From contig NZ_VTKZ01000010.1 in NCBI RefSeq assembly GCF_020514115.1, positions 1 through 64,000 on the forward strand: a stretch of 64,000 nucleotides of DNA, written 5' to 3'. Shown here in pieces: positions 1 through 64,000 of this stretch (position 1 is the stretch's first letter; each line of letters starts with the position of its first letter). Below the pieces are notes generated by a model, which did not search any database, was not told the DNA's origin, and saw only the letters and a program-made list of their open reading frames with translations. The stretch comes from Synechococcus sp. MU1642 (GTDB lineage Bacteria > Cyanobacteriota > Cyanobacteriia > PCC-6307 > Cyanobiaceae). The translations under genes were made by a program, and so were the position numbers.

Positions 1-991
1 GTCCTGCGTTCTTGAGTTGCTGTCCGGCTTGGACCAACACATCCAGATCAGCACCAGGGCGCTGGGCTTTCTCCCCCAGCTCCCGCCGCCAGTGCCTTGC
101 ACCACGGACACCTTCCACGAGTTGCACCAGGTGACGGCAGAGGTCCCACAGCCGGCCCCCTCGTTCGAGATGAGCCTCTGCATGGGGAAGTAGACCCTCC
201 ACAACCTCTGACGCCAGGATCTGGCGTGACTCCTCCCCGAAAATCAAGGCATCGATGCTGGTCCAGCGCAGGGGATGGCTGTAGGCAGCTCGTCCCACCA
301 TGGCGCCATCGCACCCTTCCAGTGCCTCAAGGCAGTCTTCAGGGGATTCCAGCCCCCCGTTGAGTTCAATCACCAGATCTGGGCGGCGTTGTTTAAGAGC
401 CACCACTCGGTCATGCTGCAGCGGAGGAATCGTTCGGTTCTGCTTGGGATCCAGGCCCTCTAGCCAGGCTTTACGGGCGTGAACTGCGAAGCGGCTGGCC
501 CCTGCCAGAGCCACTCGATCCACGAAGTTCGTAAGCAGGCTATCGCTGTCGAGATCGTCTATGCCGATCCGATGTTTCACAGTCACAGGGAGTTCCCCTG
601 CGTTCACCATGGCCTCCACGCAGCGGGCGACCAGATCCGGTTCCGCCATGAGGCAAGCCCCGAAATTCCCGGCCTGCACCTTCTGGCTGGGGCAACCCAC
701 ATTGAGGTTGATTTCGTCGTACCCCCAGTCCTGCGCCAGTCGTGCCGCCTCGGCCAGCAGGGCTGGATCGTCTCCCCCAACCTGCAGGGCGATGGGATGT
801 TCCACCGGATCGAAATCCAGCAACTTGTTGCGTCGTTTGCTGTGGTGCAGCGCCTGGGCTACCACCATTTCGCTGTAGAGCAGGGCTCTACGGCTGATCT
901 GTCGCATCAGCACCCTGAAATGGCGGTCGGTGCAATCCAGCATCGGCGCCACACTGAAGCGGTAGGCAGTGGTGGATCCGGCGGCAGTCAT
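1..991 (-). CDS. dusA: tRNA-dihydrouridine synthase, DusA type (3' end outside window)
   Basis: Flavoenzyme that reduces uridine to dihydrouridine in the D-loop of tRNAs using FMN and NAD(P)H. Read on the minus strand from an ATG at 989-991, the protein opens with the TIM-barrel signature APMLDCTDRHFR (residues 15-26), then NLNVGCPSQKVQ (95-106) and FGACLM, whose Cys113 is the expected catalytic acid. HARKAWLEGLDPKQNR and ELNGG (FMN phosphate region) follow. These, especially the long HARKAWL stretch, match the DusA branch better than DusB or DusC. The frame is open to base 2 with no stop, so the C-terminus lies beyond the edge; about 330 residues are visible, close to the full family length. 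It diverges from msrB with a gap of only about 40 bp, which must hold both promoters. Confidence 0.93.
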   Translation of the reverse strand, partial: MTAAGSTTAYRFSVAPMLDCTDRHFRVLMRQISRRALLYSEMVVAQALHHSKRRNKLLDFDPVEHPIALQVGGDDPALLAEAARLAQDWGYDEINLNVGCPSQKVQAGNFGACLMAEPDLVARCVEAMVNAGELPVTVKHRIGIDDLDSDSLLTNFVDRVALAGASRFAVHARKAWLEGLDPKQNRTIPPLQHDRVVALKQRRPDLVIELNGGLESPEDCLEALEGCDGAMVGRAAYSHPLRWTSIDALIFGEESRQILASEVVEGLLPHAEAHLERGGRLWDLCRHLVQLVEGVRGARHWRRELGEKAQRPGADLDVLVQAGQQLKNAG

Positions 992-1031
992 CAATCCATT
1001 AGAACCGCCCGTGATTCCTGCTTCAGCGTCG

Positions 1032-1535
1032 ATGAGCTTGAGTGCCGCCGTTCTGTCCCGACGATCGCTGTTGTTGGCAGCAATGGCAGGGGTGTTTGGC
1101 AGTCTTTGGAGACCTCAGCCTGTGTTGGCGGCGTCCAACGCTGGTGATCCCTCTTGGGATCTCAAACCCGAGCAGTGGCGTGAGCGTTTGTCTCCTCAGG
1201 CCTATGACGTGTTGCGCAATGAGGGAACGGAACGTCCCTTCACGAGTCCGCTTAATGGAGAGAAGCGTTCCGGTACCTATCACTGCGCCGGTTGTGATGC
1301 AGCGTTGTTTTCGTCAGAGGCCAAATTCGACAGCGGCACCGGCTGGCCCAGCTTCTGGCAGCCCCTAGATGGTGCCATCGCCACGAAAGTAGATTTCAAA
1401 TTGATCCTGCCGCGCACGGAATACCACTGCAGCCGTTGTGGTGGGCACCAGGGCCACGTTTTCAATGACGGACCACGACCCACTGGCAAGCGCTACTGCA
1501 ACAACGGTGTCGCCCTCCGCTTCCAGCCCGCTTGA
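1032..1535 (+). CDS. msrB: Peptide-methionine (R)-S-oxide reductase, probably exported
   Basis: Reduces the R-epimer of methionine sulfoxide in oxidised proteins. From the ATG at 1032 the protein has 167 residues. Both zinc CxxC pairs are present (Cys85/88 in CAGC, Cys133/136 in CSRC), as are SGTGWPSFW (101-109), GGHQGHVF (137-144) and the catalytic Cys156 in RYCNNGVALRF. The usual motif there is RYCINSASL, so the residues after the Cys are divergent. The N-terminus reads LSRRSLLLAAMAG, a twin-arginine-like signal followed by a hydrophobic stretch ending at VLAASNA, so I infer export to the periplasm or thylakoid lumen. A start at 969 in the same frame would overlap dusA and add 21 residues before the signal; 1032 is preferred for that reason. 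Confidence 0.92.
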   Translation: MSLSAAVLSRRSLLLAAMAGVFGSLWRPQPVLAASNAGDPSWDLKPEQWRERLSPQAYDVLRNEGTERPFTSPLNGEKRSGTYHCAGCDAALFSSEAKFDSGTGWPSFWQPLDGAIATKVDFKLILPRTEYHCSRCGGHQGHVFNDGPRPTGKRYCNNGVALRFQPA

Positions 1536-2775
1536 TCTGATTGTTGTTGGTGGTGGTCCTGCCGGGTACATGGCAGCAATCACTGCAGCCGAGCAGGGGG
1601 TTCGGCATGTGCTGGTGCTGGAAGGCACCCCTGAGCCCCTCCAGAAGGTACGTATCAGCGGTGGCGGTCGCTGCAATGTGACCCATGCCTGTTGGGATCC
1701 CCGTGAACTGGTAACCCATTACCCCCGTGGCAGTCGACCCTTGCGGGGGCCTTTCAGTCGCTTCGCCTGCGGCGATGCGATCGCCTGGTTTGACGAGCAC
1801 GGGCTCACCCTGGTGGAGGAACCCGATGGACGGATGTTTCCGCAGCAGAACCGTTCTGAGGTCGTGATTCAGTGCTTGCAGAGGGCGGCAAGGGCCTCAG
1901 GTGTAGAGCTGCGCACGAAGGCCATGGTCCAGCAGGTGCGCGTTCACCCGGAGGGGGGGTTTGTGCTCGAGGGCCGCGGCTTGGAGCCTTTGCATGGGCG
2001 CTGTTTGATGCTGGCCACGGGGGGGCATCCCAGTGGCCGAAAACTGGCGGAAGCCCTTGGTCACCACGTGGTGCCGCCGGTGCCATCGCTGTTCAGCCTC
2101 ACGCTGCAGGCACCGGCCCTTACGGCCTGCAGTGGCATTGCCATCGACGATGTGGGCCTTGATCTGAAATTAGGCAACCAGCGCTTCCGTCAGACCGGGC
2201 GGGTGCTGATCACCCACCGCGGTCTGAGTGGTCCGGCCACGCTCCGGCTCTCAGCCTTTGCGGCTTGTGCCCTGCATCAGACCCGTTACCAGGGTGAACT
2301 GAACGTGGACTGGAGTGCAGGCCTGGGTCGTCAAGGGGTGGGGCAGCGGCTGCAGCAGTGGCGCCAGGAGCAGGCACGGCGAACCCTTTCAGCAGCAAAG
2401 CCATTCGAGCACTTGCCGCGGCGGTTGTGGCAAGCCTTTTTGACCATCGCTGGGGTGGAGCTAGAACGCCGTTGGGCCGATCTGCCGATCAAGGCGGAGC
2501 GTCGATTGGTCGAGCTGCTCTGCGCGCAGGGTCTGTCGATCCAGGGACGTGGGCCGTTCGGGGAGGAGTTCGTCACCGCCGGCGGTGTCGCCTTGGGGGA
2601 TGTCAACCTGGTCACAATGGAGAGCCGCCGCTGTCCCGGTCTTTACCTGGCTGGTGAACTGCTGGATGTGGACGGGGTGACCGGCGGTTTCAACTTTCAG
2701 GCTTGCTGGAGCGGCGGTTGGTTGGCGGGCCAGGCCATTGCCGCAGTGCTCACTGGATCTGATCAAACACAGTGA
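1465..2775 (+). CDS. HI0933/YhiN-type FAD-dependent oxidoreductase
   Basis: Flavoprotein of the HI0933 (BaiN/YhiN-like, 'aminoacetone oxidase family') group. The substrate cannot be told from sequence. It has the dinucleotide motif VVGGGPAGYMAA near the N-terminus, the family signature VRISGGGRCNVTH, a second nucleotide-contact motif LATGGHPSG, and the C-terminal FAD motif GVTGGFNFQACWSGGW. Length (about 436 residues) is slightly above the family norm. The start is uncertain: ATG at 1465 overlaps msrB by 71 bp, GTG at 1507 by 29 bp, and both lie upstream of the Rossmann motif. Its last 26 bp overlap, on the opposite strand, the end of a decayed pilC fragment, so its C-terminal residues (TGSDQTQ) are encoded by antisense pilus DNA. 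Confidence 0.85.
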   Translation: MTDHDPLASATATTVSPSASSPLDLIVVGGGPAGYMAAITAAEQGVRHVLVLEGTPEPLQKVRISGGGRCNVTHACWDPRELVTHYPRGSRPLRGPFSRFACGDAIAWFDEHGLTLVEEPDGRMFPQQNRSEVVIQCLQRAARASGVELRTKAMVQQVRVHPEGGFVLEGRGLEPLHGRCLMLATGGHPSGRKLAEALGHHVVPPVPSLFSLTLQAPALTACSGIAIDDVGLDLKLGNQRFRQTGRVLITHRGLSGPATLRLSAFAACALHQTRYQGELNVDWSAGLGRQGVGQRLQQWRQEQARRTLSAAKPFEHLPRRLWQAFLTIAGVELERRWADLPIKAERRLVELLCAQGLSIQGRGPFGEEFVTAGGVALGDVNLVTMESRRCPGLYLAGELLDVDGVTGGFNFQACWSGGWLAGQAIAAVLTGSDQTQ

Positions 2776-3349
2776 AAATCGGCAGATACATCGCCAGCAG
2801 GATGGATCCCACGATTCCGCCCACCACCACGATCATCGCGGGCTCGAGCATCGATGTGAGTGCTTTGACCATGGCGCCGACTTCGTCTTTGTTGAAGTCG
2901 CCACCTTGCTGAGCATTTTGTCCATCTCACCGGTTTCCCCGCCGATGGCCAGCATGTTCAGAGCTATGTCGGGCAGCACCTTGTGGCGAATCTCGTGGTG
3001 GCGCTGGGTTCCCGTCGGCATGCAAGGTCCGCTGCAGATCCGCTTCGATGGCAGGGTGCAGGCGGATCGTGCGGTGTTGGTCCGGCAGCTGATCGATTAG
3101 GTGTTGCCATTCCTGGTCTCGCCATTGGCTGGTGATCGCGATGTCCAGGTGGTCAGCACCGACTGCGATCGGCATGGCCTGGAGCGAACGCCACTGATCT
3201 GGGCCCACCTCCGGCAGAGCGTTGTTGAGCAGTTTGCGACTTGCCAGCAGCAGCTCAGGCCCCGGAACCGACTGCTGCAACAGCAATTCAAGGGCGAAAC
3301 GCTGCCGTGCCGTGTCGCCGGCATCGGGGGTGAGCAGCGTCTGAGTCAT
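2750..3349 (-). pseudogene. Type IV pilus relic: pilB 5' end joined to pilC 3' end
   Basis: On the minus strand the ATG at 3349 begins a GspE/PilB N-terminal-like segment (MTQTLLTPDAGDTARQRF..., about 105 residues ending near HPAIEADLQRTLHADG). It then runs into DNA that, with frame changes, reads VLPDIALNMLAIGGETGEMD, the conserved PilC (GspF domain) cytoplasmic signature. After a further frameshift it reads DFNKDEVGAMVKALTSMLEP and a transmembrane stretch IVVVGGIVGSILLAMYLPIF ending FDQIQ-stop at 2750, which is the typical PilC C-terminus. The PilB ATPase core, any pilT and most of pilC are missing. I infer one large deletion in an ancestral pilB-(pilT)-pilC operon, followed by decay. There is no intact reading frame, so no pilus function is expected. 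Confidence 0.85.
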
Positions 3350-3439
3350 GGGTTGCGACCGAGGTGCGGGCTTCCGCAGCTTGTGGGAGGTAAGCGTTGC
3401 CCTTCAACATGTCTAGACAGCAATCCCTGAGCGGTCAGC

Positions 3440-4111
3440 ATGAGCGGCGACGCCTCCACCCCAGAGCAGGACCAGACCGTTGAGTCCGGTGCTGTTCCAG
3501 CCACGCCGGAGTCTGCTTCTGATGCGCCAGAGGTGACGTCTGAACAGGCTCCTGCAGCGGTGGATCCGGCGGAGCGGATGCAGCAACTTGAGCAGGAGTT
3601 GAGCTCGCTGAAGCAGGAGCACGAGACGCTCAACAGCCAGTACATGCGCATTGCGGCGGATTTCGACAACTTCCGCAAGCGGCAGAGCCGCGACCAGGAC
3701 GACATGCGTCAGCAGCTGGTCTGCTCGACCCTCACGGAGATTCTCCCTGTCGTTGACAATTTCGAGCGGGCCCGTCAGCAGCTCAATCCCGAAGGTGAGG
3801 AAGCCCAGGCGCTGCATCGCAGTTATCAGGGTCTCTACAAGCAACTGGTGGAGGTGCTTAAGCAGCAGGGGGTAGCCCGGATGGAGGTGGTCGGTCAGGA
3901 GTTCGACCCGAACCTGCATGAGGCCGTGCTCCGGGAGGAAAGCAGTGAGTTCGCTGAGGATGTGGTGTGTGAGGAGCTTCAGCGCGGCTACCACCGCGAT
4001 GGTCGTGTGCTGCGTCACGCCATGGTGAAGGTCTCGATGGGTCCAGGTCCATCCGATCCAGCGTCAGCGCCTGCTGAAGCAGCACCGGATCAGACGGCGG
4101 AGGAGGCCTGA
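3440..4111 (+). CDS. grpE: GrpE, nucleotide-exchange factor for DnaK
   Basis: Cofactor that releases ADP from DnaK. The 223-residue protein has an acidic, low-complexity N-terminus (about 1-55), a long heptad helix ([20 protein letters not shown], 55-80) that forms the GrpE dimer stalk, and the conserved core [12 protein letters not shown]. The C-terminal beta domain contains [16 protein letters not shown] and [17 protein letters not shown]. It overlaps dnaJ by one base (TGATG), indicating translational coupling in a grpE-dnaJ operon. I see no CIRCE-type inverted repeat in the 90 bp upstream, so HrcA control is not supported here. Confidence 0.97.
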
Positions 4112-5247
4112 TGGCCGACTTCTACGACCTGCTTGGCGTCAGTCGAGATGTGGATCCCGACAGCCTCAAGCAGGCTTATCGGCGCATGGCGCGTCAGTAC
4201 CACCCCGACATCAATAAGGATCCCGGCGCTGAAGACCGTTTCAAGGAAATTGGCCGCGCCTACGAGGTGCTCAGTGATCCCCAGACTCGGGCCCGTTACG
4301 ACCAGTTCGGTGAAGCCGGTCTTGGTGGTGCGGCCGGTGCTCCGGATATGGGCGACATGGGCGGATTTTCTGATCTGTTCGAGACGTTTTTCCAGGGCTT
4401 CGGTGGACCCGGCGGTGCCGGGGGTGGGCGGCCGCGGCGTCAGGGCCCCCAGCAGGGGGATGACCTTCGTTACGACCTGACGATCGATTTCGAGCAGGCG
4501 GTGTTCGGTCAGGAGCAGGAGATCAAGATCCCGCATCTGGAGACCTGCGACACCTGCGGCGGCAGCGGTGCCAAAGCGGGAAGTGGGCCCACCACCTGCG
4601 GCACCTGTGGCGGCGCCGGGCAGGTACGCCGTGCCACGCGGACTCCCTTCGGCAGCTTCACTCAGGTCGCCGAGTGCCCCAACTGCGGAGGCACTGGCCA
4701 GGTGATTTCGGATCCCTGCGGGTCCTGTGGTGGCCAGGGTGTCAAACAGGTGCGTAAGAAGCTGCGGATCAACATTCCAGCCGGGGTAGACACCGGAACA
4801 CGGCTTCGCGTGACTGGCGAAGGCAACGCGGGACCCCGAGGAGGCCCGTCCGGTGACCTTTACGTCTTCCTAACTGTTCGTAATCACCCGCGCTTGCAGC
4901 GGGATGGTCTGAACATCTTTTCGGAGGTCAAGGTCAGCTACCTCCAGGCGATTCTTGGCGACACCATCGAGGTGGAAACTGTGGACGGCAGTAAGGAGCT
5001 GGATATCCCTGCCGGCACACAGCCCGGCACGGTGCTCACCCTGCCGAACCTGGGCATTCCCAAGCTCGGGAATCCTGTGGCACGGGGTGATCAGCGCGTG
5101 ACGGTCACCGTGGACTTGCCGAAGCGGATCAGCGAAGTGGAGCGTGAGCTGCTGGAGCAATTGGCGGGTCACCATTCCGCCCGCGGCAAGCAACACCACC
5201 ATCACAACAGTGGTCTGTTCGCTCGCTTGTTCGGTCAGAAGGGATGA
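4111..5247 (+). CDS. dnaJ: Chaperone DnaJ, type I (with zinc fingers)
   Basis: Hsp40 co-chaperone that stimulates DnaK ATPase and binds unfolded clients. It has 378 residues: a J domain with HPD at 31-33, a Gly/Phe-rich linker (about 68-110), four zinc-binding CxxCxGxG repeats (Cys146/149, 163/166, 189/192, 203/206), then the C-terminal substrate-binding domains ([17 protein letters not shown] and following). The tail carries a run of histidines (KQHHHHNSG) before the end. It starts on the last base of the grpE stop and its own last codons overlap the next gene, so grpE-dnaJ-tusA-like-rsgA probably form one transcript. Confidence 0.97.
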
Positions 5248-5471
5248 ACAGGAGTTCCCTGGATCTGCGGGGAACGCCCTGTCCGGTGAATTTCATTCGC
5301 TGCAAGCTCACCCTCGAGCAGATGAGCCGCGGTGACTGTCTGGAGGTCTGTCTCGATCGGGGGGAGCCTGAGGCCATGGTGCTTCCAGGCCTGAGGGATG
5401 CAGGCCATCGTGTTGAGTGCATTGATCAGACGCCGGATTCCGTCACCATTAATGTGATCTGCGGTGGCTGA
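5244..5471 (+). CDS. TusA/SirA-family sulfurtransferase-like protein
   Basis: Small (75 residues) TusA-fold protein. [20 protein letters not shown] carries the family's active Cys13-Pro14, and [16 protein letters not shown] and [10 protein letters not shown] complete the fold. TusA proteins relay persulfide sulfur for tRNA thiolation or molybdopterin. The usual CPxP here reads CPVN, so the second proline is missing and sulfur transfer should not be assumed. It overlaps the dnaJ stop by 4 bp (ATGA) and overlaps the start of rsgA, so it is translated within the chaperone operon. Confidence 0.85.
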
Positions 5472-6378
5472 CACCGGCAGTTCGGCGGCTTCCGGGATGG
5501 TGGTGGCGCTCCAGGCCAACTACTTGGAGGTTGAGCTGGATGCCGCACCTGACGGATGTCCAGGCCGGCTGCTCTGTACACGCCGCACTCGGCTCAGCCA
5601 TCGGGGTGAAGTCGTTTACGTGGGCGATCGGGTTTGCGTCGAGGCGATTGATCCAGGCCAAGGGCGGGCTGTGGTGGCCGACGTAGAGCCACGCCAAAGC
5701 TTTCTCACACGCCCACCGGTGGCCAACGTTTCCTTGGTGGCTGTGGTGTTAGCGGTGGAACAGCCCAGCTTTGACCCTGATCAGGCCAGTCGCTTCCTTT
5801 TGACGGCGGAACGGACTGGGCTGGAGGTGATCCTTCTGCTCACCAAGACAGACCTCATCTCAGCCGCAGCGCTCGACAGGCTTGTGGCCCGGTTGCAGGG
5901 GTGGGGTTATGACCCGCTGGCGCTTTCGAGTGAAGCTGGAACAGGCATCGACGCTCTGAGGCAGCGCTTGGCTGGTGCGCAGCTGTCTGTGCTGTGTGGA
6001 CCTTCCGGGGTGGGCAAGAGCAGCCTGCTGAACCAGCTGCGTCCTGATCTTCAACTGCGTACTGCTGCGGTGTCCGGTCGACTGCAGCGCGGGCGCCACA
6101 CCACCCGCCACGTGGAGCTGTTTCCCCTGGGTCCGAGCGCGAGGGTGGCTGACACCCCCGGCTTCAATCGTCCAGATCTGCCAGATGACCCCCAGGAATT
6201 GGGGGTGCTTTTCCCGGAGCTCCGGCAGCAGCTTGATCCCTGGCCTTGTCGGTTCCGCGACTGCTTGCATCGCGGTGAGCCCGGCTGCGGTGTGTCCAGT
6301 GACTGGGAACGCTATGCCCTTTACAAGGCCGCATTGATCGAGCAGAGCGGCCTCAGCCGCCCATCCCGGGGAGGTTGA
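5464..6378 (+). CDS. rsgA: Ribosome small-subunit-dependent GTPase A
   Basis: Circularly permuted GTPase that acts late in 30S subunit maturation. In order, the 304-residue protein shows an N-terminal OB-fold (about 15-75), G4 LLTKTD, P-loop [15 protein letters not shown]3 DTPGF, and a C-terminal zinc knuckle ([15 protein letters not shown]). The G4-G1-G3 order is diagnostic. Translation starts at a GTG that overlaps the tusA-like gene by 8 bp. Its last 26 bp overlap ebfC on the opposite strand. Confidence 0.95.
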
Positions 6379-6694
6379 GGTTCAGGCCACCGGTGAGTTC
6401 TTCCATGCGGCCTTTCATCGTGGCTGTGGATTGCTCATAGGCTGCTTGCAGGGCTTCCAGGGTTGCCATTTCGCTGGCCTGTTGGCCCTCTTGCAGCAGG
6501 GCTGGGTCCAACCGCACCCGTAGGGGTTGCTGGTTGCCCGACAGCCAAACGCTGGCACGCCCATCACTGCTCTGGCCTTCGATCTCCATCCCATCCAGTT
6601 CGTCCTGCAGTGCCTGTGCGTTCTGCTGAATCTCCTGGGCTTTCTTGAAGGCTTCGGTGAGCTGGCCGAAATTGGGGAGTCCGAACCCTGCCAT
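6353..6694 (-). CDS. ebfC: YbaB/EbfC-family nucleoid-associated protein
   Basis: Small DNA-binding protein of 113 residues; family members form tweezer-like dimers and bind DNA with low specificity. It has a helical arm ([22 protein letters not shown]), a central beta region with [19 protein letters not shown], and a helical end followed by a Gly/Leu tail [10 protein letters not shown]. It lies 24 bp downstream of murB in the same direction, so it is probably the last gene of a murC-murB-ebfC transcript. It converges on, and overlaps, rsgA. Confidence 0.9.
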
Positions 6695-6718
6695 GGCGAT
6701 CCTGTGGGAGCCGGAAGG

Positions 6719-7621
6719 TTAAGCCGCCGAAGCGAATCCTAGCCGCTTCACTTCGGGGTGCAGACGGATTCCGTGCTCGGTTTCGACGCGGTCCTGCACC
6801 AGGTGGATTAGCTGGGCTATGTCCTTCGCCTGGGCATGACCGGTGTTGACGATGAAATTGGCATGCACGGTTGAGATTTCAGCGCCGCCGATCCGGGTTC
6901 CCTTCAGCCCCTGCTCTTCGATCAGCCGTCCGGCCTTGAGCGGTTCGGGATTGCGGAAGACACTGCCGCAGCTGGGTTGTTGATAGGGCTGCGTGGTAGT
7001 GCGGTGGCTGAGGTTCGCGCTGGTGACCCGCTTCAGTTCATCCGGATCGTGACCGGGCTCCAAGCGGAATCGTGCGGACAACACCACGAGGTTGCCATCT
7101 TGCAGACGGCTGTGCCGGTAGGCGAAGTCCAGTTGATCCCTGTGCAGCTCAAAGCAGTCGCCCCCCTCCAGGGGCATGACCCGTACCGACTCCAACCATT
7201 CCGCTGTGCAGCCTCCCTGGGCTCCTGCATTCATCACAGCAGCACCGCCAGCGGTTCCCGGGATGCCAACCGACCACTCCAGACCATGCAAACCAGCGCG
7301 TGCAACGCGTCTTGCCAGTGATGGGATCGGTTCGCCAGCGAGCACCTCCACGGTCCCAGCGATTTCATCAAGCTGCAGCCCCTGAAGTTTGCGTAGACAG
7401 AGCGATAGCCCGGGCAGGCCGTCATCGTGAATCAGCAGATTCGACCCAGCTCCGATTACGCGGCAGGGCATGCCCTGTTGAGCGGCCCATTCGATCCAAG
7501 CCTGGGTTTCCTCAAGGCTGGCGGGTTCCGCAAGCCATTCGGCGGCTCCTCCAACACGCCAAGTGGTGTAGTCCGCCAGGTTGACTCCGGCCTGGGGCAG
7601 GCGGGCATCGCACTGGGTCAT
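6719..7621 (-). CDS. murB: UDP-N-acetylenolpyruvoylglucosamine reductase
   Basis: FAD enzyme that reduces UDP-GlcNAc-enolpyruvate to UDP-MurNAc in peptidoglycan synthesis. Visible motifs are [15 protein letters not shown] at the N-terminus, [14 protein letters not shown] (FAD pyrophosphate contact), [21 protein letters not shown], and [13 protein letters not shown], whose Ser is the expected catalytic proton donor (type I MurB). I chose the ATG at 7621, overlapping the murC stop as ATGA, giving 300 residues. An in-frame ATG at 7639 would add six residues inside murC. It forms an operon with murC. Confidence 0.95.
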
Positions 7622-9027
7622 GACGTCAGCCTTGACCACAGTCCATTCACATCGCCAGCACCCATGGCCAGAACAAGATCGTTCTCGCGGCTGTGCTGGA
7701 TTACCAGGTCGGTGAGTTGATCGAGGTTATCTGCGACGGCGATCTCAAGATCCGGTTTCAGGCTGCGCACCCGATCCGCCAGAGCGTTGCTGCAGATGCC
7801 CTGCAGCGGATGCTCTCCAGCGGAATAGACGGGAGCCAGCAGCAGCAGATCACAGTTCTGCAGGGCCTGGGCGAAGCCATCGAGGAACTGCTGGGTGCGG
7901 CTGTAGCGGTGCGGCTGGAACACCGCCAGGAGCCGTTCTGGTGCTGTAGGGAGCGGGCTGCGACCACTGCTCACCATCAGGCGTGCCATGTCCAGGGTTG
8001 CCTTCACCTCACTGGGATGGTGGGCGTAGTCATCAACGATGTGACGGCCATTCCATGTGCCCCGAAGATCGAAGCGGCGGCCCGGTGCCTTCAGGCCAGC
8101 GAGTCCCTCCACCAACTGGTCAAAGGGGAGACCTTCCATCCGGCAGGCGGCCATGGCGCCTGTTGCGTTGCTGAGGTTGTGCAGCCCTGCCATCGGCAGG
8201 GTGAAGTCACCGACGGGGTGGCCGGCTTCGTAAAAACGGGCGATGCAGCGATCCCCTTCAAGGCTCAGGGGCAGGGCCGCGAAGTCAACGGATTCGGCGC
8301 TTTGGTTGGACCACCAGGCCGTTGGCTGGAAGTGTTCCTGCAGGATCGGGCAGTCGTGATTGGCCAGCACGCGATCGCAACCCCCTGCGAACCGTTGCAG
8401 GGTGGAGATCAGGTCGTCGAGGCTGGAGTAGTGATCGGTGTGATCCAGCTCCAGGTTGGTGATCACCCCCAGGCTTGGACTGAACTTCACCAGGGACCCA
8501 TCGGATTCATCCGCCTCGGCCACGAGCAGCTTCCCCTGGCCAGCGTGACCATTGCTGCCGAGGCTGGGAACGATGCCTCCAATCACAGCGGTTGGGTCTT
8601 GATCGGCCTCCAGCAGCAAGGTGGTGATCAAGGTGCTGGTGGTGGTCTTGCCGTGGCTACCGGCGACGGCAATGGAGGGTTGCTGCTCGATCAGAGCCGC
8701 CAGAAGATCGGAGCGATGCCAAATCTCCAGCCCCTGCTGTCGGGCCCGCTGCAGTTCGGGATTGTTCTCGGGGATGGCTGTGCTGATTACCACCACCGGT
8801 GAACAAGCGTCTTTCGCTGCTGAGACAGCGTCAATGCAGGTTGCGTCCTGCTGGCGGAAGACCTTCACCCCAAGGGTCTTCAGTTGTTGTGTTGTCGCAT
8901 TTTCACGCGGGTCCGAGCCGCTGACCGAGTGACCGCGGTCAACGAGAATCCGAGCCAAAGCCGACATGCCAATTCCGCCGACACCGATGAAGTGGACTGG
9001 TGTCTGACGATCGAGCAGGCGCGACAA
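7618..9027 (-). CDS. murC: UDP-N-acetylmuramate--L-alanine ligase
   Basis: ATP-dependent ligase adding L-Ala to UDP-MurNAc in the cytoplasm. The core begins [15 protein letters not shown] (Rossmann), followed by the Mur-ligase ATP site [14 protein letters not shown], then [17 protein letters not shown] and the C-terminal [18 protein letters not shown]. The frame is open far upstream, but an ATG near 9189 collides with the divergent gap start and promoter. There is no other ATG before the Rossmann motif, so I place the start at a TTG (9027), giving 469 residues, the usual family length. The exact start is uncertain. It is divergent from gap and overlaps murB by 4 bp. Confidence 0.88.
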
Positions 9028-9142
9028 CGTAAGGCTTCGGTCTGGAGAAAGATAAGTCAGTTGCCGCTGCTTGTCTGCCGTGCGGAGGGCAGGATCGAGC
9101 TGATTGATGCAGGGTCGAACGAGGTATTTCTGCTGATTTCTG

Positions 9143-9180
9143 TATGATCGGCGGCCAAAACCCCTGCGCGGCTTTGCCGC
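9143..9180 (+). promoter_or_regulatory. Candidate gap promoter -10 and leader hairpin
   Basis: TATGAT at 9143-9148 resembles a sigma70-type -10 element; no good -35 is visible 17 bp upstream. It is followed by a short leader containing the perfect hairpin GCGGC-TTT-GCCGC (9168-9180), 7 bases before the gap ATG. No Shine-Dalgarno sequence is visible between the hairpin and the ATG. This supports the view that murC begins downstream of this region on the other strand. Confidence 0.45.
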
Positions 9181-9187
9181 TTCTTCC

Positions 9188-10213
9188 ATGACCCTGCGCG
9201 TTGCGATCAATGGATTCGGCCGGATCGGTCGCAATGTTTTGCGGGGATGGATCAGCCGGGGCGCTGACACTGGCTTGGAAATCGTGGGGATGAACTCCAC
9301 CTCCGACCCCGCCACCAGCGCTCACCTGCTGACCTACGACTCCATCCTTGGACGCCTTGATCCCTCCGTGGACATCAAGACCACGGACAGCTCGATGTTC
9401 GTCAACGGCAAGGAGATCAAGTTCTTTGCTGACCGCAACCCCCTCAACTGCCCTTGGAAAGAGTGGGGCGTTGACCTAGTGATCGAGTCCACCGGTGTTT
9501 TCAACACCGATGAGAAGGCCAGCATGCACATCCAGGCTGGTGCCAAGAAGGTGATCCTCACCGCTCCTGGCAAGGGTGACGGCGTCGGCACATTCGTGGT
9601 GGGCGTCAACGACGATCAGTACCGCCACGAAGACTGGGACATTCTGAGCAACGCCAGCTGCACCACCAACTGTCTTGCCCCGATCGTCAAGGTTCTGGAC
9701 CAGAACTTCGGCCTCGACTGGGGTCTGATGACCACCATTCACAGCTACACCGGCGACCAGCGGATCCTGGACAACAGCCACCGTGACCTGCGCCGCGCTC
9801 GTGCTGCAGCCCTGAACATGGTCCCAACCACCACCGGTGCGGCCAAGGCTGTGGCACTTGTTTATCCCGAGGTGAAAGGCAAGCTCACCGGTTTCGCCAT
9901 GCGCGTTCCCACCCCGAACGTCTCCGCTGTTGACCTCACCTTCGGCCCGTCCCGTGGCGCCAGCGTTGACGACATCAAGGCCGCGATCAAGTCGGCTTCC
10001 GAGAACGGCATGAAGGGGATCATCAAGTACAGCGACCTGCCCCTGGTGTCCACCGACTACGCCGGCACCAACGAGTCCACCATCTTCGATGCCGACCTCA
10101 CCTATGCGATGGGCGACAAGGCTGTGAAGATCCTGGCCTGGTACGACAACGAGTGGGGCTACAGCCAGCGTGTTGTTGACCTTGCCGAGGTGGTGGCCAA
10201 GAACTGGAAGTGA
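9188..10213 (+). CDS. gap2: Glyceraldehyde-3-phosphate dehydrogenase, photosynthetic Gap2 type
   Basis: Interconverts glyceraldehyde-3-phosphate and 1,3-bisphosphoglycerate. The Gap2 class works mainly in the Calvin cycle with NADPH and is the partner of CP12 and PRK. The 341-residue protein has the Rossmann motif [14 protein letters not shown], the catalytic Cys158 in [30 protein letters not shown]-like text and the C-terminal [11 protein letters not shown]. Overall sequence (for example [20 protein letters not shown]) resembles cyanobacterial and plastid Gap2/GapA rather than glycolytic Gap1; that subtype call is from recall. It stands alone with its own promoter and a strong terminator. 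Confidence 0.95.
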
Positions 10214-10236
10214 TCGTCAGCTGATAGCCCTTTTTG

Positions 10237-10267
10237 ATCCCTCCCGGCCTGGGGGGGATTTGTTTTG
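10237..10267 (+). terminator. Rho-independent terminator of gap
   Basis: Nine-base stem ATCCCTCCC (10237-10245) paired with GGGGGGGAT (10251-10259), one G-T wobble, loop GGCCT, then a T-rich tail (TTTGTTTTG). It lies 23 bp after the gap stop and before the converging thiL. No T-run is present for minus-strand termination. Confidence 0.85.
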
Positions 10268-10292
10268 CACAGGCTCCGTCGCTTTGGGCTGC

Positions 10293-11279
10293 TCAGGGCT
10301 GGCCGAAGTGCTCAAATCCGCTTGTGACCACTGGCTTGTGGTTGTGGCCCCAGCGGATGACGCCCGCTTCAGTATTGATCTGGCCGATGCGCTGGCTTTC
10401 GGGGACGCATTGCTGCCAGACATCGGCCCAGTCTTCGGGAAGGCTCAGCACCAACTCAAAGTCCTCTCCTCCGGAGAGGCACCAATCCATCCATGGAGCT
10501 CCATCAGGCCAGCCTTCGGCCGTTGGAAGCTGATCGTTCCGCAGCATCGCTCCACAGCCGCTGCTGCTGCAAAGGCCTGCGATAGCAGCGAGCAGTCCGT
10601 CGCTGCTATCGGTTCCTCCGGCCCGCCAGGGCAGATGCTTCGGTTTGCAGGCCAGCAGCTGTTGGACTTCCTTCAGCCGAGGTGTCGGTCGTTGGTGGCG
10701 TGCGATCGCTTGGTCCCGCAAGGTTGAGCGCAAAGCGATGTCACGCAGGCTTGGGTCGTCCTGCAGCAGGGCGAGGCCCATTCGGCTGAGCCCATGGGGC
10801 CCACTGGTGACCAGCACATCGCCAGGGCGGGCTGCATTGCGATGCAGACGCAGGGGTCCGAGACGGCCGAGCGCTGTGATCGAGAGCAATCTTTGCTCTC
10901 CTTTGGAGCAGTCACCCCCCAGCAGAACGCCGCCGTACCGCCCCAAGGCGGCACTGATGCCTTGATACACCCCGTCCACCCAGTCCCAACTGGTGTGACC
11001 TGGGGCGACAAGGGCCACGGTGATCCCGTCGATGTCGACAGCACCACTCGCGGCCAAGTCGGACAGGTTGGCGGCAACGGCACGCCATCCCACATCCATT
11101 GACGTTGTGGTGGCATCGCTGAAATGGACGCCATCCACGAGAACGTCGGTGTTGATCAACAGCGGCCGGGCGTCGGCGGCCAGGGCTGCGGTGTCGTCAC
11201 TGAGCTGATTGGGCGGAGCGAAGCGAGCCAGCCGCCTGAGCAGCTCCGCTTCAGTTAGCTCCGCCAGGGTTGGGCTCAT
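10293..11279 (-). CDS. thiL: Thiamine-monophosphate kinase
   Basis: Phosphorylates thiamine phosphate to thiamine diphosphate, the last step of the cofactor pathway. The 328-residue PurM-like protein shows SDDTAALA near the N-terminus, TDVLVDGVHF, AANLSDLAASGA (Mg-ATP loop), GGDCSKGE and the C-terminal TDSSDGLLAA and SGGEDFEL. Its ATG overlaps the stop of the upstream cyclophilin gene by 4 bp, so the two are co-translated. Its function links to thiG at 29810, elsewhere in the window. Confidence 0.95.
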   Translation of the reverse strand: MSPTLAELTEAELLRRLARFAPPNQLSDDTAALAADARPLLINTDVLVDGVHFSDATTTSMDVGWRAVAANLSDLAASGAVDIDGITVALVAPGHTSWDWVDGVYQGISAALGRYGGVLLGGDCSKGEQRLLSITALGRLGPLRLHRNAARPGDVLVTSGPHGLSRMGLALLQDDPSLRDIALRSTLRDQAIARHQRPTPRLKEVQQLLACKPKHLPWRAGGTDSSDGLLAAIAGLCSSSGCGAMLRNDQLPTAEGWPDGAPWMDWCLSGGEDFELVLSLPEDWADVWQQCVPESQRIGQINTEAGVIRWGHNHKPVVTSGFEHFGQP

Positions 11280-12385
11280 GCGTGGGGTTTGAGTTGCTCC
11301 GCTCCCTCAACCACCTTCACGGCGGTGATCCGGTCATCGACGCCCAATTCCTCTAGAACATCGAATCCATCCACCACGTAGCCGAAAGCTGCATTGCGGC
11401 CATCCACGAGGTTCAGACCAGCCGGGGTGAGCTCCGCCTCGTAGAGAAACATGAAGAACTGAGAGGATCCGTCGTCGAGGTCCTGGTCTGAATGGGCCCA
11501 GCCAAGGGTGCCCAGGGTTGCGAACGGAAGGGTTGGTGTGGCCATGAACAGGCCTACGTCTTCAAAGGTTTGGTTGTAAATAGTGTCGTCTTCGCTCGGC
11601 ACGCGTATCTCAAGGGGGACGTGGCGCTCCTGCTTGGTCTTCGGATCCACGTAGCCAATTTCCGGCCCTTCAGGATCACCGCTCTGGAGCACGTAGAAGT
11701 CCTCGGCTCGGATGAAGGGCAGTCCGTCGTAGAAACCCTTAAGGGCGAGATCGACGAAGGCACCTGCGGTGAGTGGGGCGTTGAAGCCATCCACCACGGA
11801 GATTAGCTCCCCCTGGGTGGTGCTCACGCTGAGGGTGGCTCTTCCCTGCAGCCGTGGCAGGGCATCGAACTCTGCGGGGATTTCCCGTTCAAAGCCGTCG
11901 GGCACCAATAGAGCTTCCACATCACCGATGGAGCGCAACGTCCGGCGTCGATCGGCGATGAAGCCTGGTTTGTCAGTGGCTTTGACTTTCTCTTTGAGTT
12001 CTTCAAGCCCCTGATCCACGCTCTCAAACAGCGCTTCAGCCGTACCGCGCTTGGCTTCAGGGACCGCGTTCAGGATGGTGTTGCGGCGGGTGTTGAGCAG
12101 TGCTTCAGTGCGCGACACCGTCTTGCCGAGAGCTGTCCAGCGTTTGGCCCGCAGATCGTCACTGGTGAGTTCCAGCCGATGCTGCAGTTCCCTGATGTCG
12201 TCCTGATTGAAGGGAAGCGCGTCCCGAAGAATCGCGGCTGGGTCCTTCACAGCATTGCCCTGGGGCAAGGCGGCCCAGGCAGGGGCGGCGATTGTGATCA
12301 GAGCAAAGCTGATCAGAGCAGCAAGGACGGCGCTTAAACGCTGATGAACCAAGGGGGAACCCCAGTGCTGACGGGACTTTGGCAC
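11276..12385 (-). CDS. TLP40-like cyclophilin-type peptidyl-prolyl isomerase, lumenal
   Basis: Exported peptidyl-prolyl cis-trans isomerase resembling the plant thylakoid-lumen protein TLP40. The 369-residue protein has an N-terminal signal sequence ([22 protein letters not shown], cut after AWA). A helical N-terminal domain (about 45-175, [20 protein letters not shown]) follows, then a divergent cyclophilin domain ([20 protein letters not shown] to the end, with [10 protein letters not shown] and [10 protein letters not shown]). The helical-plus-cyclophilin layout fits the TLP40 group; loss of typical active-site residues cannot be judged without alignment. Coupled to thiL (4 bp overlap) and divergent from efp. 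Confidence 0.85.
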
Positions 12386-12396
12386 AGCCGTATAGT
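12368..12396 (+). promoter_or_regulatory. Candidate efp-accB promoter
   Basis: CTGACG (12368-12373), 17-bp spacer, TATAGT (12391-12396), about 22 bp before the efp ATG at 12418. It matches a sigma70-type promoter at good spacing. It lies within the divergent 5' end of the cyclophilin gene. Confidence 0.45.
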
Positions 12397-12417
12397 CCGG
12401 TGAACCGTTCGGTGGGA

Positions 12418-12981
12418 ATGATCTCCAGTAACGACTTCCGCACCGGCACCACGATTGAGATCGATGGGGCCGTTTGGCGCGTTGTCGAGTTCTTGCACGT
12501 CAAGCCCGGCAAGGGATCTGCCTTCGTGCGCACCAAGCTCAAGGCCGTGAAGTCCGGCAACGTTGTGGAGAAAACCTTCCGCGCTGGGGAAATGCTTCCC
12601 CAGGCGATGTTGGAGAAATCCTCTCTTCAGCACACCTACATGGAAGGTGAGGACTACGTCTTTATGGACATGGCCACCTACGAGGAGACCCGCCTTAGCG
12701 CTGCCCAGATCGGAGAGAGCCGCAAGTACCTCAAGGAAGGCATGGAGGTGAATGTGGTGTCTTGGAATGACAATCCCCTCGAGGTTGAACTTCCCAACTC
12801 CGTGGTTCTGGAGATCAAAGAAACTGACCCTGGTGTCAAAGGCGACACCGCCACGGGTGGCACCAAGCCCGCCATTCTGGAGACCGGCGCACAAGTGATG
12901 GTTCCGCTCTTTCTTTCTGTGGGAGAAAAGATCAAAGTGGATACCCGCAACGACAGTTACCTCGGACGCGAAAACGGATGA
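12418..12981 (+). CDS. efp: Elongation factor P
   Basis: Translation factor that rescues ribosomes stalled at consecutive prolines. From ATG 12418 it has 187 residues: the KOW-like domain I beginning [17 protein letters not shown], the loop [16 protein letters not shown] (Lys of PGKG is the usual modification site), two OB domains, and the conserved end [17 protein letters not shown]. Upstream in-frame codons (from 12379) lie in the promoter and are not likely translated. It overlaps accB by 4 bp. The efp-accB pairing is common in cyanobacteria and other bacteria. Confidence 0.97.
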
Positions 12982-13451
12982 CCATGCAGCTGGATCACGA
13001 ACAACTGCACCGCTTGCTGGAGGCACTCGGTGAGAGCGACATCCAGGAGTTCCGGTTGGAAGGGGATGATTTCCGTCTGGAAATCCGTCGCAACATGCCG
13101 GCCCAGGCCGTCATGGCTCCGGTCATGCCCGCTCCCGTTGCTGCGCCCGCTCCCGTTGTGCCCGCCGAGCCTGCATCTGCGCCGCCTGCATCCACCGCAA
13201 CGCGCAGCGACCTGCTTGAAGTCACGGCCCCCATGGTGGGCACCTTCTACCGTGCTCCCGCTCCTGGCGAACCTTCTTTTGTTGAAGTGGGCAGTCGGAT
13301 CAATGTCGGCCAGACGGTCTGCATCCTCGAGGCGATGAAGCTGATGAATGAGCTGGAGTCGGAGGTTGGCGGTGAAGTGGTGGAGATCCTGGTGGACAAC
13401 GGCACGCCCGTTGAATTCGGTCAGGTGCTGATGCGAGTCAAGCCGGCCTGA
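12978..13451 (+). CDS. accB: Biotin carboxyl carrier protein of acetyl-CoA carboxylase
   Basis: Carries biotin for acetyl-CoA carboxylase, the first step in fatty-acid synthesis. The 157-residue protein has an N-terminal helical region, a Pro/Ala-rich linker (about 40-75), and a biotinyl domain from [20 protein letters not shown] to the end, with the biotinylated Lys121 in [10 protein letters not shown]. Start at 12978 overlaps the efp stop (ATGA); an in-frame ATG two codons later is also possible. It ends one base before the converging pdxA stop. Confidence 0.96.
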
Positions 13452-13452
13452 G

Positions 13453-14469
13453 TCAGCTCAGGTCCCAGGCGGCCTGAATCGCTGCAGTCGTGCTCTCAGG
13501 GCTGGCGATTCCTTCGGCTGCGATGTCGAAGGCGGTGCCGTGGTCGGGGGAGGTGCGTAGGAACGGCAGTTCCAAGGTGGTGTTCACCGCAGCGTCGAAG
13601 GCCAGCAGCTTCACTGGAATGAGCCCCTGGTCGTGATACAGGGCCAAAATCCCGTCAGGACCTGGCTGGTTTTGGGTCTGCCAAGCCCGAGCAGCGCTGA
13701 TCCAGCAGGTGTCTGGAGGAACGGGGCCCTCCAGCTGCACCTGAGGATGGTCCTTTCGCCATTGATCCAGTAGCGGCAGCAGCCATTCGGCTTCTTCGCG
13801 GCCCAGCTGACCGGCTTCGCCGGCATGGGGATTGAGCCCGGCGATGCGCAGATGTGGTTTGGTTGTGAATCGTCGACAGAAGACTTCCAGCACGTTCAGT
13901 TTGTGGTGCACCAGGTCTGGGGTCAGCGCATCAGGGATCTTGCTCAGGGGGATGTGGGTGGTGGCCAGCAAGGTATTCAGGCGCCAACCGCTGGTTGGAG
14001 AGACGGCGGTGAACAGCATTGAGGAGCGCTGTCGTCCAGCCAATTCAGCCAGCCGTTCGGTCTGCCCGGGATAGCGATGGCCGGCCGCATGCCAGAGATG
14101 TTTGGCGATGGGGGCGGTGACCAGGGCGCGGGACCCCCTTTCCTGCAGCAGTTCGACGGCGCGGGTGAGCCAGCGAAACCCTGCATCGGCTCCGCTGGTA
14201 GTGGGTTGTCCTGGATGAACACCGGCCTCCAGCGGTTGGTCGTCGATCCTGAGTGCTGCAGGGTCGGCAAGGGGGTGGCTCGTTTGCTGCCGCAGTCGCG
14301 CGTGGGTGCTGATCAGCGTGCGTCGGCAACACACCAGCAGGGGTTGGAGCTCTGGGGGGAGCGTGGGTGAGGCGAGGGCCTTCAGCACCACTTCCATGCC
14401 GATGCCCGCGGGATCGCCAAGAGCGATCACCAGCTCATGCCTAGGGTTCGTGGAATCGTGGGGGCCCAT
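13453..14469 (-). CDS. pdxA: 4-hydroxythreonine-4-phosphate dehydrogenase
   Basis: NAD-dependent enzyme in the DXP-dependent pathway to pyridoxal 5'-phosphate. The N-terminus reads LVIALGDPAGIGMEVVLKAL, and TAPIAKHLWHAAGHRYPGQT and GLNPHAGEAGQLGREE carry the metal and substrate-binding histidines. ALYHDQGLIPVKLL and RTSPDHGTAFDIA complete the PdxA set. I use the ATG at 14469 (338 residues); a TTG at 14532 in frame would add 21 residues without similarity to the family. It lies downstream of an SDR gene in the same direction. Confidence 0.93.
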   Translation of the reverse strand: MGPHDSTNPRHELVIALGDPAGIGMEVVLKALASPTLPPELQPLLVCCRRTLISTHARLRQQTSHPLADPAALRIDDQPLEAGVHPGQPTTSGADAGFRWLTRAVELLQERGSRALVTAPIAKHLWHAAGHRYPGQTERLAELAGRQRSSMLFTAVSPTSGWRLNTLLATTHIPLSKIPDALTPDLVHHKLNVLEVFCRRFTTKPHLRIAGLNPHAGEAGQLGREEAEWLLPLLDQWRKDHPQVQLEGPVPPDTCWISAARAWQTQNQPGPDGILALYHDQGLIPVKLLAFDAAVNTTLELPFLRTSPDHGTAFDIAAEGIASPESTTAAIQAAWDLS

Positions 14470-14608
14470 CGCTGTGCTGCGCTTGCTGCTGCTGGGGTGA
14501 CTGTTGGTGGGTTTGGCCTCTGGCTTGAGCAATGGCTGGATCGAACTGAACCTCTCCCGTTTCCTTGAGGATGTCAGGGTTTCCCAGCCTGAAGACGAGG
14601 CTTCGATT

Positions 14609-15577
14609 TCAACCGTTGGCTGATCGAGGGGGAGAACGCAGGTCAGATGTAGTGAGTTTGTCCTGGTTCAAGCAATCCTGCAGCCCGACGCGGTAGTTCG
14701 GATGCAGCAACGCGTAACCGAGCTCGTGGCAGAGCTTGTGGTTGCTGACGCGGCGGTTCTCGCTCCAGAACGACTGAGCCATCGGACTCATGCTGTCCAC
14801 GATCTGGGCGAACGGCTCCAGTGGCGGCAGGGTACAACCCAATAGGGCTGCCGCATGTCGCATCAGCTCGGCTGTGGGAGCCGGGAGATCATCCACCACA
14901 TTCACTACGGCTGTTTTCAACACAGTCCCGTCTCGCATGGTCGCTGGAGCTCCCTGCTCAGCGCGATGCATGAGGTGCCAGCAGGCTCCGGCGATGTCCT
15001 CCACGTGGATGCGACAGAACACCTGGCCGGGCTTGTCGATCAAGCGCGCACGCCCTTGCTTTAAGCCGTTGAGCACCGATCGGCCTGGGCCATAAATGCC
15101 GGGCAGACGCAGAATCTGGATCGGCAGACCTGATCGCAACCAAGTTTTTTCGCAGTTGAGGCGGCGCATGCTGCGGTCCAGCGCCGGCGCTGGATCGTCC
15201 TGCTCCGACACCCAACCACCCTGACGATCGCCGTAAACCCCGGTGGTGGAGAGATAGCCCGCCCAACGCAGCGGCAGGCTTCTGAGCGCTGGCAGCAGCT
15301 TTGACAAGACCGGATCGTTGCCTTCGTGATCCGGGGGGATGGTGGACAGCAGATGGGTCACGCCCTCCAGGTCAGCCGGGTCGAGCTGCTCTTGACCGTT
15401 GCTATCGAAGAGCAGATCAGCCTCGGCAGAGTCGAGGGAGCGGCGGGTGCAGAGCACTGGTGTTCCCAGGGCCAGGGCTAGGCCGGCTAGACAACGTCCG
15501 CTGTATCCGCCGCCCAGCACCAGCAACTTGGACTCAGCCGCCAGCGGCTGCGACCGCTTGACAAGATCGGCAAGCAT
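14609..15577 (-). CDS. Atypical NAD(P)-binding SDR family protein
   Basis: Extended or atypical short-chain dehydrogenase/epimerase-like protein of about 322 residues; substrate unknown. It has a Rossmann motif LLVLGGGYSGRCLAGLAL, LSTIPPDHEGNDPV (nucleotide-side loop), YLSTTGVYGDRQGGWV, where the usual YxxxK catalytic pair would sit, and LRLPGIYGPGRS. In YGDR the expected Lys four residues after Tyr is not evident, so catalysis may differ or be lost. Start 15577 places the ATG two bases from a LexA-like box; TTG or GTG starts a few codons before the Rossmann motif are also possible. Co-directional with pdxA. Confidence 0.8.
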   Translation of the reverse strand: MLADLVKRSQPLAAESKLLVLGGGYSGRCLAGLALALGTPVLCTRRSLDSAEADLLFDSNGQEQLDPADLEGVTHLLSTIPPDHEGNDPVLSKLLPALRSLPLRWAGYLSTTGVYGDRQGGWVSEQDDPAPALDRSMRRLNCEKTWLRSGLPIQILRLPGIYGPGRSVLNGLKQGRARLIDKPGQVFCRIHVEDIAGACWHLMHRAEQGAPATMRDGTVLKTAVVNVVDDLPAPTAELMRHAAALLGCTLPPLEPFAQIVDSMSPMAQSFWSENRRVSNHKLCHELGYALLHPNYRVGLQDCLNQDKLTTSDLRSPPRSANG

Positions 15578-15578
15578 C

Positions 15579-15592
15579 AGTACACCTGTATT
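15579..15592. promoter_or_regulatory. LexA-like (SOS) box candidate
   Basis: AGTACACCTGTATT matches the cyanobacterial LexA consensus RGTACNNNDGTWCB at all but one position (final C is T). It lies between the SDR start (minus) and the small secreted peptide gene (plus). A second half, TGTACT, follows at about 15600. This is a sequence match only; a chance match is possible. Confidence 0.35.
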
Positions 15593-15609
15593 AGATCAAA
15601 TGTACTGTT

Positions 15610-15777
15610 GTGACGTCGTCCTTTCTCCATCGCTCCCGCTCCGGGGCCATTGTGCTCCGAGCCATCCTGACGGCTGCCCTGCTCGCCAGTGCCATCGTGC
15701 TGGCACCTGAAGACCCAGGTGTTCAGGCCTCCATTTGTCAGAGGCACCACTCGTCAGATGTCTGCCGAGTTTGGTGA
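15610..15777 (+). CDS. Small secreted two-cysteine peptide, unknown function
   Basis: GTG-initiated frame of 55 codons. The N-terminus has arginines and a hydrophobic core (AIVLRAILTAALLASAIVLA) like a signal peptide, then a short acidic turn, and a compact tail QASICQRHHSSDVCRVW with two cysteines spaced nine apart. I believe similar short peptides ending in CxxxW-like tails occur in other marine Synechococcus, but that is recall, not a search. It ends 3 bp before the converging HNH gene. The first base of the frame is preceded by TTGACA (15558-15563), a possible -35, and by the LexA-like box. Confidence 0.55.
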   Translation: MTSSFLHRSRSGAIVLRAILTAALLASAIVLAPEDPGVQASICQRHHSSDVCRVW

Positions 15778-15780
15778 AAC

Positions 15781-16176
15781 TTAGGCGGCTTGAGCAGCGA
15801 TCGGGAATTCGTCGGGATCATTGATGGGGTGATCCGGTTGGGCCCACTGCAGAAGGCGAAGGGCGAGTCGTAAGTCACCATCCATCCAGGCTCGAATCGC
15901 CATGGCGCGACGTGGGTCATAGAAGCGCTGTCGCCGGTACCAGTCGAAAACGTCGGCGTCAGATTTTCGGCCGTTGCAAGACAAACAGGCCGGTACACAG
16001 TTTTCAGTAACGCTTGCCCCCCCTTTAGCCTGCGGGTGAATGTGATCTATTGATTCAGAAGGTTTGCCGCAGTAAATGCAACTTTGACCGGTAAATGTGT
16101 GAAGGGACTGTCGCCATCTTCGGACACGCAATTTGGGGCAGAGTTCGTCGAGAAAAACTGCGTCCCTGCTATGCAT
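15781..16176 (-). CDS. HNH endonuclease family protein
   Basis: 131-residue single-domain HNH nuclease. Zinc-binding pairs CIYCGKP and CLSCNGRKS flank the beta-beta-alpha core SIDHIHPQAKGGASVTENCV, whose DH is the catalytic pair and N the middle HNH residue. C-terminal text DWYRRQRFYDPRRAMAIRAW is conserved in cyanobacterial stand-alone HNH proteins. No methyltransferase, intron or phage genes are adjacent, so a restriction or homing role is not supported; the real role is unknown. Confidence 0.88.
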   Translation of the reverse strand: MHSRDAVFLDELCPKLRVRRWRQSLHTFTGQSCIYCGKPSESIDHIHPQAKGGASVTENCVPACLSCNGRKSDADVFDWYRRQRFYDPRRAMAIRAWMDGDLRLALRLLQWAQPDHPINDPDEFPIAAQAA

Positions 16177-16305
16177 CCGAATGCATCAGTTGGTGCAATT
16201 CTGCCTTGAACGAAAAGACAGTCAATGTGTCGAGCGCTGCATTTTTGACAATTTTTTGGCCTGAGATGTGAATCTTGATCTCGGTGCTTGCGTGTTGATC
16301 TGAGT

Positions 16306-16317
16306 TCACTAAAGTGA
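16306..16317. promoter_or_regulatory. Short palindrome in HNH/helicase divergent region
   Basis: TCACT-AA-AGTGA, a perfect 5-bp inverted repeat, 22 bp before the helicase start. It could be an operator half-site pair; there is nothing else to support a role. Confidence 0.2.
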
Positions 16318-16338
16318 CTGTTTGTGGGGGGGCTTTAG

Positions 16339-17943
16339 GTGCCATCAAATCCCACATTGACTTGCTGCCTGGATCTCTCTCCAGCAGGTCTGATTCGCGT
16401 GGTCAGCCCGTTTGATGCGGTGACCCAGTCCCAGTTGCGTCGGATTAAGCCCAGGGGGCGTTGGATCGGCCCCGGCCATGGCTGGGATTTTCCCTTGGCC
16501 GCAGCCGATGCACTTCAGCAGGCCCTCGGGCGCCGTTTCTTTGTCACCTCTGCTTTGCAGCAGTGGCTTGATTGGTGCCAGCACCCCCTGCCCCCGCTGC
16601 CCCCGCACCGGACCCTTGTGGCCGCAGCAGATCTTGACGAAGCTCTGCAGGATGGTCGTCGTCCTCTGCGCCATCAACGCTCCGGTGTCCGTTGGCTCCT
16701 GGCACGTCGCGGCGCCGTTCTGGCCGATGAGATGGGGCTAGGAAAGACCCTTACAGCTCTGTTGGCGGCCCGTGCCCTGATGCGTTGCGCTGAGGTGCGG
16801 TTGCTTGTGGTGGCTCCCGTTGGTCTGCATCCCCACTGGCGGCGGGAATCAGAGGCCCTTGGGGTTGAGCTTGAGTTGGTGAGTTGGGCTCGCCTGCCCG
16901 ACACCCTCCCGCCAGCGGGAACGCTTCTGGTGGTGGATGAAGCGCATTACGCCCAGTCACTGCATGCGCAGCGCACGGCTGCTTTGCTGCGTCTAGCCCG
17001 TCATCCCCGCTTGCGGGCGATCTGGATGCTCACCGGAACCCCAATGAAGAATGGTCGTCCGTCCCAGCTGTATCCCCTGCTTGCCGCCATGGACCATCCA
17101 ATTGCGCGGGATCAACGCCAGTTCGAGGAGAGGTATTGCCAGGGGCACTGGCGGGAGGGTCGAACCGGCAAACGCTGGCAGGCTTCCGGGGCCAGTCAGC
17201 TGGAGGAGCTGCGTCGCCTGAGTCGACCGTTGATCCTTCATCGCCGCAAGCAGCAGGTGGTCGACCTTCCTCCCAAGCAGCGACGTCTTCACCCTGTGCT
17301 GCTGTCGGAGGCTGAGCTCACAGGCTTCGACCATCGTGTTGAGCTGGTGCTGGATGACTACCGGCGTCGGGCCCGTCTCGGAGAGGTGAGACGGGATGCT
17401 GAGCACCTGGCTCTCCTCACCTCCATGCGTCAGATCTCTGCGGAATTCAAATTGCCGGCGGCCCAGCAGCTGGTGGAGTCACTGCGCCGGCAAGGGGAGG
17501 CAGTGGTTCTGTTCAGTGGCTTTGTGGCCCCATTGCAGTTGTTGCAGCGAACCCTTGGCGGCGAGTTGTTAACTGGTCGCCAGCGCCCTGCTGAACGTCA
17601 GGAGAGTGTGGATCGGTTTCAGCAAGGTCAGAACGATTGTCTGCTGGCCACCTTCGGCACCGGTGCTCTCGGCTTCACCCTGCACCGGGCCCGTCATGTG
17701 GTGTTGTTGGAACGCCCCTGGACGCCAGGCGATCTCGACCAAGCCGAAGATCGCTGTCATCGTTTGGGTATGGGGGATGGCTTGACCTGCCATTGGCTGC
17801 AGCTCGGCGCAGCGGATCAGCTTGTGGATGGTTTGTTGGCGAGCAAGGCGGAACGGATCGAGGTCTTGCTGGGGCCTCGGCGCTTGTCGCTGCAACGTCA
17901 ATCACTCTCCGCCATGGTGCGGGATTGTTTGCAGGTGCTCTGA
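16339..17943 (+). CDS. SNF2-family DEAH-box helicase-like ATPase
   Basis: 534-residue superfamily 2 protein of the SNF2 (SMARCAL1/HepA-like) class. Motif I is LADEMGLGKTLTALLAARAL, motif II VVDEAHYAQ, motif III LTGTPMKN. Later motifs are VVLFSGFVAPLQLLQ, ATFGTGALGFTLHRARHVV and DQAEDRCHRLG (arginine fingers). The N-terminal 90 residues hold a HARP-like beta segment (RGRWIGPGHGWDFPLAAADA), which in eukaryotes directs annealing-helicase activity; that parallel is inference. GTG start at 16339. Its 3' end overlaps the converging lipoprotein gene by 46 bp. Confidence 0.88.
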   Translation: MPSNPTLTCCLDLSPAGLIRVVSPFDAVTQSQLRRIKPRGRWIGPGHGWDFPLAAADALQQALGRRFFVTSALQQWLDWCQHPLPPLPPHRTLVAAADLDEALQDGRRPLRHQRSGVRWLLARRGAVLADEMGLGKTLTALLAARALMRCAEVRLLVVAPVGLHPHWRRESEALGVELELVSWARLPDTLPPAGTLLVVDEAHYAQSLHAQRTAALLRLARHPRLRAIWMLTGTPMKNGRPSQLYPLLAAMDHPIARDQRQFEERYCQGHWREGRTGKRWQASGASQLEELRRLSRPLILHRRKQQVVDLPPKQRRLHPVLLSEAELTGFDHRVELVLDDYRRRARLGEVRRDAEHLALLTSMRQISAEFKLPAAQQLVESLRRQGEAVVLFSGFVAPLQLLQRTLGGELLTGRQRPAERQESVDRFQQGQNDCLLATFGTGALGFTLHRARHVVLLERPWTPGDLDQAEDRCHRLGMGDGLTCHWLQLGAADQLVDGLLASKAERIEVLLGPRRLSLQRQSLSAMVRDCLQVL

Positions 17944-18272
17944 CGCACCTGGAGTTCGTGCTGCAGCATCGGGTCGACTGGCTGCCTCGACCGTTTCAGC
18001 AGCGACAGTGCCAACTCAACGTCCTCGCAGGCTTCGGCTTGATTGCCAAGCAGGGTCAAGACAAGGGCGCGGTCCCGATGCAGATCGGCCTGATCTGGTG
18101 TCTGCGCGATGGCCTCATCACAGCGTTCAACCATCAGCTTCAGGTCATCCATGCGGAAGTTGCCGAGGCAACTGGAGACGAGTGGCGTCGGTGTGTTGGC
18201 AGGTGTCGAGGGTTGTTTGCTTTGGCAGCCAGCCATCAACACAGCAGCCAGGAGAGTCAGACCCAAAAGCAC
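17898..18272 (-). CDS. Small lipoprotein with TPR-like helices
   Basis: From a GTG at 18272 the 124-residue protein starts with a lipoprotein signal (LLGLTLLAAVLMAGC; lipid-modified Cys after LMAG), a Ser/Thr/Pro-rich linker, then helices DADLHRDRAL-like, LTLLGNQAEACEDVELALSLLK, resembling a single TPR. Function unknown. The frame is open upstream to 18410, but those codons overlap the previous gene. The GTG lies 7 bp after that gene's stop, indicating coupling. It overlaps the helicase on the opposite strand. Confidence 0.65.
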   Translation of the reverse strand: MLLGLTLLAAVLMAGCQSKQPSTPANTPTPLVSSCLGNFRMDDLKLMVERCDEAIAQTPDQADLHRDRALVLTLLGNQAEACEDVELALSLLKRSRQPVDPMLQHELQVRQSTCKQSRTMAESD

Positions 18273-18279
18273 TGAGGGA

Positions 18280-18690
18280 TCAGTAGCTGTAGCGCGCGGT
18301 GTCTTCAGTGCTCTCGATGGTGCTTTCGGTGACGGAAGTGGAGGTTGCAAGGGCGGCAGCGGTGGCTGGTTGGGTGTTTCCGCCGAACAGATCACCAAGG
18401 AACTGGCCACAGTCGGGGAAATTACCGGGCTCCTGGACGACGGCTTCCGTAATCATCACCGAGGCATGCTCCGGGGATGTTTTGAACACGCCGCTGCGCT
18501 GGCGTTTGATCACGGCGTAGGCGGCTTTCCAGCTCACCTCGTGGTCGTTTCCGCTGGAGCGCATGTAGCAATAGATCCTGGCGCCCTTGTCTTCGGTGGC
18601 TTTGGCCGCTTGCAGAGGGTGAGCCACGCTACTGAGAGTGCCGATCAGGGCCGCGGCGGACAGAACCAGCGATGACCTGATGGGACCCAT
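18280..18690 (-). CDS. Conserved exported hypothetical protein
   Basis: 136 residues with a signal peptide (SSLVLSAAALIGTLSSVAHPLQAA). The conserved middle includes RIYCYMRSSGNDHEVSWKAA, FKTSPEHASVMITEAVV and PDCGQFLGDLFGG (two cysteines). A Thr/Ser-rich tail ends ARYSY. I recognise it as a family restricted to cyanobacteria (probably DUF6554, from recall). It lies between an AbrB-like membrane gene and the lipoprotein gene, all in one direction, so the three may share a transcript. Confidence 0.7.
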   Translation of the reverse strand: MGPIRSSLVLSAAALIGTLSSVAHPLQAAKATEDKGARIYCYMRSSGNDHEVSWKAAYAVIKRQRSGVFKTSPEHASVMITEAVVQEPGNFPDCGQFLGDLFGGNTQPATAAALATSTSVTESTIESTEDTARYSY

Positions 18691-18723
18691 GACGTCAGTT
18701 GTGGAGTGGCCCCAAGGTATCGA

Positions 18724-19254
18724 TCAGCTTCCGGCTGTCGAGGGGACGATTAGTCGTACCACCAATGGCAGCACCAGCAGCACGGTGATCAACCGAACGG
18801 CATGGAGAGCGGCCACCGCGGCACCGACGCCGAATTCTGCGCCCACAAGGCTCATGCCACTGATGCCACCTGGGGCAGCGCCCAGCAAGGCCACGATCGG
18901 ATCAATGCCGAGCAAGCGGCTGGTCCACAGTCCGACGACCAGTCCCGTCAGCACCAGCGCCAGGGTGATCAGCACTGCTGGTTTCCAGAGGAGTTGCAGT
19001 TGTTCCAAGGACGCTCGCGTCAGGCCGGTTCCAATCACGGTGCCGATGCCGATCTCAAGAACGGTGCGCGTTCCCGCTGGCCATGTGGCTGGTTCCAGCT
19101 GGCCGCTCATGCTGACAATGCCTGCACCCAGCAGAGCACCTGCTAGAGGTGCAGCGGGAATGCCGCTGAACAGAGCCAGCAGTCCGATGGCGGTTCCAGC
19201 CAACAGGTATAGCGCCAGCGTTCCCAAGGAAGGCATCGGTCTCGATCGCGTCAT
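18724..19254 (-). CDS. AbrB-type integral membrane protein, half-size
   Basis: 176 residues with about five or six hydrophobic helices. It matches one repeat of the AbrB-duplication membrane family (not the AbrB/CalA DNA-binding protein): LALYLLAGTAIGLLALFSGI, PAAPLAGALLGAG, and the family loop LGAAPGGISGMSLVGAEFG. Typical members have two such repeats (about 350 residues). This one has one, so it may act as a dimer or with a partner. ATG 19254 chosen; upstream codons to 19374 are low-complexity and overlap the divergent gene. Substrate unknown. Confidence 0.75.
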   Translation of the reverse strand: MTRSRPMPSLGTLALYLLAGTAIGLLALFSGIPAAPLAGALLGAGIVSMSGQLEPATWPAGTRTVLEIGIGTVIGTGLTRASLEQLQLLWKPAVLITLALVLTGLVVGLWTSRLLGIDPIVALLGAAPGGISGMSLVGAEFGVGAAVAALHAVRLITVLLVLPLVVRLIVPSTAGS

Positions 19255-19320
19255 GTCAGCTTGATCTTGAGACAGCGGCGCTCCTGTGCTGTCATCAGCG
19301 CAACCACCAGCTTTTCGGTG

Positions 19321-19644
19321 ATGACGTCCTCCGTGTCCTTTCGGATCACCCGCACTGCGGAAGATCTCGCCCAAACCATCACAGCTCTATCCCAGCGCTT
19401 GGTGAAAATGGAACAGCGTCAGGAAGCTCTTGAGCTCCAACTGCGCCAGCACCAGAAGGATCTGAATGCTGTCCCGGACGAAGAGATCTCCACTCTCGAA
19501 GGCGTTGAAGCTCTGTTGAGAGAAACGCGGGAGCTGTTGGAGAGCACAGCTCCGATGCCTGAGGCTGAAATGCCTGAAGAGTCCTCCCAGAACCATGCTT
19601 GGGGTCAGGAGGACGAAACAGAAGCGAGTCGCGATGTCGCGTAG
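19321..19644 (+). CDS. Hypothetical coiled-coil protein
   Basis: 107 residues, no recognised domain. RTAEDLAQTITALSQRLVKM and EQRQEALELQLRQHQKDL form a heptad-rich helix, followed by ISTLEGVEALLRETRELLE and an acidic tail (EAEMPEESSQ). ATG at 19321; a TTG start at 19261 is less likely because it runs back toward the divergent AbrB-like gene start. Confidence 0.55.
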   Translation: MTSSVSFRITRTAEDLAQTITALSQRLVKMEQRQEALELQLRQHQKDLNAVPDEEISTLEGVEALLRETRELLESTAPMPEAEMPEESSQNHAWGQEDETEASRDVA

Positions 19645-19682
19645 GGGTGGCGCGCGGTGCCAAAATGAGAAGAAAGGCAACT

Positions 19683-19901
19683 ATGGCGATCACCATCCCT
19701 GCCTCTAGTGCTTGCGCTTCACGCACATTGCACGGCATGACCATCTGGACCCGTTCAGGTTTCCTTGAAGGTGGGCATCAGCTCGAAAAGTTGGAGTTCG
19801 CGCTCGCCCTCGCTGAAGCCAAAGGCGATCAACGCCGCTGCTCTCAGTTGAGGGATCGGATTGCGGATCTGGGGGGCAACGCTGAAGAACCTGGTACCTG
19901 A
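19683..19901 (+). CDS. Small conserved hypothetical with UVR-like helical pair
   Basis: 72 residues from an ATG preceded by AGAAAGG. The second half (GGHQLEKLEFALALAEAKGD, then RRCSQLRDRIADLGG) looks like a UVR-type helix-turn-helix hairpin seen in UvrB/UvrC and clamp loaders; this is only a pattern resemblance. A shorter start at 19737 (54 residues) is possible. Function unknown. Confidence 0.5.
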   Translation: MAITIPASSACASRTLHGMTIWTRSGFLEGGHQLEKLEFALALAEAKGDQRRCSQLRDRIADLGGNAEEPGT

Positions 19902-20011
19902 ACTGATCCCAAGGAATTGAACAGTTGTTGTTCGGCAACTCCGCAGATAGCGTGTTGTGTAGTCTAAATATCAATTAGAGCTACTATTTTGTTGATAAGG
20001 GAACTCAAACG

Positions 20012-20233
20012 TTGACCCTGACGCTTACGAAAACAAAACAATCTGAGACGGCTGCTCAACAACGTCAGGATCACGAATCAGCTGCGCAAGCCTTGTTCGC
20101 CAGGGCTCGCCAGTGTGCTGAGGATGGTCGAATCAATGAAGCAGGTTCGTTGATCTTGCAGGCCTTGAGTCATGAACGCCGTGCTGGATCTGCCGGCCCC
20201 CAGGTTCTTCAGCTCATCAAGCCTCGCACTTGA
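20012..20233 (+). CDS. Small hypothetical protein, TPR-like helices
   Basis: 73 residues from a TTG with GGGA upstream. The middle (AAQALFARARQCAEDGRINE and AGSLILQALSHERRAG) is a helix pair resembling a TPR. No family recognised. It ends 22 bp before the converging tRNA-Gly gene. The 110 bp upstream hold only an AT-rich stretch that could contain the promoter. Confidence 0.45.
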   Translation: MTLTLTKTKQSETAAQQRQDHESAAQALFARARQCAEDGRINEAGSLILQALSHERRAGSAGPQVLQLIKPRT

Positions 20234-20255
20234 TAAGCGATTGAAATTTGCTCAA

Positions 20256-20326
20256 GCGGGTGACCGGATTCGAACCGGCGACGTTCAGCTTGGGAAGCTG
20301 ACATTCTACCACTGAATTACACCCGC
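20256..20326 (-). tRNA. tRNA-Gly (anticodon CCC)
   Basis: 71-base cloverleaf on the minus strand: acceptor GCGGGTG/CACCCGC, D-arm with AGTGGTA, anticodon stem TCAGC/GCTGA with loop TTCCCAA (anticodon CCC, reading GGG), T-arm GCCGG-TTCGAAT-CCGGT. The 3' CCA is not encoded, as usual in cyanobacteria. Confidence 0.95.
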
Positions 20327-20358
20327 AAAGAGGCGAGATCGCTCTCACCACTTGTGTT

Positions 20359-21507
20359 TTAGCCAAGAGCAGCGGAGGCTGCAGCGACCCCTGCTCCCAT
20401 GCTGGCTTTGTGCAGGCCAAGGGACTGAAGGGTGGATTCAATCGCAGCGACGGCGGTCAGAACATCCCGGTCGCAGACATAGCCGAGATGGCCGATGCGG
20501 AACACCTGACCTTTCAGGTGGTCTTGTCCTCCAGCCAGAAGAATGTCGAATTTCTCCTTGACGGCTTTGCGCAACTGTTCTGCATCGATGCCTTCGGGGG
20601 CCACTGCGGTGATCGCCGGGCTGCCGTAACCCTCGGCAGCAAACAGGGGCAGGCCCATTGCCTTCATGCCCGCCTGGGCGGCGGCGCGATGGCGGGCGTG
20701 GCGGGCAAAAATCGCCTCCAGGCCTTCCTTCTGCATCATCTCCAGAGCAGCTTCCAGGCCGAAGTAGAGGTTCACTGCCGGTGTAAAGGGGTTGCTGTCC
20801 TTCGCAGCTGTTTTCCGATAGGGGCCCAAATCCAAATAGAACTTGGGCAGATCGGAGCGCTCGTAGGCCTCCCAGGCCTGTGCGCTCATGGCCACAAAAC
20901 TCAGGCCTGGGGGAAGCATGTAGCCCTTCTGTGCACCTGAAGCCACCACATCCAGTCCCCACTCGTCCATCGGCACGTTGGTGGCACCAAGGCTGGTGAC
21001 GCAGTCCGCCAGGGTCAGCGCTGTGCCGTGGGCCTTCACGTGACTGGCAATGCTTTCCAGGTCATTGATCACCCCTGTCGAGGTTTCCGAGTGAGTGAGG
21101 ATAACGGCCTTGATCGCTTTGGCGCTGTCGGCTTCCAACGCCGAGCGGAAGGCCTCCGGATCGAGGGGCTGGCCCCACTCCGCCTTGATCACCTCAACAT
21201 CGAGTCCGTAGGCGCGGGCCACCTTGACCCAGCGTTCGCCGAACTTGCCGTTGTCACCGCAGAGCACCTTGTCGCCGCGGCTGAGGGTGTTGATGATTCC
21301 CGCTTCCATGGCGGCGGTACCGCTGCCGGTGATCACCAGCACGTCGCTCGTCGTCTGGTGCAGCCACTTCAATTGTTCGGTGGTGCGCCGCACGATGGCC
21401 TGGAATTCCCCGCTGCGGTGGCCAATGGGGTGACGACCCATGGCCTTTAACACCGTTTCCGGCACCGGGGTGGGGCCCGGAATCATCAGGGTGAGCTTGT
21501 CCTGCAT
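20359..21507 (-). CDS. Class V PLP aminotransferase (alanine/serine--glyoxylate type)
   Basis: 382-residue fold-type I PLP enzyme of the AGXT/serine-glyoxylate aminotransferase group; cyanobacterial members were historically labelled 'soluble hydrogenase 42 kDa subunit'. Visible are MIPGPTPVPETVLKAMGRHP, ITGSGTAAMEA (PLP phosphate contact), HSETSTGV, DCVTSLGA with the PLP-pairing Asp, and SGAQKGYMLPPGL, whose Lys forms the Schiff base. A likely role is photorespiratory glyoxylate or serine metabolism; the exact amino donor is not determined. It is divergent from cbiD and followed by tRNA-Gly. Confidence 0.92.
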   Translation of the reverse strand: MQDKLTLMIPGPTPVPETVLKAMGRHPIGHRSGEFQAIVRRTTEQLKWLHQTTSDVLVITGSGTAAMEAGIINTLSRGDKVLCGDNGKFGERWVKVARAYGLDVEVIKAEWGQPLDPEAFRSALEADSAKAIKAVILTHSETSTGVINDLESIASHVKAHGTALTLADCVTSLGATNVPMDEWGLDVVASGAQKGYMLPPGLSFVAMSAQAWEAYERSDLPKFYLDLGPYRKTAAKDSNPFTPAVNLYFGLEAALEMMQKEGLEAIFARHARHRAAAQAGMKAMGLPLFAAEGYGSPAITAVAPEGIDAEQLRKAVKEKFDILLAGGQDHLKGQVFRIGHLGYVCDRDVLTAVAAIESTLQSLGLHKASMGAGVAAASAALG

Positions 21508-21545
21508 GGCGCGGGGGATGCCAATCGGCGACTCTAGAAAACAGC

Positions 21546-22652
21546 TTGTCTGGTTCCATCGCCCCCTCCAGCTCTGGATTGACCCTGCCGGTGTGGGTGG
21601 CGGCGGCGGCCAAGGCGGCCCTGCAGGTGTTGCTTGGTGGGCCGTTTAACGCTGAGCAGCAGTTGAATCAGGGGTCGGATCGACCCTCTTTGCAAGTGCC
21701 TGTTAGCTCGGCAGCCCCCTTGGCGGATGGCCAAGCCCTGGGCATCAGCCGTTGTGATCCAGGGCCAGGCCTTGATCTGACGCGGGATCTTGAGGTTTGG
21801 GTTCGGGTTGCCTGGATCGCCGCAACACAGCCGGTGCTCGAGCTGCAGGCCGGAGAAGGGGTGGGCCGTTTTGGGCCTGAGGGCGACGTTTGCCTCTCAG
21901 GTTTTGCCCGTGAGCTGTTGGAGCGGAACCTGCTGCCTCTATTGCCGCCCGGTCGGGGCTTGCTGGTGCAGCCGATTCTTCCGCAGGGCCGCACCCTGGC
22001 CGAACGCACTAGCAATGCCGCCTTCGGGGTTGTGGATGGTCTGGCTTTGATCGGCACCCAGGCGGAGGTGCAACGCAGCGCTGCACCGGATCAATTGCAA
22101 CAGGTGTTGGCGGACCTGAGGGCGCTCGCTGCGGATCACGCGTTTCAGGGACGCCTCGTTCTGGTGATTGGTGAGAACGGCTTGGCTCTGGCCCGCCAGC
22201 AGGGTCTCGGGCCCGTGCTGAAGGTGGGGAACTGGGTGGGGCCGGTGTTAGTGGCCGCGGCGGAGGCTGGCGTTCAAGATCTGCTGCTACTGGGTTACCA
22301 CGGCAAATTGATCAAGCTGGCCGGCGGAATCTTTCACACCCATCACCACCTGGCCGATGGCCGTCTGGAGGTGTTGGTGGCCCTGGGATTGGATGCTGGC
22401 TTGTCGGCACCCCAGTTGTTGCAACTGCGCGGCGCCGCCTCTGTTGAGGAGGCCTTTCAGGTAATGGATGCTGATCAAGCCAGGGCCATCGGGCAGCATC
22501 TGGCCGCGATGGTGGAGCTGCGCAGCCAGTCTTATGTGGCCCGCTACGGCGCGTGGCCGATGCGAATTAGTGCTGCCCTGTTCGACCGCAACCGCACCCT
22601 GCGCTGGTGGGGACGGGAGGGGGAGAAGCGCTTCTTTACATTGAGGGATTGA
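21546..22652 (+). CDS. cbiD: Cobalt-precorrin-5B (C1)-methyltransferase
   Basis: S-adenosylmethionine-dependent methylation at C1 of the corrin ring in anaerobic-type cobalamin synthesis. 368 residues from a TTG start. N-terminal [19 protein letters not shown] replaces the usual TGTCAAAAAKAA-type motif. Diagnostic text is [20 protein letters not shown] in the middle and [12 protein letters not shown] at the end. It sits upstream of guaA (32 bp) in the same direction; with cobH at about 50 kb it shows that cobalamin genes are scattered rather than clustered. Confidence 0.9.
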
Positions 22653-22684
22653 CGCTCGTCAGCGAGCGATACCTCCCAGGATCG

Positions 22685-24271
22685 ATGTCCCAGCCCTCGT
22701 CCGACACTCAGCGTCAGCCGGCCATCGTCATTCTTGATTTCGGCTCCCAGTATTCGGAGCTGATTGCCCGACGCGTGCGCGAAACCGAGGTGTTTTCTGT
22801 GGTGCTCGGCTACAGCACTTCGGCGGAGGAGCTGCGACGCATGGCTCCGAAGGGAATCATCCTCAGCGGTGGCCCGAGTTCCGTATATGCCGAACATGCA
22901 CCCTTGTGCGATCTCGGCATATGGGATCTGGGCATTCCCGTGCTGGGGGTTTGCTACGGGATGCAGCTGATGGTGCAACAGCTCGGTGGAGTTGTTGAGG
23001 CCGCCACGGGTAAGGCCGAATACGGCAAGGCGCCCCTCGAAGTGGATGACCCGACGGATCTGCTCACCAATGTCGACAACGGTTCGACGATGTGGATGAG
23101 CCATGGCGACTCGGTGAAAGCGCTGCCGGAGGGGTTTGTGCGCTTGGCCCACACCGCCAACACGCCGGAGGCGGCGGTGGCGCACCTTCAGCGCAAGCTT
23201 TATGGCGTGCAATTCCATCCCGAGGTGGTGCATTCCACCTGCGGCATGGCTTTGATCCGCAATTTCGTCTATCACGTTTGCGGTTGTGATCCCGATTGGA
23301 CCACCGCGGCTTTCATCGAGGAGGCCGTAGGCTTAGTTCAGGAGCAGGTGGGCGACAAGCGTGTCCTGCTGGCTCTATCAGGAGGAGTTGACTCCTCCAC
23401 CCTCGCCTTTCTGCTCAAGAAGGCGATCGGTGATCAGCTCACCTGCATGTTCATCGACCAGGGCTTCATGCGGAAAGGTGAGCCCGAGTTCCTCATGGAC
23501 TTCTTCGATCGGAAGTTCAACATTCATGTGGAGTACATCAATGCTCGCCAGCGGTTCATCGGCAAGCTGAACGGCATCACCGATCCAGAAGAGAAGCGCA
23601 AGATCATCGGCACCGAGTTCATCCGGGTGTTCGAAGAGGAGAGCAAGCGGCTCGGACCCTTTGATTACCTGGCCCAGGGCACGCTTTACCCCGATGTGAT
23701 CGAAAGTGCTGGCACCAATGTTGACCCCAAGACGGGCGAACGGGTTGCCGTGAAGATCAAGAGCCACCACAACGTGGGTGGTCTTCCCAAGGATCTTCAG
23801 TTCAAGCTTGTGGAGCCCCTGCGCAAGCTGTTCAAAGATGAAGTTCGCAAGGTGGGCCGCAGCCTCGGCCTGCCCGAGGAGATCGTGCGCCGCCATCCCT
23901 TCCCGGGGCCTGGTCTGGCCATCCGCATCTTGGGTGAAGTCACCGATGAGAAGCTGGATTGCCTGCGTGATGCCGACTTGATTGTTCGCCAGGAAATCAA
24001 GGAGGCAGGGCTTTATCACGACATCTGGCAGGCCTTTGCTGTGCTGCTGCCGGTGCGTTCTGTCGGTGTGATGGGGGACAAACGCACCTATGCCTGGCCG
24101 ATCGTGCTGCGATGTGTGTCCAGTGAGGACGGCATGACCGCCGATTGGTCCCGCATTCCCTACGACTTGATGGAGACCATCTCCAATCGGATCGTGAATG
24201 AGGTGAAGGGGGTGAATCGGGTGGTGCTTGACATCACCAGCAAGCCCCCCGGCACGATCGAGTGGGAGTGA
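22685..24271 (+). CDS. guaA: GMP synthase (glutamine-hydrolysing)
   Basis: Converts XMP to GMP with glutamine and ATP. 528 residues: class I glutamine amidotransferase domain with [17 protein letters not shown], nucleophile Cys90 in VLGVCYGMQ and [11 protein letters not shown] pyrophosphatase domain with P-loop [18 protein letters not shown]; and the C-terminal dimerisation domain ending [15 protein letters not shown] 22685 is chosen over an in-frame upstream start at 22607 that overlaps cbiD. Confidence 0.97.
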
Positions 24272-24328
24272 TTCACGGCTGGCGACGGCCCTGCATCACC
24301 GATACCTTGGGCCATCGGCCTTTGGGAT

Positions 24329-24940
24329 ATGACGGCGACACAACAGCAGGAAGTTCAGCTGCAGCGCCGGTTGCAGCAGGACAGCATTCAGCTGGGTGGC
24401 CGCACGATCTACCTGAACCCCTTCCTCTATTGGCGGCGGTTCGACAGCAACACCGATCGCTGGCTGCGGGAGCCTGGACAGCTGACGGAGGATCAGATCA
24501 CCGCCAATCGCAGCCGGTTTTACCCCGAACTCGACTGGGGTCAGCTGGATGATCACGCCACCGCAGTCCACGATGGCGCTGTGGAGATGTTCCTCAAGAG
24601 TCTGGAGCTGATCAGCACCTTCCATCCCGAGCTGGGTTCCGGGCAGATGCTCGAGGTGGAACGCAAGATGACGATCACCAAGAAGCGGGCCTTCGAGCGT
24701 TGGGTGGATAAGGCGATTCGGCGGCGTCAGCGCGATGAAACCCGTGAGAATCGGCGCTTTGAGCGCAGCCGCTTCTGGCGTGCCTGGCGAGAGTGGATCC
24801 TGCTGGACACCACCCAGAAAGCCTTGGTGCCTATAGCGATGCTGATGGTGCTCAGTGGGGTGATGGGCTGGTCCCTGGCGGCGGACCGTTCCGCTTGTCC
24901 AACATTGGCGCTTCCTTCGGGACAGACTGGGGTTCGTTGA
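24329..24940 (+). CDS. Conserved cyanobacterial hypothetical membrane protein
   Basis: 203 residues, no recognised domain. A soluble N-terminal part (GGRTIYLNPFLYWRRFDSNT; RSRFYPELDWGQLDDHATAV) is followed by a very basic stretch (KAIRRRQRDETRENRRFERS) and one hydrophobic helix (ALVPIAMLMVLSGVMGWSLA) near the C-terminus, so it is probably anchored with the N-terminus in the cytoplasm. It lies 57 bp after guaA and 9 bp before the next gene. Confidence 0.65.
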   Translation: MTATQQQEVQLQRRLQQDSIQLGGRTIYLNPFLYWRRFDSNTDRWLREPGQLTEDQITANRSRFYPELDWGQLDDHATAVHDGAVEMFLKSLELISTFHPELGSGQMLEVERKMTITKKRAFERWVDKAIRRRQRDETRENRRFERSRFWRAWREWILLDTTQKALVPIAMLMVLSGVMGWSLAADRSACPTLALPSGQTGVR

Positions 24941-24949
24941 TCTGGCCCC

Positions 24950-25333
24950 ATGGCCGCTGATTCCAACTCAGACAACCCCCTCGACCAGTTGCGTCTGTCG
25001 TTGATGCAGGACGTGCTTCCTGTTGGGCTGGCCGTGCTTGAGAGGGCCCGGCAGGGGGGTCCCGGAAAAGTGGTGGAGGTATTTACAGCGGGATCGGAAG
25101 ACCCCATAGCAGATTTGCGTCAGGAGGGTGAGCCCGTGGCGCGTGATGTGCGAGAACGGCTGGACACTGTGAGCCCCGGACTGGGCAATCCGGTGATGCC
25201 GGTCTCGGTCTCTGTTGATGAACCGGCAATGGTTGAACAGGACAGACCCGACGACTTGCTGCCAACCCTGAGGCGGATTGAAGAGCGTCTTGAGGAGTTG
25301 CGCCGTCGCTTGCCAGCGCAGCAGCAGGAATGA
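24950..25333 (+). CDS. Conserved hypothetical, acidic with terminal coiled coil
   Basis: 127 residues. N-terminal helix (NPLDQLRLSLMQDVLPVGLA VLERAR), a central extended part, and a C-terminal charged helix (LLPTLRRIEERLEELRRRLP). No catalytic motif seen. It overlaps the PBP2 gene by 4 bp (ATGA), so its synthesis is coupled to a cell-wall enzyme; a structural or regulatory role there is only inference. Confidence 0.6.
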   Translation: MAADSNSDNPLDQLRLSLMQDVLPVGLAVLERARQGGPGKVVEVFTAGSEDPIADLRQEGEPVARDVRERLDTVSPGLGNPVMPVSVSVDEPAMVEQDRPDDLLPTLRRIEERLEELRRRLPAQQQE

Positions 25334-27111
25334 CCCGTTCCTCACAGCAGCGTCAGACGGGTCTGCGTCAGCAACCCCTTGTGCTGCTGGTGTTGGTGCT
25401 GCTGTTCTGCAGTGCCATGGTCAGCCGCCTGGTCTGGATGCAGCTTCTGGAGGGGTCGCGCTTTCGCGAACTAGCGGACGAAAACCGCATCCGTCTGGTG
25501 CCCCGCTCGCCGATCCGCGGTCGGTTGCTCGATCGCAAAGGCCGGGTGCTGGCCACCAGCAAACTCACCTACTCCCTGTATCTCGAGCCGCGTCTGGTCA
25601 GCGATGACGACTGGCCTGATCTGCGGGATCGCCTGGCACGGCTGCTGAATTTGAAGCCTGATCTGCTCGATCAGCGCCGGCAGAAGGGCCTGGATCGGGA
25701 TGGTTACCGCACCACGTTGGCCCTGGATCTCAAGCCCGAACAGGTGCTGCGCTTTCGTGAACAGGCTCTCGGGTTGCGGGGCGCCCAGGTGGATGTCGAC
25801 ATCCTCCGCTCCTATCCCAACGGAACTCTGGCGGCCCACGCCCTCGGTTACACCCAACCCATCACGGAAAACGAATTCGAAATCCTGGTGGAGAAGGGCT
25901 ACAAGATCCGCGACAGGATTGGTCGCACGGGTGTGGAAGCCGCCTATGAGCGCCATCTGCGCGGCAAATGGGGCGGCCAAATGCTCGAGGTGAATGCCAT
26001 GGGCGAAGTGCAGCGCAACCTGGGCGATCGACCTTCCCAAGCAGGAAAAGATTTGGTGCTCACCCTCGATCTGGATCTGCAGCGGGTGGCGGAGCAGGTA
26101 CTGGCCGACAAGCCCGGTGGCGCTGTGGTGGCGCTTGAGGCCGCGACGGGTGCTGTGCTGGCCCTGGCTAGTCGTCCCAGTTTTGATCCGAACTTTTTCT
26201 CCAAGCTGATCACCACCCAGAAGGAGTACGACGCCCTCTTCTCCAATCCGAAGAAACCGTTGCTGTCCCGGGCCATGAATCCCTATGACCCTGGCAGCAC
26301 CTGGAAGCCGGTGACGGCGATGGCCGGTATGGAGTCCGGCAAATTCCCGCCCGACACCAAGTTGCACACCATGGCCTGCCTCATCTACGGCGGCCACTGC
26401 TTCCCGGATCACAACGGGGCTGGGTTCGGCTACATCGGGTATGCCGATGCCCTGCGCTTTTCCAGCAATACTTTTTTCTACCAAGTGGGGGTGGGAGTTG
26501 GCTCCAAGGCCCTGAAACAAGCGGCTGATCAGCTCGGCTTTCAGCAGAAGACCGGCATTGAGATCGGTTGGGAAGAGAGCGTCGGGCTGGTGGGGGATGA
26601 AGACTGGGCGGCTCGAGGCCGCGGCTGGACTGATCCCGGCACCAGCCCCTGGATCCCTGAGGACATGGCCAGTGCCTCCATCGGTCAGTCCGTGGTGCAG
26701 ATCACCCCCCTGCAGCTGGCCCGTGCTTATGCGGTGTTCGCCAATGGCGGGTGGTTGGTGACGCCGCATCTCGCCGCCGTTGACATTGACTGGCTGAGCC
26801 CTGAGTACCGCACCAAGGTGGTGATGAAGCCATCAACGTTGCAGACGATCCGGGAGGGCCTGCGCAAAGTGGTGGAGGCCGGCACCGGTGCTGGCCTTAA
26901 TGGGCCTGGCATTCCTCTGGCGGCTGGCAAAACGGGAACAGCAGAGGACAGCACGGGAGGTACGGATCACGCCTGGTTCGGTTGTTATGCCCCCTATCCG
27001 GACGGCAAGATCGTGGTGGTGGCATTTGCACAAAACACCCCTGGAGGTGGATCGGTCCATGCTCTGCCGATGGCCAAGAAGGTGCTGGCGGAGTGGGAGA
27101 GGACCCGGTAG
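25330..27111 (+). CDS. Penicillin-binding protein 2 (class B transpeptidase)
   Basis: Membrane-anchored D,D-transpeptidase that cross-links peptidoglycan, of the PBP2/MrdA type used in elongation. 593 residues: N-terminal membrane helix (PLVLLVLVLLFCSAMVSRLV), pedestal domain (GRLLDRKGRVLATSKLTYSL; RIGRTGVEAAYERHLRGKWG), and transpeptidase domain with SxxK at PGSTWKPV, SxN at FSSNTFF and KTG at AAGKTGTAED. The predicted signal-anchor is not cut. It ends 2 bp before the converging sqdX stop. Confidence 0.93.
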   Translation: MTRSSQQRQTGLRQQPLVLLVLVLLFCSAMVSRLVWMQLLEGSRFRELADENRIRLVPRSPIRGRLLDRKGRVLATSKLTYSLYLEPRLVSDDDWPDLRDRLARLLNLKPDLLDQRRQKGLDRDGYRTTLALDLKPEQVLRFREQALGLRGAQVDVDILRSYPNGTLAAHALGYTQPITENEFEILVEKGYKIRDRIGRTGVEAAYERHLRGKWGGQMLEVNAMGEVQRNLGDRPSQAGKDLVLTLDLDLQRVAEQVLADKPGGAVVALEAATGAVLALASRPSFDPNFFSKLITTQKEYDALFSNPKKPLLSRAMNPYDPGSTWKPVTAMAGMESGKFPPDTKLHTMACLIYGGHCFPDHNGAGFGYIGYADALRFSSNTFFYQVGVGVGSKALKQAADQLGFQQKTGIEIGWEESVGLVGDEDWAARGRGWTDPGTSPWIPEDMASASIGQSVVQITPLQLARAYAVFANGGWLVTPHLAAVDIDWLSPEYRTKVVMKPSTLQTIREGLRKVVEAGTGAGLNGPGIPLAAGKTGTAEDSTGGTDHAWFGCYAPYPDGKIVVVAFAQNTPGGGSVHALPMAKKVLAEWERTR

Positions 27112-27113
27112 CG

Positions 27114-28259
27114 CTAGGCGGCCGTGAGTTGAGGAGTTGAAAGCACCGTGCGGTAGTAGGTCCGTAGTTGTTCGGTGGCACCCGCCCAGCCCCAGCGCTC
27201 GGCTTCGGCACGGGCTGCAGTGCGCAGAGCCTGTCGTTCTAGGTCGTTCCCCAGCAGACGGCGGGTGGCTTCGATCAGGCTTGCAGCGCCGCTATCCGCG
27301 CCGTCGGGTTCATAAAGGCAGCCGTTAACACCGTCGCTGATGATGTCGGGAATGCCGCCACGGTTGGCGCCGACCACGGGACAACCGGCCGCCATGGCTT
27401 CCAGCAGCACCAGCCCCAGCGTTTCTGTGCTGGAGGGGAAGAGGAAGGCATCGCCGCTGGCGTAGGCCCCTGCCAGGTCTTCCCCGGCGAGATAACCGAC
27501 GAAGGTGGTGGCGGTTCCTTCGAAGTGCCTCTCCAGTTGTTGGCGGTGGGGACCATCCCCCACCAGGGCCAGCCGTGCATCGGGGAGGGCCTCCAGAACG
27601 GGGCGGATCCGTTCGATCTGCTTCTCTGCAGAAAGGCGGCCGACGTAGAGCAGCAGGGCACCGCGGTCGTCATGCCCCCCGAGAAGCCGCTGGCGCAGTT
27701 CCGGGCTGCGCAGTTCGGGACGGAACAATTCCGTGTCGACGCCTCTCTGCCACAGATCGGTGTGCTGAATGCCCTTGTCGCTGAGCTCCTTCACCATGGC
27801 GGTGGAGGTGCACAGATTCAGCAGGGCCTGGTTGTGGGCGGCCTTGAGCATTTCCCACAGGAGCGGCTCCAGCATGCCCAAACCGTAATGCTCGAGGTAT
27901 TTGGGCAGATGGGTGTGATAACTGGCGACCAGAGGAATGCCCTTGTTCTTCGCGAGCCAGATGCCGCCGAGACCCAGCACCGCCGGATTCACAACGTGGA
28001 TCAGATCGGGCTGAAATGAATCGATCGCCTCCGACACAGCTGGGCGTGGCAAGGCCAGTTTGAGCTCGGGATAGAGCGGCAGCGGCATTGCCGGCACGCC
28101 AATTAGGCGTGCACCCATGTACTGATCCGGACAGCCTTCCGGACAGAAGACCACCACCTCATCGCCGGCGTCCACCAGATGCTTCACCGTCTTGGTCAGA
28201 CGGGTGACGATGCCATCGACCTTCGGCAGGAAGGTTTCGGTGAAGAAGGCGACTTTCAA
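27114..28259 (-). CDS. sqdX: Sulfolipid (SQDG) synthase, glycosyltransferase family 4
   Basis: Transfers sulfoquinovose from UDP-sulfoquinovose to diacylglycerol, making the thylakoid sulfolipid SQDG. From a TTG at 28259 (381 residues) the protein opens KVAFFTETFLPKVDGIVTRL, then SYHTHLPKYLEHYGLGMLEP, QRGVDTELFRP, LYVGRLSAEKQIERI and the C-terminal GT4 motif SSTETLGLVLLEAMAAGCPV. The start just 13 bp after the sqdB stop gives an sqdB-sqdX operon; the frame upstream to 28370 is inside sqdB and is probably not used. SQDG replaces phospholipids in these organisms and saves phosphorus. Confidence 0.92.
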   Translation of the reverse strand: MKVAFFTETFLPKVDGIVTRLTKTVKHLVDAGDEVVVFCPEGCPDQYMGARLIGVPAMPLPLYPELKLALPRPAVSEAIDSFQPDLIHVVNPAVLGLGGIWLAKNKGIPLVASYHTHLPKYLEHYGLGMLEPLLWEMLKAAHNQALLNLCTSTAMVKELSDKGIQHTDLWQRGVDTELFRPELRSPELRQRLLGGHDDRGALLLYVGRLSAEKQIERIRPVLEALPDARLALVGDGPHRQQLERHFEGTATTFVGYLAGEDLAGAYASGDAFLFPSSTETLGLVLLEAMAAGCPVVGANRGGIPDIISDGVNGCLYEPDGADSGAASLIEATRRLLGNDLERQALRTAARAEAERWGWAGATEQLRTYYRTVLSTPQLTAA

Positions 28260-28272
28260 GGATGAAGCTCGA

Positions 28273-29469
28273 TCAGGACGCGGTGCCGATGGCCTGGGCC
28301 TGCGTTTTGGTCCAGGCGGAGGTGCAGAGGATGCGGTTGCGGTCGCAACGGTCGGCATAGCGGGTGGCAATCTCCACCACCTCCTTCAGCAGGCCGTCAT
28401 CAAGGGTGGTGGGGTTGAGGCCCAGTTCGATGAAGCAGCGATTGTCAACGATCAGATCGTTCTCAACGGCCTCGTTACGGGGGTTGGGCAGGTTGTTGAC
28501 CTGAGCACCGGTAATAGCGGCCACCTTTTTGGCCAGTTCGCCCACCTGATGGCTTTCGGTCATTTGGTTGAAGATCTTCACCCGCTCTCCTTGCTCCGGA
28601 GGGTTCTCCAGCGCCAGCTGAACGCAGCGCACGGAATCGCGGATGTGGATAAAGGCGCGCGTCTGACCTCCGGTGCCGTGAACGGTGAGCGGATAGCCGA
28701 TGGCGGCTTGCATTAGGAAGCGATTCAGCACTGTGCCGTAATCGCCGTCGTAATCGAAGCGATTGGTGAGCCGCGGGTCACGGTCGGTGGCATCGGTGTT
28801 GGTTCCCCAGACGATGCCCTGGTGCAGGTCGGTGATGCGGACCTTGTCGTTTTTGTTGTAGTAGAGGAACAGGAGCTGATCGAGCGTCTTGGTCATGTGA
28901 TAGACGCTGCCAGGGCTTGCCGGGTGGAGGATTTCCTCCTCGAAGCGGCTGCCGTCGGGCTGAGGCACTTCCACCTTCAGGTAGCCCTCTGGGATGGTGG
29001 CGCCGCGGTGGGAGCCATAGCCGTAGACGCCCATGGTTCCGAGATGCACTACGTGGATGTCCTGACCGCTTTCAACGATCGCGGCCAGCAGGTTATGGGT
29101 GCCGTTGACGTTGTTGTCGACGGTGTAGCGCTTGGTGGCGCTGCTCTTCATCGAATAGGGCGCTGCCCGCTGTTCCGCGAAGTGGACCACCGAATCCGGG
29201 CTTTCCTCCAGCAGTAGATCGAGCAACCTTTGGTACTCATGGGCGATGTCCATGTGGACAAACCGCATCGGCTTGCCGCCGGTCTCCTCCCAGGCTTTGA
29301 GGCGCTCGCCGATGCTCACGATCGGAGTCAGCGACTCAACTTCAAGGTCGATATCGATCTTGCGACGGCTGAGGTCATCCACGATCAGAACATCGTGGCC
29401 CTGATCCGCCAGGTTCACCGCACAGGGCCAGCCGCAGAAGCCGTCACCGCCGAGAACGAGAACTTTCAC
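28273..29469 (-). CDS. sqdB: UDP-sulfoquinovose synthase
   Basis: NAD-dependent SDR enzyme that makes UDP-sulfoquinovose from UDP-glucose and sulfite. 398 residues: KVLVLGGDGFCGWPCAVNLA (Rossmann, with the FCGWP typical of SqdB), HFAEQRAAPYSM, LGTMGVYGYG, YHMTKTLDQLLF (YxxxK catalytic pair) and GTGGQTRAFIHIRDSVRC. Starts at a GTG preceded by AGGAG. First gene of sqdB-sqdX; a psb34-like gene lies 74 bp upstream in the same direction. Confidence 0.96.
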   Translation of the reverse strand: MKVLVLGGDGFCGWPCAVNLADQGHDVLIVDDLSRRKIDIDLEVESLTPIVSIGERLKAWEETGGKPMRFVHMDIAHEYQRLLDLLLEESPDSVVHFAEQRAAPYSMKSSATKRYTVDNNVNGTHNLLAAIVESGQDIHVVHLGTMGVYGYGSHRGATIPEGYLKVEVPQPDGSRFEEEILHPASPGSVYHMTKTLDQLLFLYYNKNDKVRITDLHQGIVWGTNTDATDRDPRLTNRFDYDGDYGTVLNRFLMQAAIGYPLTVHGTGGQTRAFIHIRDSVRCVQLALENPPEQGERVKIFNQMTESHQVGELAKKVAAITGAQVNNLPNPRNEAVENDLIVDNRCFIELGLNPTTLDDGLLKEVVEIATRYADRCDRNRILCTSAWTKTQAQAIGTAS

Positions 29470-29543
29470 CCCAAACTCCTGCTGGAACGAGCGTGATGCT
29501 CAGTCTTGGCAAGCTACTACAGGGATTTTCAGTGTGAACTGTC

Positions 29544-29717
29544 TCAGCTGATGGCGACGGTCACCGCCACCATGGCAGCTACCAGCAATCCACCGGTCAC
29601 CAGCATCATCATTGAGCTGCGGTTGCGGCTTTGGCTGGAGGCGAAGTCCATTACCTCCATACGTGGCTCTTTGGCGAAGGCGTTGAGACGACCGCCGTCT
29701 TCGGTGGTGACCGACAT
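29544..29717 (-). CDS. psb34: Psb34-like photosystem II assembly protein
   Basis: 57-residue single-helix protein. The N-terminus VTTEDGGRLNAFAKEPRMEV matches the conserved soluble arm I know from the Ssl1498/Psb34 family (TTEDGGRLNNFAxEP). This is followed by a basic patch (QSRNRSS) and one transmembrane helix (MMMLVTGGLLVAAMVAVTVA) to the end. Psb34 binds the CP47 side of photosystem II intermediates at the site used by high-light-inducible proteins. Family call is from memory of the motif. It lies upstream of sqdB on the same strand; the 92 bp between it and thiG must hold its promoter. Confidence 0.75.
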   Translation of the reverse strand: MSVTTEDGGRLNAFAKEPRMEVMDFASSQSRNRSSMMMLVTGGLLVAAMVAVTVAIS

Positions 29718-29809
29718 GGGTCCAATGCGACTGGTCGGACCTTATGAGTCCAAATGCTTATTGCCTGCCTTTGTGAAGCAGGCTTGACCACACTTCATTT
29801 CTCTTCACT

Positions 29810-30628
29810 TCATCGGGGTGACCGCACCATCCCCGTGGACGGTGAGCTGGCAGAGGCCTGATCCCTCCGCGGCAAGCGCCCGGAGAGGTGGGCTGTCCGC
29901 CCAGCCATCACCGCCTGGCCCATCGCCTCGGCCATGGCTGCGGGGTCGCCGGCCAGGGCGATGGCGCTGTTGACCAGGACGGCATCGGCGCCCATTTCGA
30001 GGGCCTGTGCCGCCTCGCTCGGAACACCAATGCCAGCATCCACCACCACAGGCACCTCGGCGTTTTCGATGATTAAACCGATGTTGGCGGCATTGTTGAG
30101 CCCCTGGCCCGAGCCGATCGGAGAGCCCAAAGGCATCACCGTGGCGCACCCCACTTCTTCCAGTCGTTTGGCCAGTAGGGGATCTGCATTGATGTAGGGC
30201 AGAACCGTGAACCCTTCCCTCACCAATTGTTCTGCAGCGTTCAAGGTGCCGATCGGATCTGGCAGAAGATGTCGGGAGTCAGGAATCACCTCTAGCTTCA
30301 CGAAGGTGTTGTCCTCCTGCCCCGCCAGCTTGGCGAGCTCCCGTCCAAGCCTTGCGACACGCACCGCTTCTTCGGCATCGGTGCAGCCCGCCGTGTTGGG
30401 CAGCATCCATATCCGCTTCCAATCAATGGCTTCCATCAGGCCCTCATGGCCTGCTGCAACGGTCTGCACCCGGCGCACAGCCACGGTGACCATGTCGCAG
30501 CCGGATCGCTCGATGCTCTGCTGCATCGATTCCATTGATCGATATTTGCCTGTTCCCGTGAACAGGCGGCTGTTGAACTGACGCCCGCCAATGGTCAGGG
30601 GGTCGGAGTAGGGGAAGGGCGAATCCAT
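29810..30628 (-). CDS. thiG: Thiazole synthase
   Basis: Forms the thiazole ring of thiamine from DXP, dehydroglycine and ThiS-thiocarboxylate. 272 residues from ATG 30628: [28 protein letters not shown] (Schiff-base Lys region in the family is later), [35 protein letters not shown], and [11 protein letters not shown] and [12 protein letters not shown] phosphate-binding loops. The C-terminal tail after LPRRDQAS is not conserved. An ATG five codons upstream is possible. Divergent from a conserved hypothetical gene. Confidence 0.95.
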
Positions 30629-30679
30629 GACGCGTCTGAGCAAAAGGGCCTACCGTTCCTTCATCATCCATCGTCTTCA

Positions 30680-31225
30680 ATGCCGCTCCTGTTTGCCATG
30701 GATCTCCCGGTTGGCAGCCAGGTGCCGTTTCAGACCAATCCCCAGTCGCCCCTGGATCCGATTCAGCTGGCGGTTCCTCTGGAGCTCGATCAAATCGAAG
30801 TGGAGAGGTTCGACCCGGTCGCACGCGCTGCTGAACTGGCGGCATCTCTGCCCCGCCAATGGTGCGGTACTTTTGAGCCCTTTGATGGCAATCCCACCGT
30901 CGATGTGATGTTGGTCATCACTCAGATGACGGCCATTGGCCAGATGGTGAATCTCCGGGGAAAGATGACCCTTGGCTCCGTCATCACACCGGTTCAAGGC
31001 AATATCCATGCCAAGTCAGATCAGCTTGAACTCATCCCCTTGGCGGATTCTCTGATTGCGGGCCTTGAGCCTGGTGGCGTCTTCCTTGGCCTGCAAATGT
31101 TCAGTCCCACCAGCTGGCAGGCGCCTCGTCTCGTCAACATGGCCAACCCCAGCAGTGGAGTGGGCGGACGTCTGGCCATGACCAGCGGCTGTCAGGAGGA
31201 GCCTCCTGTTCAGCCGCTCTGGTGA
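30680..31225 (+). CDS. Conserved cyanobacterial hypothetical protein
   Basis: 181 residues without a recognised domain, signal peptide or membrane helix. It is rich in beta-type sequence: IQLAVPLELDQIEVERFDPV, CGTFEPFDGNPTVDVMLVIT, GKMTLGSVITPVQGNIHAKS, PGGVFLGLQMFSPTSW. The pattern looks like a lipocalin-like or jelly-roll fold, but that is a guess. ATG 30680 chosen; ATG at 30698 also possible. Converges on ycf37 with 37 bp between. Confidence 0.65.
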   Translation: MPLLFAMDLPVGSQVPFQTNPQSPLDPIQLAVPLELDQIEVERFDPVARAAELAASLPRQWCGTFEPFDGNPTVDVMLVITQMTAIGQMVNLRGKMTLGSVITPVQGNIHAKSDQLELIPLADSLIAGLEPGGVFLGLQMFSPTSWQAPRLVNMANPSSGVGGRLAMTSGCQEEPPVQPLW

Positions 31226-31262
31226 CCACATCTTTAATGGCATCAAAGGGTTTTTAAGAAAC

Positions 31263-31781
31263 TCAGCTGTTCCGACGTTTGAGTTTCTTCAACCCTTTCT
31301 TCGCGGTCGAGTTGTTGGGTTCCAGTTGAAGTGTCTGCTCATAGAGGGAGATCGCTTCAGCGTCCTTCAGTAGCTTTTCCTGGGCAAAAGCCAGGTTGTT
31401 GAGGGCGACGGGGTAGTCCGCTTTCGCCTTCAGAGCCAGCTTGTAATGCTTGGTGGCACTGGAGTAATCCTTTTGTGCGGCCAGAGCAAAGCCGAGCGCA
31501 TTTTCAATCAGCGCACGGGCTTCGTCAGGCTCACCACTCAAGCGTTTCAGTGCCTGCTTCAAGGTGGCAGCTGCCTGCGGATACAGCCGCTTACGTAGTT
31601 GAACTGATCCGAGCTCGTAGAGATCAGACGCCTGTCGCGAAGAGGCTGTGTCGGATTTCTCGAGTTCAATCAGCCGTGCTTCGTCACGGCGCACACGAAA
31701 AAATTGTCGGCCCACCACCACCGCAACGATGGCAAGCAGGCCGACCAGGCCCAGCAGGTAGGTCTGGGGCAGCAGGTTCAC
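31263..31781 (-). CDS. ycf37: Ycf37-like TPR protein (photosystem I assembly)
   Basis: 172 residues: N-terminal membrane helix (TYLLGLVGLLAIVAVVVG) followed by RQFFRVRRDEARLIELEK, then three TPR units (ASDLYELGSVQLRKRLYPQA; ARALIENALGFALAAQKDYS; YPVALNNLAFAQEKLLKDAE). This layout is that of Ycf37/Pyg7, which helps photosystem I accumulate. Assignment is by domain layout and N-terminal pattern; another anchored TPR protein remains possible. It lies 11 bp downstream of rplT in the same direction. Confidence 0.7.
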   Translation of the reverse strand: MNLLPQTYLLGLVGLLAIVAVVVGRQFFRVRRDEARLIELEKSDTASSRQASDLYELGSVQLRKRLYPQAAATLKQALKRLSGEPDEARALIENALGFALAAQKDYSSATKHYKLALKAKADYPVALNNLAFAQEKLLKDAEAISLYEQTLQLEPNNSTAKKGLKKLKRRNS

Positions 31782-31792
31782 GGTTTGAAAAT

Positions 31793-32140
31793 TCAGCTCT
31801 TGGCTGCAGTCACAACGTTGGTAAAGCTGCCGGGGTCTACGACCGCCAGTTGAGCCAGCATCTTGCGATTCAGGCGCACATCTGCCTTTTTAAGGCCGCC
31901 CATCAGACGGCTGTAGCTCACGCCATTCATTCGGGCAGCGGCGTTGATGCGTGCAATCCAAAGGCGACGGAAATCGCGCTTGCGACGACGACGATCGCGG
32001 TAAGCATTGCAGAGGGCTTTCATCACCCGCTGGTTTGCTGTACGAAACAGAGTTCCGTTGCCACCACGGAAGCCACGGGCCAGCCGCAGGATTTTGTTGC
32101 GGCGTTTACGGGCGACGTTGCCTCTCTTGACGCGGGCCAT
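31793..32140 (-). CDS. rplT: 50S ribosomal protein L20
   Basis: 115-residue, strongly basic L20: [60 protein letters not shown] and [14 protein letters not shown] match the family throughout. It binds 23S rRNA early in 50S assembly. Second gene of rpmI-rplT; no infC is present upstream. Confidence 0.98.
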
Positions 32141-32196
32141 GAGGTTGGAAGGGTTGGATCAGGTCTTGTTGAACGGTCTCGTCTGAGCAGCTGTGC

Positions 32197-32394
32197 TCAG
32201 GCGTAAGGCATCATCAGGGTCACGCGCTCCTCATCCGTGCGGTCCACCACGGCCTTGGTGGCCAGATGACGCTTCTGCTTGGGAGTTTTGTGGTCCAGCA
32301 GGTGGTTTCGGAAGGCGCGACGACGCAGAAATTTGCCAGTGCCGGTTGCTTTGAACCGCTTCGCGGCAGCTTTGCGGGTCTTCAGCTTGGGCAT
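32197..32394 (-). CDS. rpmI: 50S ribosomal protein L35
   Basis: 65 residues: [40 protein letters not shown] and [10 protein letters not shown] are typical L35. ATG at 32394 is clear; upstream in-frame codons to 32637 belong to the 5' region of the divergent SpoIID-like gene. Forms a transcript with rplT and probably ycf37. Confidence 0.97.
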
Positions 32395-32451
32395 TGGTCT
32401 GCTCGCTCGGACACAAACGACAACAATACGTCCCGACGTGCCCCCTGCTGA

Positions 32452-33996
32452 ATGATTCGGCTCCTGACGCTCACATTGCTGCTTTGCATGGGTCTGGGCT
32501 GCCGTGCCCGCGAGCAGGTTGATGCTCTCCAACCCGCTGTGGTGGAACCGGCTCAACGGGTGACTCACCTTGCCGTCAATGAACCACCGCCGGTTGAGGG
32601 TCATGAACCGGTGCTCTGGGTAGCTTTGGAGGATCACCTCGGTGCCACGGCAACCGCCGCTCCCTTAAATCTGCGTGCCTTTGCTGGATCGCTCAGCCTT
32701 CGCGACGCCACTGGGGAGTTAGGCAGTGGTTCGGGTTTCGTGATCACCTGGCGAAACGTTACTTTGGCTCGTCCGCTGAAGTTGGCTCGCCGGATCGCAG
32801 GCCCCTACTCCAGCTTTGAATCGGCCGATCGTGTCGCCTCCCGTTGGGGTGCTCTTGGTGTTGCGGCCGAGGTGGCCCATCCCAAGGAATGGGAGGTGTG
32901 GGCGCCGGAGGGTTCGCCTGTGCCGGAGGGCTTGGCCGTGCGTGATTGGCAAGGCACCCTCACCAACACCGTCGAACCGGTGTTGCAGACGCCTGAGGGG
33001 GGACGCCCCCTGCAGGAGTATGTCTTGATTAAGGCGTCTGATGGTCTGCTTTGGGCTGGTGGACGCTTCGAAGGCCCCTTCCGCCTGCAACGGGATGCCT
33101 ACGGCAGCTGGACCCTGGTGGAGCAGGTGCCGGTGGAGCGCTATCTGGAGGGGGTGGTTCCCCATGAGATCGGCGCCGGTTCACCGATGGCGGCCTTGCA
33201 GGCCCAGACCGTTCTGGCGCGCACCTGGGCCTTGGCCAACAGCCATCGCTTCAGCATCGATGGCTATCACCTCTGCAGTGACACCCAGTGCCAGGTCTAC
33301 AGCGATCCCCGCCATGCGGGAGCTGCTGTGCGCGAGGCGATTGCAGGAACGCAGGGCAAGTTGCTCAGCCTGAACAACCAGCCGATCAGCGCTGTGTATC
33401 ACGCCACCAATGGCGGGGTGATGGCTGCCGGGCCTGAAGCCTGGGCCATGCAACCCACCATCTATTTGCGTCCGAAACCGGATGGGGACGCGAGATGGAG
33501 CAACAGTCATCCCTTGCCACTGCAGCAGCGCCAGGCGGTGCTGGCGTTGCTGGCAGATCGCTCCGGGGCCTATGGCGCTCAGCATCCTCGCTTCCGCTGG
33601 AGCCGAACCCTTTCCGGTCCGGGCCTGCGTCAGGCCCTGGGAGCAGCGGCAGGGCCGCTGGTGTCTCCCTTGCAGTTGCAGGTTCTGGAGCGGGGTGCCA
33701 GTGGCCGTGTACTGGCGTTGCAGATTTCCGGAAGCGGAGATGCCGCACCGGTCGTCCTCAAGCTGGATGCCATCCGTCGCACCCTCCGCACCCTCCCCAG
33801 CACCTTGTTTGTGGTTGAACCTCAGGGGCCTGAACGCTGGTTGGTGGTTGGTGGTGGCTTTGGCCATGGGGCCGGTTTGTCGCAGGCTGGAGCCATTGAT
33901 CTGGCCTGGCGTGGCTGGCCTGTGGAGCGGATCCTGAGCCATTACTACCCAGGGACTGTCTACAGCCAACTCTCAACACCAGCGCAGCCCCCTTAA
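32452..33996 (+). CDS. SpoIID/LytB-domain protein, exported
   Basis: 514 residues. N-terminal signal ([14 protein letters not shown]), possibly a lipoprotein signal though GLGC is a weak lipobox. An SPOR-like segment ([18 protein letters not shown]) follows, then the SpoIID domain: [82 protein letters not shown] (catalytic-type Glu in PHEIG). SpoIID is a lytic transglycosylase acting on denuded glycan in sporulating bacteria. In cyanobacteria the role is unproven but probably cell-wall remodelling. The GT2 gene follows after 24 bp. Confidence 0.88.
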
Positions 33997-34020
33997 AGTC
34001 CTCTCCACCTGGGCAGCTGG

Positions 34021-35340
34021 ATGAGCTCGAACGCCACATCGGGTGATCACCGTCGGGTGAAATCGGCAGCGTTCCTGTTCGCCTGTGGATGTGCTGGTGC
34101 AGCTCCTCACTGGCTCGACCCCGCCCGTTCGCTCTGGCCCGCCATCAGCCTTGCCTTGATGCTTGGGGGCTATGGCCTTCGTTCCGTCATGCGTGGGCAG
34201 CTGAAGCCTGGGTCATCGGAGTCCACACCAGCGATCGATCCGGCGCAGCTTCCCAGCCTTGATGTGGTGGTGGCGGCTCGCGATGAAGAAGCGGTGGTAT
34301 CGCGTTTGGTGGAACGGCTCACTTCACTGCGTTATCCGTCCGGACAGCTCACCACTTGGGTGATCGACGACGGCAGTCTTGATCGGACCGCTGAGTTGCT
34401 GGATGATCTGGCCACCCAGCACCCTGAGTTGAATGTCATTCATCGCCAGCGCAATGCTGGTGGTGGCAAGTCTGGTGCGCTCAACACCGCCTTGGATCGA
34501 CTCAAGGGTGAATGGTTGTTGGTGCTTGATGCAGATGCCCAGTTACAGGACGACTTGCTCGAGCGTCTCGTCCCCTATGCCCTGGAGGGTGGCTGGTCGG
34601 CAGTGCAGCTGCGCAAGGCCGTGATTGATTCCGATCGCAATTGGTTGACTCGATCCCAAGCGATGGAGATGGCTCTGGATGCGGTGATCCAGTCGGGGCG
34701 ACTGGCGAATGGAGGGGTGGCCGAGCTGCGGGGGAACGGACAGCTGATCAAGCGCTCGGTGCTCGAGTCCAGCGGCGGTTTCAACGAAGACACCGTGACC
34801 GATGACCTTGATCTCAGCTTCCGCCTGCTGACCCACGGTGCCTTGGTGGGATTGTTGTGGGATCCTCCGGTTCAAGAAGAGGCGGTCCCCGGTCTTCAGG
34901 CCTTGTGGAAACAACGACAGCGCTGGGCAGAAGGTGGATTGCAGCGCTTCTTTGATTACTGGCCGGTGCTTACTTCAGCCCAGCTCAGTCTTCGCCAGCG
35001 CTGGGATCTGACAGCATTTTTTCTGCTCCAGTACGTCCTGCCGGTGGTGTCTTTTGCAGATCTGAGCACGGCTTTGATCACCCGAAGCGTGCCGGTTTAC
35101 TGGCCCTTGTCTGTGGTGGCCTTCAGCGTTTCGGGTCTGGCCTATTGGCGCGGCTGTCACGGTGGCAGCGAGGGGCCTGAGATCCCCCCTGCGAGCTTGG
35201 CCAATCTCCTGGTAGCGATTGCCTATCTGGGCCACTGGTTTGTGGTAATTCCTTGGGTGACGCTGCGGATGTCACTGTTCCCCAAACGCTTGGTCTGGGC
35301 CAAAACCAGCCATGGTCAGGAGAATCCGGTTCAAGCCTGA
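34021..35340 (+). CDS. Membrane glycosyltransferase family 2, MgdA-like
   Basis: 439 residues: two N-terminal hydrophobic segments, GT2 domain with LDVVVAARDEEAVVSRLVER, VIDDGSLDRT, GGGKSGALNTALD, LVLDADAQL (DxD), TDDLDLSFRL and the QxxRW motif WKQRQRWAEGG, then two to three C-terminal membrane segments. This layout fits processive GT2 enzymes and is like the cyanobacterial glucosyldiacylglycerol synthase (Sll1377/MgdA) that begins galactolipid synthesis. I consider MgdA likely but not proven; a polysaccharide synthase is the alternative. Confidence 0.75.
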   Translation: MSSNATSGDHRRVKSAAFLFACGCAGAAPHWLDPARSLWPAISLALMLGGYGLRSVMRGQLKPGSSESTPAIDPAQLPSLDVVVAARDEEAVVSRLVERLTSLRYPSGQLTTWVIDDGSLDRTAELLDDLATQHPELNVIHRQRNAGGGKSGALNTALDRLKGEWLLVLDADAQLQDDLLERLVPYALEGGWSAVQLRKAVIDSDRNWLTRSQAMEMALDAVIQSGRLANGGVAELRGNGQLIKRSVLESSGGFNEDTVTDDLDLSFRLLTHGALVGLLWDPPVQEEAVPGLQALWKQRQRWAEGGLQRFFDYWPVLTSAQLSLRQRWDLTAFFLLQYVLPVVSFADLSTALITRSVPVYWPLSVVAFSVSGLAYWRGCHGGSEGPEIPPASLANLLVAIAYLGHWFVVIPWVTLRMSLFPKRLVWAKTSHGQENPVQA

Positions 35341-35373
35341 AGCTGTTTCCTTTTTGATTGCACCACCAGGTAG

Positions 35374-35392
35374 AGGTCCGATCGTTGGACCT
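35374..35392. terminator. Weak hairpin between convergent GT2 and dnaX genes
   Basis: AGGTCC (35374-35379) pairs with GGACCT (35387-35392) around a 7-base loop. The tail on the plus side is TCCCTT and on the minus side is not T-rich, so efficiency is doubtful. Confidence 0.3.
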
Positions 35393-35396
35393 TCCC

Positions 35397-37184
35397 TTAA
35401 TTGGTTTCGTCAACGTCGAGTACCTGACCGTTGAAGAAGTCCGCCAGGTTGCGGGCTTGACGGTCCAGCCCTGAGGGGGGATTGGGTTGAGTGCTTGGTT
35501 CTGCTGGTGCAGGTGCTGGATTGGCGTCCACCGGTTTGGCTTGGGTGCGCGGCAGTTCTGGCGCTGGCACTGGAGCTGTTGTTGCTGCAGGTGCCGACAT
35601 CGCTGCTGGAGTTGGCGCTGGAGTTGGTGTGGGGGGCTCGACCGCTGCTGGGGCTGTTCCAAGCGGAGGAGGCATGGCGCTGTTGCTGGCCTCAAGTAAC
35701 AGCTGCCTTGAGCCGCCGAGAGCTTTGGCCACCGCCTGTTCGAGTAGGGACGCCCGGCTCTGAACCATGCCCATCCAGTTGCCAGCCACCTGCACAACAG
35801 CGCGGTTGGCATCCAGGCGCACCAGTTGGGCCTGTTGCGACAGCAACATCCGGGTGGAGGGCAGTTCAAGGCTGCCCAGGATCTGTTGCCACAGCTCGGG
35901 CAGGTTCGTGCTGGGTGCCGGCGCAGGGGTGGAGACCGTCGGTAGTTCCGGTGATGTTGCCGGTGCAGGTTTTGGACTGGGGGCGGGGGCCTCTGTTGCT
36001 GGGGCTGCGGCGGCAGGAGCAGGAGGGGCGACTGGGGTTGTAGCTGGTTGTCTTGGGACTGGGGCTGCCGTTGTGGGTTGAGCCGCCACCGCTTCCGCTA
36101 GCAACCCTAAGAGCAGCACTTCCAGCCACAAGCGCGGCTGCACGCTTTGGCGCAGTTGTTGCTCGGTGCCGCGCAGCTGGGCCTGCCATTGCAGCAAGCG
36201 GGCCCTGCCGATCGCTTTCGCGAGGGTGGGCAGTTGATCACGGAACTGGGGTGAAACGCTGGTGAGCTCCAGTCGGTCTGGAGCGGCGGCCATCAAGACC
36301 AGATCCCGCAGCATCCCGGCCAGACCCTGCAGCACGGCCCCGGGATCCCGACCTCGGTCCAGCAGGTTGCGTGTGGCCTCGAGCAGTTGCACCGGTTCGG
36401 CGCTGCTCATCGCCCCCACCAGCTCCAACAGCTCCTGTTCGGGCACGGCTCCCAGCAGATCCCACACAGCAGCGGCTTCAATCGGTGGTGGCAGCAGACT
36501 CAGTTGATCCAACAGGCTTTCCGCATCCCGCAGTCCTCCCTGGGATCGCTGGGCCACCACATGAATGGCTTCAGGCTTGATCTCGATCGCTTCCTGTTCG
36601 GCGATCCAACTCAGATGTTGGTTCAGGGCATCGAGCGGAATGCGCCGGAAATTAAAGCGTTGGCAACGGCTGAGGATCGTCGGCAGCACCCGTTGCGGGT
36701 CGGTGGTGGCGAGTACGAACACCACCTGCGGTGGTGGTTCTTCAAGAGTTTTCAGCAGGGCGTTGAACGCTGCGGTGGAGAGCATGTGGCACTCGTCCAC
36801 CACGTACACCTTCCAGCGGGCCTGCACCGGTGCGAAGCGAGAGCGTTCGATCAGTTCACGGATGTTGTCAACACCGGTGTTGGAGGCGGCGTCGATCTCG
36901 ATTACATCGAGCGCGGTTCCGGCGGCAATTGTTTTGCACAGCTCGCAGGTGCCGCAGGGCTCTGGCGTCGGCCCCTCGCTGTTCAGGCAATTGAGCGAGC
37001 GGGCCAGGATGCGGGCGCTGGAGGTTTTGCCGGTGCCGCGGGGGCCACTGAACAGATAGGCCGGGGCAATCCGATTGCTGGTGAGGGCGTGGCACAGGGT
37101 GGCGGCGATCGCCTCCTGCCCCACCAGCTGATCAAAGCGCTGGGGCCGGTATTTGTGATGCAGCGGCTGGTAGGCCGAACTCAT
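35397..37184 (-). CDS. dnaX: DNA polymerase III gamma/tau subunit
   Basis: Clamp-loader ATPase. 595 residues: YRPQRFDQLVGQEAI, Walker A FSGPRGTGKTSSARILA, zinc module with CLNSEGPTPEPCGTCELC, Walker B VYVVDECHMLS, sensor 1 ATTDPQRVLPTI and SRCQRFNFRR. Domain III follows and then a long Ala/Pro-rich linker (about 370-430 and 515-570) to a short C-terminus ending VLDVDETN. No intein is present. I see no obvious slippery A-run for a gamma form. It is the last gene of the tig-clpP-clpX-LRAT-dnaX series. Confidence 0.95.
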   Translation of the reverse strand: MSSAYQPLHHKYRPQRFDQLVGQEAIAATLCHALTSNRIAPAYLFSGPRGTGKTSSARILARSLNCLNSEGPTPEPCGTCELCKTIAAGTALDVIEIDAASNTGVDNIRELIERSRFAPVQARWKVYVVDECHMLSTAAFNALLKTLEEPPPQVVFVLATTDPQRVLPTILSRCQRFNFRRIPLDALNQHLSWIAEQEAIEIKPEAIHVVAQRSQGGLRDAESLLDQLSLLPPPIEAAAVWDLLGAVPEQELLELVGAMSSAEPVQLLEATRNLLDRGRDPGAVLQGLAGMLRDLVLMAAAPDRLELTSVSPQFRDQLPTLAKAIGRARLLQWQAQLRGTEQQLRQSVQPRLWLEVLLLGLLAEAVAAQPTTAAPVPRQPATTPVAPPAPAAAAPATEAPAPSPKPAPATSPELPTVSTPAPAPSTNLPELWQQILGSLELPSTRMLLSQQAQLVRLDANRAVVQVAGNWMGMVQSRASLLEQAVAKALGGSRQLLLEASNSAMPPPLGTAPAAVEPPTPTPAPTPAAMSAPAATTAPVPAPELPRTQAKPVDANPAPAPAEPSTQPNPPSGLDRQARNLADFFNGQVLDVDETN

Positions 37185-37207
37185 GCGCCGCGAGCGTTGA
37201 AAGGAGA

Positions 37208-37846
37208 TTACTCAGAGGATTCGGAGCTTGGAAGGGCGGGGTGCTGTTGGAGCAGGGCATCAATCCGCTGTTTCAGGTCTTCGACGGCGGCCAGTTCATC
37301 GGCCAGGCTCTGGCCCGCGAGCAACAGCCGGCGATCGGTTCCCTCGCCTGCACCTTCCAGCAGACCCTCCAACTTGTGCAGCAGCGAGAGGCGCAGACGT
37401 TCCAATTTCTCGACCCCCCGTATGGCCATCGTGCGGGCGTCGTCATCGAGCAGGCCCTGTTGCACCAGGAGTTCCAGTCCCTTCAGCAGGGCTGATGGCA
37501 TCAGGCCGCTCCAGTTGCGGGCCCGATCCAGGAATGAATCCACCTGCTCGCTGCGATGGCGCCCGGTTTTGCACCAGGTGGCGAAGTGCTCGCAGTTGTT
37601 GAACAGCAGGTTGTAGTCCTGTTCCCCCAGGCGTCCCATGGCCCGGCGCAAGGTGACACCCACCGGAGAAGCTTCGATATGGCTGATCACCTGCAGTGGT
37701 TGCCCCTGGCTGAACTCCTCCAATGGGCTGCGCAGAATTTCACGCCCCTCCAAGTAGTGGGCGACTGTCCCATCGCCGAGGTCGATGCCGTGGTGGTTGA
37801 ACAGGCCGTGCTGACGCGGCACCTCCAAGTGGTCAGCGGCAGCCAA
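37208..37846 (-). CDS. LRAT/NlpC-P60-like acyltransferase family protein
   Basis: 212 residues from a TTG at 37846. The first 110 residues hold the LRAT/H-rev107 fold: HLEVPRQHGLFNHHGIDLGD (catalytic His), GTVAHYLEG, and the catalytic-Cys motif LLFNNCEHFATWCKTG. The rest is helical with heptads (ARTMAIRGVEKLERLRLSLL; LADELAAVEDLKQRIDALLQ). LRAT proteins move acyl groups between phospholipids, retinoids or proteins; the bacterial substrate is unknown. It starts 4 bp after clpX and ends 23 bp before dnaX, so it is an integral part of the operon. Confidence 0.8.
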   Translation of the reverse strand: MAAADHLEVPRQHGLFNHHGIDLGDGTVAHYLEGREILRSPLEEFSQGQPLQVISHIEASPVGVTLRRAMGRLGEQDYNLLFNNCEHFATWCKTGRHRSEQVDSFLDRARNWSGLMPSALLKGLELLVQQGLLDDDARTMAIRGVEKLERLRLSLLHKLEGLLEGAGEGTDRRLLLAGQSLADELAAVEDLKQRIDALLQQHPALPSSESSE

Positions 37847-37850
37847 GACC

Positions 37851-39200
37851 TCAGGCCGTTTTTTGTTGTTCCGTGCCAGGCAGGGGGAGCACCTTCCCAC
37901 CGGTGTGTTCTTCCACCATCGCTCGGGTGACTGTGAACTCCTTCACCGACGTCTGCGATGGCAGGTCGTACATCAGATCCAGCATCAGTTCCTCAACGAT
38001 GCCTCGCAGGGCGCGGGCACCGGTCTTGCGCCGGTGGGCTTCCTGGGCGATCGCTTCAATGGCGTCATCGGCGAACTGCAGTTGCACATTGTCCATGCTC
38101 AGCAGGGTGCGGAACTGCTTCACCAGGGCATCGCGGGGTTCTGTGAGGATCGACTGCAAGGCACTTTCGTCCAGGGGCTCCAGCACGGCACTCACCGGCA
38201 TGCGGCCGATGAATTCTGGGATCAGGCCGTAGCGCACCAGATCGTCTGGCTCCAGGTGCCGCAGTACTTGGGCGGCCTGAAGGTCGCGGTTGGTGCGACT
38301 GCGTCCACGGCCGTCGCTGGGCATGAAGCCGATGGCGTTGCGGCCCATCCGTTTCTGAACCACGTCTTCTAAGCCGACGAAGGCACCACCGCAGATGAAC
38401 AGGATCTGGCTGGTGTCGATCTGGATGCAGTCCTGATAGGGGTGCTTACGGCCTCCCTGGGGCGGCACGTTGGCCACCGTGCCCTCGAGCATTTTCAGCA
38501 GTGCCTGCTGCACACCTTCGCCGGACACATCTCTTGTGATCGAGGGGTTTTCGCTCTTGCGGGCGATTTTGTCGATTTCATCGATGTAGATGATGCCCCG
38601 CTGGGCCTGGTCCACATCCATGTCGGCCTTCTGCAGCAGCCGCAGCAGGATGTTTTCCACGTCCTCACCCACATAGCCTGCTTCCGTGAGGGTGGTGGCA
38701 TCGGCCACGGCGAAGGGCACATCCAGCATCTCCGCTAGGGTCTGAGCCAACAGCGTCTTGCCGCAGCCGGTGGGTCCGATCAGCAGGATGTTGCTCTTGT
38801 GCAGGCGGGTGGCGGTTTCCTCGGTCTCGCCGTTGCCATCCCCCTGCCAGGCCAGACGTTTGTAGTGGTTGTAGACCGCCACCGACATCACCTTTTTGGC
38901 GGCGTCCTGGCCGACCACCTGCTGATCTAGGAAGCTTTTGATGTCCTGGGGCCGGGGAATGGAGGCCAGGGTCGGGGCCGGTTTGCTGCTCTTGCGAGCA
39001 GCTGGTGTGGCCTTGCGGCTGGGTTCGTGGCTGTGGCGTGGGTTGCCCTGGCCATCCACCAGCTCCTCATCCAGGATCTCGTTGCAGAGATCGATGCATT
39101 CGTCGCAGATGTAAACGCCGGGTCCGGCGATCAACTTGCGCACTTGATCCTGGGATTTCCCACAGAACGAGCACTTCAGATGGGCGTCGAACTTGGCCAT
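37851..39200 (-). CDS. clpX: ATP-dependent Clp protease ATPase subunit ClpX
   Basis: AAA+ unfoldase that feeds substrates to ClpP. 449 residues: N-terminal zinc-binding domain ([24 protein letters not shown]), a linker with basic Ala/Pro text, Walker [19 protein letters not shown], pore loop region [16 protein letters not shown], Walker [15 protein letters not shown], and the IGF-like ClpP-docking loop around [11 protein letters not shown]-terminal D2 text [20 protein letters not shown] is conserved. It follows clpP by 90 bp. Confidence 0.97.
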
Positions 39201-39290
39201 CGAACGCTGGGCACCACACAGGAGAACAACTCAGGAATCAACCGATGGGGCCTCCCTGAACACACAGGATCGAGAACGGAAGGGCGTCTG

Positions 39291-39965
39291 TCAGCCTTCC
39301 GTAATGATTCCTTCGTCCCCGGAACTGTCCACCACACGATCGATCAAGCCATATTCAACCGCTTCTTCGGGCGAAAGGAAGTAGTCGCGGTCAGTGTCTT
39401 CCGAGATCTTGTCGAGGGGCTGGCCGGTGTGGTCGGCCATCAGCCCGTTCAAGGTTTCCTTGAGGTAGAGGATCTCCTTTGCCTGGATCTCGATGTCCAC
39501 CGCCTGGCCCTGGGCACCACCGAGGGGTTGGTGAATCATGATCCGGGCATTGGGCAGTGCGAGACGCTTGCCTTTGGTTCCTCCGGAGAGCAGAAAGGCG
39601 CCCATGCTGGCGGCTAGGCCGTAGCAGATGGTCACCACGTCAGGGGCGACCTGCTGCATCGTGTCGTAGATCGCCAGGCCAGCGGTGACGGACCCTCCCG
39701 GTGAGTTGATGTAGATCTGAATGTCCTTCTCAGGATCCTCGGCTTCGAGGAACAGCATCTGCGCCACCAGGGCATCGGCAACGGCGTCATCCACACCCGT
39801 GCCGAGGAAAATGATTCGCTCCCGCAGCAGGCGAGAGTAGATGTCGAAGGCGCGGTCTCCGCGACCGGACTGTTCCACAACCGTGGGCAGTGGCCCCGGT
39901 GCCGAGACGGGCATGGCGGCCCGCCAGCGGTTCTGGATGGGGTGGTGACTGCGGGCTTCGATCAC
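39291..39965 (-). CDS. clpP: ATP-dependent Clp protease proteolytic subunit
   Basis: Serine protease with Ser120 (GLAASMGAF), His145 ([10 protein letters not shown]) and Asp194 (TDRDYFLSP), at the spacing of E. coli ClpP. 224 residues from a GTG at 39965; an ATG at 39914 (207 residues) is also possible. The N-terminal extension is usual for the clpX-linked paralogue of marine Synechococcus as I recall. Conserved text: [35 protein letters not shown]. Lies between tig and clpX. Confidence 0.96.
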
Positions 39966-40008
39966 GCGATCGGTGTGCGGTGAAGTTTGGTCAATCTATG
40001 GGCGTTGC

Positions 40009-41418
40009 TCAGTCCTTGGCGTCCGCCTTGGACTTGCTCTCGGCCGAGGTCTTCTTGGCGGAAGGCTTTTTTTTGGCTTCAGCCTTGCTGTCGTCAGCTG
40101 CCGGAGCCTTTTCGGTGAGGGTGCTGTTCTCCTCGAGCCAGCCCATCAGACGATCCTGCATGAGGTCATCCATCACGGCTTGACGCAGGCGCTCGGGATC
40201 GATCTTGGCGTCGGCGGAGAGCTCTTTCTTTACATCTTTGATCTTGGCGTCCACGTCCTTGTCGTCGAGCTTGATGTCCTCCGCTTCGGCCAGGGCGGTG
40301 AGAGCAAAACTTCGGCGCAGACGCTCTTCAGCCTCGGGGCGGGAGTTCTGCATCAAGTTGCGCACCAGGTCAGGGGTGAACAGTGACTTCACATCCATGC
40401 CCTGCTGGGCGAACTGGGCTGCGGTCTGTTCCAGCAGGTTGCGGCTTTCCTGTTGGATCAGGGCTTCTGGCAATTCCACCTCGAGCTGCTCCACCAGTGC
40501 GGCGACGAGGGCATCGCGGCGGTTGCTGGTCTGACGCCGGTCAGCGTCGTCCTTGAGCCGTTGCTCCAAGTCCTTGCGCAGGTCCGCAAGGGTTTCCTGT
40601 TCGCTGGCCTGCTTGGCGAAGGCGTCGTCCAGCTGGGGCAGTTCGCGGGTTTTGAGGTCTTTCAGTTCGATCTCAAAGGTGGCCTTGCGTCCGCGGGCGT
40701 CTTCCTTTGGGTAGTCGTCGGGGAACTGGCACTCCACGGTTTTGTTGTCGCCGACCTTCATGCCGATGACCCCTTCGATGAAGCCAGGGATCATCCGGCC
40801 GTTCTCCAGGTCGACATCCATGGAATCGGCACTGCCGCCCTCGATTTCGCTGCCGTCATCGCTGTAAGTGCCTTTGAAGCCCAGTACCGCGATGTCGCCA
40901 TTCTTGGCAGCGCGACCTTCCACTGGAACGACCGTGGCCATCTGCTTGCGGGAGTCCTCGAGCATCGCGTCGACCCTGGAGGCGTCGTAGGCGACGGTTT
41001 CGAATTCCGCCTTCAGCCCCTTGGTGCTCTTCAGTTTCGGCGTAGGAGCGACATCGGCTTCCAGGGTGAAAGTGAGCTCCTTGCCAGGCTCAAAGCTCTC
41101 CAGCAGGCCGTCGAAACCACTGCTCAGGTCGGGCTGGCTGATCGGTTCCAGTGATTCCTGCTTAATAGCGTCGCGCCAGGCGTTGTCGATCAGCTTTTCC
41201 AGTGCCGTGGCCTTGATCCGCACGCCACCCAGCTGCTGCACCAGCACCGTGCGCGGCACCTTGCCCTTGCGGAAGCCCGGCAGGTTGATGCTGCGGCTGA
41301 GGCTGGTGATCGCGTCTTCGTAACTCGTCTTGCAGCGCTCCCCAGGAACTGTGACCGTCACCGACAGGCGGCTGCTGGGGCGGGCTTCGGTGGTCACCTT
41401 CAGGGCTGCAGCGCTCAT
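40009..41418 (-). CDS. tig: Trigger factor, ribosome-bound chaperone
   Basis: 469 residues. N-terminal ribosome-binding domain with the signature [21 protein letters not shown], PPIase domain ([39 protein letters not shown]), helical C-terminal domain, and a low-complexity Lys/Ala/Asp tail ([20 protein letters not shown]). ATG 41418 chosen over an upstream in-frame start at 41454. First gene of the tig-clpP-clpX-LRAT-dnaX cluster; divergent from asd. Confidence 0.96.
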
Positions 41419-41498
41419 GAGGGAAGGAAAAGGGCAGCCCAGCACTTTATGCAATCAGTGAATTGAGGCTGGATCGGTAAGCTGAGCCCGTCGCATCG

Positions 41499-41543
41499 CG
41501 ACATCACGATCTCTGCACAGTGATGTCGGTTTCGAGAAACGAC
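41499..41543. promoter_or_regulatory. Overlapping inverted repeats in tig/asd divergent leader
   Basis: CGACATCAC (41499-41507) and GTGATGTCG (41520-41528) form a perfect 9-bp inverted repeat with a 12-base loop. A second hairpin, GTCGGTTTC/GAAACGAC (41525-41543, one bulged G), shares the GTCG, so the two stems exclude each other if transcribed. They lie 32-76 bp before the asd TTG. Operator or RNA switch are both possible. Confidence 0.4.
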
Positions 41544-41574
41544 AAGTTTTCGTTCAGATCGTTCACTTCACCGC

Positions 41575-42597
41575 TTGTCTTCGACTCTTCCCAACCGTCC
41601 TCTCAACGTTGCTGTTCTGGGTGCCAGTGGTGCTGTTGGCCAGGAACTGCTGCTGCTGCTTGAGGAGCGCCATTTCCCCGTTGGTGAGTTGAAGCTGTTG
41701 GCGTCGGCCCGTTCGGCCGGTCAGACCCAAGCCTGGAACTGCCGCAACCTCACGGTAGAAGAGGTCTCGGCCAAATCTTTTGAAGGGGTCGATCTGGTGC
41801 TGGCGTCGGCCGGTGGTTCTGTTTCTAAGCAATGGCGCGAGGCCATCACCGCTGCAGGTGCGGTGATGGTGGATAACTCCAGTGCCTTCCGGATGGAGGA
41901 CGGTGTGCCTCTGGTGGTGCCCGAGGTCAATCCCGATGCGGCCTTTGCCAACTCCGGAGTGATCGCGAACCCGAATTGCACCACGATCCTGCTCACCTTG
42001 GCTTTGGCTCCCCTGGCAGCGAAGCGGGCAATGCGCCGTGTGGTGGTGAGCACGTACCAATCAGCCAGCGGTGCAGGTGCCCGGGCCATGGAAGAGCTGA
42101 AAAATCTTTCGCAGACGGTTCTGGACGGCGGCACTCCCAAGGGAGAGGTGCTGCCTTACTCCCTGGCTTTCAACCTCTTTCTGCACAACTCTCCCCTGCA
42201 GACCAACAGCTATTGCGAAGAGGAGATGAAGATGGTGAACGAGACCCGCAAGATCATGGATCTTCCGGATCTGCGCTTCACCGCCACTTGCGTGCGGGTG
42301 CCCGTGCTGCGGGCTCATTCCGAAGCGGTGAACATCGAGTTCGAGAGCCCCTTCCCAGTCGATGAAGCGTGCGAGCTGCTTTCGGCTGCCCCCGGTGTTG
42401 AGTTGATTGACGACCCGGCTGCGAACCGTTTCCCGATGCCAACGGATGTGACCGGTCGTGACCCGGTGGCGATCGGACGGATCCGTCAGGACATCAGTGA
42501 CCCCAATGCTCTGGAGCTCTGGCTGTGTGGTGATCAGATCCGTAAGGGAGCGGCGCTTAACGCTGTTCAGATCGCTGAACTGTTGATTCAAAAGTGA
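41575..42597 (+). CDS. asd: Aspartate-semialdehyde dehydrogenase
   Basis: Reduces aspartyl phosphate to aspartate semialdehyde, the branch point to lysine, threonine and methionine. 340 residues from a TTG at 41575: [20 protein letters not shown] (NADP site), [19 protein letters not shown], catalytic Cys135 in [20 protein letters not shown] and the C-terminal [20 protein letters not shown]. It overlaps dapA, the next pathway enzyme. Confidence 0.96.
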
Positions 42598-43505
42598 TGA
42601 CCCAGGCCGCCACCCTTTCGCCAACGCCCTTCGGCCGTGTCGTCACCGCGATGGTGACTCCCTTTGATGCCACCGGTGCTGTGGATCCCACCGTCGCCGC
42701 ACAACTTGCTCGGCATCTGGTGGATCAGGGCTCTGATGGACTGCTGGTGTGCGGCACTACCGGCGAATCGCCAACCCTCAGCTGGGACGAGCAGCTGCAA
42801 CTGCTTCATGCGGTTCGAGAGGCGGTGGGCAGCGATGCCAAGGTGTTGGCGGGTACCGGCAGCAATTCCACAGCTGAAGCGGTGGAGGCCACAAAGAAAG
42901 CAGCAGCCGCCGGCGCGGATGGAGCTCTTGTGGTCGTGCCCTATTACAACAAGCCTCCTCAGGGGGGCCTAGAGGCCCATTTTCGGGCCATCGCTGAGGC
43001 CGCTCCTGAGCTGCCCCTGATGCTCTACAACATTCCTGGGCGCACCGGCTGCAGCATCGCTCCGGCCACAGTGGCGCGGCTGATGGACTGCCCCAATGTG
43101 GTGAGTTTCAAGGCCGCAAGCGGCACCACTGAAGAGGTCACGGCGCTGCGCCTGGCCTGCGGTTCGCAGTTGGCGATCTATAGCGGTGATGATGGTCTCA
43201 CCTTGCCGATGCTTGCGGTGGGTGCCGTGGGCGTGGTGAGTGTGGGCAGCCATGTGGCAGGCCCTGAGATCCGCGCCATGATCGAGGCCTATCTGAACGG
43301 CGATGGTGCTTCAGCACTCGCCTTGCACGACTCGTTGATCCCCCTGTTCAAGGCCCTGTTCGCCACAACCAATCCGATTCCCGTCAAGGCTGCCCTGGAA
43401 CTCAACGGCTGGTCTGTAGGTGCGCCCCGTCCACCTTTGTGCCCTTTATCTGATGACATGAAACGTTCGCTTTCCAATGCCATGGCCGCCTTCCGTCAGA
43501 CCTAG
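42597..43505 (+). CDS. dapA: 4-hydroxy-tetrahydrodipicolinate synthase
   Basis: Condenses pyruvate with aspartate semialdehyde on the way to diaminopimelate and lysine. 302 residues from the ATG at 42597 (TGATG overlap with asd; a GTG one codon earlier is possible): [43 protein letters not shown], Tyr144 in LYNIPGRTG and Schiff-base Lys172 in VVSFKAASG. The residue after Lys is usually Glu; here it is Ala. Operon asd-dapA-(rnj), with lysC nearby. Confidence 0.96.
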
Positions 43506-43556
43506 CTCGGTCCGGCTTATCGGCTTACGCAACCCGTTCTTTACACATCGTTTTTA

Positions 43557-45596
43557 ATGGCCAACAACGCGCGTTCCAGCAAGGGTCAGGAGCCCTGCCT
43601 TCGGGTGATTCCCCTGGGTGGTCTGCACGAGATCGGCAAGAACACCTGCGTGTTCGAGTACGGCGATGACCTGATGCTTGTGGATGCCGGTCTGGCCTTC
43701 CCCAGCGACGGTATGCACGGAGTGAATGTGGTGCTGCCCGACACCAGCTTCCTGCGTGAGAACCAGAAGCGGATTCGCGGCATGATCGTCACCCATGGTC
43801 ATGAAGACCACATTGGTGGTATCGCCCACCACCTCAAGCATTTCAACATTCCGGTGATCTACGGGCCGCGGCTGGCCCTCTCGATGCTCACCGGCAAGAT
43901 GGATGAGGCCGGGGTCCGCGATCGCACCACCCTGCAGACCGTCGGTCCGCGTGATGTGGTGAAGGTGGGTCAGCACTTCTCCGTGGAGTTCATCCGCAAC
44001 ACCCACTCGATGGCTGACAGCTTCTCGCTGGCCATCTCCACACCGGTGGGAACCATCATTTTTACGGGAGATTTCAAGTTCGACCACACCCCAGTTGATG
44101 GCGAAAACTTCGACATGGCCCGCCTCGCCCACCACGGCGATAAGGGCGTCTTGTGTCTGTTCAGTGATTCCACCAACTCCGAGGTTCCTGGCTTCTGCCC
44201 ACCGGAGAGATCGGTATTCCCCAACTTGGATCGCCACATCGCCAATGCCGAAGGGCGGGTGATCGTCACCACCTTCGCAAGCTCGATTCATCGGGTGTCG
44301 ATGATTCTGGAGCTGGCCCTGAAGAACGGCCGCAAGGTGGGGTTGCTGGGCCGCTCCATGCTCAACGTGATCGCCAAGGCCCGGGAACTGGGCTACATGC
44401 GCGCGCCAGATGAACTGTTTGTGCCGATTAAGCAGATCAACGATGTGCCAGATCGCGAAACGCTGCTGCTGATGACCGGCAGTCAGGGAGAGCCGCTGGC
44501 TGCCCTAAGCCGCATCTCCCGCGGTGAGCATCCCCAGGTGAAGGTTAAGACCACCGACACGATCATTTTCTCGGCCAGCCCGATCCCTGGAAACACGATT
44601 TCCGTGGTCAACACCATCGACAAGCTGATGATGCTGGGCGCCAAGGTGGTCTACGGCAAGGGTGAAGGCATTCATGTCTCCGGCCATGGCTTCCAGGAAG
44701 ATCAGAAACTGATGCTGGCCCTCACCCGGCCTAAGTTTTTTGTGCCGGTGCATGGCGAACACCGGATGCTGGTCCAGCACTCCCGCACCGGCCATTCGAT
44801 GGGTGTTCCAGTGGACAACACCCTGATCATCGATAACGGTGATGTGGTGGAGCTCACCCCGGATTCGCTCCGCAAAGGCAGTGCGGTGAAGGCGGGCATA
44901 GAGCTGCTGGATCAATCCCGCAACGGCATCGTCGATGCCCGGGTGCTCAAGGAACGCCAGCAATTGGCGGAAGACGGCGTGGTGACAATCCTGGCCGCCA
45001 TCAGCACCGATGGCGCCATGGTGGCTCCGCCGCGGGTGAATCTTCGCGGTGTGGTCACCACAGCCGATGCTCGCAAGATGTCGTTGTGGGTGGAGCGTGA
45101 AATCAAGTGGGTGCTCGAAAACCGCTGGAAGCAGCTCTGCCGCAATACCGGTGACAAGGCACCGGAGGTGGACTGGATGGGTGTGCAGCGTGAAGTGGAG
45201 GTTGGCCTTGGCCGCCGGATGCGTCGTGAACTGCAGGTGGAGCCGCTGATCCTCTGTCTGGTGCAGCCGGCTCCTGGCGGCACACCGGTTTACAAGGGTC
45301 GTGCCGATGCCGAGCCCGATGACCGTCCGGCTCCCCGTGGTCGAGGTGGTCGTGGCGGTGGCTCTCCCTATGGCCGTCGTAACGGTGGTGGTGGTGGAAC
45401 CCCTGCTCCGGTGCGGAACGCTCAGGGCAACGTCCGTTCTGGCTCGGCAACCCCTGCCCCCGTTCGTGCAGCGGCGGCAACGGCAGTGGTGGAGAAAATG
45501 GCTCCTCAACCGGTTGCTGAAAAGTCGGCCCCGGCTTCTCAGGAGCCGGAGATGCCTGCAGGCCGTACTCGTCGTCGTCGTTCAGCGGCCAGCTGA
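43557..45596 (+). CDS. rnj: Ribonuclease J
   Basis: Metallo-beta-lactamase/beta-CASP nuclease with 5'-3' exo- and endonuclease activity on RNA. 679 residues: zinc ligands in VTHGHEDHIGG (His80, His82, Asp84, His85), TGDFKFDHTPVDGE, FSDSTNSE, GRSMLNVIAKAR, beta-CASP loops, and GHGFQEDQKLML. The last 110 residues are a Gly/Arg/Pro/Ala-rich extension (RGRGGRGGG; NGGGGGTPAPV; TRRRRSAAS) that looks disordered and RNA- or protein-binding. 51 bp after dapA; followed by a strong terminator. Confidence 0.95.
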   Translation: MANNARSSKGQEPCLRVIPLGGLHEIGKNTCVFEYGDDLMLVDAGLAFPSDGMHGVNVVLPDTSFLRENQKRIRGMIVTHGHEDHIGGIAHHLKHFNIPVIYGPRLALSMLTGKMDEAGVRDRTTLQTVGPRDVVKVGQHFSVEFIRNTHSMADSFSLAISTPVGTIIFTGDFKFDHTPVDGENFDMARLAHHGDKGVLCLFSDSTNSEVPGFCPPERSVFPNLDRHIANAEGRVIVTTFASSIHRVSMILELALKNGRKVGLLGRSMLNVIAKARELGYMRAPDELFVPIKQINDVPDRETLLLMTGSQGEPLAALSRISRGEHPQVKVKTTDTIIFSASPIPGNTISVVNTIDKLMMLGAKVVYGKGEGIHVSGHGFQEDQKLMLALTRPKFFVPVHGEHRMLVQHSRTGHSMGVPVDNTLIIDNGDVVELTPDSLRKGSAVKAGIELLDQSRNGIVDARVLKERQQLAEDGVVTILAAISTDGAMVAPPRVNLRGVVTTADARKMSLWVEREIKWVLENRWKQLCRNTGDKAPEVDWMGVQREVEVGLGRRMRRELQVEPLILCLVQPAPGGTPVYKGRADAEPDDRPAPRGRGGRGGGSPYGRRNGGGGGTPAPVRNAQGNVRSGSATPAPVRAAAATAVVEKMAPQPVAEKSAPASQEPEMPAGRTRRRRSAAS

Positions 45597-45625
45597 GCGG
45601 GCGATCGCTCCTTTGATCCTTTTGA

Positions 45626-45916
45626 TCAGCCCCATCGGCTCACTCGAGTCGGTGGGGTTTTTGATTGCAGGTTGAAGTTGTCTGCGGAGCCTGAATCCTC
45701 CAGGAGATCCTTGGCTGCAGGCTCCTGGGGTGTGGGCTCGACAGCGTCTAGGGGTGGTTCTTCTTCTCTGAGTACTGGTTCCTTGTTCGCCATCTCCAGG
45801 TCTGAATGCGCTTCAGGGCTGAGCGTTTGCTTAGGACTTGGGACCGGAGCCGAAGTTGGAGCGGGAGTAGCCGGGGGTTCATCGACACTGGACAACCACG
45901 GCATTGCGGTGACCAC
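45626..45916 (-). CDS. Possible small acidic Pro/Glu-rich protein downstream of lysC
   Basis: GTG-initiated frame of 96 codons with text such as LSSVDEPPATPAPTSAPVPS and REEEPPLDAVEPTPQEPAAK; probably disordered, no domain. The same frame is open upstream to the lysC stop at 46121 without an ATG. It reads there as RFRAALGEQGLEHYRSEHIS and GAIPDLLKDPFLS, which look protein-like, so a longer product with a non-ATG start may exist. The gene ends inside the rnj terminator on the other strand. Real coding status is uncertain. Confidence 0.35.
   Translation of the reverse strand: MVTAMPWLSSVDEPPATPAPTSAPVPSPKQTLSPEAHSDLEMANKEPVLREEEPPLDAVEPTPQEPAAKDLLEDSGSADNFNLQSKTPPTRVSRWG
45630..45662 (+). terminator. 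Rho-independent terminator of asd-dapA-rnj
   Basis: Twelve-base stem (45630-45641 with 45646-45657), CCCCATCGGCTC against GAGTCGGTGGGG with two G-T pairs, loop ACTC, and a run of five T. Lies 33 bp after the rnj stop. Confidence 0.92.
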
Positions 45917-46120
45917 ATCAGCCAGTGGTGGCTTGGCTTGAGCGGAATCTGTGCTCAGGAAGGGATCCTTCAGCAGATCCGGGATGGCGCCATCGGTTGC
46001 GGGCGTCGCGCCTGCTTTGCTGGAGATGTGTTCTGACCGGTAGTGCTCCAGCCCCTGTTCCCCCAGTGCTGCTCGAAATCGGCGTCCACGCGTTGGGGGG
46101 CTAGTCCCCGTTGTAGACCG

Positions 46121-47926
46121 TTAGTCGGGGTCGTGCGGTGAAGCGGTGCCTTGGGCGGTGTGACGCTCTTCACCTCCCAGTCCGAATCCGGCGTGCACCA
46201 CCTGGAGGGCCTGAACCCCAGCATCTTCCGCCACCACACAGCTGGTTCTGATTTCGCTGGTGGCGATCAGGCCGATGTTGATGCCCGCATCTGCCAGCGC
46301 GCGGAACATGCGCCCCGCTGTGCCTGGCGTTGCCGGCATCCCCGCGCCCACAGCACTCACCCGGGCAATGGCCTCACCATCCTCCAGCGCTGCACCGGGC
46401 CACTGGGCCAGCAGGGGGGCCAGGGCAACATCGGCGCGGGCGCGGTCGTCTTTGCGCAGGATGAAGGTGATGTCGCGCGATCCGTCGTTGTGCTGACGTT
46501 CCGATTGAACGATCGCATCCAGGCTGATGCTGTTGTCTGCAAGGGCTGAACACAGCGCCGCTGCGGTGCCGGGTCGATCGGGCACGTGGCGAACACTCAG
46601 TTGCACCTGGTAGCGGTCGAGGGCGACGCCGCGCACTTCAGGTTCCCCGCTGCCGTTGTCGGTGGGATTGATGCGGATTTGCGAGTCCTCCAGGTCGAAG
46701 GCCTCCTGCACGGCTTGAACCGCTTTGCTGCCGGTGCCGGAGTCAATCACGCAGCTCACCTTCACCTCACTGGTGGCGATCAGGCGGAGGTTGATGCCTT
46801 GTTGACACAGGCAGTTGAACAGGCCGGCGGCAATCCCAGGGCGCCCCATGATTCCGGCCCCGCTGATGCTGAGCTTCGTCAGCCCTGCCTCGGATGCCAG
46901 ATCGCCGCCCAGTTGATCCAGAACCTTCTGGCTCACAGCGCGGGCCAGCTCGAGATCCGCTTCCGCCACCGTGAAGGTGATGTCGTTGCTGCTGCCCTCG
47001 TGGGTGGCCTGAATGATCAGGTCCACATTGATTCCCGCCTCGGAGAGGGTTTCAAACAGTCGTGCGGCAATCCCGGGTTGATCGGGAATGTGGGAGAGGG
47101 CGAGCACGGCCTGTCCGTCCACTTCCTCCATCCCATCCACAGGACTACCGAGCTCCAGGCCGCTGCTGCTGATTGGACGGGCTGAACGGCTGGTGATCCG
47201 GGTGCCGGGGGCATTGCTCCAACTGGAGCGCACTACAAGGTTTACGCCGTAATTACGAGCGATCTCAACGGCCCTGGGATGCAGCACAGAGGCCCCAAGG
47301 CTGGCGAGTTCCAGCATTTCGTCGCAGCTGATCGTCTCCATCAGCTGGGCATCGGGCACCTTGCGGGGATCGGTGCTGAGAACACCTGGGACGTCGGTGT
47401 AGATCTCGCAGGAATCGGCACTCAGGGCAGCCGCCAGCGCTACAGCGGAGGTGTCGGAGCCCCCGCGCCCGAGGGTGGTGATTTCGCTAAGGCCATCACT
47501 GCTAGTGCTGGTGCCCTGGAAACCGGCGACCACTACTACCTGGCCAGCAGCGAGGCGGTTGTTGATTCGGTCGGTGCGAATCCCGAGGATCCGGGCCCGC
47601 CCATGGGTGGATTCCGTGGCGATGCCTACCTGTGGACCAGTCATCGATGTCGCACTGACCCCTTGGGCGTTCAAGGCCATCGCCAGCAAGGCGATCGACA
47701 CCTGTTCGCCACTGGCCAGCAGCATGTCCATCTCCCGCTGGGTGGGGGCAGAGGTGATGGCGTTGGCCAGACCCGTCAATTCATCGGTGGTGTGGCCCAT
47801 GGCGGAGACCACCACGACCAAGTCGTGCCCCTCCTCACGGCAACGTCCGATCCGATCGGCCACCGCCTTGATGCGTTCCACGCTGCCGACGGAGGTGCCC
47901 CCGAATTTCTGCACCAGGAGGGCCAT
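46121..47926 (-). CDS. lysC: Aspartate kinase with extended ACT region
   Basis: Phosphorylates aspartate, the first step to lysine, threonine and methionine. 601 residues: kinase domain (LVQKFGGTSVGSVERIKAVA; TTLGRGGSDTSAVALAAALS; DVPGVLSTDPRKV), then a long regulatory part with repeated ACT motifs (LALSHIPDQPGIAARLFETL; ISGAGIMGRPGIAAGLFNCL; LSVRHVPDRPGTAAALCSAL; VSAVGAGMPATPGTAGRMFR). Two ACT pairs instead of one is the cyanobacterial arrangement and suggests feedback by more than one amino acid. Stop TAA at 46121 is followed in frame by a further open region. Confidence 0.95.
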   Translation of the reverse strand: MALLVQKFGGTSVGSVERIKAVADRIGRCREEGHDLVVVVSAMGHTTDELTGLANAITSAPTQREMDMLLASGEQVSIALLAMALNAQGVSATSMTGPQVGIATESTHGRARILGIRTDRINNRLAAGQVVVVAGFQGTSTSSDGLSEITTLGRGGSDTSAVALAAALSADSCEIYTDVPGVLSTDPRKVPDAQLMETISCDEMLELASLGASVLHPRAVEIARNYGVNLVVRSSWSNAPGTRITSRSARPISSSGLELGSPVDGMEEVDGQAVLALSHIPDQPGIAARLFETLSEAGINVDLIIQATHEGSSNDITFTVAEADLELARAVSQKVLDQLGGDLASEAGLTKLSISGAGIMGRPGIAAGLFNCLCQQGINLRLIATSEVKVSCVIDSGTGSKAVQAVQEAFDLEDSQIRINPTDNGSGEPEVRGVALDRYQVQLSVRHVPDRPGTAAALCSALADNSISLDAIVQSERQHNDGSRDITFILRKDDRARADVALAPLLAQWPGAALEDGEAIARVSAVGAGMPATPGTAGRMFRALADAGINIGLIATSEIRTSCVVAEDAGVQALQVVHAGFGLGGEERHTAQGTASPHDPD

Positions 47927-48052
47927 GGACTTTTATCCAATGCGACATGATCTCATTTTGCCGCTTCACGAGCCTGAACAAGCATGATTTAAGTTGTAAA
48001 TAAGCCATCTATATTTTCAATCGATAGTCATTATCGCCAATATCTAAATTTT

Positions 48053-48874
48053 TTAAATCAAGTCGTTGATGATGTTTGAGTATTTTTGAAAGCGCTCGGG
48101 CCCAGCTCCTGCAAGATGCAAAAAGTGGCTTTTATTGAAGATTTGACGAATAAAATCATCCTCATAGTTTGTGTTGTTTATTGCATCTAATAATGCATTG
48201 GTAATTTTTTTGGTTTTTGGTGAGCTCCACGCGCAGCTCCAGGGAAAAGCAAGTCTGTTGTATTTAGGATCAAGTATTTGGTATTGACTTGCTTGAATTG
48301 CAAGGTTGACTGGAATCATTTCGCCCCAAAGTGTGTCAGCGCCACCTTCCTCCCAAAAGGCATAAATATCCTGAAAAAATTTTGAATGTATTTTTGGCGA
48401 GAAGCCAACTAATCCAGTATTGAATAAAGGTCGTTTTTGACTGTTGAAACCCCAGCTTTCAAAATAGCCTCTTTTCTCCCAAGAAATATTATTGTTGGAC
48501 GCTTTGTACGCCTCAAGCCAGCTTTGTTTAATGGCATATGGCTCTTGTGAGTATGGGCTGCCCGTCTCGATCGTGACGCTTATTTTAGTTGTATCTATGT
48601 TTTTGGTTGGATCTGGAGCCTTTGGATTGATGAAAATATCTGCGTCGATCCAGTAGCAATAGTCAAAGCCTTGTGACTGGGTGCTTGCCATCGCTAAAAG
48701 TTTTTGCCAAGCATGCGATCTATGTTTTGCACGATCCGAGGTATCTAGTTCATTCTTAAAGCGAATTATTGAATAGTTATTTTTTGTCGCCCATTTGCCC
48801 CATGAGCTTGAGCAAGAATGTTCCCAAATCTCATTGTAATGCTGAGTTGTAAGTGTTATCAGTGCTTTTTTCAT
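48053..48874 (-). CDS. Putative glycosyltransferase, GMA12/MNN10-like (GT34 type)
   Basis: 273 residues. KKALITLTTQHYNEIWEHSC at the N-terminus, SHAWQKLLAMAS, DxD-type motif YCYWIDADIFINP, FNTGLVGFSP, GEMIPVNLAIQA and HLAGAGPERFQKY at the end resemble galactosyl/mannosyl transferases of the GMA12/MNN10 group; the sugar is unknown. The gene is much more AT-rich than lysC and holA and uses codons such as aat, ttt and ata. Both flanks (47927-48052, 48875-49026) are AT-rich too. I infer a transferred single-gene islet acting on cell-surface glycans. Confidence 0.7.
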   Translation of the reverse strand: MKKALITLTTQHYNEIWEHSCSSSWGKWATKNNYSIIRFKNELDTSDRAKHRSHAWQKLLAMASTQSQGFDYCYWIDADIFINPKAPDPTKNIDTTKISVTIETGSPYSQEPYAIKQSWLEAYKASNNNISWEKRGYFESWGFNSQKRPLFNTGLVGFSPKIHSKFFQDIYAFWEEGGADTLWGEMIPVNLAIQASQYQILDPKYNRLAFPWSCAWSSPKTKKITNALLDAINNTNYEDDFIRQIFNKSHFLHLAGAGPERFQKYSNIINDLI

Positions 48875-49026
48875 GATTCGAGTAAGACGTTTTTTGGATT
48901 AGTGGATAAAGAATTGTTCGGCTTTAGTCGTAGATTGTTGCCGCCGACTATTGAATACGTTGATATTCGACTGTTTTGAAACTTGGCTTCTTGTTCTGCA
49001 GTCTTAGCGGCTGGTTGGTCGCTCTT

Positions 49027-49992
49027 TTATTGAAGTAGCCCGTCGCGGAAAGCATCGCCTGGCTGGACGCCGCGTTTTAGCTGTGCTTCTACTGTAAGTA
49101 TTCGGTCGAGAAGTGAGAGGAGGCGCTTGGGCGGGCGACCCTGCAGCTGCTTGCGCATCACATATATGCGTTTGGGATTGCTGATCCCAGCGGCCTTGGC
49201 GATCACCGCCACATCCCGTTCCCCTTGCTGTTCCAGCAGGCTCACCCAGAGCCAGCCCCGGATCTGACCGGTGAGGGTGGCCACGATGCGCAGGGTTGGT
49301 TCCCCCGCTTCGATTAGGGCATCCCAGCGGGCAATCGCTTCGCCGGGGTCGCCCTCCAGCAACGCATCGCCCACGGCCAGGGCGTTGGTAGAGCGTCCTT
49401 CCACCAGCTCCTGCACTCGAGCGGCGGAAATCCTGGTGTCCCGCAGGGATAGCTTGCGCAGTTCCGATTCGAGCCTTGCGCTGTCGGTACCGATGGCCTC
49501 TACCAGCGCATCGATGGCATTCGGCTCGACCTTTAGGCCCAGAGCCTCCGCCGTGCGTTGCACCAGCTGGCGCTGGCCGTTTCCATCCCAGGCCGCGGGC
49601 AGCGGGAAGCTCTGTTCTTGATCGACCCCGTTTTTGATCCGTTTCTGCAGTGCTTTGGTGGTGCGCAGGCGACCATCCGGTTTGGCTGGGTTCACCAGCA
49701 CCAGGTGGCTGGTGTCGGGGATGAGCTCGAGGGCAGCTTCAAACCGGTCGGCCAGTTCACTGGGGCAGCCATTGCAGAACGGACTGCGCTGCAGCAGCAC
49801 CAGCCGTTCGCCAATGGCGAAAGGAGGGGTACGCGCCTCCTCGAGGGCCTGCAGGGCCTGACCAGCATCCGCCCCATCCAGGCGGCTGAGGTTGAGGCTG
49901 CTCCAGCTGGGGTCGACAACCTGGCCGATCAGAGCATCGATGGCCCGGTTACGCGCAGCGGCGTCATCACCCCAGAGCAGATGGATCGGCAT
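49027..49992 (-). CDS. holA: DNA polymerase III delta subunit
   Basis: Clamp-loader wrench that opens the sliding clamp. 321 residues from ATG 49992: IHLLWGDDAAARNRAIDALI, LDGADAGQALQALEEARTPP, RLVLLQRSPFCNGCPSELAD, then domains with LESELRKLSLRDTRISAARV and IYVMRKQLQGRPPKRLLSLL. It lacks Walker motifs as expected for delta. Divergent from cobH, whose start lies within a few bases. Confidence 0.92.
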   Translation of the reverse strand: MPIHLLWGDDAAARNRAIDALIGQVVDPSWSSLNLSRLDGADAGQALQALEEARTPPFAIGERLVLLQRSPFCNGCPSELADRFEAALELIPDTSHLVLVNPAKPDGRLRTTKALQKRIKNGVDQEQSFPLPAAWDGNGQRQLVQRTAEALGLKVEPNAIDALVEAIGTDSARLESELRKLSLRDTRISAARVQELVEGRSTNALAVGDALLEGDPGEAIARWDALIEAGEPTLRIVATLTGQIRGWLWVSLLEQQGERDVAVIAKAAGISNPKRIYVMRKQLQGRPPKRLLSLLDRILTVEAQLKRGVQPGDAFRDGLLQ

Positions 49993-49998
49993 GGGTCG

Positions 49999-50649
49999 AT
50001 GATGGCGTGGATGGCCCAGGACCACCCGATCTTCACTGAAAGCATCCGGCGGATCCGTGCGGCGCTGGGGGATACGGGCCTGCCGCCGCTGCAACAGAAG
50101 GTGCTGGAACGGCTTGTGCACAGCAGCGGGGATCTCTCCCTGGGAACACAGCTGCGGTTCAGCGAGGGGGTCTGTGAGCAGGGTTTAGAAGCGCTCAAGA
50201 AGGGGGCGCCGATCCTGACGGACACTGCGATGGCCGCGGCTGCGGTGGCCCCGATGGCACAGCGCACCCTCGGCAGCGCCGTGTACACGGTGCTGGACTG
50301 GGCACCTGAGACGGTGCCGTCGGGTTCAACGCGTACGGCGGCGGGAATGCAGAAGGCCTGGCGCAGGCTTGCTGTGGTGTCACCTGCTCCCGTGGTGTTG
50401 ATCGGCAGTGCGCCGACCGCCCTCGAGGTGCTGTTGCAGCAGGTGGCCGCTGGAGCCCCGGCACCCAGCCTGGTGATCGGCATGCCGGTGGGTTTTGTGG
50501 GGGTGGCGGAAAGCAAGAAGCATCTGGCGGACAGCGGCCTGCCCCAGATCCGTTTGGAAGGCAGCAGGGGTGGGGCCGGCCTGGTGGCTGCGGCGGTCAA
50601 TGCTTTGCTTCGCGCTGCTGCAGCATCAGCTCCCCCCCTTTCCAGCTGA
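49999..50649 (+). CDS. cobH: Precorrin-8X methylmutase
   Basis: Moves a methyl group from C11 to C12 to form (cobalt-)hydrogenobyrinate in cobalamin synthesis (CobH/CbiC). 216 residues from ATG 49999; ATG 50002 or 50011 are equally reasonable. DHPIFTESIRRIRAALG, LVHSSGDLSLGTQLRFSEG (catalytic His), APILTDTAMAAAAVAP, NAPTALE-like IGSAPTALEVLL and GMPVGFVGVAESKKHL match the family well. It overlaps the converging tilS by 53 bp. Confidence 0.94.
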   Translation: MMAWMAQDHPIFTESIRRIRAALGDTGLPPLQQKVLERLVHSSGDLSLGTQLRFSEGVCEQGLEALKKGAPILTDTAMAAAAVAPMAQRTLGSAVYTVLDWAPETVPSGSTRTAAGMQKAWRRLAVVSPAPVVLIGSAPTALEVLLQQVAAGAPAPSLVIGMPVGFVGVAESKKHLADSGLPQIRLEGSRGGAGLVAAAVNALLRAAAASAPPLSS

Positions 50650-51601
50650 CTTGCCAGCCCCCGGCAAGATCGGCAGCACCGCCGGAAGCACCCTTTTCAA
50701 GTCTCCGGCTGAGCTCGTCCAGCTGACTAGCCGATAGGGCAGACACTCCTCGATGCTGCAGCCACTGCGCTAGCAGCAGTCGGCGGCTGGCTGGGCTTAA
50801 TGCACCCAGGCCGCGGCGGTCAAGGCCAGCTGGGGTTTGCAGAACCCCCAGGACCATCTCGCTGAGTTCCTTCTGACTGTCCCGCACTTGGGACACTCGT
50901 TCGGCCAGATCACTAAACCGCCCAGTGCAGCCTGGGTGCAACTCTTCCAGTACCGGTAGCACCTCTTGGCGAATCCGGTTGCGGGCGAACTCAGACGATT
51001 GGTTGCTGGGGTCCTTCCAGATGGGCAAGTCCAGCTCCTGGCAGATTTGGAGGGTGTCGTCGCGCTGCAGGTGCAGCAGCGGCCTGCGCAGAAGGGGCCC
51101 TTCTGGACTGAGGGGGCGGACGCTGGGCATAGCCGCCAGGCCAGCTAAGTCGCTGCCGCGGGCCAGCTGAAGCAGCATCGTTTCGGCCCTGTCGCTGGCG
51201 GTGTGGCCTGTCACTACATCGGCGCCTGCTTCGCGGCCCCTTTGTTCCAGTCGTTGGTAGCGCCATTGCCGGGCTTCGGCTTCGCTGGGCACCTGTCCCG
51301 GCGCTGATTGGTCCACTTGTAGGGGAAGCTGCCGCTGCTGGCACCAGGCTTTCAGTTCCGCGGCGATCCGGCTGGAGTCCTCGTGCCAGCCGTGATCGCC
51401 GTGCCACAGGTTCAGGCCCCAGCCATGCAAGGGCGCAAGATCCTGCAGCAATGCCAGCAGGGCCATTGAGTCTTGTCCGCCGGACACCGCCAGCAGAAGG
51501 GAGCTGCCCTGGGGCAGCAGCTGCGGCTGCATCAGCAGGCGCCGATGCAGGCGGTTATGCCAGGACGTCCAGTCCAAGGAGTAGGGGTGCGTTTCCCCCA
51601 C
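50597..51601 (-). CDS. tilS: tRNA(Ile)-lysidine synthase
   Basis: Modifies C34 of tRNA-Ile(CAU) to lysidine so that it reads AUA. 334 residues: P-loop LLLAVSGGQDSMALLALLQD, LNLWHGDHGWHEDS, EAEARQWRYQRLEQ, TGHTASDRAETMLLQLARGS, DPSNQSSEFARNRIRQEVLP. The C-terminal domain is shorter than in E. coli TilS, as in other cyanobacteria. ATG 51601; divergent from ycf23. Confidence 0.94.
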   Translation of the reverse strand: MGETHPYSLDWTSWHNRLHRRLLMQPQLLPQGSSLLLAVSGGQDSMALLALLQDLAPLHGWGLNLWHGDHGWHEDSSRIAAELKAWCQQRQLPLQVDQSAPGQVPSEAEARQWRYQRLEQRGREAGADVVTGHTASDRAETMLLQLARGSDLAGLAAMPSVRPLSPEGPLLRRPLLHLQRDDTLQICQELDLPIWKDPSNQSSEFARNRIRQEVLPVLEELHPGCTGRFSDLAERVSQVRDSQKELSEMVLGVLQTPAGLDRRGLGALSPASRRLLLAQWLQHRGVSALSASQLDELSRRLEKGASGGAADLAGGWQVSWKGGELMLQQREAKH

Positions 51602-51636
51602 GGTGTGAGAATCAGGGCATCGCTGTCCAGTCCCCC

Positions 51637-52395
51637 ATGACCCGTCTTCAGCAGCTGCCCGTTTCTCTGCAGCGCAGCCTTGAGCAGCGCTCTGCGCTCA
51701 AGGTGATCGCTGGCTTGATGAATTTCGATGCCGCCAGTGTGGAGCGGATCGCCCGTGCAGCAGGGCGTGGCGGTGCTGATCTGATCGACGTGGCCTGTGA
51801 CCCTGCTCTGGTGCGTCTGGCGATCGAGGCCTCCGGTGGCGTGACCGTTTGTGTGTCGTCGGTGGAGCCTGATCAGTTTCCCGCTGCGGTTGAAGCCGGT
51901 GCGCTGATGGTGGAGATTGGCAACTACGACGCTTTCTATCCCCAGGGCCGGATCTTTGATGCGGCTGAGGTGCTGGAGCTCACCCGCCGGACCCGCAAAC
52001 TGTTGACCAACGTGGTGTTGAGCGTCACCGTGCCCCACGTGTTGCCTATGGATGAGCAGGAGCAGCTGGCTATCGATCTGGTAACGGCCGGTGCCGATCT
52101 AATCCAGACCGAGGGTGGCACCAGTGCCAAGCCTTTCAGTGCTGGTCACCTGGGCCTGATTGAGAAGGCTGCTCCCACTCTGGCGGCGGCCCACAACATC
52201 AGCCGCGCCGTCGATGTGCCCGTTCTTTGTGCTTCGGGCCTGTCCGCGGTGACTCTGCCGATGGCCATCGCGGCTGGTGCGGCCGGAGTTGGTGTTGGTT
52301 CTGCCGTGAATCGCCTGCAGGACGAGCTGGCGATGGTGGCGGTGGTGCGTGGTTTGCGTGACGCCCTCGGCAGCGCTGTCGCAACCCGTGTCTGA
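51637..52395 (+). CDS. ycf23: DUF561/Ycf23-family TIM-barrel protein
   Basis: 252 residues from ATG 51637. SALKVIAGLMNFDAASVERI, GGADLIDVACDPALVRLAIE, VCVSSVEPDQFPAAVEAGAL, MVEIGNYDAFYPQGRIFDAA and LIQTEGGTSAKPFSAGHLGL are the DUF561/Ycf23 signatures found in cyanobacteria and algal plastids. The barrel resembles phosphate-binding TIM barrels, but no enzyme activity is known to me. It stands between tilS (divergent) and psbZ. Confidence 0.88.
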   Translation: MTRLQQLPVSLQRSLEQRSALKVIAGLMNFDAASVERIARAAGRGGADLIDVACDPALVRLAIEASGGVTVCVSSVEPDQFPAAVEAGALMVEIGNYDAFYPQGRIFDAAEVLELTRRTRKLLTNVVLSVTVPHVLPMDEQEQLAIDLVTAGADLIQTEGGTSAKPFSAGHLGLIEKAAPTLAAAHNISRAVDVPVLCASGLSAVTLPMAIAAGAAGVGVGSAVNRLQDELAMVAVVRGLRDALGSAVATRV

Positions 52396-52459
52396 ACCTG
52401 AATGATCCGCTGAGCGGAGGTCTCTTCCCCTTCATGGTGTGAAGAGTGCTTCGCTCGCT

Positions 52460-52479
52460 CGCGGGAGCATCATCCCGCG
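52460..52479. promoter_or_regulatory. Hairpin upstream of psbZ
   Basis: CGCGGGA-GCATCA-TCCCGCG, a perfect 7-bp inverted repeat, 30 bp before the psbZ ATG. No T-tail, so not a typical terminator of ycf23. It may be a leader stem of the psbZ mRNA or an operator. Confidence 0.35.
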
Positions 52480-52509
52480 TGTGAAAATCGACCTCTGACT
52501 TCCAGCTCC

Positions 52510-52698
52510 ATGCAGTTCATCAACACGCTGACCGTTCTGGCCCTGGTGGTGGCGTCCTTTGCCTTGATCGTTGCAGTGCCGGTGCTGTACGCCTCCAGTG
52601 AGGACAGTGGCCGTTCCAACCGTCTGATCCTGCTGGGCAGTGCTGTGTGGGTGGCGCTCGTGCTGCTCAACTGGGGTGTGAGCTTTTTTGTCGTCTGA
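52510..52698 (+). CDS. psbZ: Photosystem II protein PsbZ
   Basis: 62-residue, two-helix thylakoid protein of the photosystem II core edge. INTLTVLALVVASFALIVAV PVLYAS, polar loop SSEDSGRSNR, and LILLGSAVWVALVLLNWGVS are the typical PsbZ (Ycf9) helices and loop. ATG preceded by TTCCAGCTCC, no strong Shine-Dalgarno. Confidence 0.95.
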   Translation: MQFINTLTVLALVVASFALIVAVPVLYASSEDSGRSNRLILLGSAVWVALVLLNWGVSFFVV

Positions 52699-52723
52699 GC
52701 TCAGCTCTCAGCGCGAACCTGGC

Positions 52724-52757
52724 GGGTGCCACGATGGCTAAGATTCAGTCGGCACCC
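52724..52757. promoter_or_regulatory. Inverted repeat around ribH -10 region
   Basis: GGGTGCC (52724-52730) and GGCACCC (52751-52757) are perfect inverted repeats with a 20-base spacer that holds a possible -10, TAAGAT (52739-52744). The right arm ends 2 bases before the ribH ATG. It fits an operator or a stem that hides the start codon; it is not an FMN riboswitch, which is far longer. Confidence 0.4.
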
Positions 52758-52759
52758 CA

Positions 52760-53236
52760 ATGGCCACGTTCGAAGGACGTTTCTCTGATGCAGCTGGGCT
52801 GCACGTCGGTGTCGTAGTGGCCCGTTTCAATGATCTCGTCACCGCCAAGCTGCTGAGCGGTTGTCTCGATTGCCTTAAGCGCCACGGCGTAGATGTGTCG
52901 GAGACCAGCTCACAGCTCGATGTGGCCTGGGTGCCTGGGTCGTTTGAACTGCCGATCGTGGCCCAGCAGATGGCCCGCTCCGGTCAGTACCAGGTGCTGA
53001 TCACCCTCGGGGCGGTGATCCGCGGGGACACGCCCCATTTCGATGTGGTGGTGGCGGAGGCCAGCAAGGGCATTGCGGCTGTGGCTCGCGACACTGCTGT
53101 GCCCGTGATCTTCGGGGTGTTGACCACTGACACGATGCAGCAGGCACTGGAGCGGGCGGGCATCAAGAGCAACCTCGGCTGGAGCTACGGGCTGGAGGCC
53201 TTGGAGATGGGAAGTCTGATGAAGGCTTTGCCCTGA
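52760..53236 (+). CDS. ribH: 6,7-dimethyl-8-ribityllumazine synthase
   Basis: Penultimate enzyme of riboflavin synthesis. 158 residues: [58 protein letters not shown] (catalytic His), [34 protein letters not shown]. Icosahedral-type length. Confidence 0.97.
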
Positions 53237-53243
53237 CTTCGGG

Positions 53244-53815
53244 ATGTCATGGAACGGATGTTTGCTGCCACTGGCGTTCCCGCTGAGCGTGTTGGTGATT
53301 TGCACCTGGCGTTTGGCAGTACTCGACCTTGTTCCTTTACCGCAGCCAGCGTTATCGGGTTCCGCTCAAGCCCAAGGCCCTGACTACAGCCAAGCTCCTC
53401 CTGGGACCTATCCCAATTGCCAACAGGATCCGGCCTTGGCTGATTTGCTCCTTGTCGAAGGCCGTCGACTGGGAGTCACTCTGAAGGCTGCACAACCAGA
53501 GCTACCAGGAAAGGACGCCACCTATCGGGCCGAATCTGGTCGGTTGGGTTCAATCACTATCAAGCAACGACCTATGAGCCCTGCAGTTGCTGTGTGTTGA
53601 TCAACCATGAATTCATTCATGTGCTGCAGCATCTTCAGGGGGATTTGCGGGGAGTTCCGCTTCTGGGCTGGACGACTGAGCATCCCGATCAGATCCCGCA
53701 GGAGTCAGAGGCCTATGGGCATCAGCAGCGGGCGAGGTATGTGCTGTGCTTGCTGAAGCAGACGGAGAGGCCGAGTAGATTTTGGCTGATTTTGTGCCGG
53801 ACTTGGATGTTGTGA
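53244..53815 (+). pseudogene. Frameshifted secreted HExxH metalloprotease-like gene
   Basis: The first frame (53244-53600) has an N-terminal signal-like segment (CLLPLAFPLSVLVICTW), then PDYSQAPPGTYPNCQQDPAL and LVEGRRLGVTLKAA, and reaches a stop at 53598-53600. A shifted frame, open through the same place, continues TYEPCSCCVLINHEFIHVLQ, with HEFIH as a zinc HExxH motif, and ESEAYGHQ downstream as a possible third ligand, to a stop at 53813-53815. A one-base loss near 53540-53590 explains both halves. I recall intact homologues of this layout in marine Synechococcus. Without a slippery sequence programmed shifting is unlikely. Confidence 0.7.
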
Positions 53816-54020
53816 TGAGCCTTGAGATTCTTTAGGTTTTTGAGGATTCAGCTTGCTGGGGTTAGCATTTTCGTGCCCTCTCGGACAACAGTTGTTTTGC
53901 ATCCAATACTGCACTGATAGGTCATTTGAATGGGAAAAGCCTTTTGTTTTGGCAAAAGTTGATCGTTAATACTTGCGTTCGGAATGGGTCAAATTCTCTC
54001 AATGCTGGTGTGGATGAGTA

Positions 54021-54809
54021 ATGGTTGATTTTCAGGGTTTCTGGCTCAATCTCGATCGATGTGAGGAGCGTGCGATCTGGGTGCAGAGTCGTTTGGCCGA
54101 ATTGCATTTGTCGGACCAATATCTACGCATTTCTGGAGTGGAAGGAGACGCTAAGGAGGCTGCTTCCCGAGGTTTGAAACCAGGAGAGTGGGGTGCTTGG
54201 CAGGGCTGGATTCGAATGCTCGATCAAGCGAGTCGATCGTCTTCTCCTTTTGTGCATTTGATGGAAGATGATGTCGACATCTCTGATTTGTTTCTCAAGC
54301 TTGTTCAGGACGATCTTCTGCTTGGGCTATTGGGTCGGCAGAAAGTTGTGTGTACAGATGCTTACGTCTCTCCGCGTCAATGCTTAGAGTTGCTTAATGC
54401 TCTGGCTGAAGCCAAGCGTCATGGCCGTCAATGGTTGGAAATAAGTTGTGGATTGAGGATTCCTTGCCTTAATTCGATTTTGTTGACTCCCGATGTTGCT
54501 CGACGGCTCTGTCGAGATCTCCAGGCGGCTGTGATAACTGATGATTCATTGCACGCAGTTGATGTTGAACTTGCTGAAGTGTTAAACGACTGGAGCACGA
54601 TTGCTCCGTTTGTAACCAGTCCAAAAATTAATCTTGCTTCGGTGGGTGCAACGCGTGCAGAGACAGAGGATGCTTTGTTGTTCAGTCGTGATGCATTAAC
54701 GCTTTTAAGACGTGCTCTGTTTTGTAAGGCTGATGATCCCGATTTAAAGCTAGGCCTCGCTGACTTGATGATTCAACTCGCAGACGTTGGCGTTCTTCAG
54801 CCGTATTGA
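54021..54809 (+). CDS. Putative GT25-like (LPS-type) glycosyltransferase
   Basis: 262 residues. FWLNLDRCEERAIWVQSRLA, GLKPGEWGAWQGWIRMLDQA and FVHLMEDDVDIS (EDDV as the DxD-like site) match the GT25 LPS glycosyltransferase pattern. The second half (SCGLRIPCLNSILLTPDVAR; HAVDVELAEVLNDWSTIAPF) is usual for the fold. The C-terminal helix (CKADDPDLKLGLADLMIQLA) is TPR-like. Base composition is moderately AT-richer than mutS and ribH. The 205 bp upstream are AT-rich without features. Likely modifies a surface glycan. Confidence 0.7.
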   Translation: MVDFQGFWLNLDRCEERAIWVQSRLAELHLSDQYLRISGVEGDAKEAASRGLKPGEWGAWQGWIRMLDQASRSSSPFVHLMEDDVDISDLFLKLVQDDLLLGLLGRQKVVCTDAYVSPRQCLELLNALAEAKRHGRQWLEISCGLRIPCLNSILLTPDVARRLCRDLQAAVITDDSLHAVDVELAEVLNDWSTIAPFVTSPKINLASVGATRAETEDALLFSRDALTLLRRALFCKADDPDLKLGLADLMIQLADVGVLQPY

Positions 54810-54821
54810 TTTTCCTTCGGC

Positions 54822-57533
54822 TCATGCCGCTAGTTGATCCAGCACCTCACGGGCCCTTTGCACCACGGGCTTGGGAACGCCGGCCAGGCGTGCTGCTTCG
54901 ATGCCGTAGCTGCGGCTGGCGCCGCCGGCCAGCACCTGATGGAGGAAGACCAGATCCTCACCGGTTTCCTCCACCAGCACCTGGAAGTTGGCGACGTTTT
55001 CGCGTTCCGAGGCAAGGTTGTTGAGCTCGTGATAATGAGTCGCGAACACCGTGCGGCTGCCCAGATCGCCTGCCAGGTGCTCGCTCACGGCCCAGGCGAT
55101 CGAGAGGCCATCGAAGGTGGCGGTGCCCCGCCCGATCTCATCTAGCAGCACCAGGGAACGGTCGCTGGCGTGGTGAAGGATGTTGGCGGTTTCGGCCATC
55201 TCCACCATGAACGTGGACTGGCCGGCGGCTAGATCATCCACGGCACCTACCCGGGTGAAGATCCGATCGGCGATGCCGACAGTGGCGGATCGGGCCGGCA
55301 CCCAGCTGCCGATCTGAGCCATCAACTGGATCAGGCCGATCTGGCGCAGATAGCAGCTCTTGCCACTGGCGTTGGGGCCTGTGAGAACCACCAGATCGGT
55401 GCCTTCACCGAGCTGCACATCATTGGGGGTGAAGCTGGTTTCCACCAGCCGTTGCTCCACTACCGGATGGCGGCTGGCCTCCAGCTGCAACGCGCGGCCG
55501 TCGGTGATGGTCGGTGCGCAGTAGCCACCGCTGGCGGCCACATCGGCCAGGCCGGTGAGGGCATCGAGTGCCGCAACGGCGCGGGCCGCCTTGCGGATCG
55601 GGGCGGCCATGCCCCCAACCTGCTCGCGCACCTGACAGAACAGCTCGTATTCCCGCTGGCAAGCCCGGGCCCGCATCTGGAAGATGCGGCCCTCCCGCTC
55701 CTTGAGATCAGGGGTGATGAAGCGTTCCTCGTTGGCCAGGGTCTGGCGCCGGATCCAGTGGTCCGGCACGGCGGTGGCCTTGGCTTTGCTCACCGCCAGA
55801 AAATAGCCGAAGGTGCGGTGGTGCTGCAGCTTCAAGGTGCTGATGCCACTGCGTTGGCGTTCCTGCTGCTCCTGGTGGCTGAGCCAGGCGTCCTGATCGT
55901 CCAGCTGGTTGCGCAGTCCATCCAGCAGCGGGTCGACGCCGTCGTGGATGAGATCTCCCTCTGAGAGGGAAAGCGGTGGTGTCTCGACCAGCTTGTGGCG
56001 AATCGTCCGGGCAAGCTCCGCCAGGGCTGGATCGGGGCTGAGGAGCAGCTGCAACCACTCCGGCCCTGCGTTGATAGCAGCTTCCAGTCGAGTGGTGAGC
56101 TGGGGCAGCCTTTCCAGGCTATCGGCGATGGCCACCAGATCGCGGGCACCGGCATGGCCCGCTCCGGCTCTGCCGGCCAGCCGCTCTAGGTCGCCCATCG
56201 GTCGTAGAAGCTGGCGGATCGCCAGCCGCAGGCTGCGTGCGCCCACAAGGCTGCTCACTAGATCCTGGCGCTGCTGAATGGCCTGGCGGTCCATCAACGG
56301 TGCTTCCAGCCAGCGTCGCAGGCAACGGCCGCCCATGGCGGTGAGGGTGCGATCGATCGCCCAGAGCAATGACCCTTGCAATCGGTTGTCGCGCTGGGTG
56401 GCGGTGAGCTCGAGGTTGCGGCGGGTCTGGGCATCCAGCACCAGGGCATCGCCGCGGTGCACGATCGCCGGCACTTCCAGGGGAATGCGGCTGTCCTCCT
56501 CCAGGGGTTGGGTCTCCTGCATGTAGCGCAGCAGGCCGCCGAGGGCCTGCAGGGCCAGGGGATGTTCCGGCAGGCCCAGGCCATCGAGGCTGCTGAGGCC
56601 GTAGTGCTGCTGCAGGGTGCGCTCCGCTTCCGCTGGGCTGAAGGGGGTGCTGGCCATGGGGGTGAGCCGTAGCCGTTCAGGGCACCAGGCCGGTCGCTCA
56701 GCATCGAGGGTGGCGGCCCAGAGCAGTTCGGAGGCCTCCTGCTGGTCCAGCTGCTGGTGCAGGGCGCTGCTCTCTTCGCGCTGCATCACCTGCACCTCGC
56801 CGGTGCTCACGTCGGCGCTGGCCAGGCCCCAGCGAAGGGGCTGCTTGCCCTGGGCCGGCTCCACCACCACCGCCGCCAGCCAGTTGTTGCGGCGGGCGCT
56901 GAGCATGCCCTCCTCCAGCACCGTGCCGGGGGTCAGAACCCGGGTGATGTCCCGCTTGAGCAGGGCTCCCTTGGTAGGGGTGGTTTCGAGTTGATCGCAG
57001 AGGGCCACGCTGTAGCCCTGCTTGATTAGTTCGGCGCAATAGCGCTCAGCGGAGTGGTGGGGGATGCCTGCCATCGGCACCCGGCCGATGGCCTTGCCGC
57101 CTTCCTTGCCGGTGAGGGCGAGTTCCAAGACGCGGGAGAGTTCGATGGCGTCTTCGAAGAAGCACTCGAAGAAGTCGCCCAGGCGGTAGAGCAGTACCCG
57201 CTCGGGATGGGTGGCCTTGAGCTCCACGTAATGGCGCAGCATCGGTGTGAGCTGCAGCGGATCCAATTGGCTGTGGTGGGCCCAGGCCGGTTCGTCGCTG
57301 TTGGGTTCGGAATCGGTTGCACCTGACGATTCGCAGCTGGTTTTGTGTGACGTGGCCTGCCGCATTCGGGGCCGGGCAGCGGCATCGGCTCCAAGTTCGT
57401 CGTCGCTGAGATCGTGGCTGGCCGCCTCGGGTTCGCTGGCGGTTGCCGCTGATGGTGGGGCTGCCGGTTCAGGGGCGCCGAACAGATTGCCCTGCAGTGC
57501 GTCGTTCTGGGGCTGGGACGCGGACCGCGGCAT
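54822..57533 (-). CDS. mutS: DNA mismatch repair protein MutS
   Basis: Mismatch-recognition ATPase. 903 residues from ATG 57533. A 95-residue low-complexity N-terminal extension precedes the normal MutS start [20 protein letters not shown]. The mismatch-binding FxE motif appears as [14 protein letters not shown]. Connector and lever domains follow, then Walker [41 protein letters not shown], Walker [21 protein letters not shown] and [10 protein letters not shown]. It ends 13 bp from the converging GT25-like gene. Upstream in-frame codons to 57779 overlap the GNAT gene and are not used. Confidence 0.95.
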
Positions 57534-57586
57534 CGGCTGCACTCTCGGATCCGGATCGTACCGAGTTTCTGGGGTTGCTCCCTGGC

Positions 57587-58042
57587 TCAGCGACGCAGCA
57601 CCATCAGCTGCTGGGGGTTCGCATCCTGGAAGCCCAGTTGCCGGTAGAAGCCGGCACTCTTGGTGGTCATCAGATACACCCGTTCCACGCCCACCACCGG
57701 CGGGGTGTGAAGCAGTTCTTCGATCACCCGACGGCCCAAGCCATGACCCTGCAGATCGCCGGCCACAACGATGTCCCACAGCACCGCCCGGCTGAAACCG
57801 TCGGAGGTGGCCCGGCCGAAGCCCACCAGCCGCTTGCCGCGCCAGAGGCTCACCACGGCGTCGCTACCGGCGAGTAGGCGCCGCAGCTGGGAAAAGCTTC
57901 GACCGCGTGCCCAGAAGGCATGGCGATCGAACAGCCGTTGCAGTTTGAGCAGCGCCCGGCTGGGGCGGAGGTCCGGTCCGAGGCCAAGCCAGCGCAGGCC
58001 GGGGGCACCAGGGGCATGGTGAACCAGCCGGATCGGGGTCAC
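57587..58042 (-). CDS. GNAT-family N-acetyltransferase (Ycf52-like)
   Basis: 151 residues. The acetyl-CoA motif A is [19 protein letters not shown], motif [21 protein letters not shown]; an aromatic helix [20 protein letters not shown] and strand [20 protein letters not shown] precede it. The pattern DxxVxxxLQGxGLG and TTxxxGFYRxLGF is like the plastid/cyanobacterial Ycf52/NSI group of protein or small-molecule acetyltransferases; substrate not predictable. Upstream of mutS, same strand, 53 bp. Confidence 0.85.
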
Positions 58043-58103
58043 GGGTCGGTGTGCCTCAGCACTTCATCTTGCTCCCCGGTTGCAGCAACGCCAAGTCCTC
58101 TGA

Positions 58104-58994
58104 TCAAGGAGCCAGGGCAGCTTTCAGAAGTGCTTTGAGATCCCAATAGGGCGGAGGTTCGACAGGAATGCTTTTGAGTTTGTTGGGCTTCGCGAACAGC
58201 CTCTGCACCAAGCTTTCCAGTTCCTCGATGGAGTTGGTCCAAAACAAATCGGAACGATTGATCAGTGGGCAGTTGTTTCCCAGCAGGCTTCGATCACCAA
58301 AGATCACCTGGGGTACTCCAGCGGCCATCACTTCATACAAGCGGTGGTTGAGGTCTTGGTTCAAGGGCACATTGAGGACCAAGGCGTATTGGGAGTAGAG
58401 CCGAGCTGCTTCATCAGCGTTTGCCGTGGTGGCGTGACGGAACGGCACCTGTTGTCGCTTGATGAGGGCTTCTACCAGCTCACGGCGGCGGGGGTGATGG
58501 GGGCCAAGGCTGCCAACGTGCAGCAGTTCTAGCCTTGGTCTCAGGCTTGGTGTTGCGGCTGGGTAGCGAAAGAAGGTTGGGGCCAAGCAGCGCACCGGCA
58601 TGGGTAAGCGCTTTTGCACGTTTTCCAGCAGCGCCGGATTGAAGGTAAGCAGCACCGCATCGTGAGGTTCATCGACGCTGTATTGCTTCAGGGTTCCGAT
58701 TGGATCGGGGCCGTGATGGAGATCCCCGCAGGCGAGCAGACGTGGTCCGGGCCACTGGCGGATGCCGTGCATCGGGATAGTGCGGAGCAGAAACGGATCG
58801 GTGTACTGAATCAGTACTCCCCTTGAGGGCAAACCCCGGCGCTTCAGAGCGTTTTGCAGCCCAGTCACCGACATTTCCATCAGCCGCAAACTCTCAGGCC
58901 CATCGGCGATCTGGGGCCCCACCTGGATCAGCCCCGGTTGTTGCCAGAGCGGCTGGTAGGCCCCGTGATGGATCAGCAGGGTGGGCGTTCGCAT
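58104..58994 (-). CDS. Glycosyltransferase-like protein (GT1/CgeB type)
   Basis: 296 residues from ATG 58994. [20 protein letters not shown] at the start, [60 protein letters not shown] and the C-terminal GT-B motif [20 protein letters not shown]. The last matches the CgeB/'glycosyl transferases group 1' pattern in which Glu of YEVMA contacts the sugar nucleotide. Acceptor unknown. GC content is like the core. Divergent from uvrB, 52 bp apart. Confidence 0.75.
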
Positions 58995-59046
58995 GGCATT
59001 GCTCGTCCCAGCGATAATTGCGCTTCGTCGTTTGGCCTCGCAACCC

Positions 59047-61095
59047 ATGCCCGCCTACGACCTCACGGCGCCTTACACCCCCAAAGGCGACCAGCCGACG
59101 GCGATCAAGCAGCTGGTGCAAGGTGTGAACGATGGGCAGCGTTATCAGACTCTGCTTGGGGCGACGGGTACCGGCAAGACGTTCACGATGGCCAACGTCA
59201 TCGCCCAGACCGGCCGCCCGGCGCTGGTACTGGCTCACAACAAAACCCTGGCGGCGCAGCTCTGCAATGAACTTCGGGAGTTCTTCCCAGAGAACGCCGT
59301 CGAATACTTCATCTCTTATTACGACTACTACCAACCGGAGGCTTACGTCCCGGTGAGCGACACCTACATCGCCAAGACGGCTTCGATCAACGAAGAGATC
59401 GACATGCTGCGCCACTCGGCGACGCGATCGCTGTTTGAACGTCGCGACGTGATAGTAGTCGCCTCGATCAGCTGCATCTACGGCCTGGGCATTCCCAGTG
59501 AATACCTCAAGGCAGCCGTGAAGTTCGAGGTAGGGGAGACCCTCAACATCCGCGGTCAGTTGCGGGAGTTGGTGAACAACCAGTACAGCCGCAACGATAC
59601 CGAGATCGCCCGTGGCCGTTTTCGCATGAAGGGGGATGTGCTGGAGATCGGCCCAGCCTATGAAGATCGGCTTGTGCGGATCGAGCTGTTCGGCGATGAG
59701 GTGGAGGCGATTCGCTATGTCGACCCCACCACCGGCGAGATCCTCCAGAGCATGGATGCGGTCAATATTTATCCGGCCAAGCATTTCGTCACTCCGAAGG
59801 ATCGTCTGGATTCCGCCATCAGCGCGATCCGCTCGGAACTGCGGGAGCGGCTGGATGTGCTCAATAGCGAAGGCAAGTTGCTGGAAGCCCAGCGGTTGGA
59901 GCAGCGCACTAAGTACGACCTGGAAATGCTGGGGCAGGTGGGCTATTGCAATGGGGTTGAGAATTACGCCCGCCACTTGGCCGGCCGCGAGGAAGGCACT
60001 CCTCCGGAGTGCCTGATCGATTACTTCCCTGACGACTGGCTGCTGATCGTGGATGAGAGCCACGTCACCTGCTCGCAGCTGCAGGCGATGTACAACGGCG
60101 ACCAGGCCCGCAAGAAGGTGCTGATTGAGCATGGCTTCCGCCTGCCAAGTGCTGCCGACAATCGCCCGCTGAAGGGTGCAGAGTTTTGGGAGAAAGCCCG
60201 CCAGACGGTGTTTGTTTCAGCGACCCCTGGCAACTGGGAGATTGAGGTGAGTGGTGGCGAAGTGGCTGAGCAGGTAATCCGTCCGACGGGAGTGCTCGAT
60301 CCAGTTGTTGAGGTGCGGCCCACTTCAGGCCAGGTGGACGATTTACTTGGAGAGATCCGTGATCGGGCTTTGAAGAACCAGCGGGTGTTGGTTACGACGT
60401 TGACTAAGCGGATGGCTGAAGACCTTACCGATTACTTGGCTGAAAACAAGGTGAGGGTCCGCTATCTGCACTCTGAGATTCACTCGATTGAACGTATTGA
60501 AATAATTCAGGACCTTCGCTTAGGCGAATATGACGTGCTGGTGGGGGTGAACCTTTTGCGAGAGGGACTGGATTTGCCTGAAGTAAGCCTCGTGGCCATT
60601 TTGGATGCCGATAAAGAGGGCTTCTTACGCGCGGAACGTTCGTTGATTCAGACTATTGGTCGGGCCGCTCGTCATGTGCAAGGTATGGCGCTTCTTTATG
60701 CCGACAACATGACTGAATCGATGGTTAAGGCTATCTCCGAGACCGAACGCCGTCGGGCGATTCAGCAGGCTCACAATGAGAGGCACGGCGTTGTACCTAC
60801 CGCAGCTGGGAAGAAAGCTAACAATTCAATACTTAGCTTCTTAGAGCTTTCCCGAAAGCTAAAGCAAGACGGTCCAGATGCAGATTTAGTTGAAGTTGTC
60901 GGAAAAGCTGCCCAGGCTCTTGAAGATGATGCTGATGTTGGTTTAGCCCTGGAGGCGCTTCCGGAGCTAATCAATCAGCTTGAGACTAAGATGAAGGACG
61001 CTGCTAAAAAGCTTGATTTTGAAGAAGCCGCAAGCCTTCGAGATCGTGTAAAAACACTTAGACAGAAGTTGCTGCATAATAGTCAAAAAATTTGA
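59047..61095 (+). CDS. uvrB: Excinuclease ABC subunit B
   Basis: DNA-damage-loading helicase of nucleotide excision repair. 682 residues from ATG 59047: [20 protein letters not shown], Walker [21 protein letters not shown], beta-hairpin [42 protein letters not shown], motifs [34 protein letters not shown] and [19 protein letters not shown]. The UVR domain for UvrC is [20 protein letters not shown]. Composition and codon usage change from about 60330 onward toward AT-rich codons (tta, aat, gat, ctt), though the protein stays conserved. No LexA-like box in the 52-bp upstream region. Confidence 0.97.
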
Positions 61096-61300
61096 GTCAA
61101 TGTTGATTTAGCCTGGTTGGTAAACATGGTAGCGGTTGCGCCATCATTATCATCTTGCGTGTCAAGGCACGAGAAAATATGTTGGGACAGATTTATACAT
61201 GTTTATTATATGCTGAAACGAATGATCAATAATATCCAAATATAGTACTAAATGGCTAATATATCTAAGCAATCAGAAATAGTTTACAAATTCTAAAAAG

Positions 61301-62077
61301 TTAGTTTTGATATACTGAAGAAGGATTATTGCCTATTTTGCTTCCATGCGAGAATGGAGAATTAATAATACTAAGCCCCGGCAGGCCGAGCACTTTTAAT
61401 GCAACTTGGAATTGCATATCAATCGGTAGTGAATATTCTTTCATTGAATTATATAATTGATAGGCCGTCTCGGGAAATATCGCATAGGCCATTAAGGTCC
61501 TAGTAATAGCGATTGAACGCATAGAGAACTTCAAATTTCCAGAATTAAAAGCTCGCTTTTCGTTGCAATTTACAGGTATAAATTCGTCCGTAAGATCGAA
61601 GAAAATATGTTGTTTTTTCCAATCATTAATAAAATTAATTAACTCAAAGAAAAGATTTTCATTTGCAACAATTGCATCATCTTCCAAGACTATACATGGA
61701 GATTGACTATTGGATATCATTTTTAGTGCATAAAGATGTCTTCTTGCAATTGAATGCTCGCTTTTGGTTAATTGCCTGGCGGGAAAAGCTGAGGAGGGAC
61801 TAATATTTTCAATGTAATTAAGATTATGATTATTCGCTGATTGATCGATTGATGCATATATATTTTGCAAGAAAAAATCCCAACCTAATAAAATATCACT
61901 ATCCCAATTGTCAGGATAATATCGACTATGGACACATCCGCCAAGCTTGGCATCACTCATGCATATAATCTGAACACTTGATATGAGGCCTGATGAGATT
62001 GACGAGTTTATGTATGAAACTTGATTCACCAAACGATGGTTAACAAGCTGTGGACACGTTACGATAATGAGATTCAT
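61301..62077 (-). CDS. Putative GT25-like glycosyltransferase
   Basis: 258 residues from ATG 62077 (an ATG at 62140 in frame would run into the next gene's 5' end). LIIVTCPQLVNHRLVNQVSY, LTKSEHSIARRHLYALKMIS (typical GT25 helix that precedes the DxD) and CIVLEDDAIVANENLF are clear. The C-terminal IDMQFQVALKVLGLPGLSII and a final SPFSHGS fit the same family. The DNA is strongly AT-rich, unlike genes left of uvrB. Starts lie only 9 bp from the divergent GT10-like gene. First gene of the surface-glycan island. Confidence 0.72.
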   Translation of the reverse strand: MNLIIVTCPQLVNHRLVNQVSYINSSISSGLISSVQIICMSDAKLGGCVHSRYYPDNWDSDILLGWDFFLQNIYASIDQSANNHNLNYIENISPSSAFPARQLTKSEHSIARRHLYALKMISNSQSPCIVLEDDAIVANENLFFELINFINDWKKQHIFFDLTDEFIPVNCNEKRAFNSGNLKFSMRSIAITRTLMAYAIFPETAYQLYNSMKEYSLPIDMQFQVALKVLGLPGLSIINSPFSHGSKIGNNPSSVYQN

Positions 62078-62086
62078 GATCAGAAT

Positions 62087-63145
62087 ATGTTTGGTAGGCA
62101 ATGGTTTGGACCTGGAAGCCAACTCGCACTTGATGACCAAGCCCTGCTATTTGAAAAAATACTTCGAAAGAGGGAATTCAGCAAGGCTATAGAAGTTGCA
62201 AATTTACGTATACAGAACAATGAGGCGATAGGCTATAAGGGCTACTGGCTGCGCCAACGTTCAAGAGCGATAAGGCTACAAGGAAGATCTATAAATAGAT
62301 CTGTCATAACACTGGCATTTGATGGATTTTGGAATGGATTTAATTCTCACAATAACGAGATACTTAATTTATTAAAACATTGCGCATATTTAATAGGATC
62401 ACGAATAGAAATAGATTCAGAAGATCCAGACATTTTAATTTTTTCATGCTTCGGTGATGTTTCATTCAATAAATACAAGAACTCAACACGTATTTTATAT
62501 CTGGGCGAAAATGTGCGACCCGACTATAGTCAATCCGATTATAGCTTAAGTTTCGATATCTCCGAATATTGTGGGCGAAATATATATCTTCCTCTTTGGC
62601 TTCTAAGGTCATCTAAATACGCAATAAATACACAAGATTATAAGATGTATAATTCTACCGAGCTGGAAACACCAAGATTGGTAAATAATGCCGGAAATAC
62701 TGTGGCTTATATAGGGAATAACTCTACACCAAATAGAATCGAGGCAATAAATGAACTTGCAAAAAATGGTATTATTGTGGATTGCTTTGGTTCACAGACA
62801 CGTCCGGTCACAGATAAGATTGAGACTTTACAAAACTATCAATATTCATTGTGCTTTGAAAATACGTATACTCCTGGTTATGTAACTGAAAAATTAATTG
62901 ACTCTTTTATTGGTGGGACGAGACCAATTTATTGGGGAGGTGCTCCACATAGTATTTTCAACCTGAGTGAGCATTTTGTATGCGATCCATATCAAGATAT
63001 GAAAACTAATATTAAAGACTTTCTTGTTTGGAAGCAGTACAATTCAGGTAAGTACCTGCCTCAATTATTAAAAACAGGAGCTTTTGAGAAAACAGAATCT
63101 TATCTCACACTAAAGCTAAGTAAAATCATGATGGATCTCTTTTGA
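62087..63145 (+). CDS. Fucosyltransferase-like glycosyltransferase (GT10)
   Basis: 352 residues from ATG 62087. The N-terminal 80 residues are helical and TPR-like (LFEKILRKREFSKAIEVANL; AIGYKGYWLRQRSRAIRLQG). Then ITLAFDGFWNGFNSHNNEIL, ILIFSCFGDVSFNKYKNSTR, and ILYLGENVRPDYSQSDYSLS. The diagnostic alpha-1,3/4-fucosyltransferase motif is YSLCFENTYTPGYVTEKLID, followed by SFIGGTRPIYWGGAP. GDP-fucose is the usual donor in GT10; acceptor unknown. AT-rich. In-frame ATGs upstream at 62021 and 62036 would overlap the divergent gene. Confidence 0.82.
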   Translation: MFGRQWFGPGSQLALDDQALLFEKILRKREFSKAIEVANLRIQNNEAIGYKGYWLRQRSRAIRLQGRSINRSVITLAFDGFWNGFNSHNNEILNLLKHCAYLIGSRIEIDSEDPDILIFSCFGDVSFNKYKNSTRILYLGENVRPDYSQSDYSLSFDISEYCGRNIYLPLWLLRSSKYAINTQDYKMYNSTELETPRLVNNAGNTVAYIGNNSTPNRIEAINELAKNGIIVDCFGSQTRPVTDKIETLQNYQYSLCFENTYTPGYVTEKLIDSFIGGTRPIYWGGAPHSIFNLSEHFVCDPYQDMKTNIKDFLVWKQYNSGKYLPQLLKTGAFEKTESYLTLKLSKIMMDLF

Positions 63146-63478
63146 GGCACTAGTATATTGCCGATAGAATCCTTAATAGATGTCTTAGTCATTTTTGTGA
63201 GATATTTGATATTAATGTACCTCACTAGCTTTGACTAATATTAATAACGTTGACAGGATTGCTTGTTGTAAGGCCTAATATTGATAACCAATGATATTTA
63301 ATTTTTTAAAGTGAATAAATAGGGGGTATGCATGATGAGTAATCAACATAGTAAATGATTAGTCCTTGCAATCGGACAAAACTTTTACTGGTTTTCCATT
63401 TTCATAAGTTATTCACAAAATAAACAAAAGAATGAAATTTTAGTCAGCAGTTAGTTTCTTATCAGCAGTTAATGAGAG
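63146..63478. other. AT-rich intergenic region, 333 bp
   Basis: No gene seen. Contains direct repeats CAGCAGTTA (twice at about 63443-63475) and TAATATTAATAAC / TAATATTGATAAC (about 63235-63290). Some short T/A runs could serve as promoters or terminators, but none is convincing. Confidence 0.4.
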
Positions 63479-64000
63479 TCAATCAAGAAAGACTGTATTT
63501 TGATTGATATTCCCAAGGATATCATTTTTGATTTCTTCATTGTACGCTCCAGCTTTTAAAATCACCAGTGGGTCTTCCTTATTAGACAATATCTTAGGGG
63601 AAGCAACCTGTAGACCTGTACCGTATAGACGTTTACCCTGTTTAGCGACATCATTATCTAATACACATTTGATCCGATTTGTATCGAGACCACTTGCTAT
63701 CAGATATTGAGAAAATATATGAGCACCAAATAAATAGAGTTCTTTCCTGCTGTCAAATTTTGCAATTTTTGCATTAAGTCTGTCTATGAGATTCTTATGA
63801 TAATCTATATACTCTAAATACAGTTTTATGTTCGCTTCATATAGATTTGAAGGTAAATTTGTCTGCAATAGTGTGTCATCACGTTCACATGCGTAAAAAA
63901 TACTATGATCCTTTAAAAAGTATTCACGCTTGAGAATTTTAAATTTATTTTGAGAGAGGAGAAATTCAATGTATGGCTCAGTCAGAAAAATAGTATGCTC
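63479..64000 (-). CDS. Class I SAM methyltransferase with C-methyltransferase tail (5' end outside window)
   Basis: The minus-strand frame is open from the window edge to the stop at 63479 (about 174 residues). HTIFLTEPYIEFLLSQNKFK and LKDHSIFYACERDD resemble the end of a SAM-methyltransferase domain. After a helical linker (EYIDYHKNLIDRLNAKIAKF) comes a Rossmann-like C-terminal part: KELYLFGAHIFSQYLIASGL, IKCVLDNDVAKQGKRLYGTG, LQVASPKIL, VILKAGAYNEEIKNDI. This is the C-methyltransferase C-terminal domain seen in sugar C-methyltransferases. I infer a role in making a branched or methylated nucleotide sugar for surface glycans. An internal TTG at 63868 is not the start. Confidence 0.75.
   Translation of the reverse strand, partial: EHTIFLTEPYIEFLLSQNKFKILKREYFLKDHSIFYACERDDTLLQTNLPSNLYEANIKLYLEYIDYHKNLIDRLNAKIAKFDSRKELYLFGAHIFSQYLIASGLDTNRIKCVLDNDVAKQGKRLYGTGLQVASPKILSNKEDPLVILKAGAYNEEIKNDILGNINQNTVFLD

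What the first reader, a model, noticed from the sequence alone, without database searches (positions are those of the whole stretch)
60330..61095. Composition break inside uvrB marks the island border
The first two thirds of uvrB use core GC-rich codons (gcc, ctg, cgg). The last third drifts to tta, aat, gat, ctt, aag while the protein motifs stay intact, and the DNA beyond is strongly AT-rich. This suggests the island was exchanged by recombination within conserved uvrB sequence, carrying a foreign 3' end, or that mutation bias near the island spread inward.
Basis: partly seen in the sequence, partly recalled or inferred. Interest (0 to 1): 0.6.

Follow-up and report, generated by a model that had tools for sequence, protein, structure and literature searches.

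The report
AT-ward erosion of uvrB beside island
In this marine Synechococcus-like bacterium the end of a conserved DNA-repair gene that touches an AT-rich variable island has drifted silently toward A and T while its protein stayed native, and similar slopes facing AT-rich DNA occur in other genomes and in a second gene, which suggests that islands locally weaken a force that keeps core genes GC-rich.

Summary
The composition break is real. uvrB is window 59047-61095; its third-position GC falls from about 0.79 to 0.50 after codon 366 (about 60145) and to about 0.35 at the end; the DNA beyond is about 35% GC. A slope fits better than one step. The 'foreign 3' end' reading is not supported: the 3' third encodes a genus-type UvrB, the excess silent changes are nearly all GC-to-AT and graded (.15 .13 .20 .34 .47 .59), and a second steeply falling genome (G005) shares AT sites with it only at the chance rate. 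AT drift near the island holds up by comparison: in 24 genus genomes the fall tracks AT-richness downstream (rho -0.80), and in secA, a second gene at the same hotspot, the slope follows the side with AT-rich DNA (rho -0.68, 19 genomes). It is not universal: several AT-flanked ends show little or nothing. Best explanation: an island without homology hinders homologous recombination into neighbouring core DNA and so removes a GC-favouring bias. Erosion is shown; the recombination step is inferred. Ten literature searches listed no report of such border gradients.

The parts
59047..61095 (+). uvrB, excinuclease ABC subunit B, 682 aa, core gene
   Evidence: Translation; Pfam UvrB_inter, Helicase_C, UvrB, UVR; full or near-full in 24 of 34 genus genomes
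60145..61095 (+). AT-eroded part of uvrB: silent GC-to-AT changes increasing toward the stop codon
   Evidence: GC3 step/slope; third-position GC-to-AT fraction .34 .47 .59 against .13-.20 in the 5' part
61096..64000 (.). AT-rich island (about 35% GC), continuing to the contig end at C7:66470
   Evidence: different genes lie here in most of the relatives compared
61301..62140 (-). glycosyltransferase family 25 gene in the island
   Evidence: Pfam Glyco_transf_25, E 1e-7
62084..63145 (+). alpha-1,3-fucosyltransferase-like (GT10) gene in the island
   Evidence: Pfam FucT_N 2.9e-18 and Glyco_transf_10 5.5e-9
63479..64000 (-). open-ended ORF with a C-methyltransferase C-terminal domain
   Evidence: Pfam Methyltransf_14, E 5e-5, at its cut-off

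Best explanation
The 3' third of uvrB is native to the genus and has been eroded toward A+T in place because it touches a variable AT-rich island. Shown: the protein stays genus-type; silent GC-to-AT changes rise toward the island; the erosion in G000 and in G005 shares no more sites than chance; and in secA the slope tends to follow the side on which AT-rich DNA lies. Inferred: since most other cells carry different DNA at this place, recombination tracts cannot run through the border, so the last few hundred bases of the core gene receive little homologous exchange. In a genus whose core is kept GC-rich by GC-biased repair of recombination intermediates (or by selection that recombination helps), the isolated edge drifts toward an AT-rich mutational equilibrium, further the longer the island has stood there.
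For: Drop against downstream GC: rho -0.80 in 24 genus genomes, -0.60 in 40. GC-to-AT fraction graded .15 .13 .20 .34 .47 .59, G/C exchanges only .04 .05 .02 .08 .08 .02. G000 and G005 share AT sites at the chance rate (24 seen, 24.4 expected; 7 and 7.2) although both fall steeply. secA: G007, AT-rich at its 5' side, falls along the gene (.36 .39 .28 .17 .20 .21 .13 .22); G001 and G020, AT-rich at the 3' side, rise (p .0095 and .0035); flank asymmetry against AT asymmetry rho -0.68, p .0012, in the 19 of 22 complete copies with both flanks held, and -0.72, p .0024, in the 15 genus genomes among them. Gene ends other than uvrB: 13 AT-flanked against 130 GC-flanked, mean contrast .055 and -.001, p .016. 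In eroded stretches GC-to-AT transversions (4.8-fold) rise at least as much as transitions (3.6-fold) and more than G/C exchanges (1.9-fold). Recombining genes are GC-richer, most at GC3, in 11 of the 14 bacterial groups kept (PMC4450053, passages); gene gain is proposed to interfere with conversion at flanking loci (PMC6879757, passages).
Against: Recombination was not measured. Not every AT-flanked uvrB is eroded: the drop is small in G010 (.030) and absent in the g57 genome G274; G013 shows no excess at its very end. In one search the 16 AT-flanked ends other than uvrB differ from 596 controls only at p .057. For genes other than uvrB the pooled AT excess falls only shallowly with distance (.124 to .062) and is as high next to flanks of intermediate GC, so part of it is a whole-gene effect. 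In secA the AT-flanked copies of G010, G015 and G000 have no significant slope (p .15.10.095), while G314, without AT-rich flank, has one (p .025). lysC beside the small AT-rich insert at 48.0-48.9 kb shows no erosion; holA on the other side deviates by -.10. Only one independent pair stood on starred branches, too few for a sign test. The 3' tree on all codon positions pairs G000 with G005 (97, with a composition warning). The prediction written beforehand for the far border in G000 could not be tested as stated, since secA lies on another contig and not next to this island.
Confidence: 0.5

Rival explanations
1. Import: a homologous recombination event with its crossover near codon 366 brought in the island together with a uvrB 3' end from an unsampled, AT-richer lineage.
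For: Core genes flanking hotspots can serve as homology arms (recalled). The fall is fairly sharp at codon 360-370 (83 to 60 percent); a single step fits far better than no change. The 3' part is about equally distant from all 39 other genomes, as an unsampled donor would give; a 3' protein tree with G000 outside the other 23 genus rows is not rejected (p-AU .45).
Against: A slope fits better than one step; the 3' protein falls in the genus branch (97); the lower-GC genomes G008 and G266 are no nearer (third-position identity 42.6 and 42.0); only AT-directed changes are in marked excess; GC3 of .35 lies below the mean uvrB GC3 of every one of the 40 genomes; secA slopes follow the AT-rich side. 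Import would still need another lineage in which the erosion arose.
Confidence: 0.22
2. Local mutation bias: DNA near the AT-rich island is mutated toward A+T more often (for example by different nucleoid packing, transcription or repair), with no part for recombination.
For: Gives the same graded, AT-only pattern and dependence on side.
Against: Transitions and transversions from G/C both rise, unlike a deamination-type process; the effect is absent at several AT-flanked ends; I know of no mechanism confined to a few hundred bases beside an island (recalled, not searched).
Confidence: 0.15
3. Relaxed selection on codon usage or on silent GC at the border, from poorer efficacy of selection where recombination is low, without GC-biased gene conversion.
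For: In the inner set of 17 genus genomes, private amino-acid changes are more numerous in the six AT-flanked ones (3' part p .0095, 5' part p .027); G000 has 9 in the 3' part and 1 in the 5' part.
Against: The 5' part has more too, so this is not specific to the border; the ratio between the parts does not differ between the groups (p .45), nor between G000 and the 11 others (p .65). Codon preference in highly expressed genes was not tested.
Confidence: 0.1
4. Chance, or an ordinary decline of GC3 toward the end of uvrB.
For: A mild fall in the last bin also occurs without an AT-rich neighbour (68 in G007, 68 in G258, 63 in G012).
Against: G000 has the largest drop of 40 genomes; 0 of 500 permutations reach the step; 0 of 596 control gene ends deviate by -0.25 or more, while 3 of 23 AT-flanked ends do, all uvrB.
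Confidence: 0.03

Closest known systems
Recombination barriers spreading from insertions (Vetsigian and Goldenfeld, 'propagating fronts'; [quoted passage not shown]
   Same: Divergence of conserved DNA increases near gained genes because homology is interrupted (idea stated in PMC6879757, passages, whose reference list names both; the original papers are recalled, not read)
   Different: Those works, as far as recalled, concern overall divergence; here the visible mark is a directional GC-to-AT gradient inside core genes
GC-biased gene conversion in bacteria (Lassalle et al. 2015, PMC4450053)
   Same: Less recombination goes with lower GC, strongest at GC3 (passages)
   Different: Shown there between whole genes; here a gradient within a gene beside an island. 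[quoted passage not shown]
Hypervariable genomic islands of marine Synechococcus (Dufresne et al. 2008, PMC2441476)
   Same: Islands of odd composition between blocks of core genes (passages)
   Different: A word search of its text found no 'uvrB', 'secA' or 'flank'; border gradients are not in the passages seen

Membership tests
Import of a foreign gene end by homologous recombination (mosaic gene) | The two parts of the gene have different, supported phylogenetic placements | tested here: not met
   Both protein parts put G000 in a branch of all 24 genus rows (3' 97 starred, 5' 85 not starred); holding 19 inner genus rows together is not rejected by either part (p-AU .73 and .77 on codon positions 1+2). 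Resolution inside the genus is poor. Against: the all-position 3' tree joins G000 and G005 (97, composition warning)
Import of a foreign gene end by homologous recombination (mosaic gene) | A sharp breakpoint | tested here: inconclusive
   Slope better than one step by 3.8 lnL, two steps better still with two more parameters; in G005 step and slope are about equal
Recombination-barrier front beside an insertion | Excess change in core DNA declining with distance from the non-homologous segment | tested here: met
   uvrB: pooled AT excess .195 .057 .075 .040 .053 .021 -.028 -.012 with distance in 7 AT-flanked copies, -.015 to .025 in 37 GC-flanked ones; secA slopes by side. Shallow for other genes (.124 to .062)
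Recombination-barrier front beside an insertion | Reduced recombination rate toward the insertion | not testable with these tools
   Only one genome per species is held
GC-biased gene conversion (its local loss) | GC-to-AT changes raised, transitions and transversions alike, and G/C exchanges less so | tested here: met
   3.6-fold, 4.8-fold and 1.9-fold; the seven eroded stretches were chosen for erosion and control counts reuse five genomes, so the p-values there are rough. Local AT mutation bias would pass this test too
GC-biased gene conversion (its local loss) | Frequency spectrum: AT-to-GC variants favoured in recombining DNA | not testable with these tools
   Needs population data

The most novel reading that the evidence does not exclude
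Composition gradients in core genes beside islands are fossils of recombination-barrier fronts: each island isolates its flanks, GC-biased recombination stops there, and the length and depth of the AT slope record how long the island has held its place. This would give a single-genome clock for island residence and within-gene evidence that recombination keeps cyanobacterial core genes GC-rich.
Probability: 0.35. Interest if true: 0.75.

Novelty: new variant of a known kind. Interest (0 to 1): 0.52.

Why it matters
Whether GC-biased recombination shapes bacterial base composition is disputed. A gene that is half inside and half outside an island's shadow is its own control: same protein, same cell, same expression, different neighbour. 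If the slope reflects lost recombination, island borders become natural experiments for GC-biased conversion and for the theory that gene gain spreads sequence divergence into flanking core DNA. In practice it also warns that AT-rich tails of core genes beside islands should not be read automatically as transferred DNA.

Tried and rejected
Foreign donor from a Prochlorococcus-like AT-rich lineage: rejected, since the 3' protein falls in the genus branch (97; 59 rows). A shared AT-rich 3' end passed between G000 and G005: rejected, site sharing is at the chance rate, although the all-position 3' tree joins them (97), which I take for composition attraction. A virus or mobile carrier with a matching uvrB end: one scan of viral contigs gave 7 loci, best 75% protein identity. 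RNA or tRNA landmark at the border: only a tRNA-Gly at 20255-20326 in the window. The single genome-contig scan (80 best of 587 kept) gave 84% at best and mostly distant organisms; records near the window's genome may be left out there. A first, coarser test of gene ends without uvrB gave a weak signal (rho .14, p .017; 3' ends .21, 5' ends .03).

Errors of mine that were corrected: minus-strand loci were read on the wrong strand (redone); genome G109 was read on the wrong strand (left out); the uvrB family was mislabelled, so its 'not uvrB' table contains uvrB (redone); picked up secA by a motif and missed copies, and some flanks were cut short (redone: rho -0.68 in place of -0.70).

Rows dropped before counts: one search uses 24 of 34 genus genomes (10 lacked a full uvrB) and 16 of the 22 g57 genomes with a listed place; one search leaves out intermediate flanks from its test, copies with far-part AT of .45 or more, and ends with under 50 usable sites near or far; one search finds 27 genomes with secA, 22 complete, 19 of them with both flanks held.

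Novelty searches: (full text of the held library). None of the papers listed reports, by title or start of abstract, within-gene composition slopes beside islands; and 54 more papers matched than were listed. Passages were read in PMC4450053, PMC2441476, PMC7522525 and PMC6879757 only.

Full report
What is there. The window lies in a 2.12 Mb genome of a marine Synechococcus-like cyanobacterium (contig C7, 66,470 bases; the organism is inferred from gene content and relatives, no record names it). uvrB occupies 59047-61095 on the plus strand and encodes an intact UvrB of 682 residues. Immediately after its stop codon the DNA drops to about 35% GC and stays there to the contig end. The first island genes are a family-25 glycosyltransferase and a fucosyltransferase-like gene. 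Contig C21 of the same genome begins with about 4 kb of 35-38% GC, which may be another part of this island (inference).

The observation. GC3 falls along uvrB from about 80% to 35%. The contrast between codons 1-380 and 381-676 is .779 to .514 (Fisher 6e-13), the largest of 40 genomes; no permutation of 500 reached the best step; a plateau with a slope starting near codon 330 fits better than a single step.

Not a foreign gene end, as far as sampled. In the 3' part the protein is 93-98% (codons 381-520) and 83-90% (codons 521-676) identical to the genus members listed, and the tree of the 3' protein puts it in a branch of all 24 genus genomes (97; the 5' part gives the same branch at 85, which repeats without a wrongly read row). 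Whether G000 lies among or just outside the other 23 is not settled (p-AU .45). Third-position identity falls from about 70% against its nearest relatives to 40-50% against everyone. Among third positions where a set of 13 genus genomes has a G or C consensus (60% or more) and the amino acid is kept, the fraction changed to A or T is .15 .13 .20 .34 .47 .59 along the gene, while changes between G and C stay at .02-.08. This is what silent, AT-directed change in place looks like; a tract from a distant lineage should also raise other changes.

A repeated pattern. The locus after uvrB is a hotspot: gene content there differs among most genomes compared, and five other genus genomes carry AT-rich DNA directly after uvrB (G005, G009, G010, G013, G032). 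Across 24 genus genomes the GC3 drop tracks the GC of the first 500 downstream bases (rho -0.80, p 3e-6; without G000 -0.78). G005 shows the second steepest fall, and its AT sites coincide with those of G000 only as often as chance predicts, so the two probably arose separately. These correlations do not correct for relatedness: on the 5' tree the AT-flanked state needs 6 changes, but only one independent pair rests on well-supported branches.

secA, a second border gene. secA borders the same hotspot in several genomes. Where AT-rich DNA lies at its 5' side (G007) the AT excess is at the 5' end; where it lies at the 3' side (G001, G020) the excess rises toward the 3' end; with AT-rich DNA on both sides (G013) the whole gene is affected; G003 and G022, without it, are nearly flat, and G030 is flat but for its last bin (.25). 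Over the 19 copies with both flanks held the asymmetry of the flanks predicts the asymmetry within the gene (rho -0.68, p .0012; 15 genus genomes -0.72, p .0024). Single copies are less clear: of seven with a flank at or below 40% GC (G000, G001, G007, G010, G013, G015, G020), four slope significantly in the expected direction (G001, G007, G013, G020) and three do not reach significance (G000, G010, G015); G314 slopes (p .025) without an AT-rich flank. Pooling gene ends other than uvrB gives 13 AT-flanked ends with mean contrast .055 against -.001 in 130 GC-flanked ends (p .016); a different cut of the same data gave p .057. The AT excess of those genes also has a whole-gene component, and is as high beside flanks of intermediate GC. 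Thus the effect is general in direction but uneven in size.

Where it is missing. The drop is small in G010 and absent in G274, and G013 shows no excess in its last 60 codons. In the window itself, lysC beside a short AT-rich insert at 48.0-48.9 kb is not eroded; holA on its other side deviates mildly (-.10). Differences in the age of the inserts would explain this, but I could not date them. A prediction written down beforehand, that the far border gene in G000 would slope too, could not be tested as stated because secA in this genome is on contig C21, about 50 kb from its AT-rich start; the AT-flanked 3' end of that secA has a raised last bin (.34) but no significant trend (p .26.095).

Mechanism. 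Three forces could produce AT-directed drift confined to the border: lost GC-biased recombination, local mutation bias, or relaxed selection. In seven eroded stretches transversions from G/C to A/T rise 4.8-fold, transitions 3.6-fold and G/C exchanges 1.9-fold against island-free genomes. A relaxed fixation bias raises all GC-to-AT types together; a deamination-type mutator would raise transitions. Two caveats: the eroded copies were selected for erosion, and control counts reuse the same five genomes. [quoted passage not shown] Combining the two gives the explanation preferred here. It is not proven: no recombination rate was measured.

Novelty. The ingredients are known; a composition slope inside core genes beside an island did not appear among the papers listed by the ten library searches (named under Tried and rejected). 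I file it as a new variant of a known kind.

Noticed in passing
48053-48874 (-): A lone AT-rich ORF of 273 aa (36-45% GC) between an aspartokinase-like gene (46121-47926) and a holA-like gene (49027-50121) in otherwise about 58-69% GC DNA; the aspartokinase end beside it shows no erosion, the holA end a mild one, so it may be a recent insertion and a useful control. Gene names are from recall of the sequences.
   Followed up: partly
53750-54749: A second lower-GC stretch (44-52%) with a 262-aa ORF at 54021-54809 without a Pfam match at the default cut-off, between ribH-like and mutS-like genes (names recalled).
   Followed up: no
L202:6701-7720 (-), contig C21 of the same genome: A 339-aa gene (nucleotide-sugar epimerase-like by eye) near the AT-rich start of the contig has GC3 31 52 63 78 60 72 going away from it, another possible border slope; orthologues were not compared.
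   Followed up: partly
46121-61095: Gene order differs from the related genus g57, where uvrB is followed in most genomes seen by the 600-aa (aspartokinase-like), 330-aa (holA-like) and mutS-like genes; here these lie upstream of uvrB, so the region has been rearranged.
   Followed up: partly
L121, L123, L124, L126, L129 and others, downstream of uvrB: The hotspot holds a recurring three-gene set (about 400, 240 and 987 aa; 33-39% GC in G007 and G015, GC-richer in others), possibly a secretion system; not identified.
   Followed up: no
L126 and L189 (G024), upstream of uvrB: G024 has about 20 kb of AT-rich DNA directly upstream of uvrB; the first 60 codons of its uvrB have GC3 75 against 88 and 92 in the next bins, only a mild dip.
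   Followed up: partly
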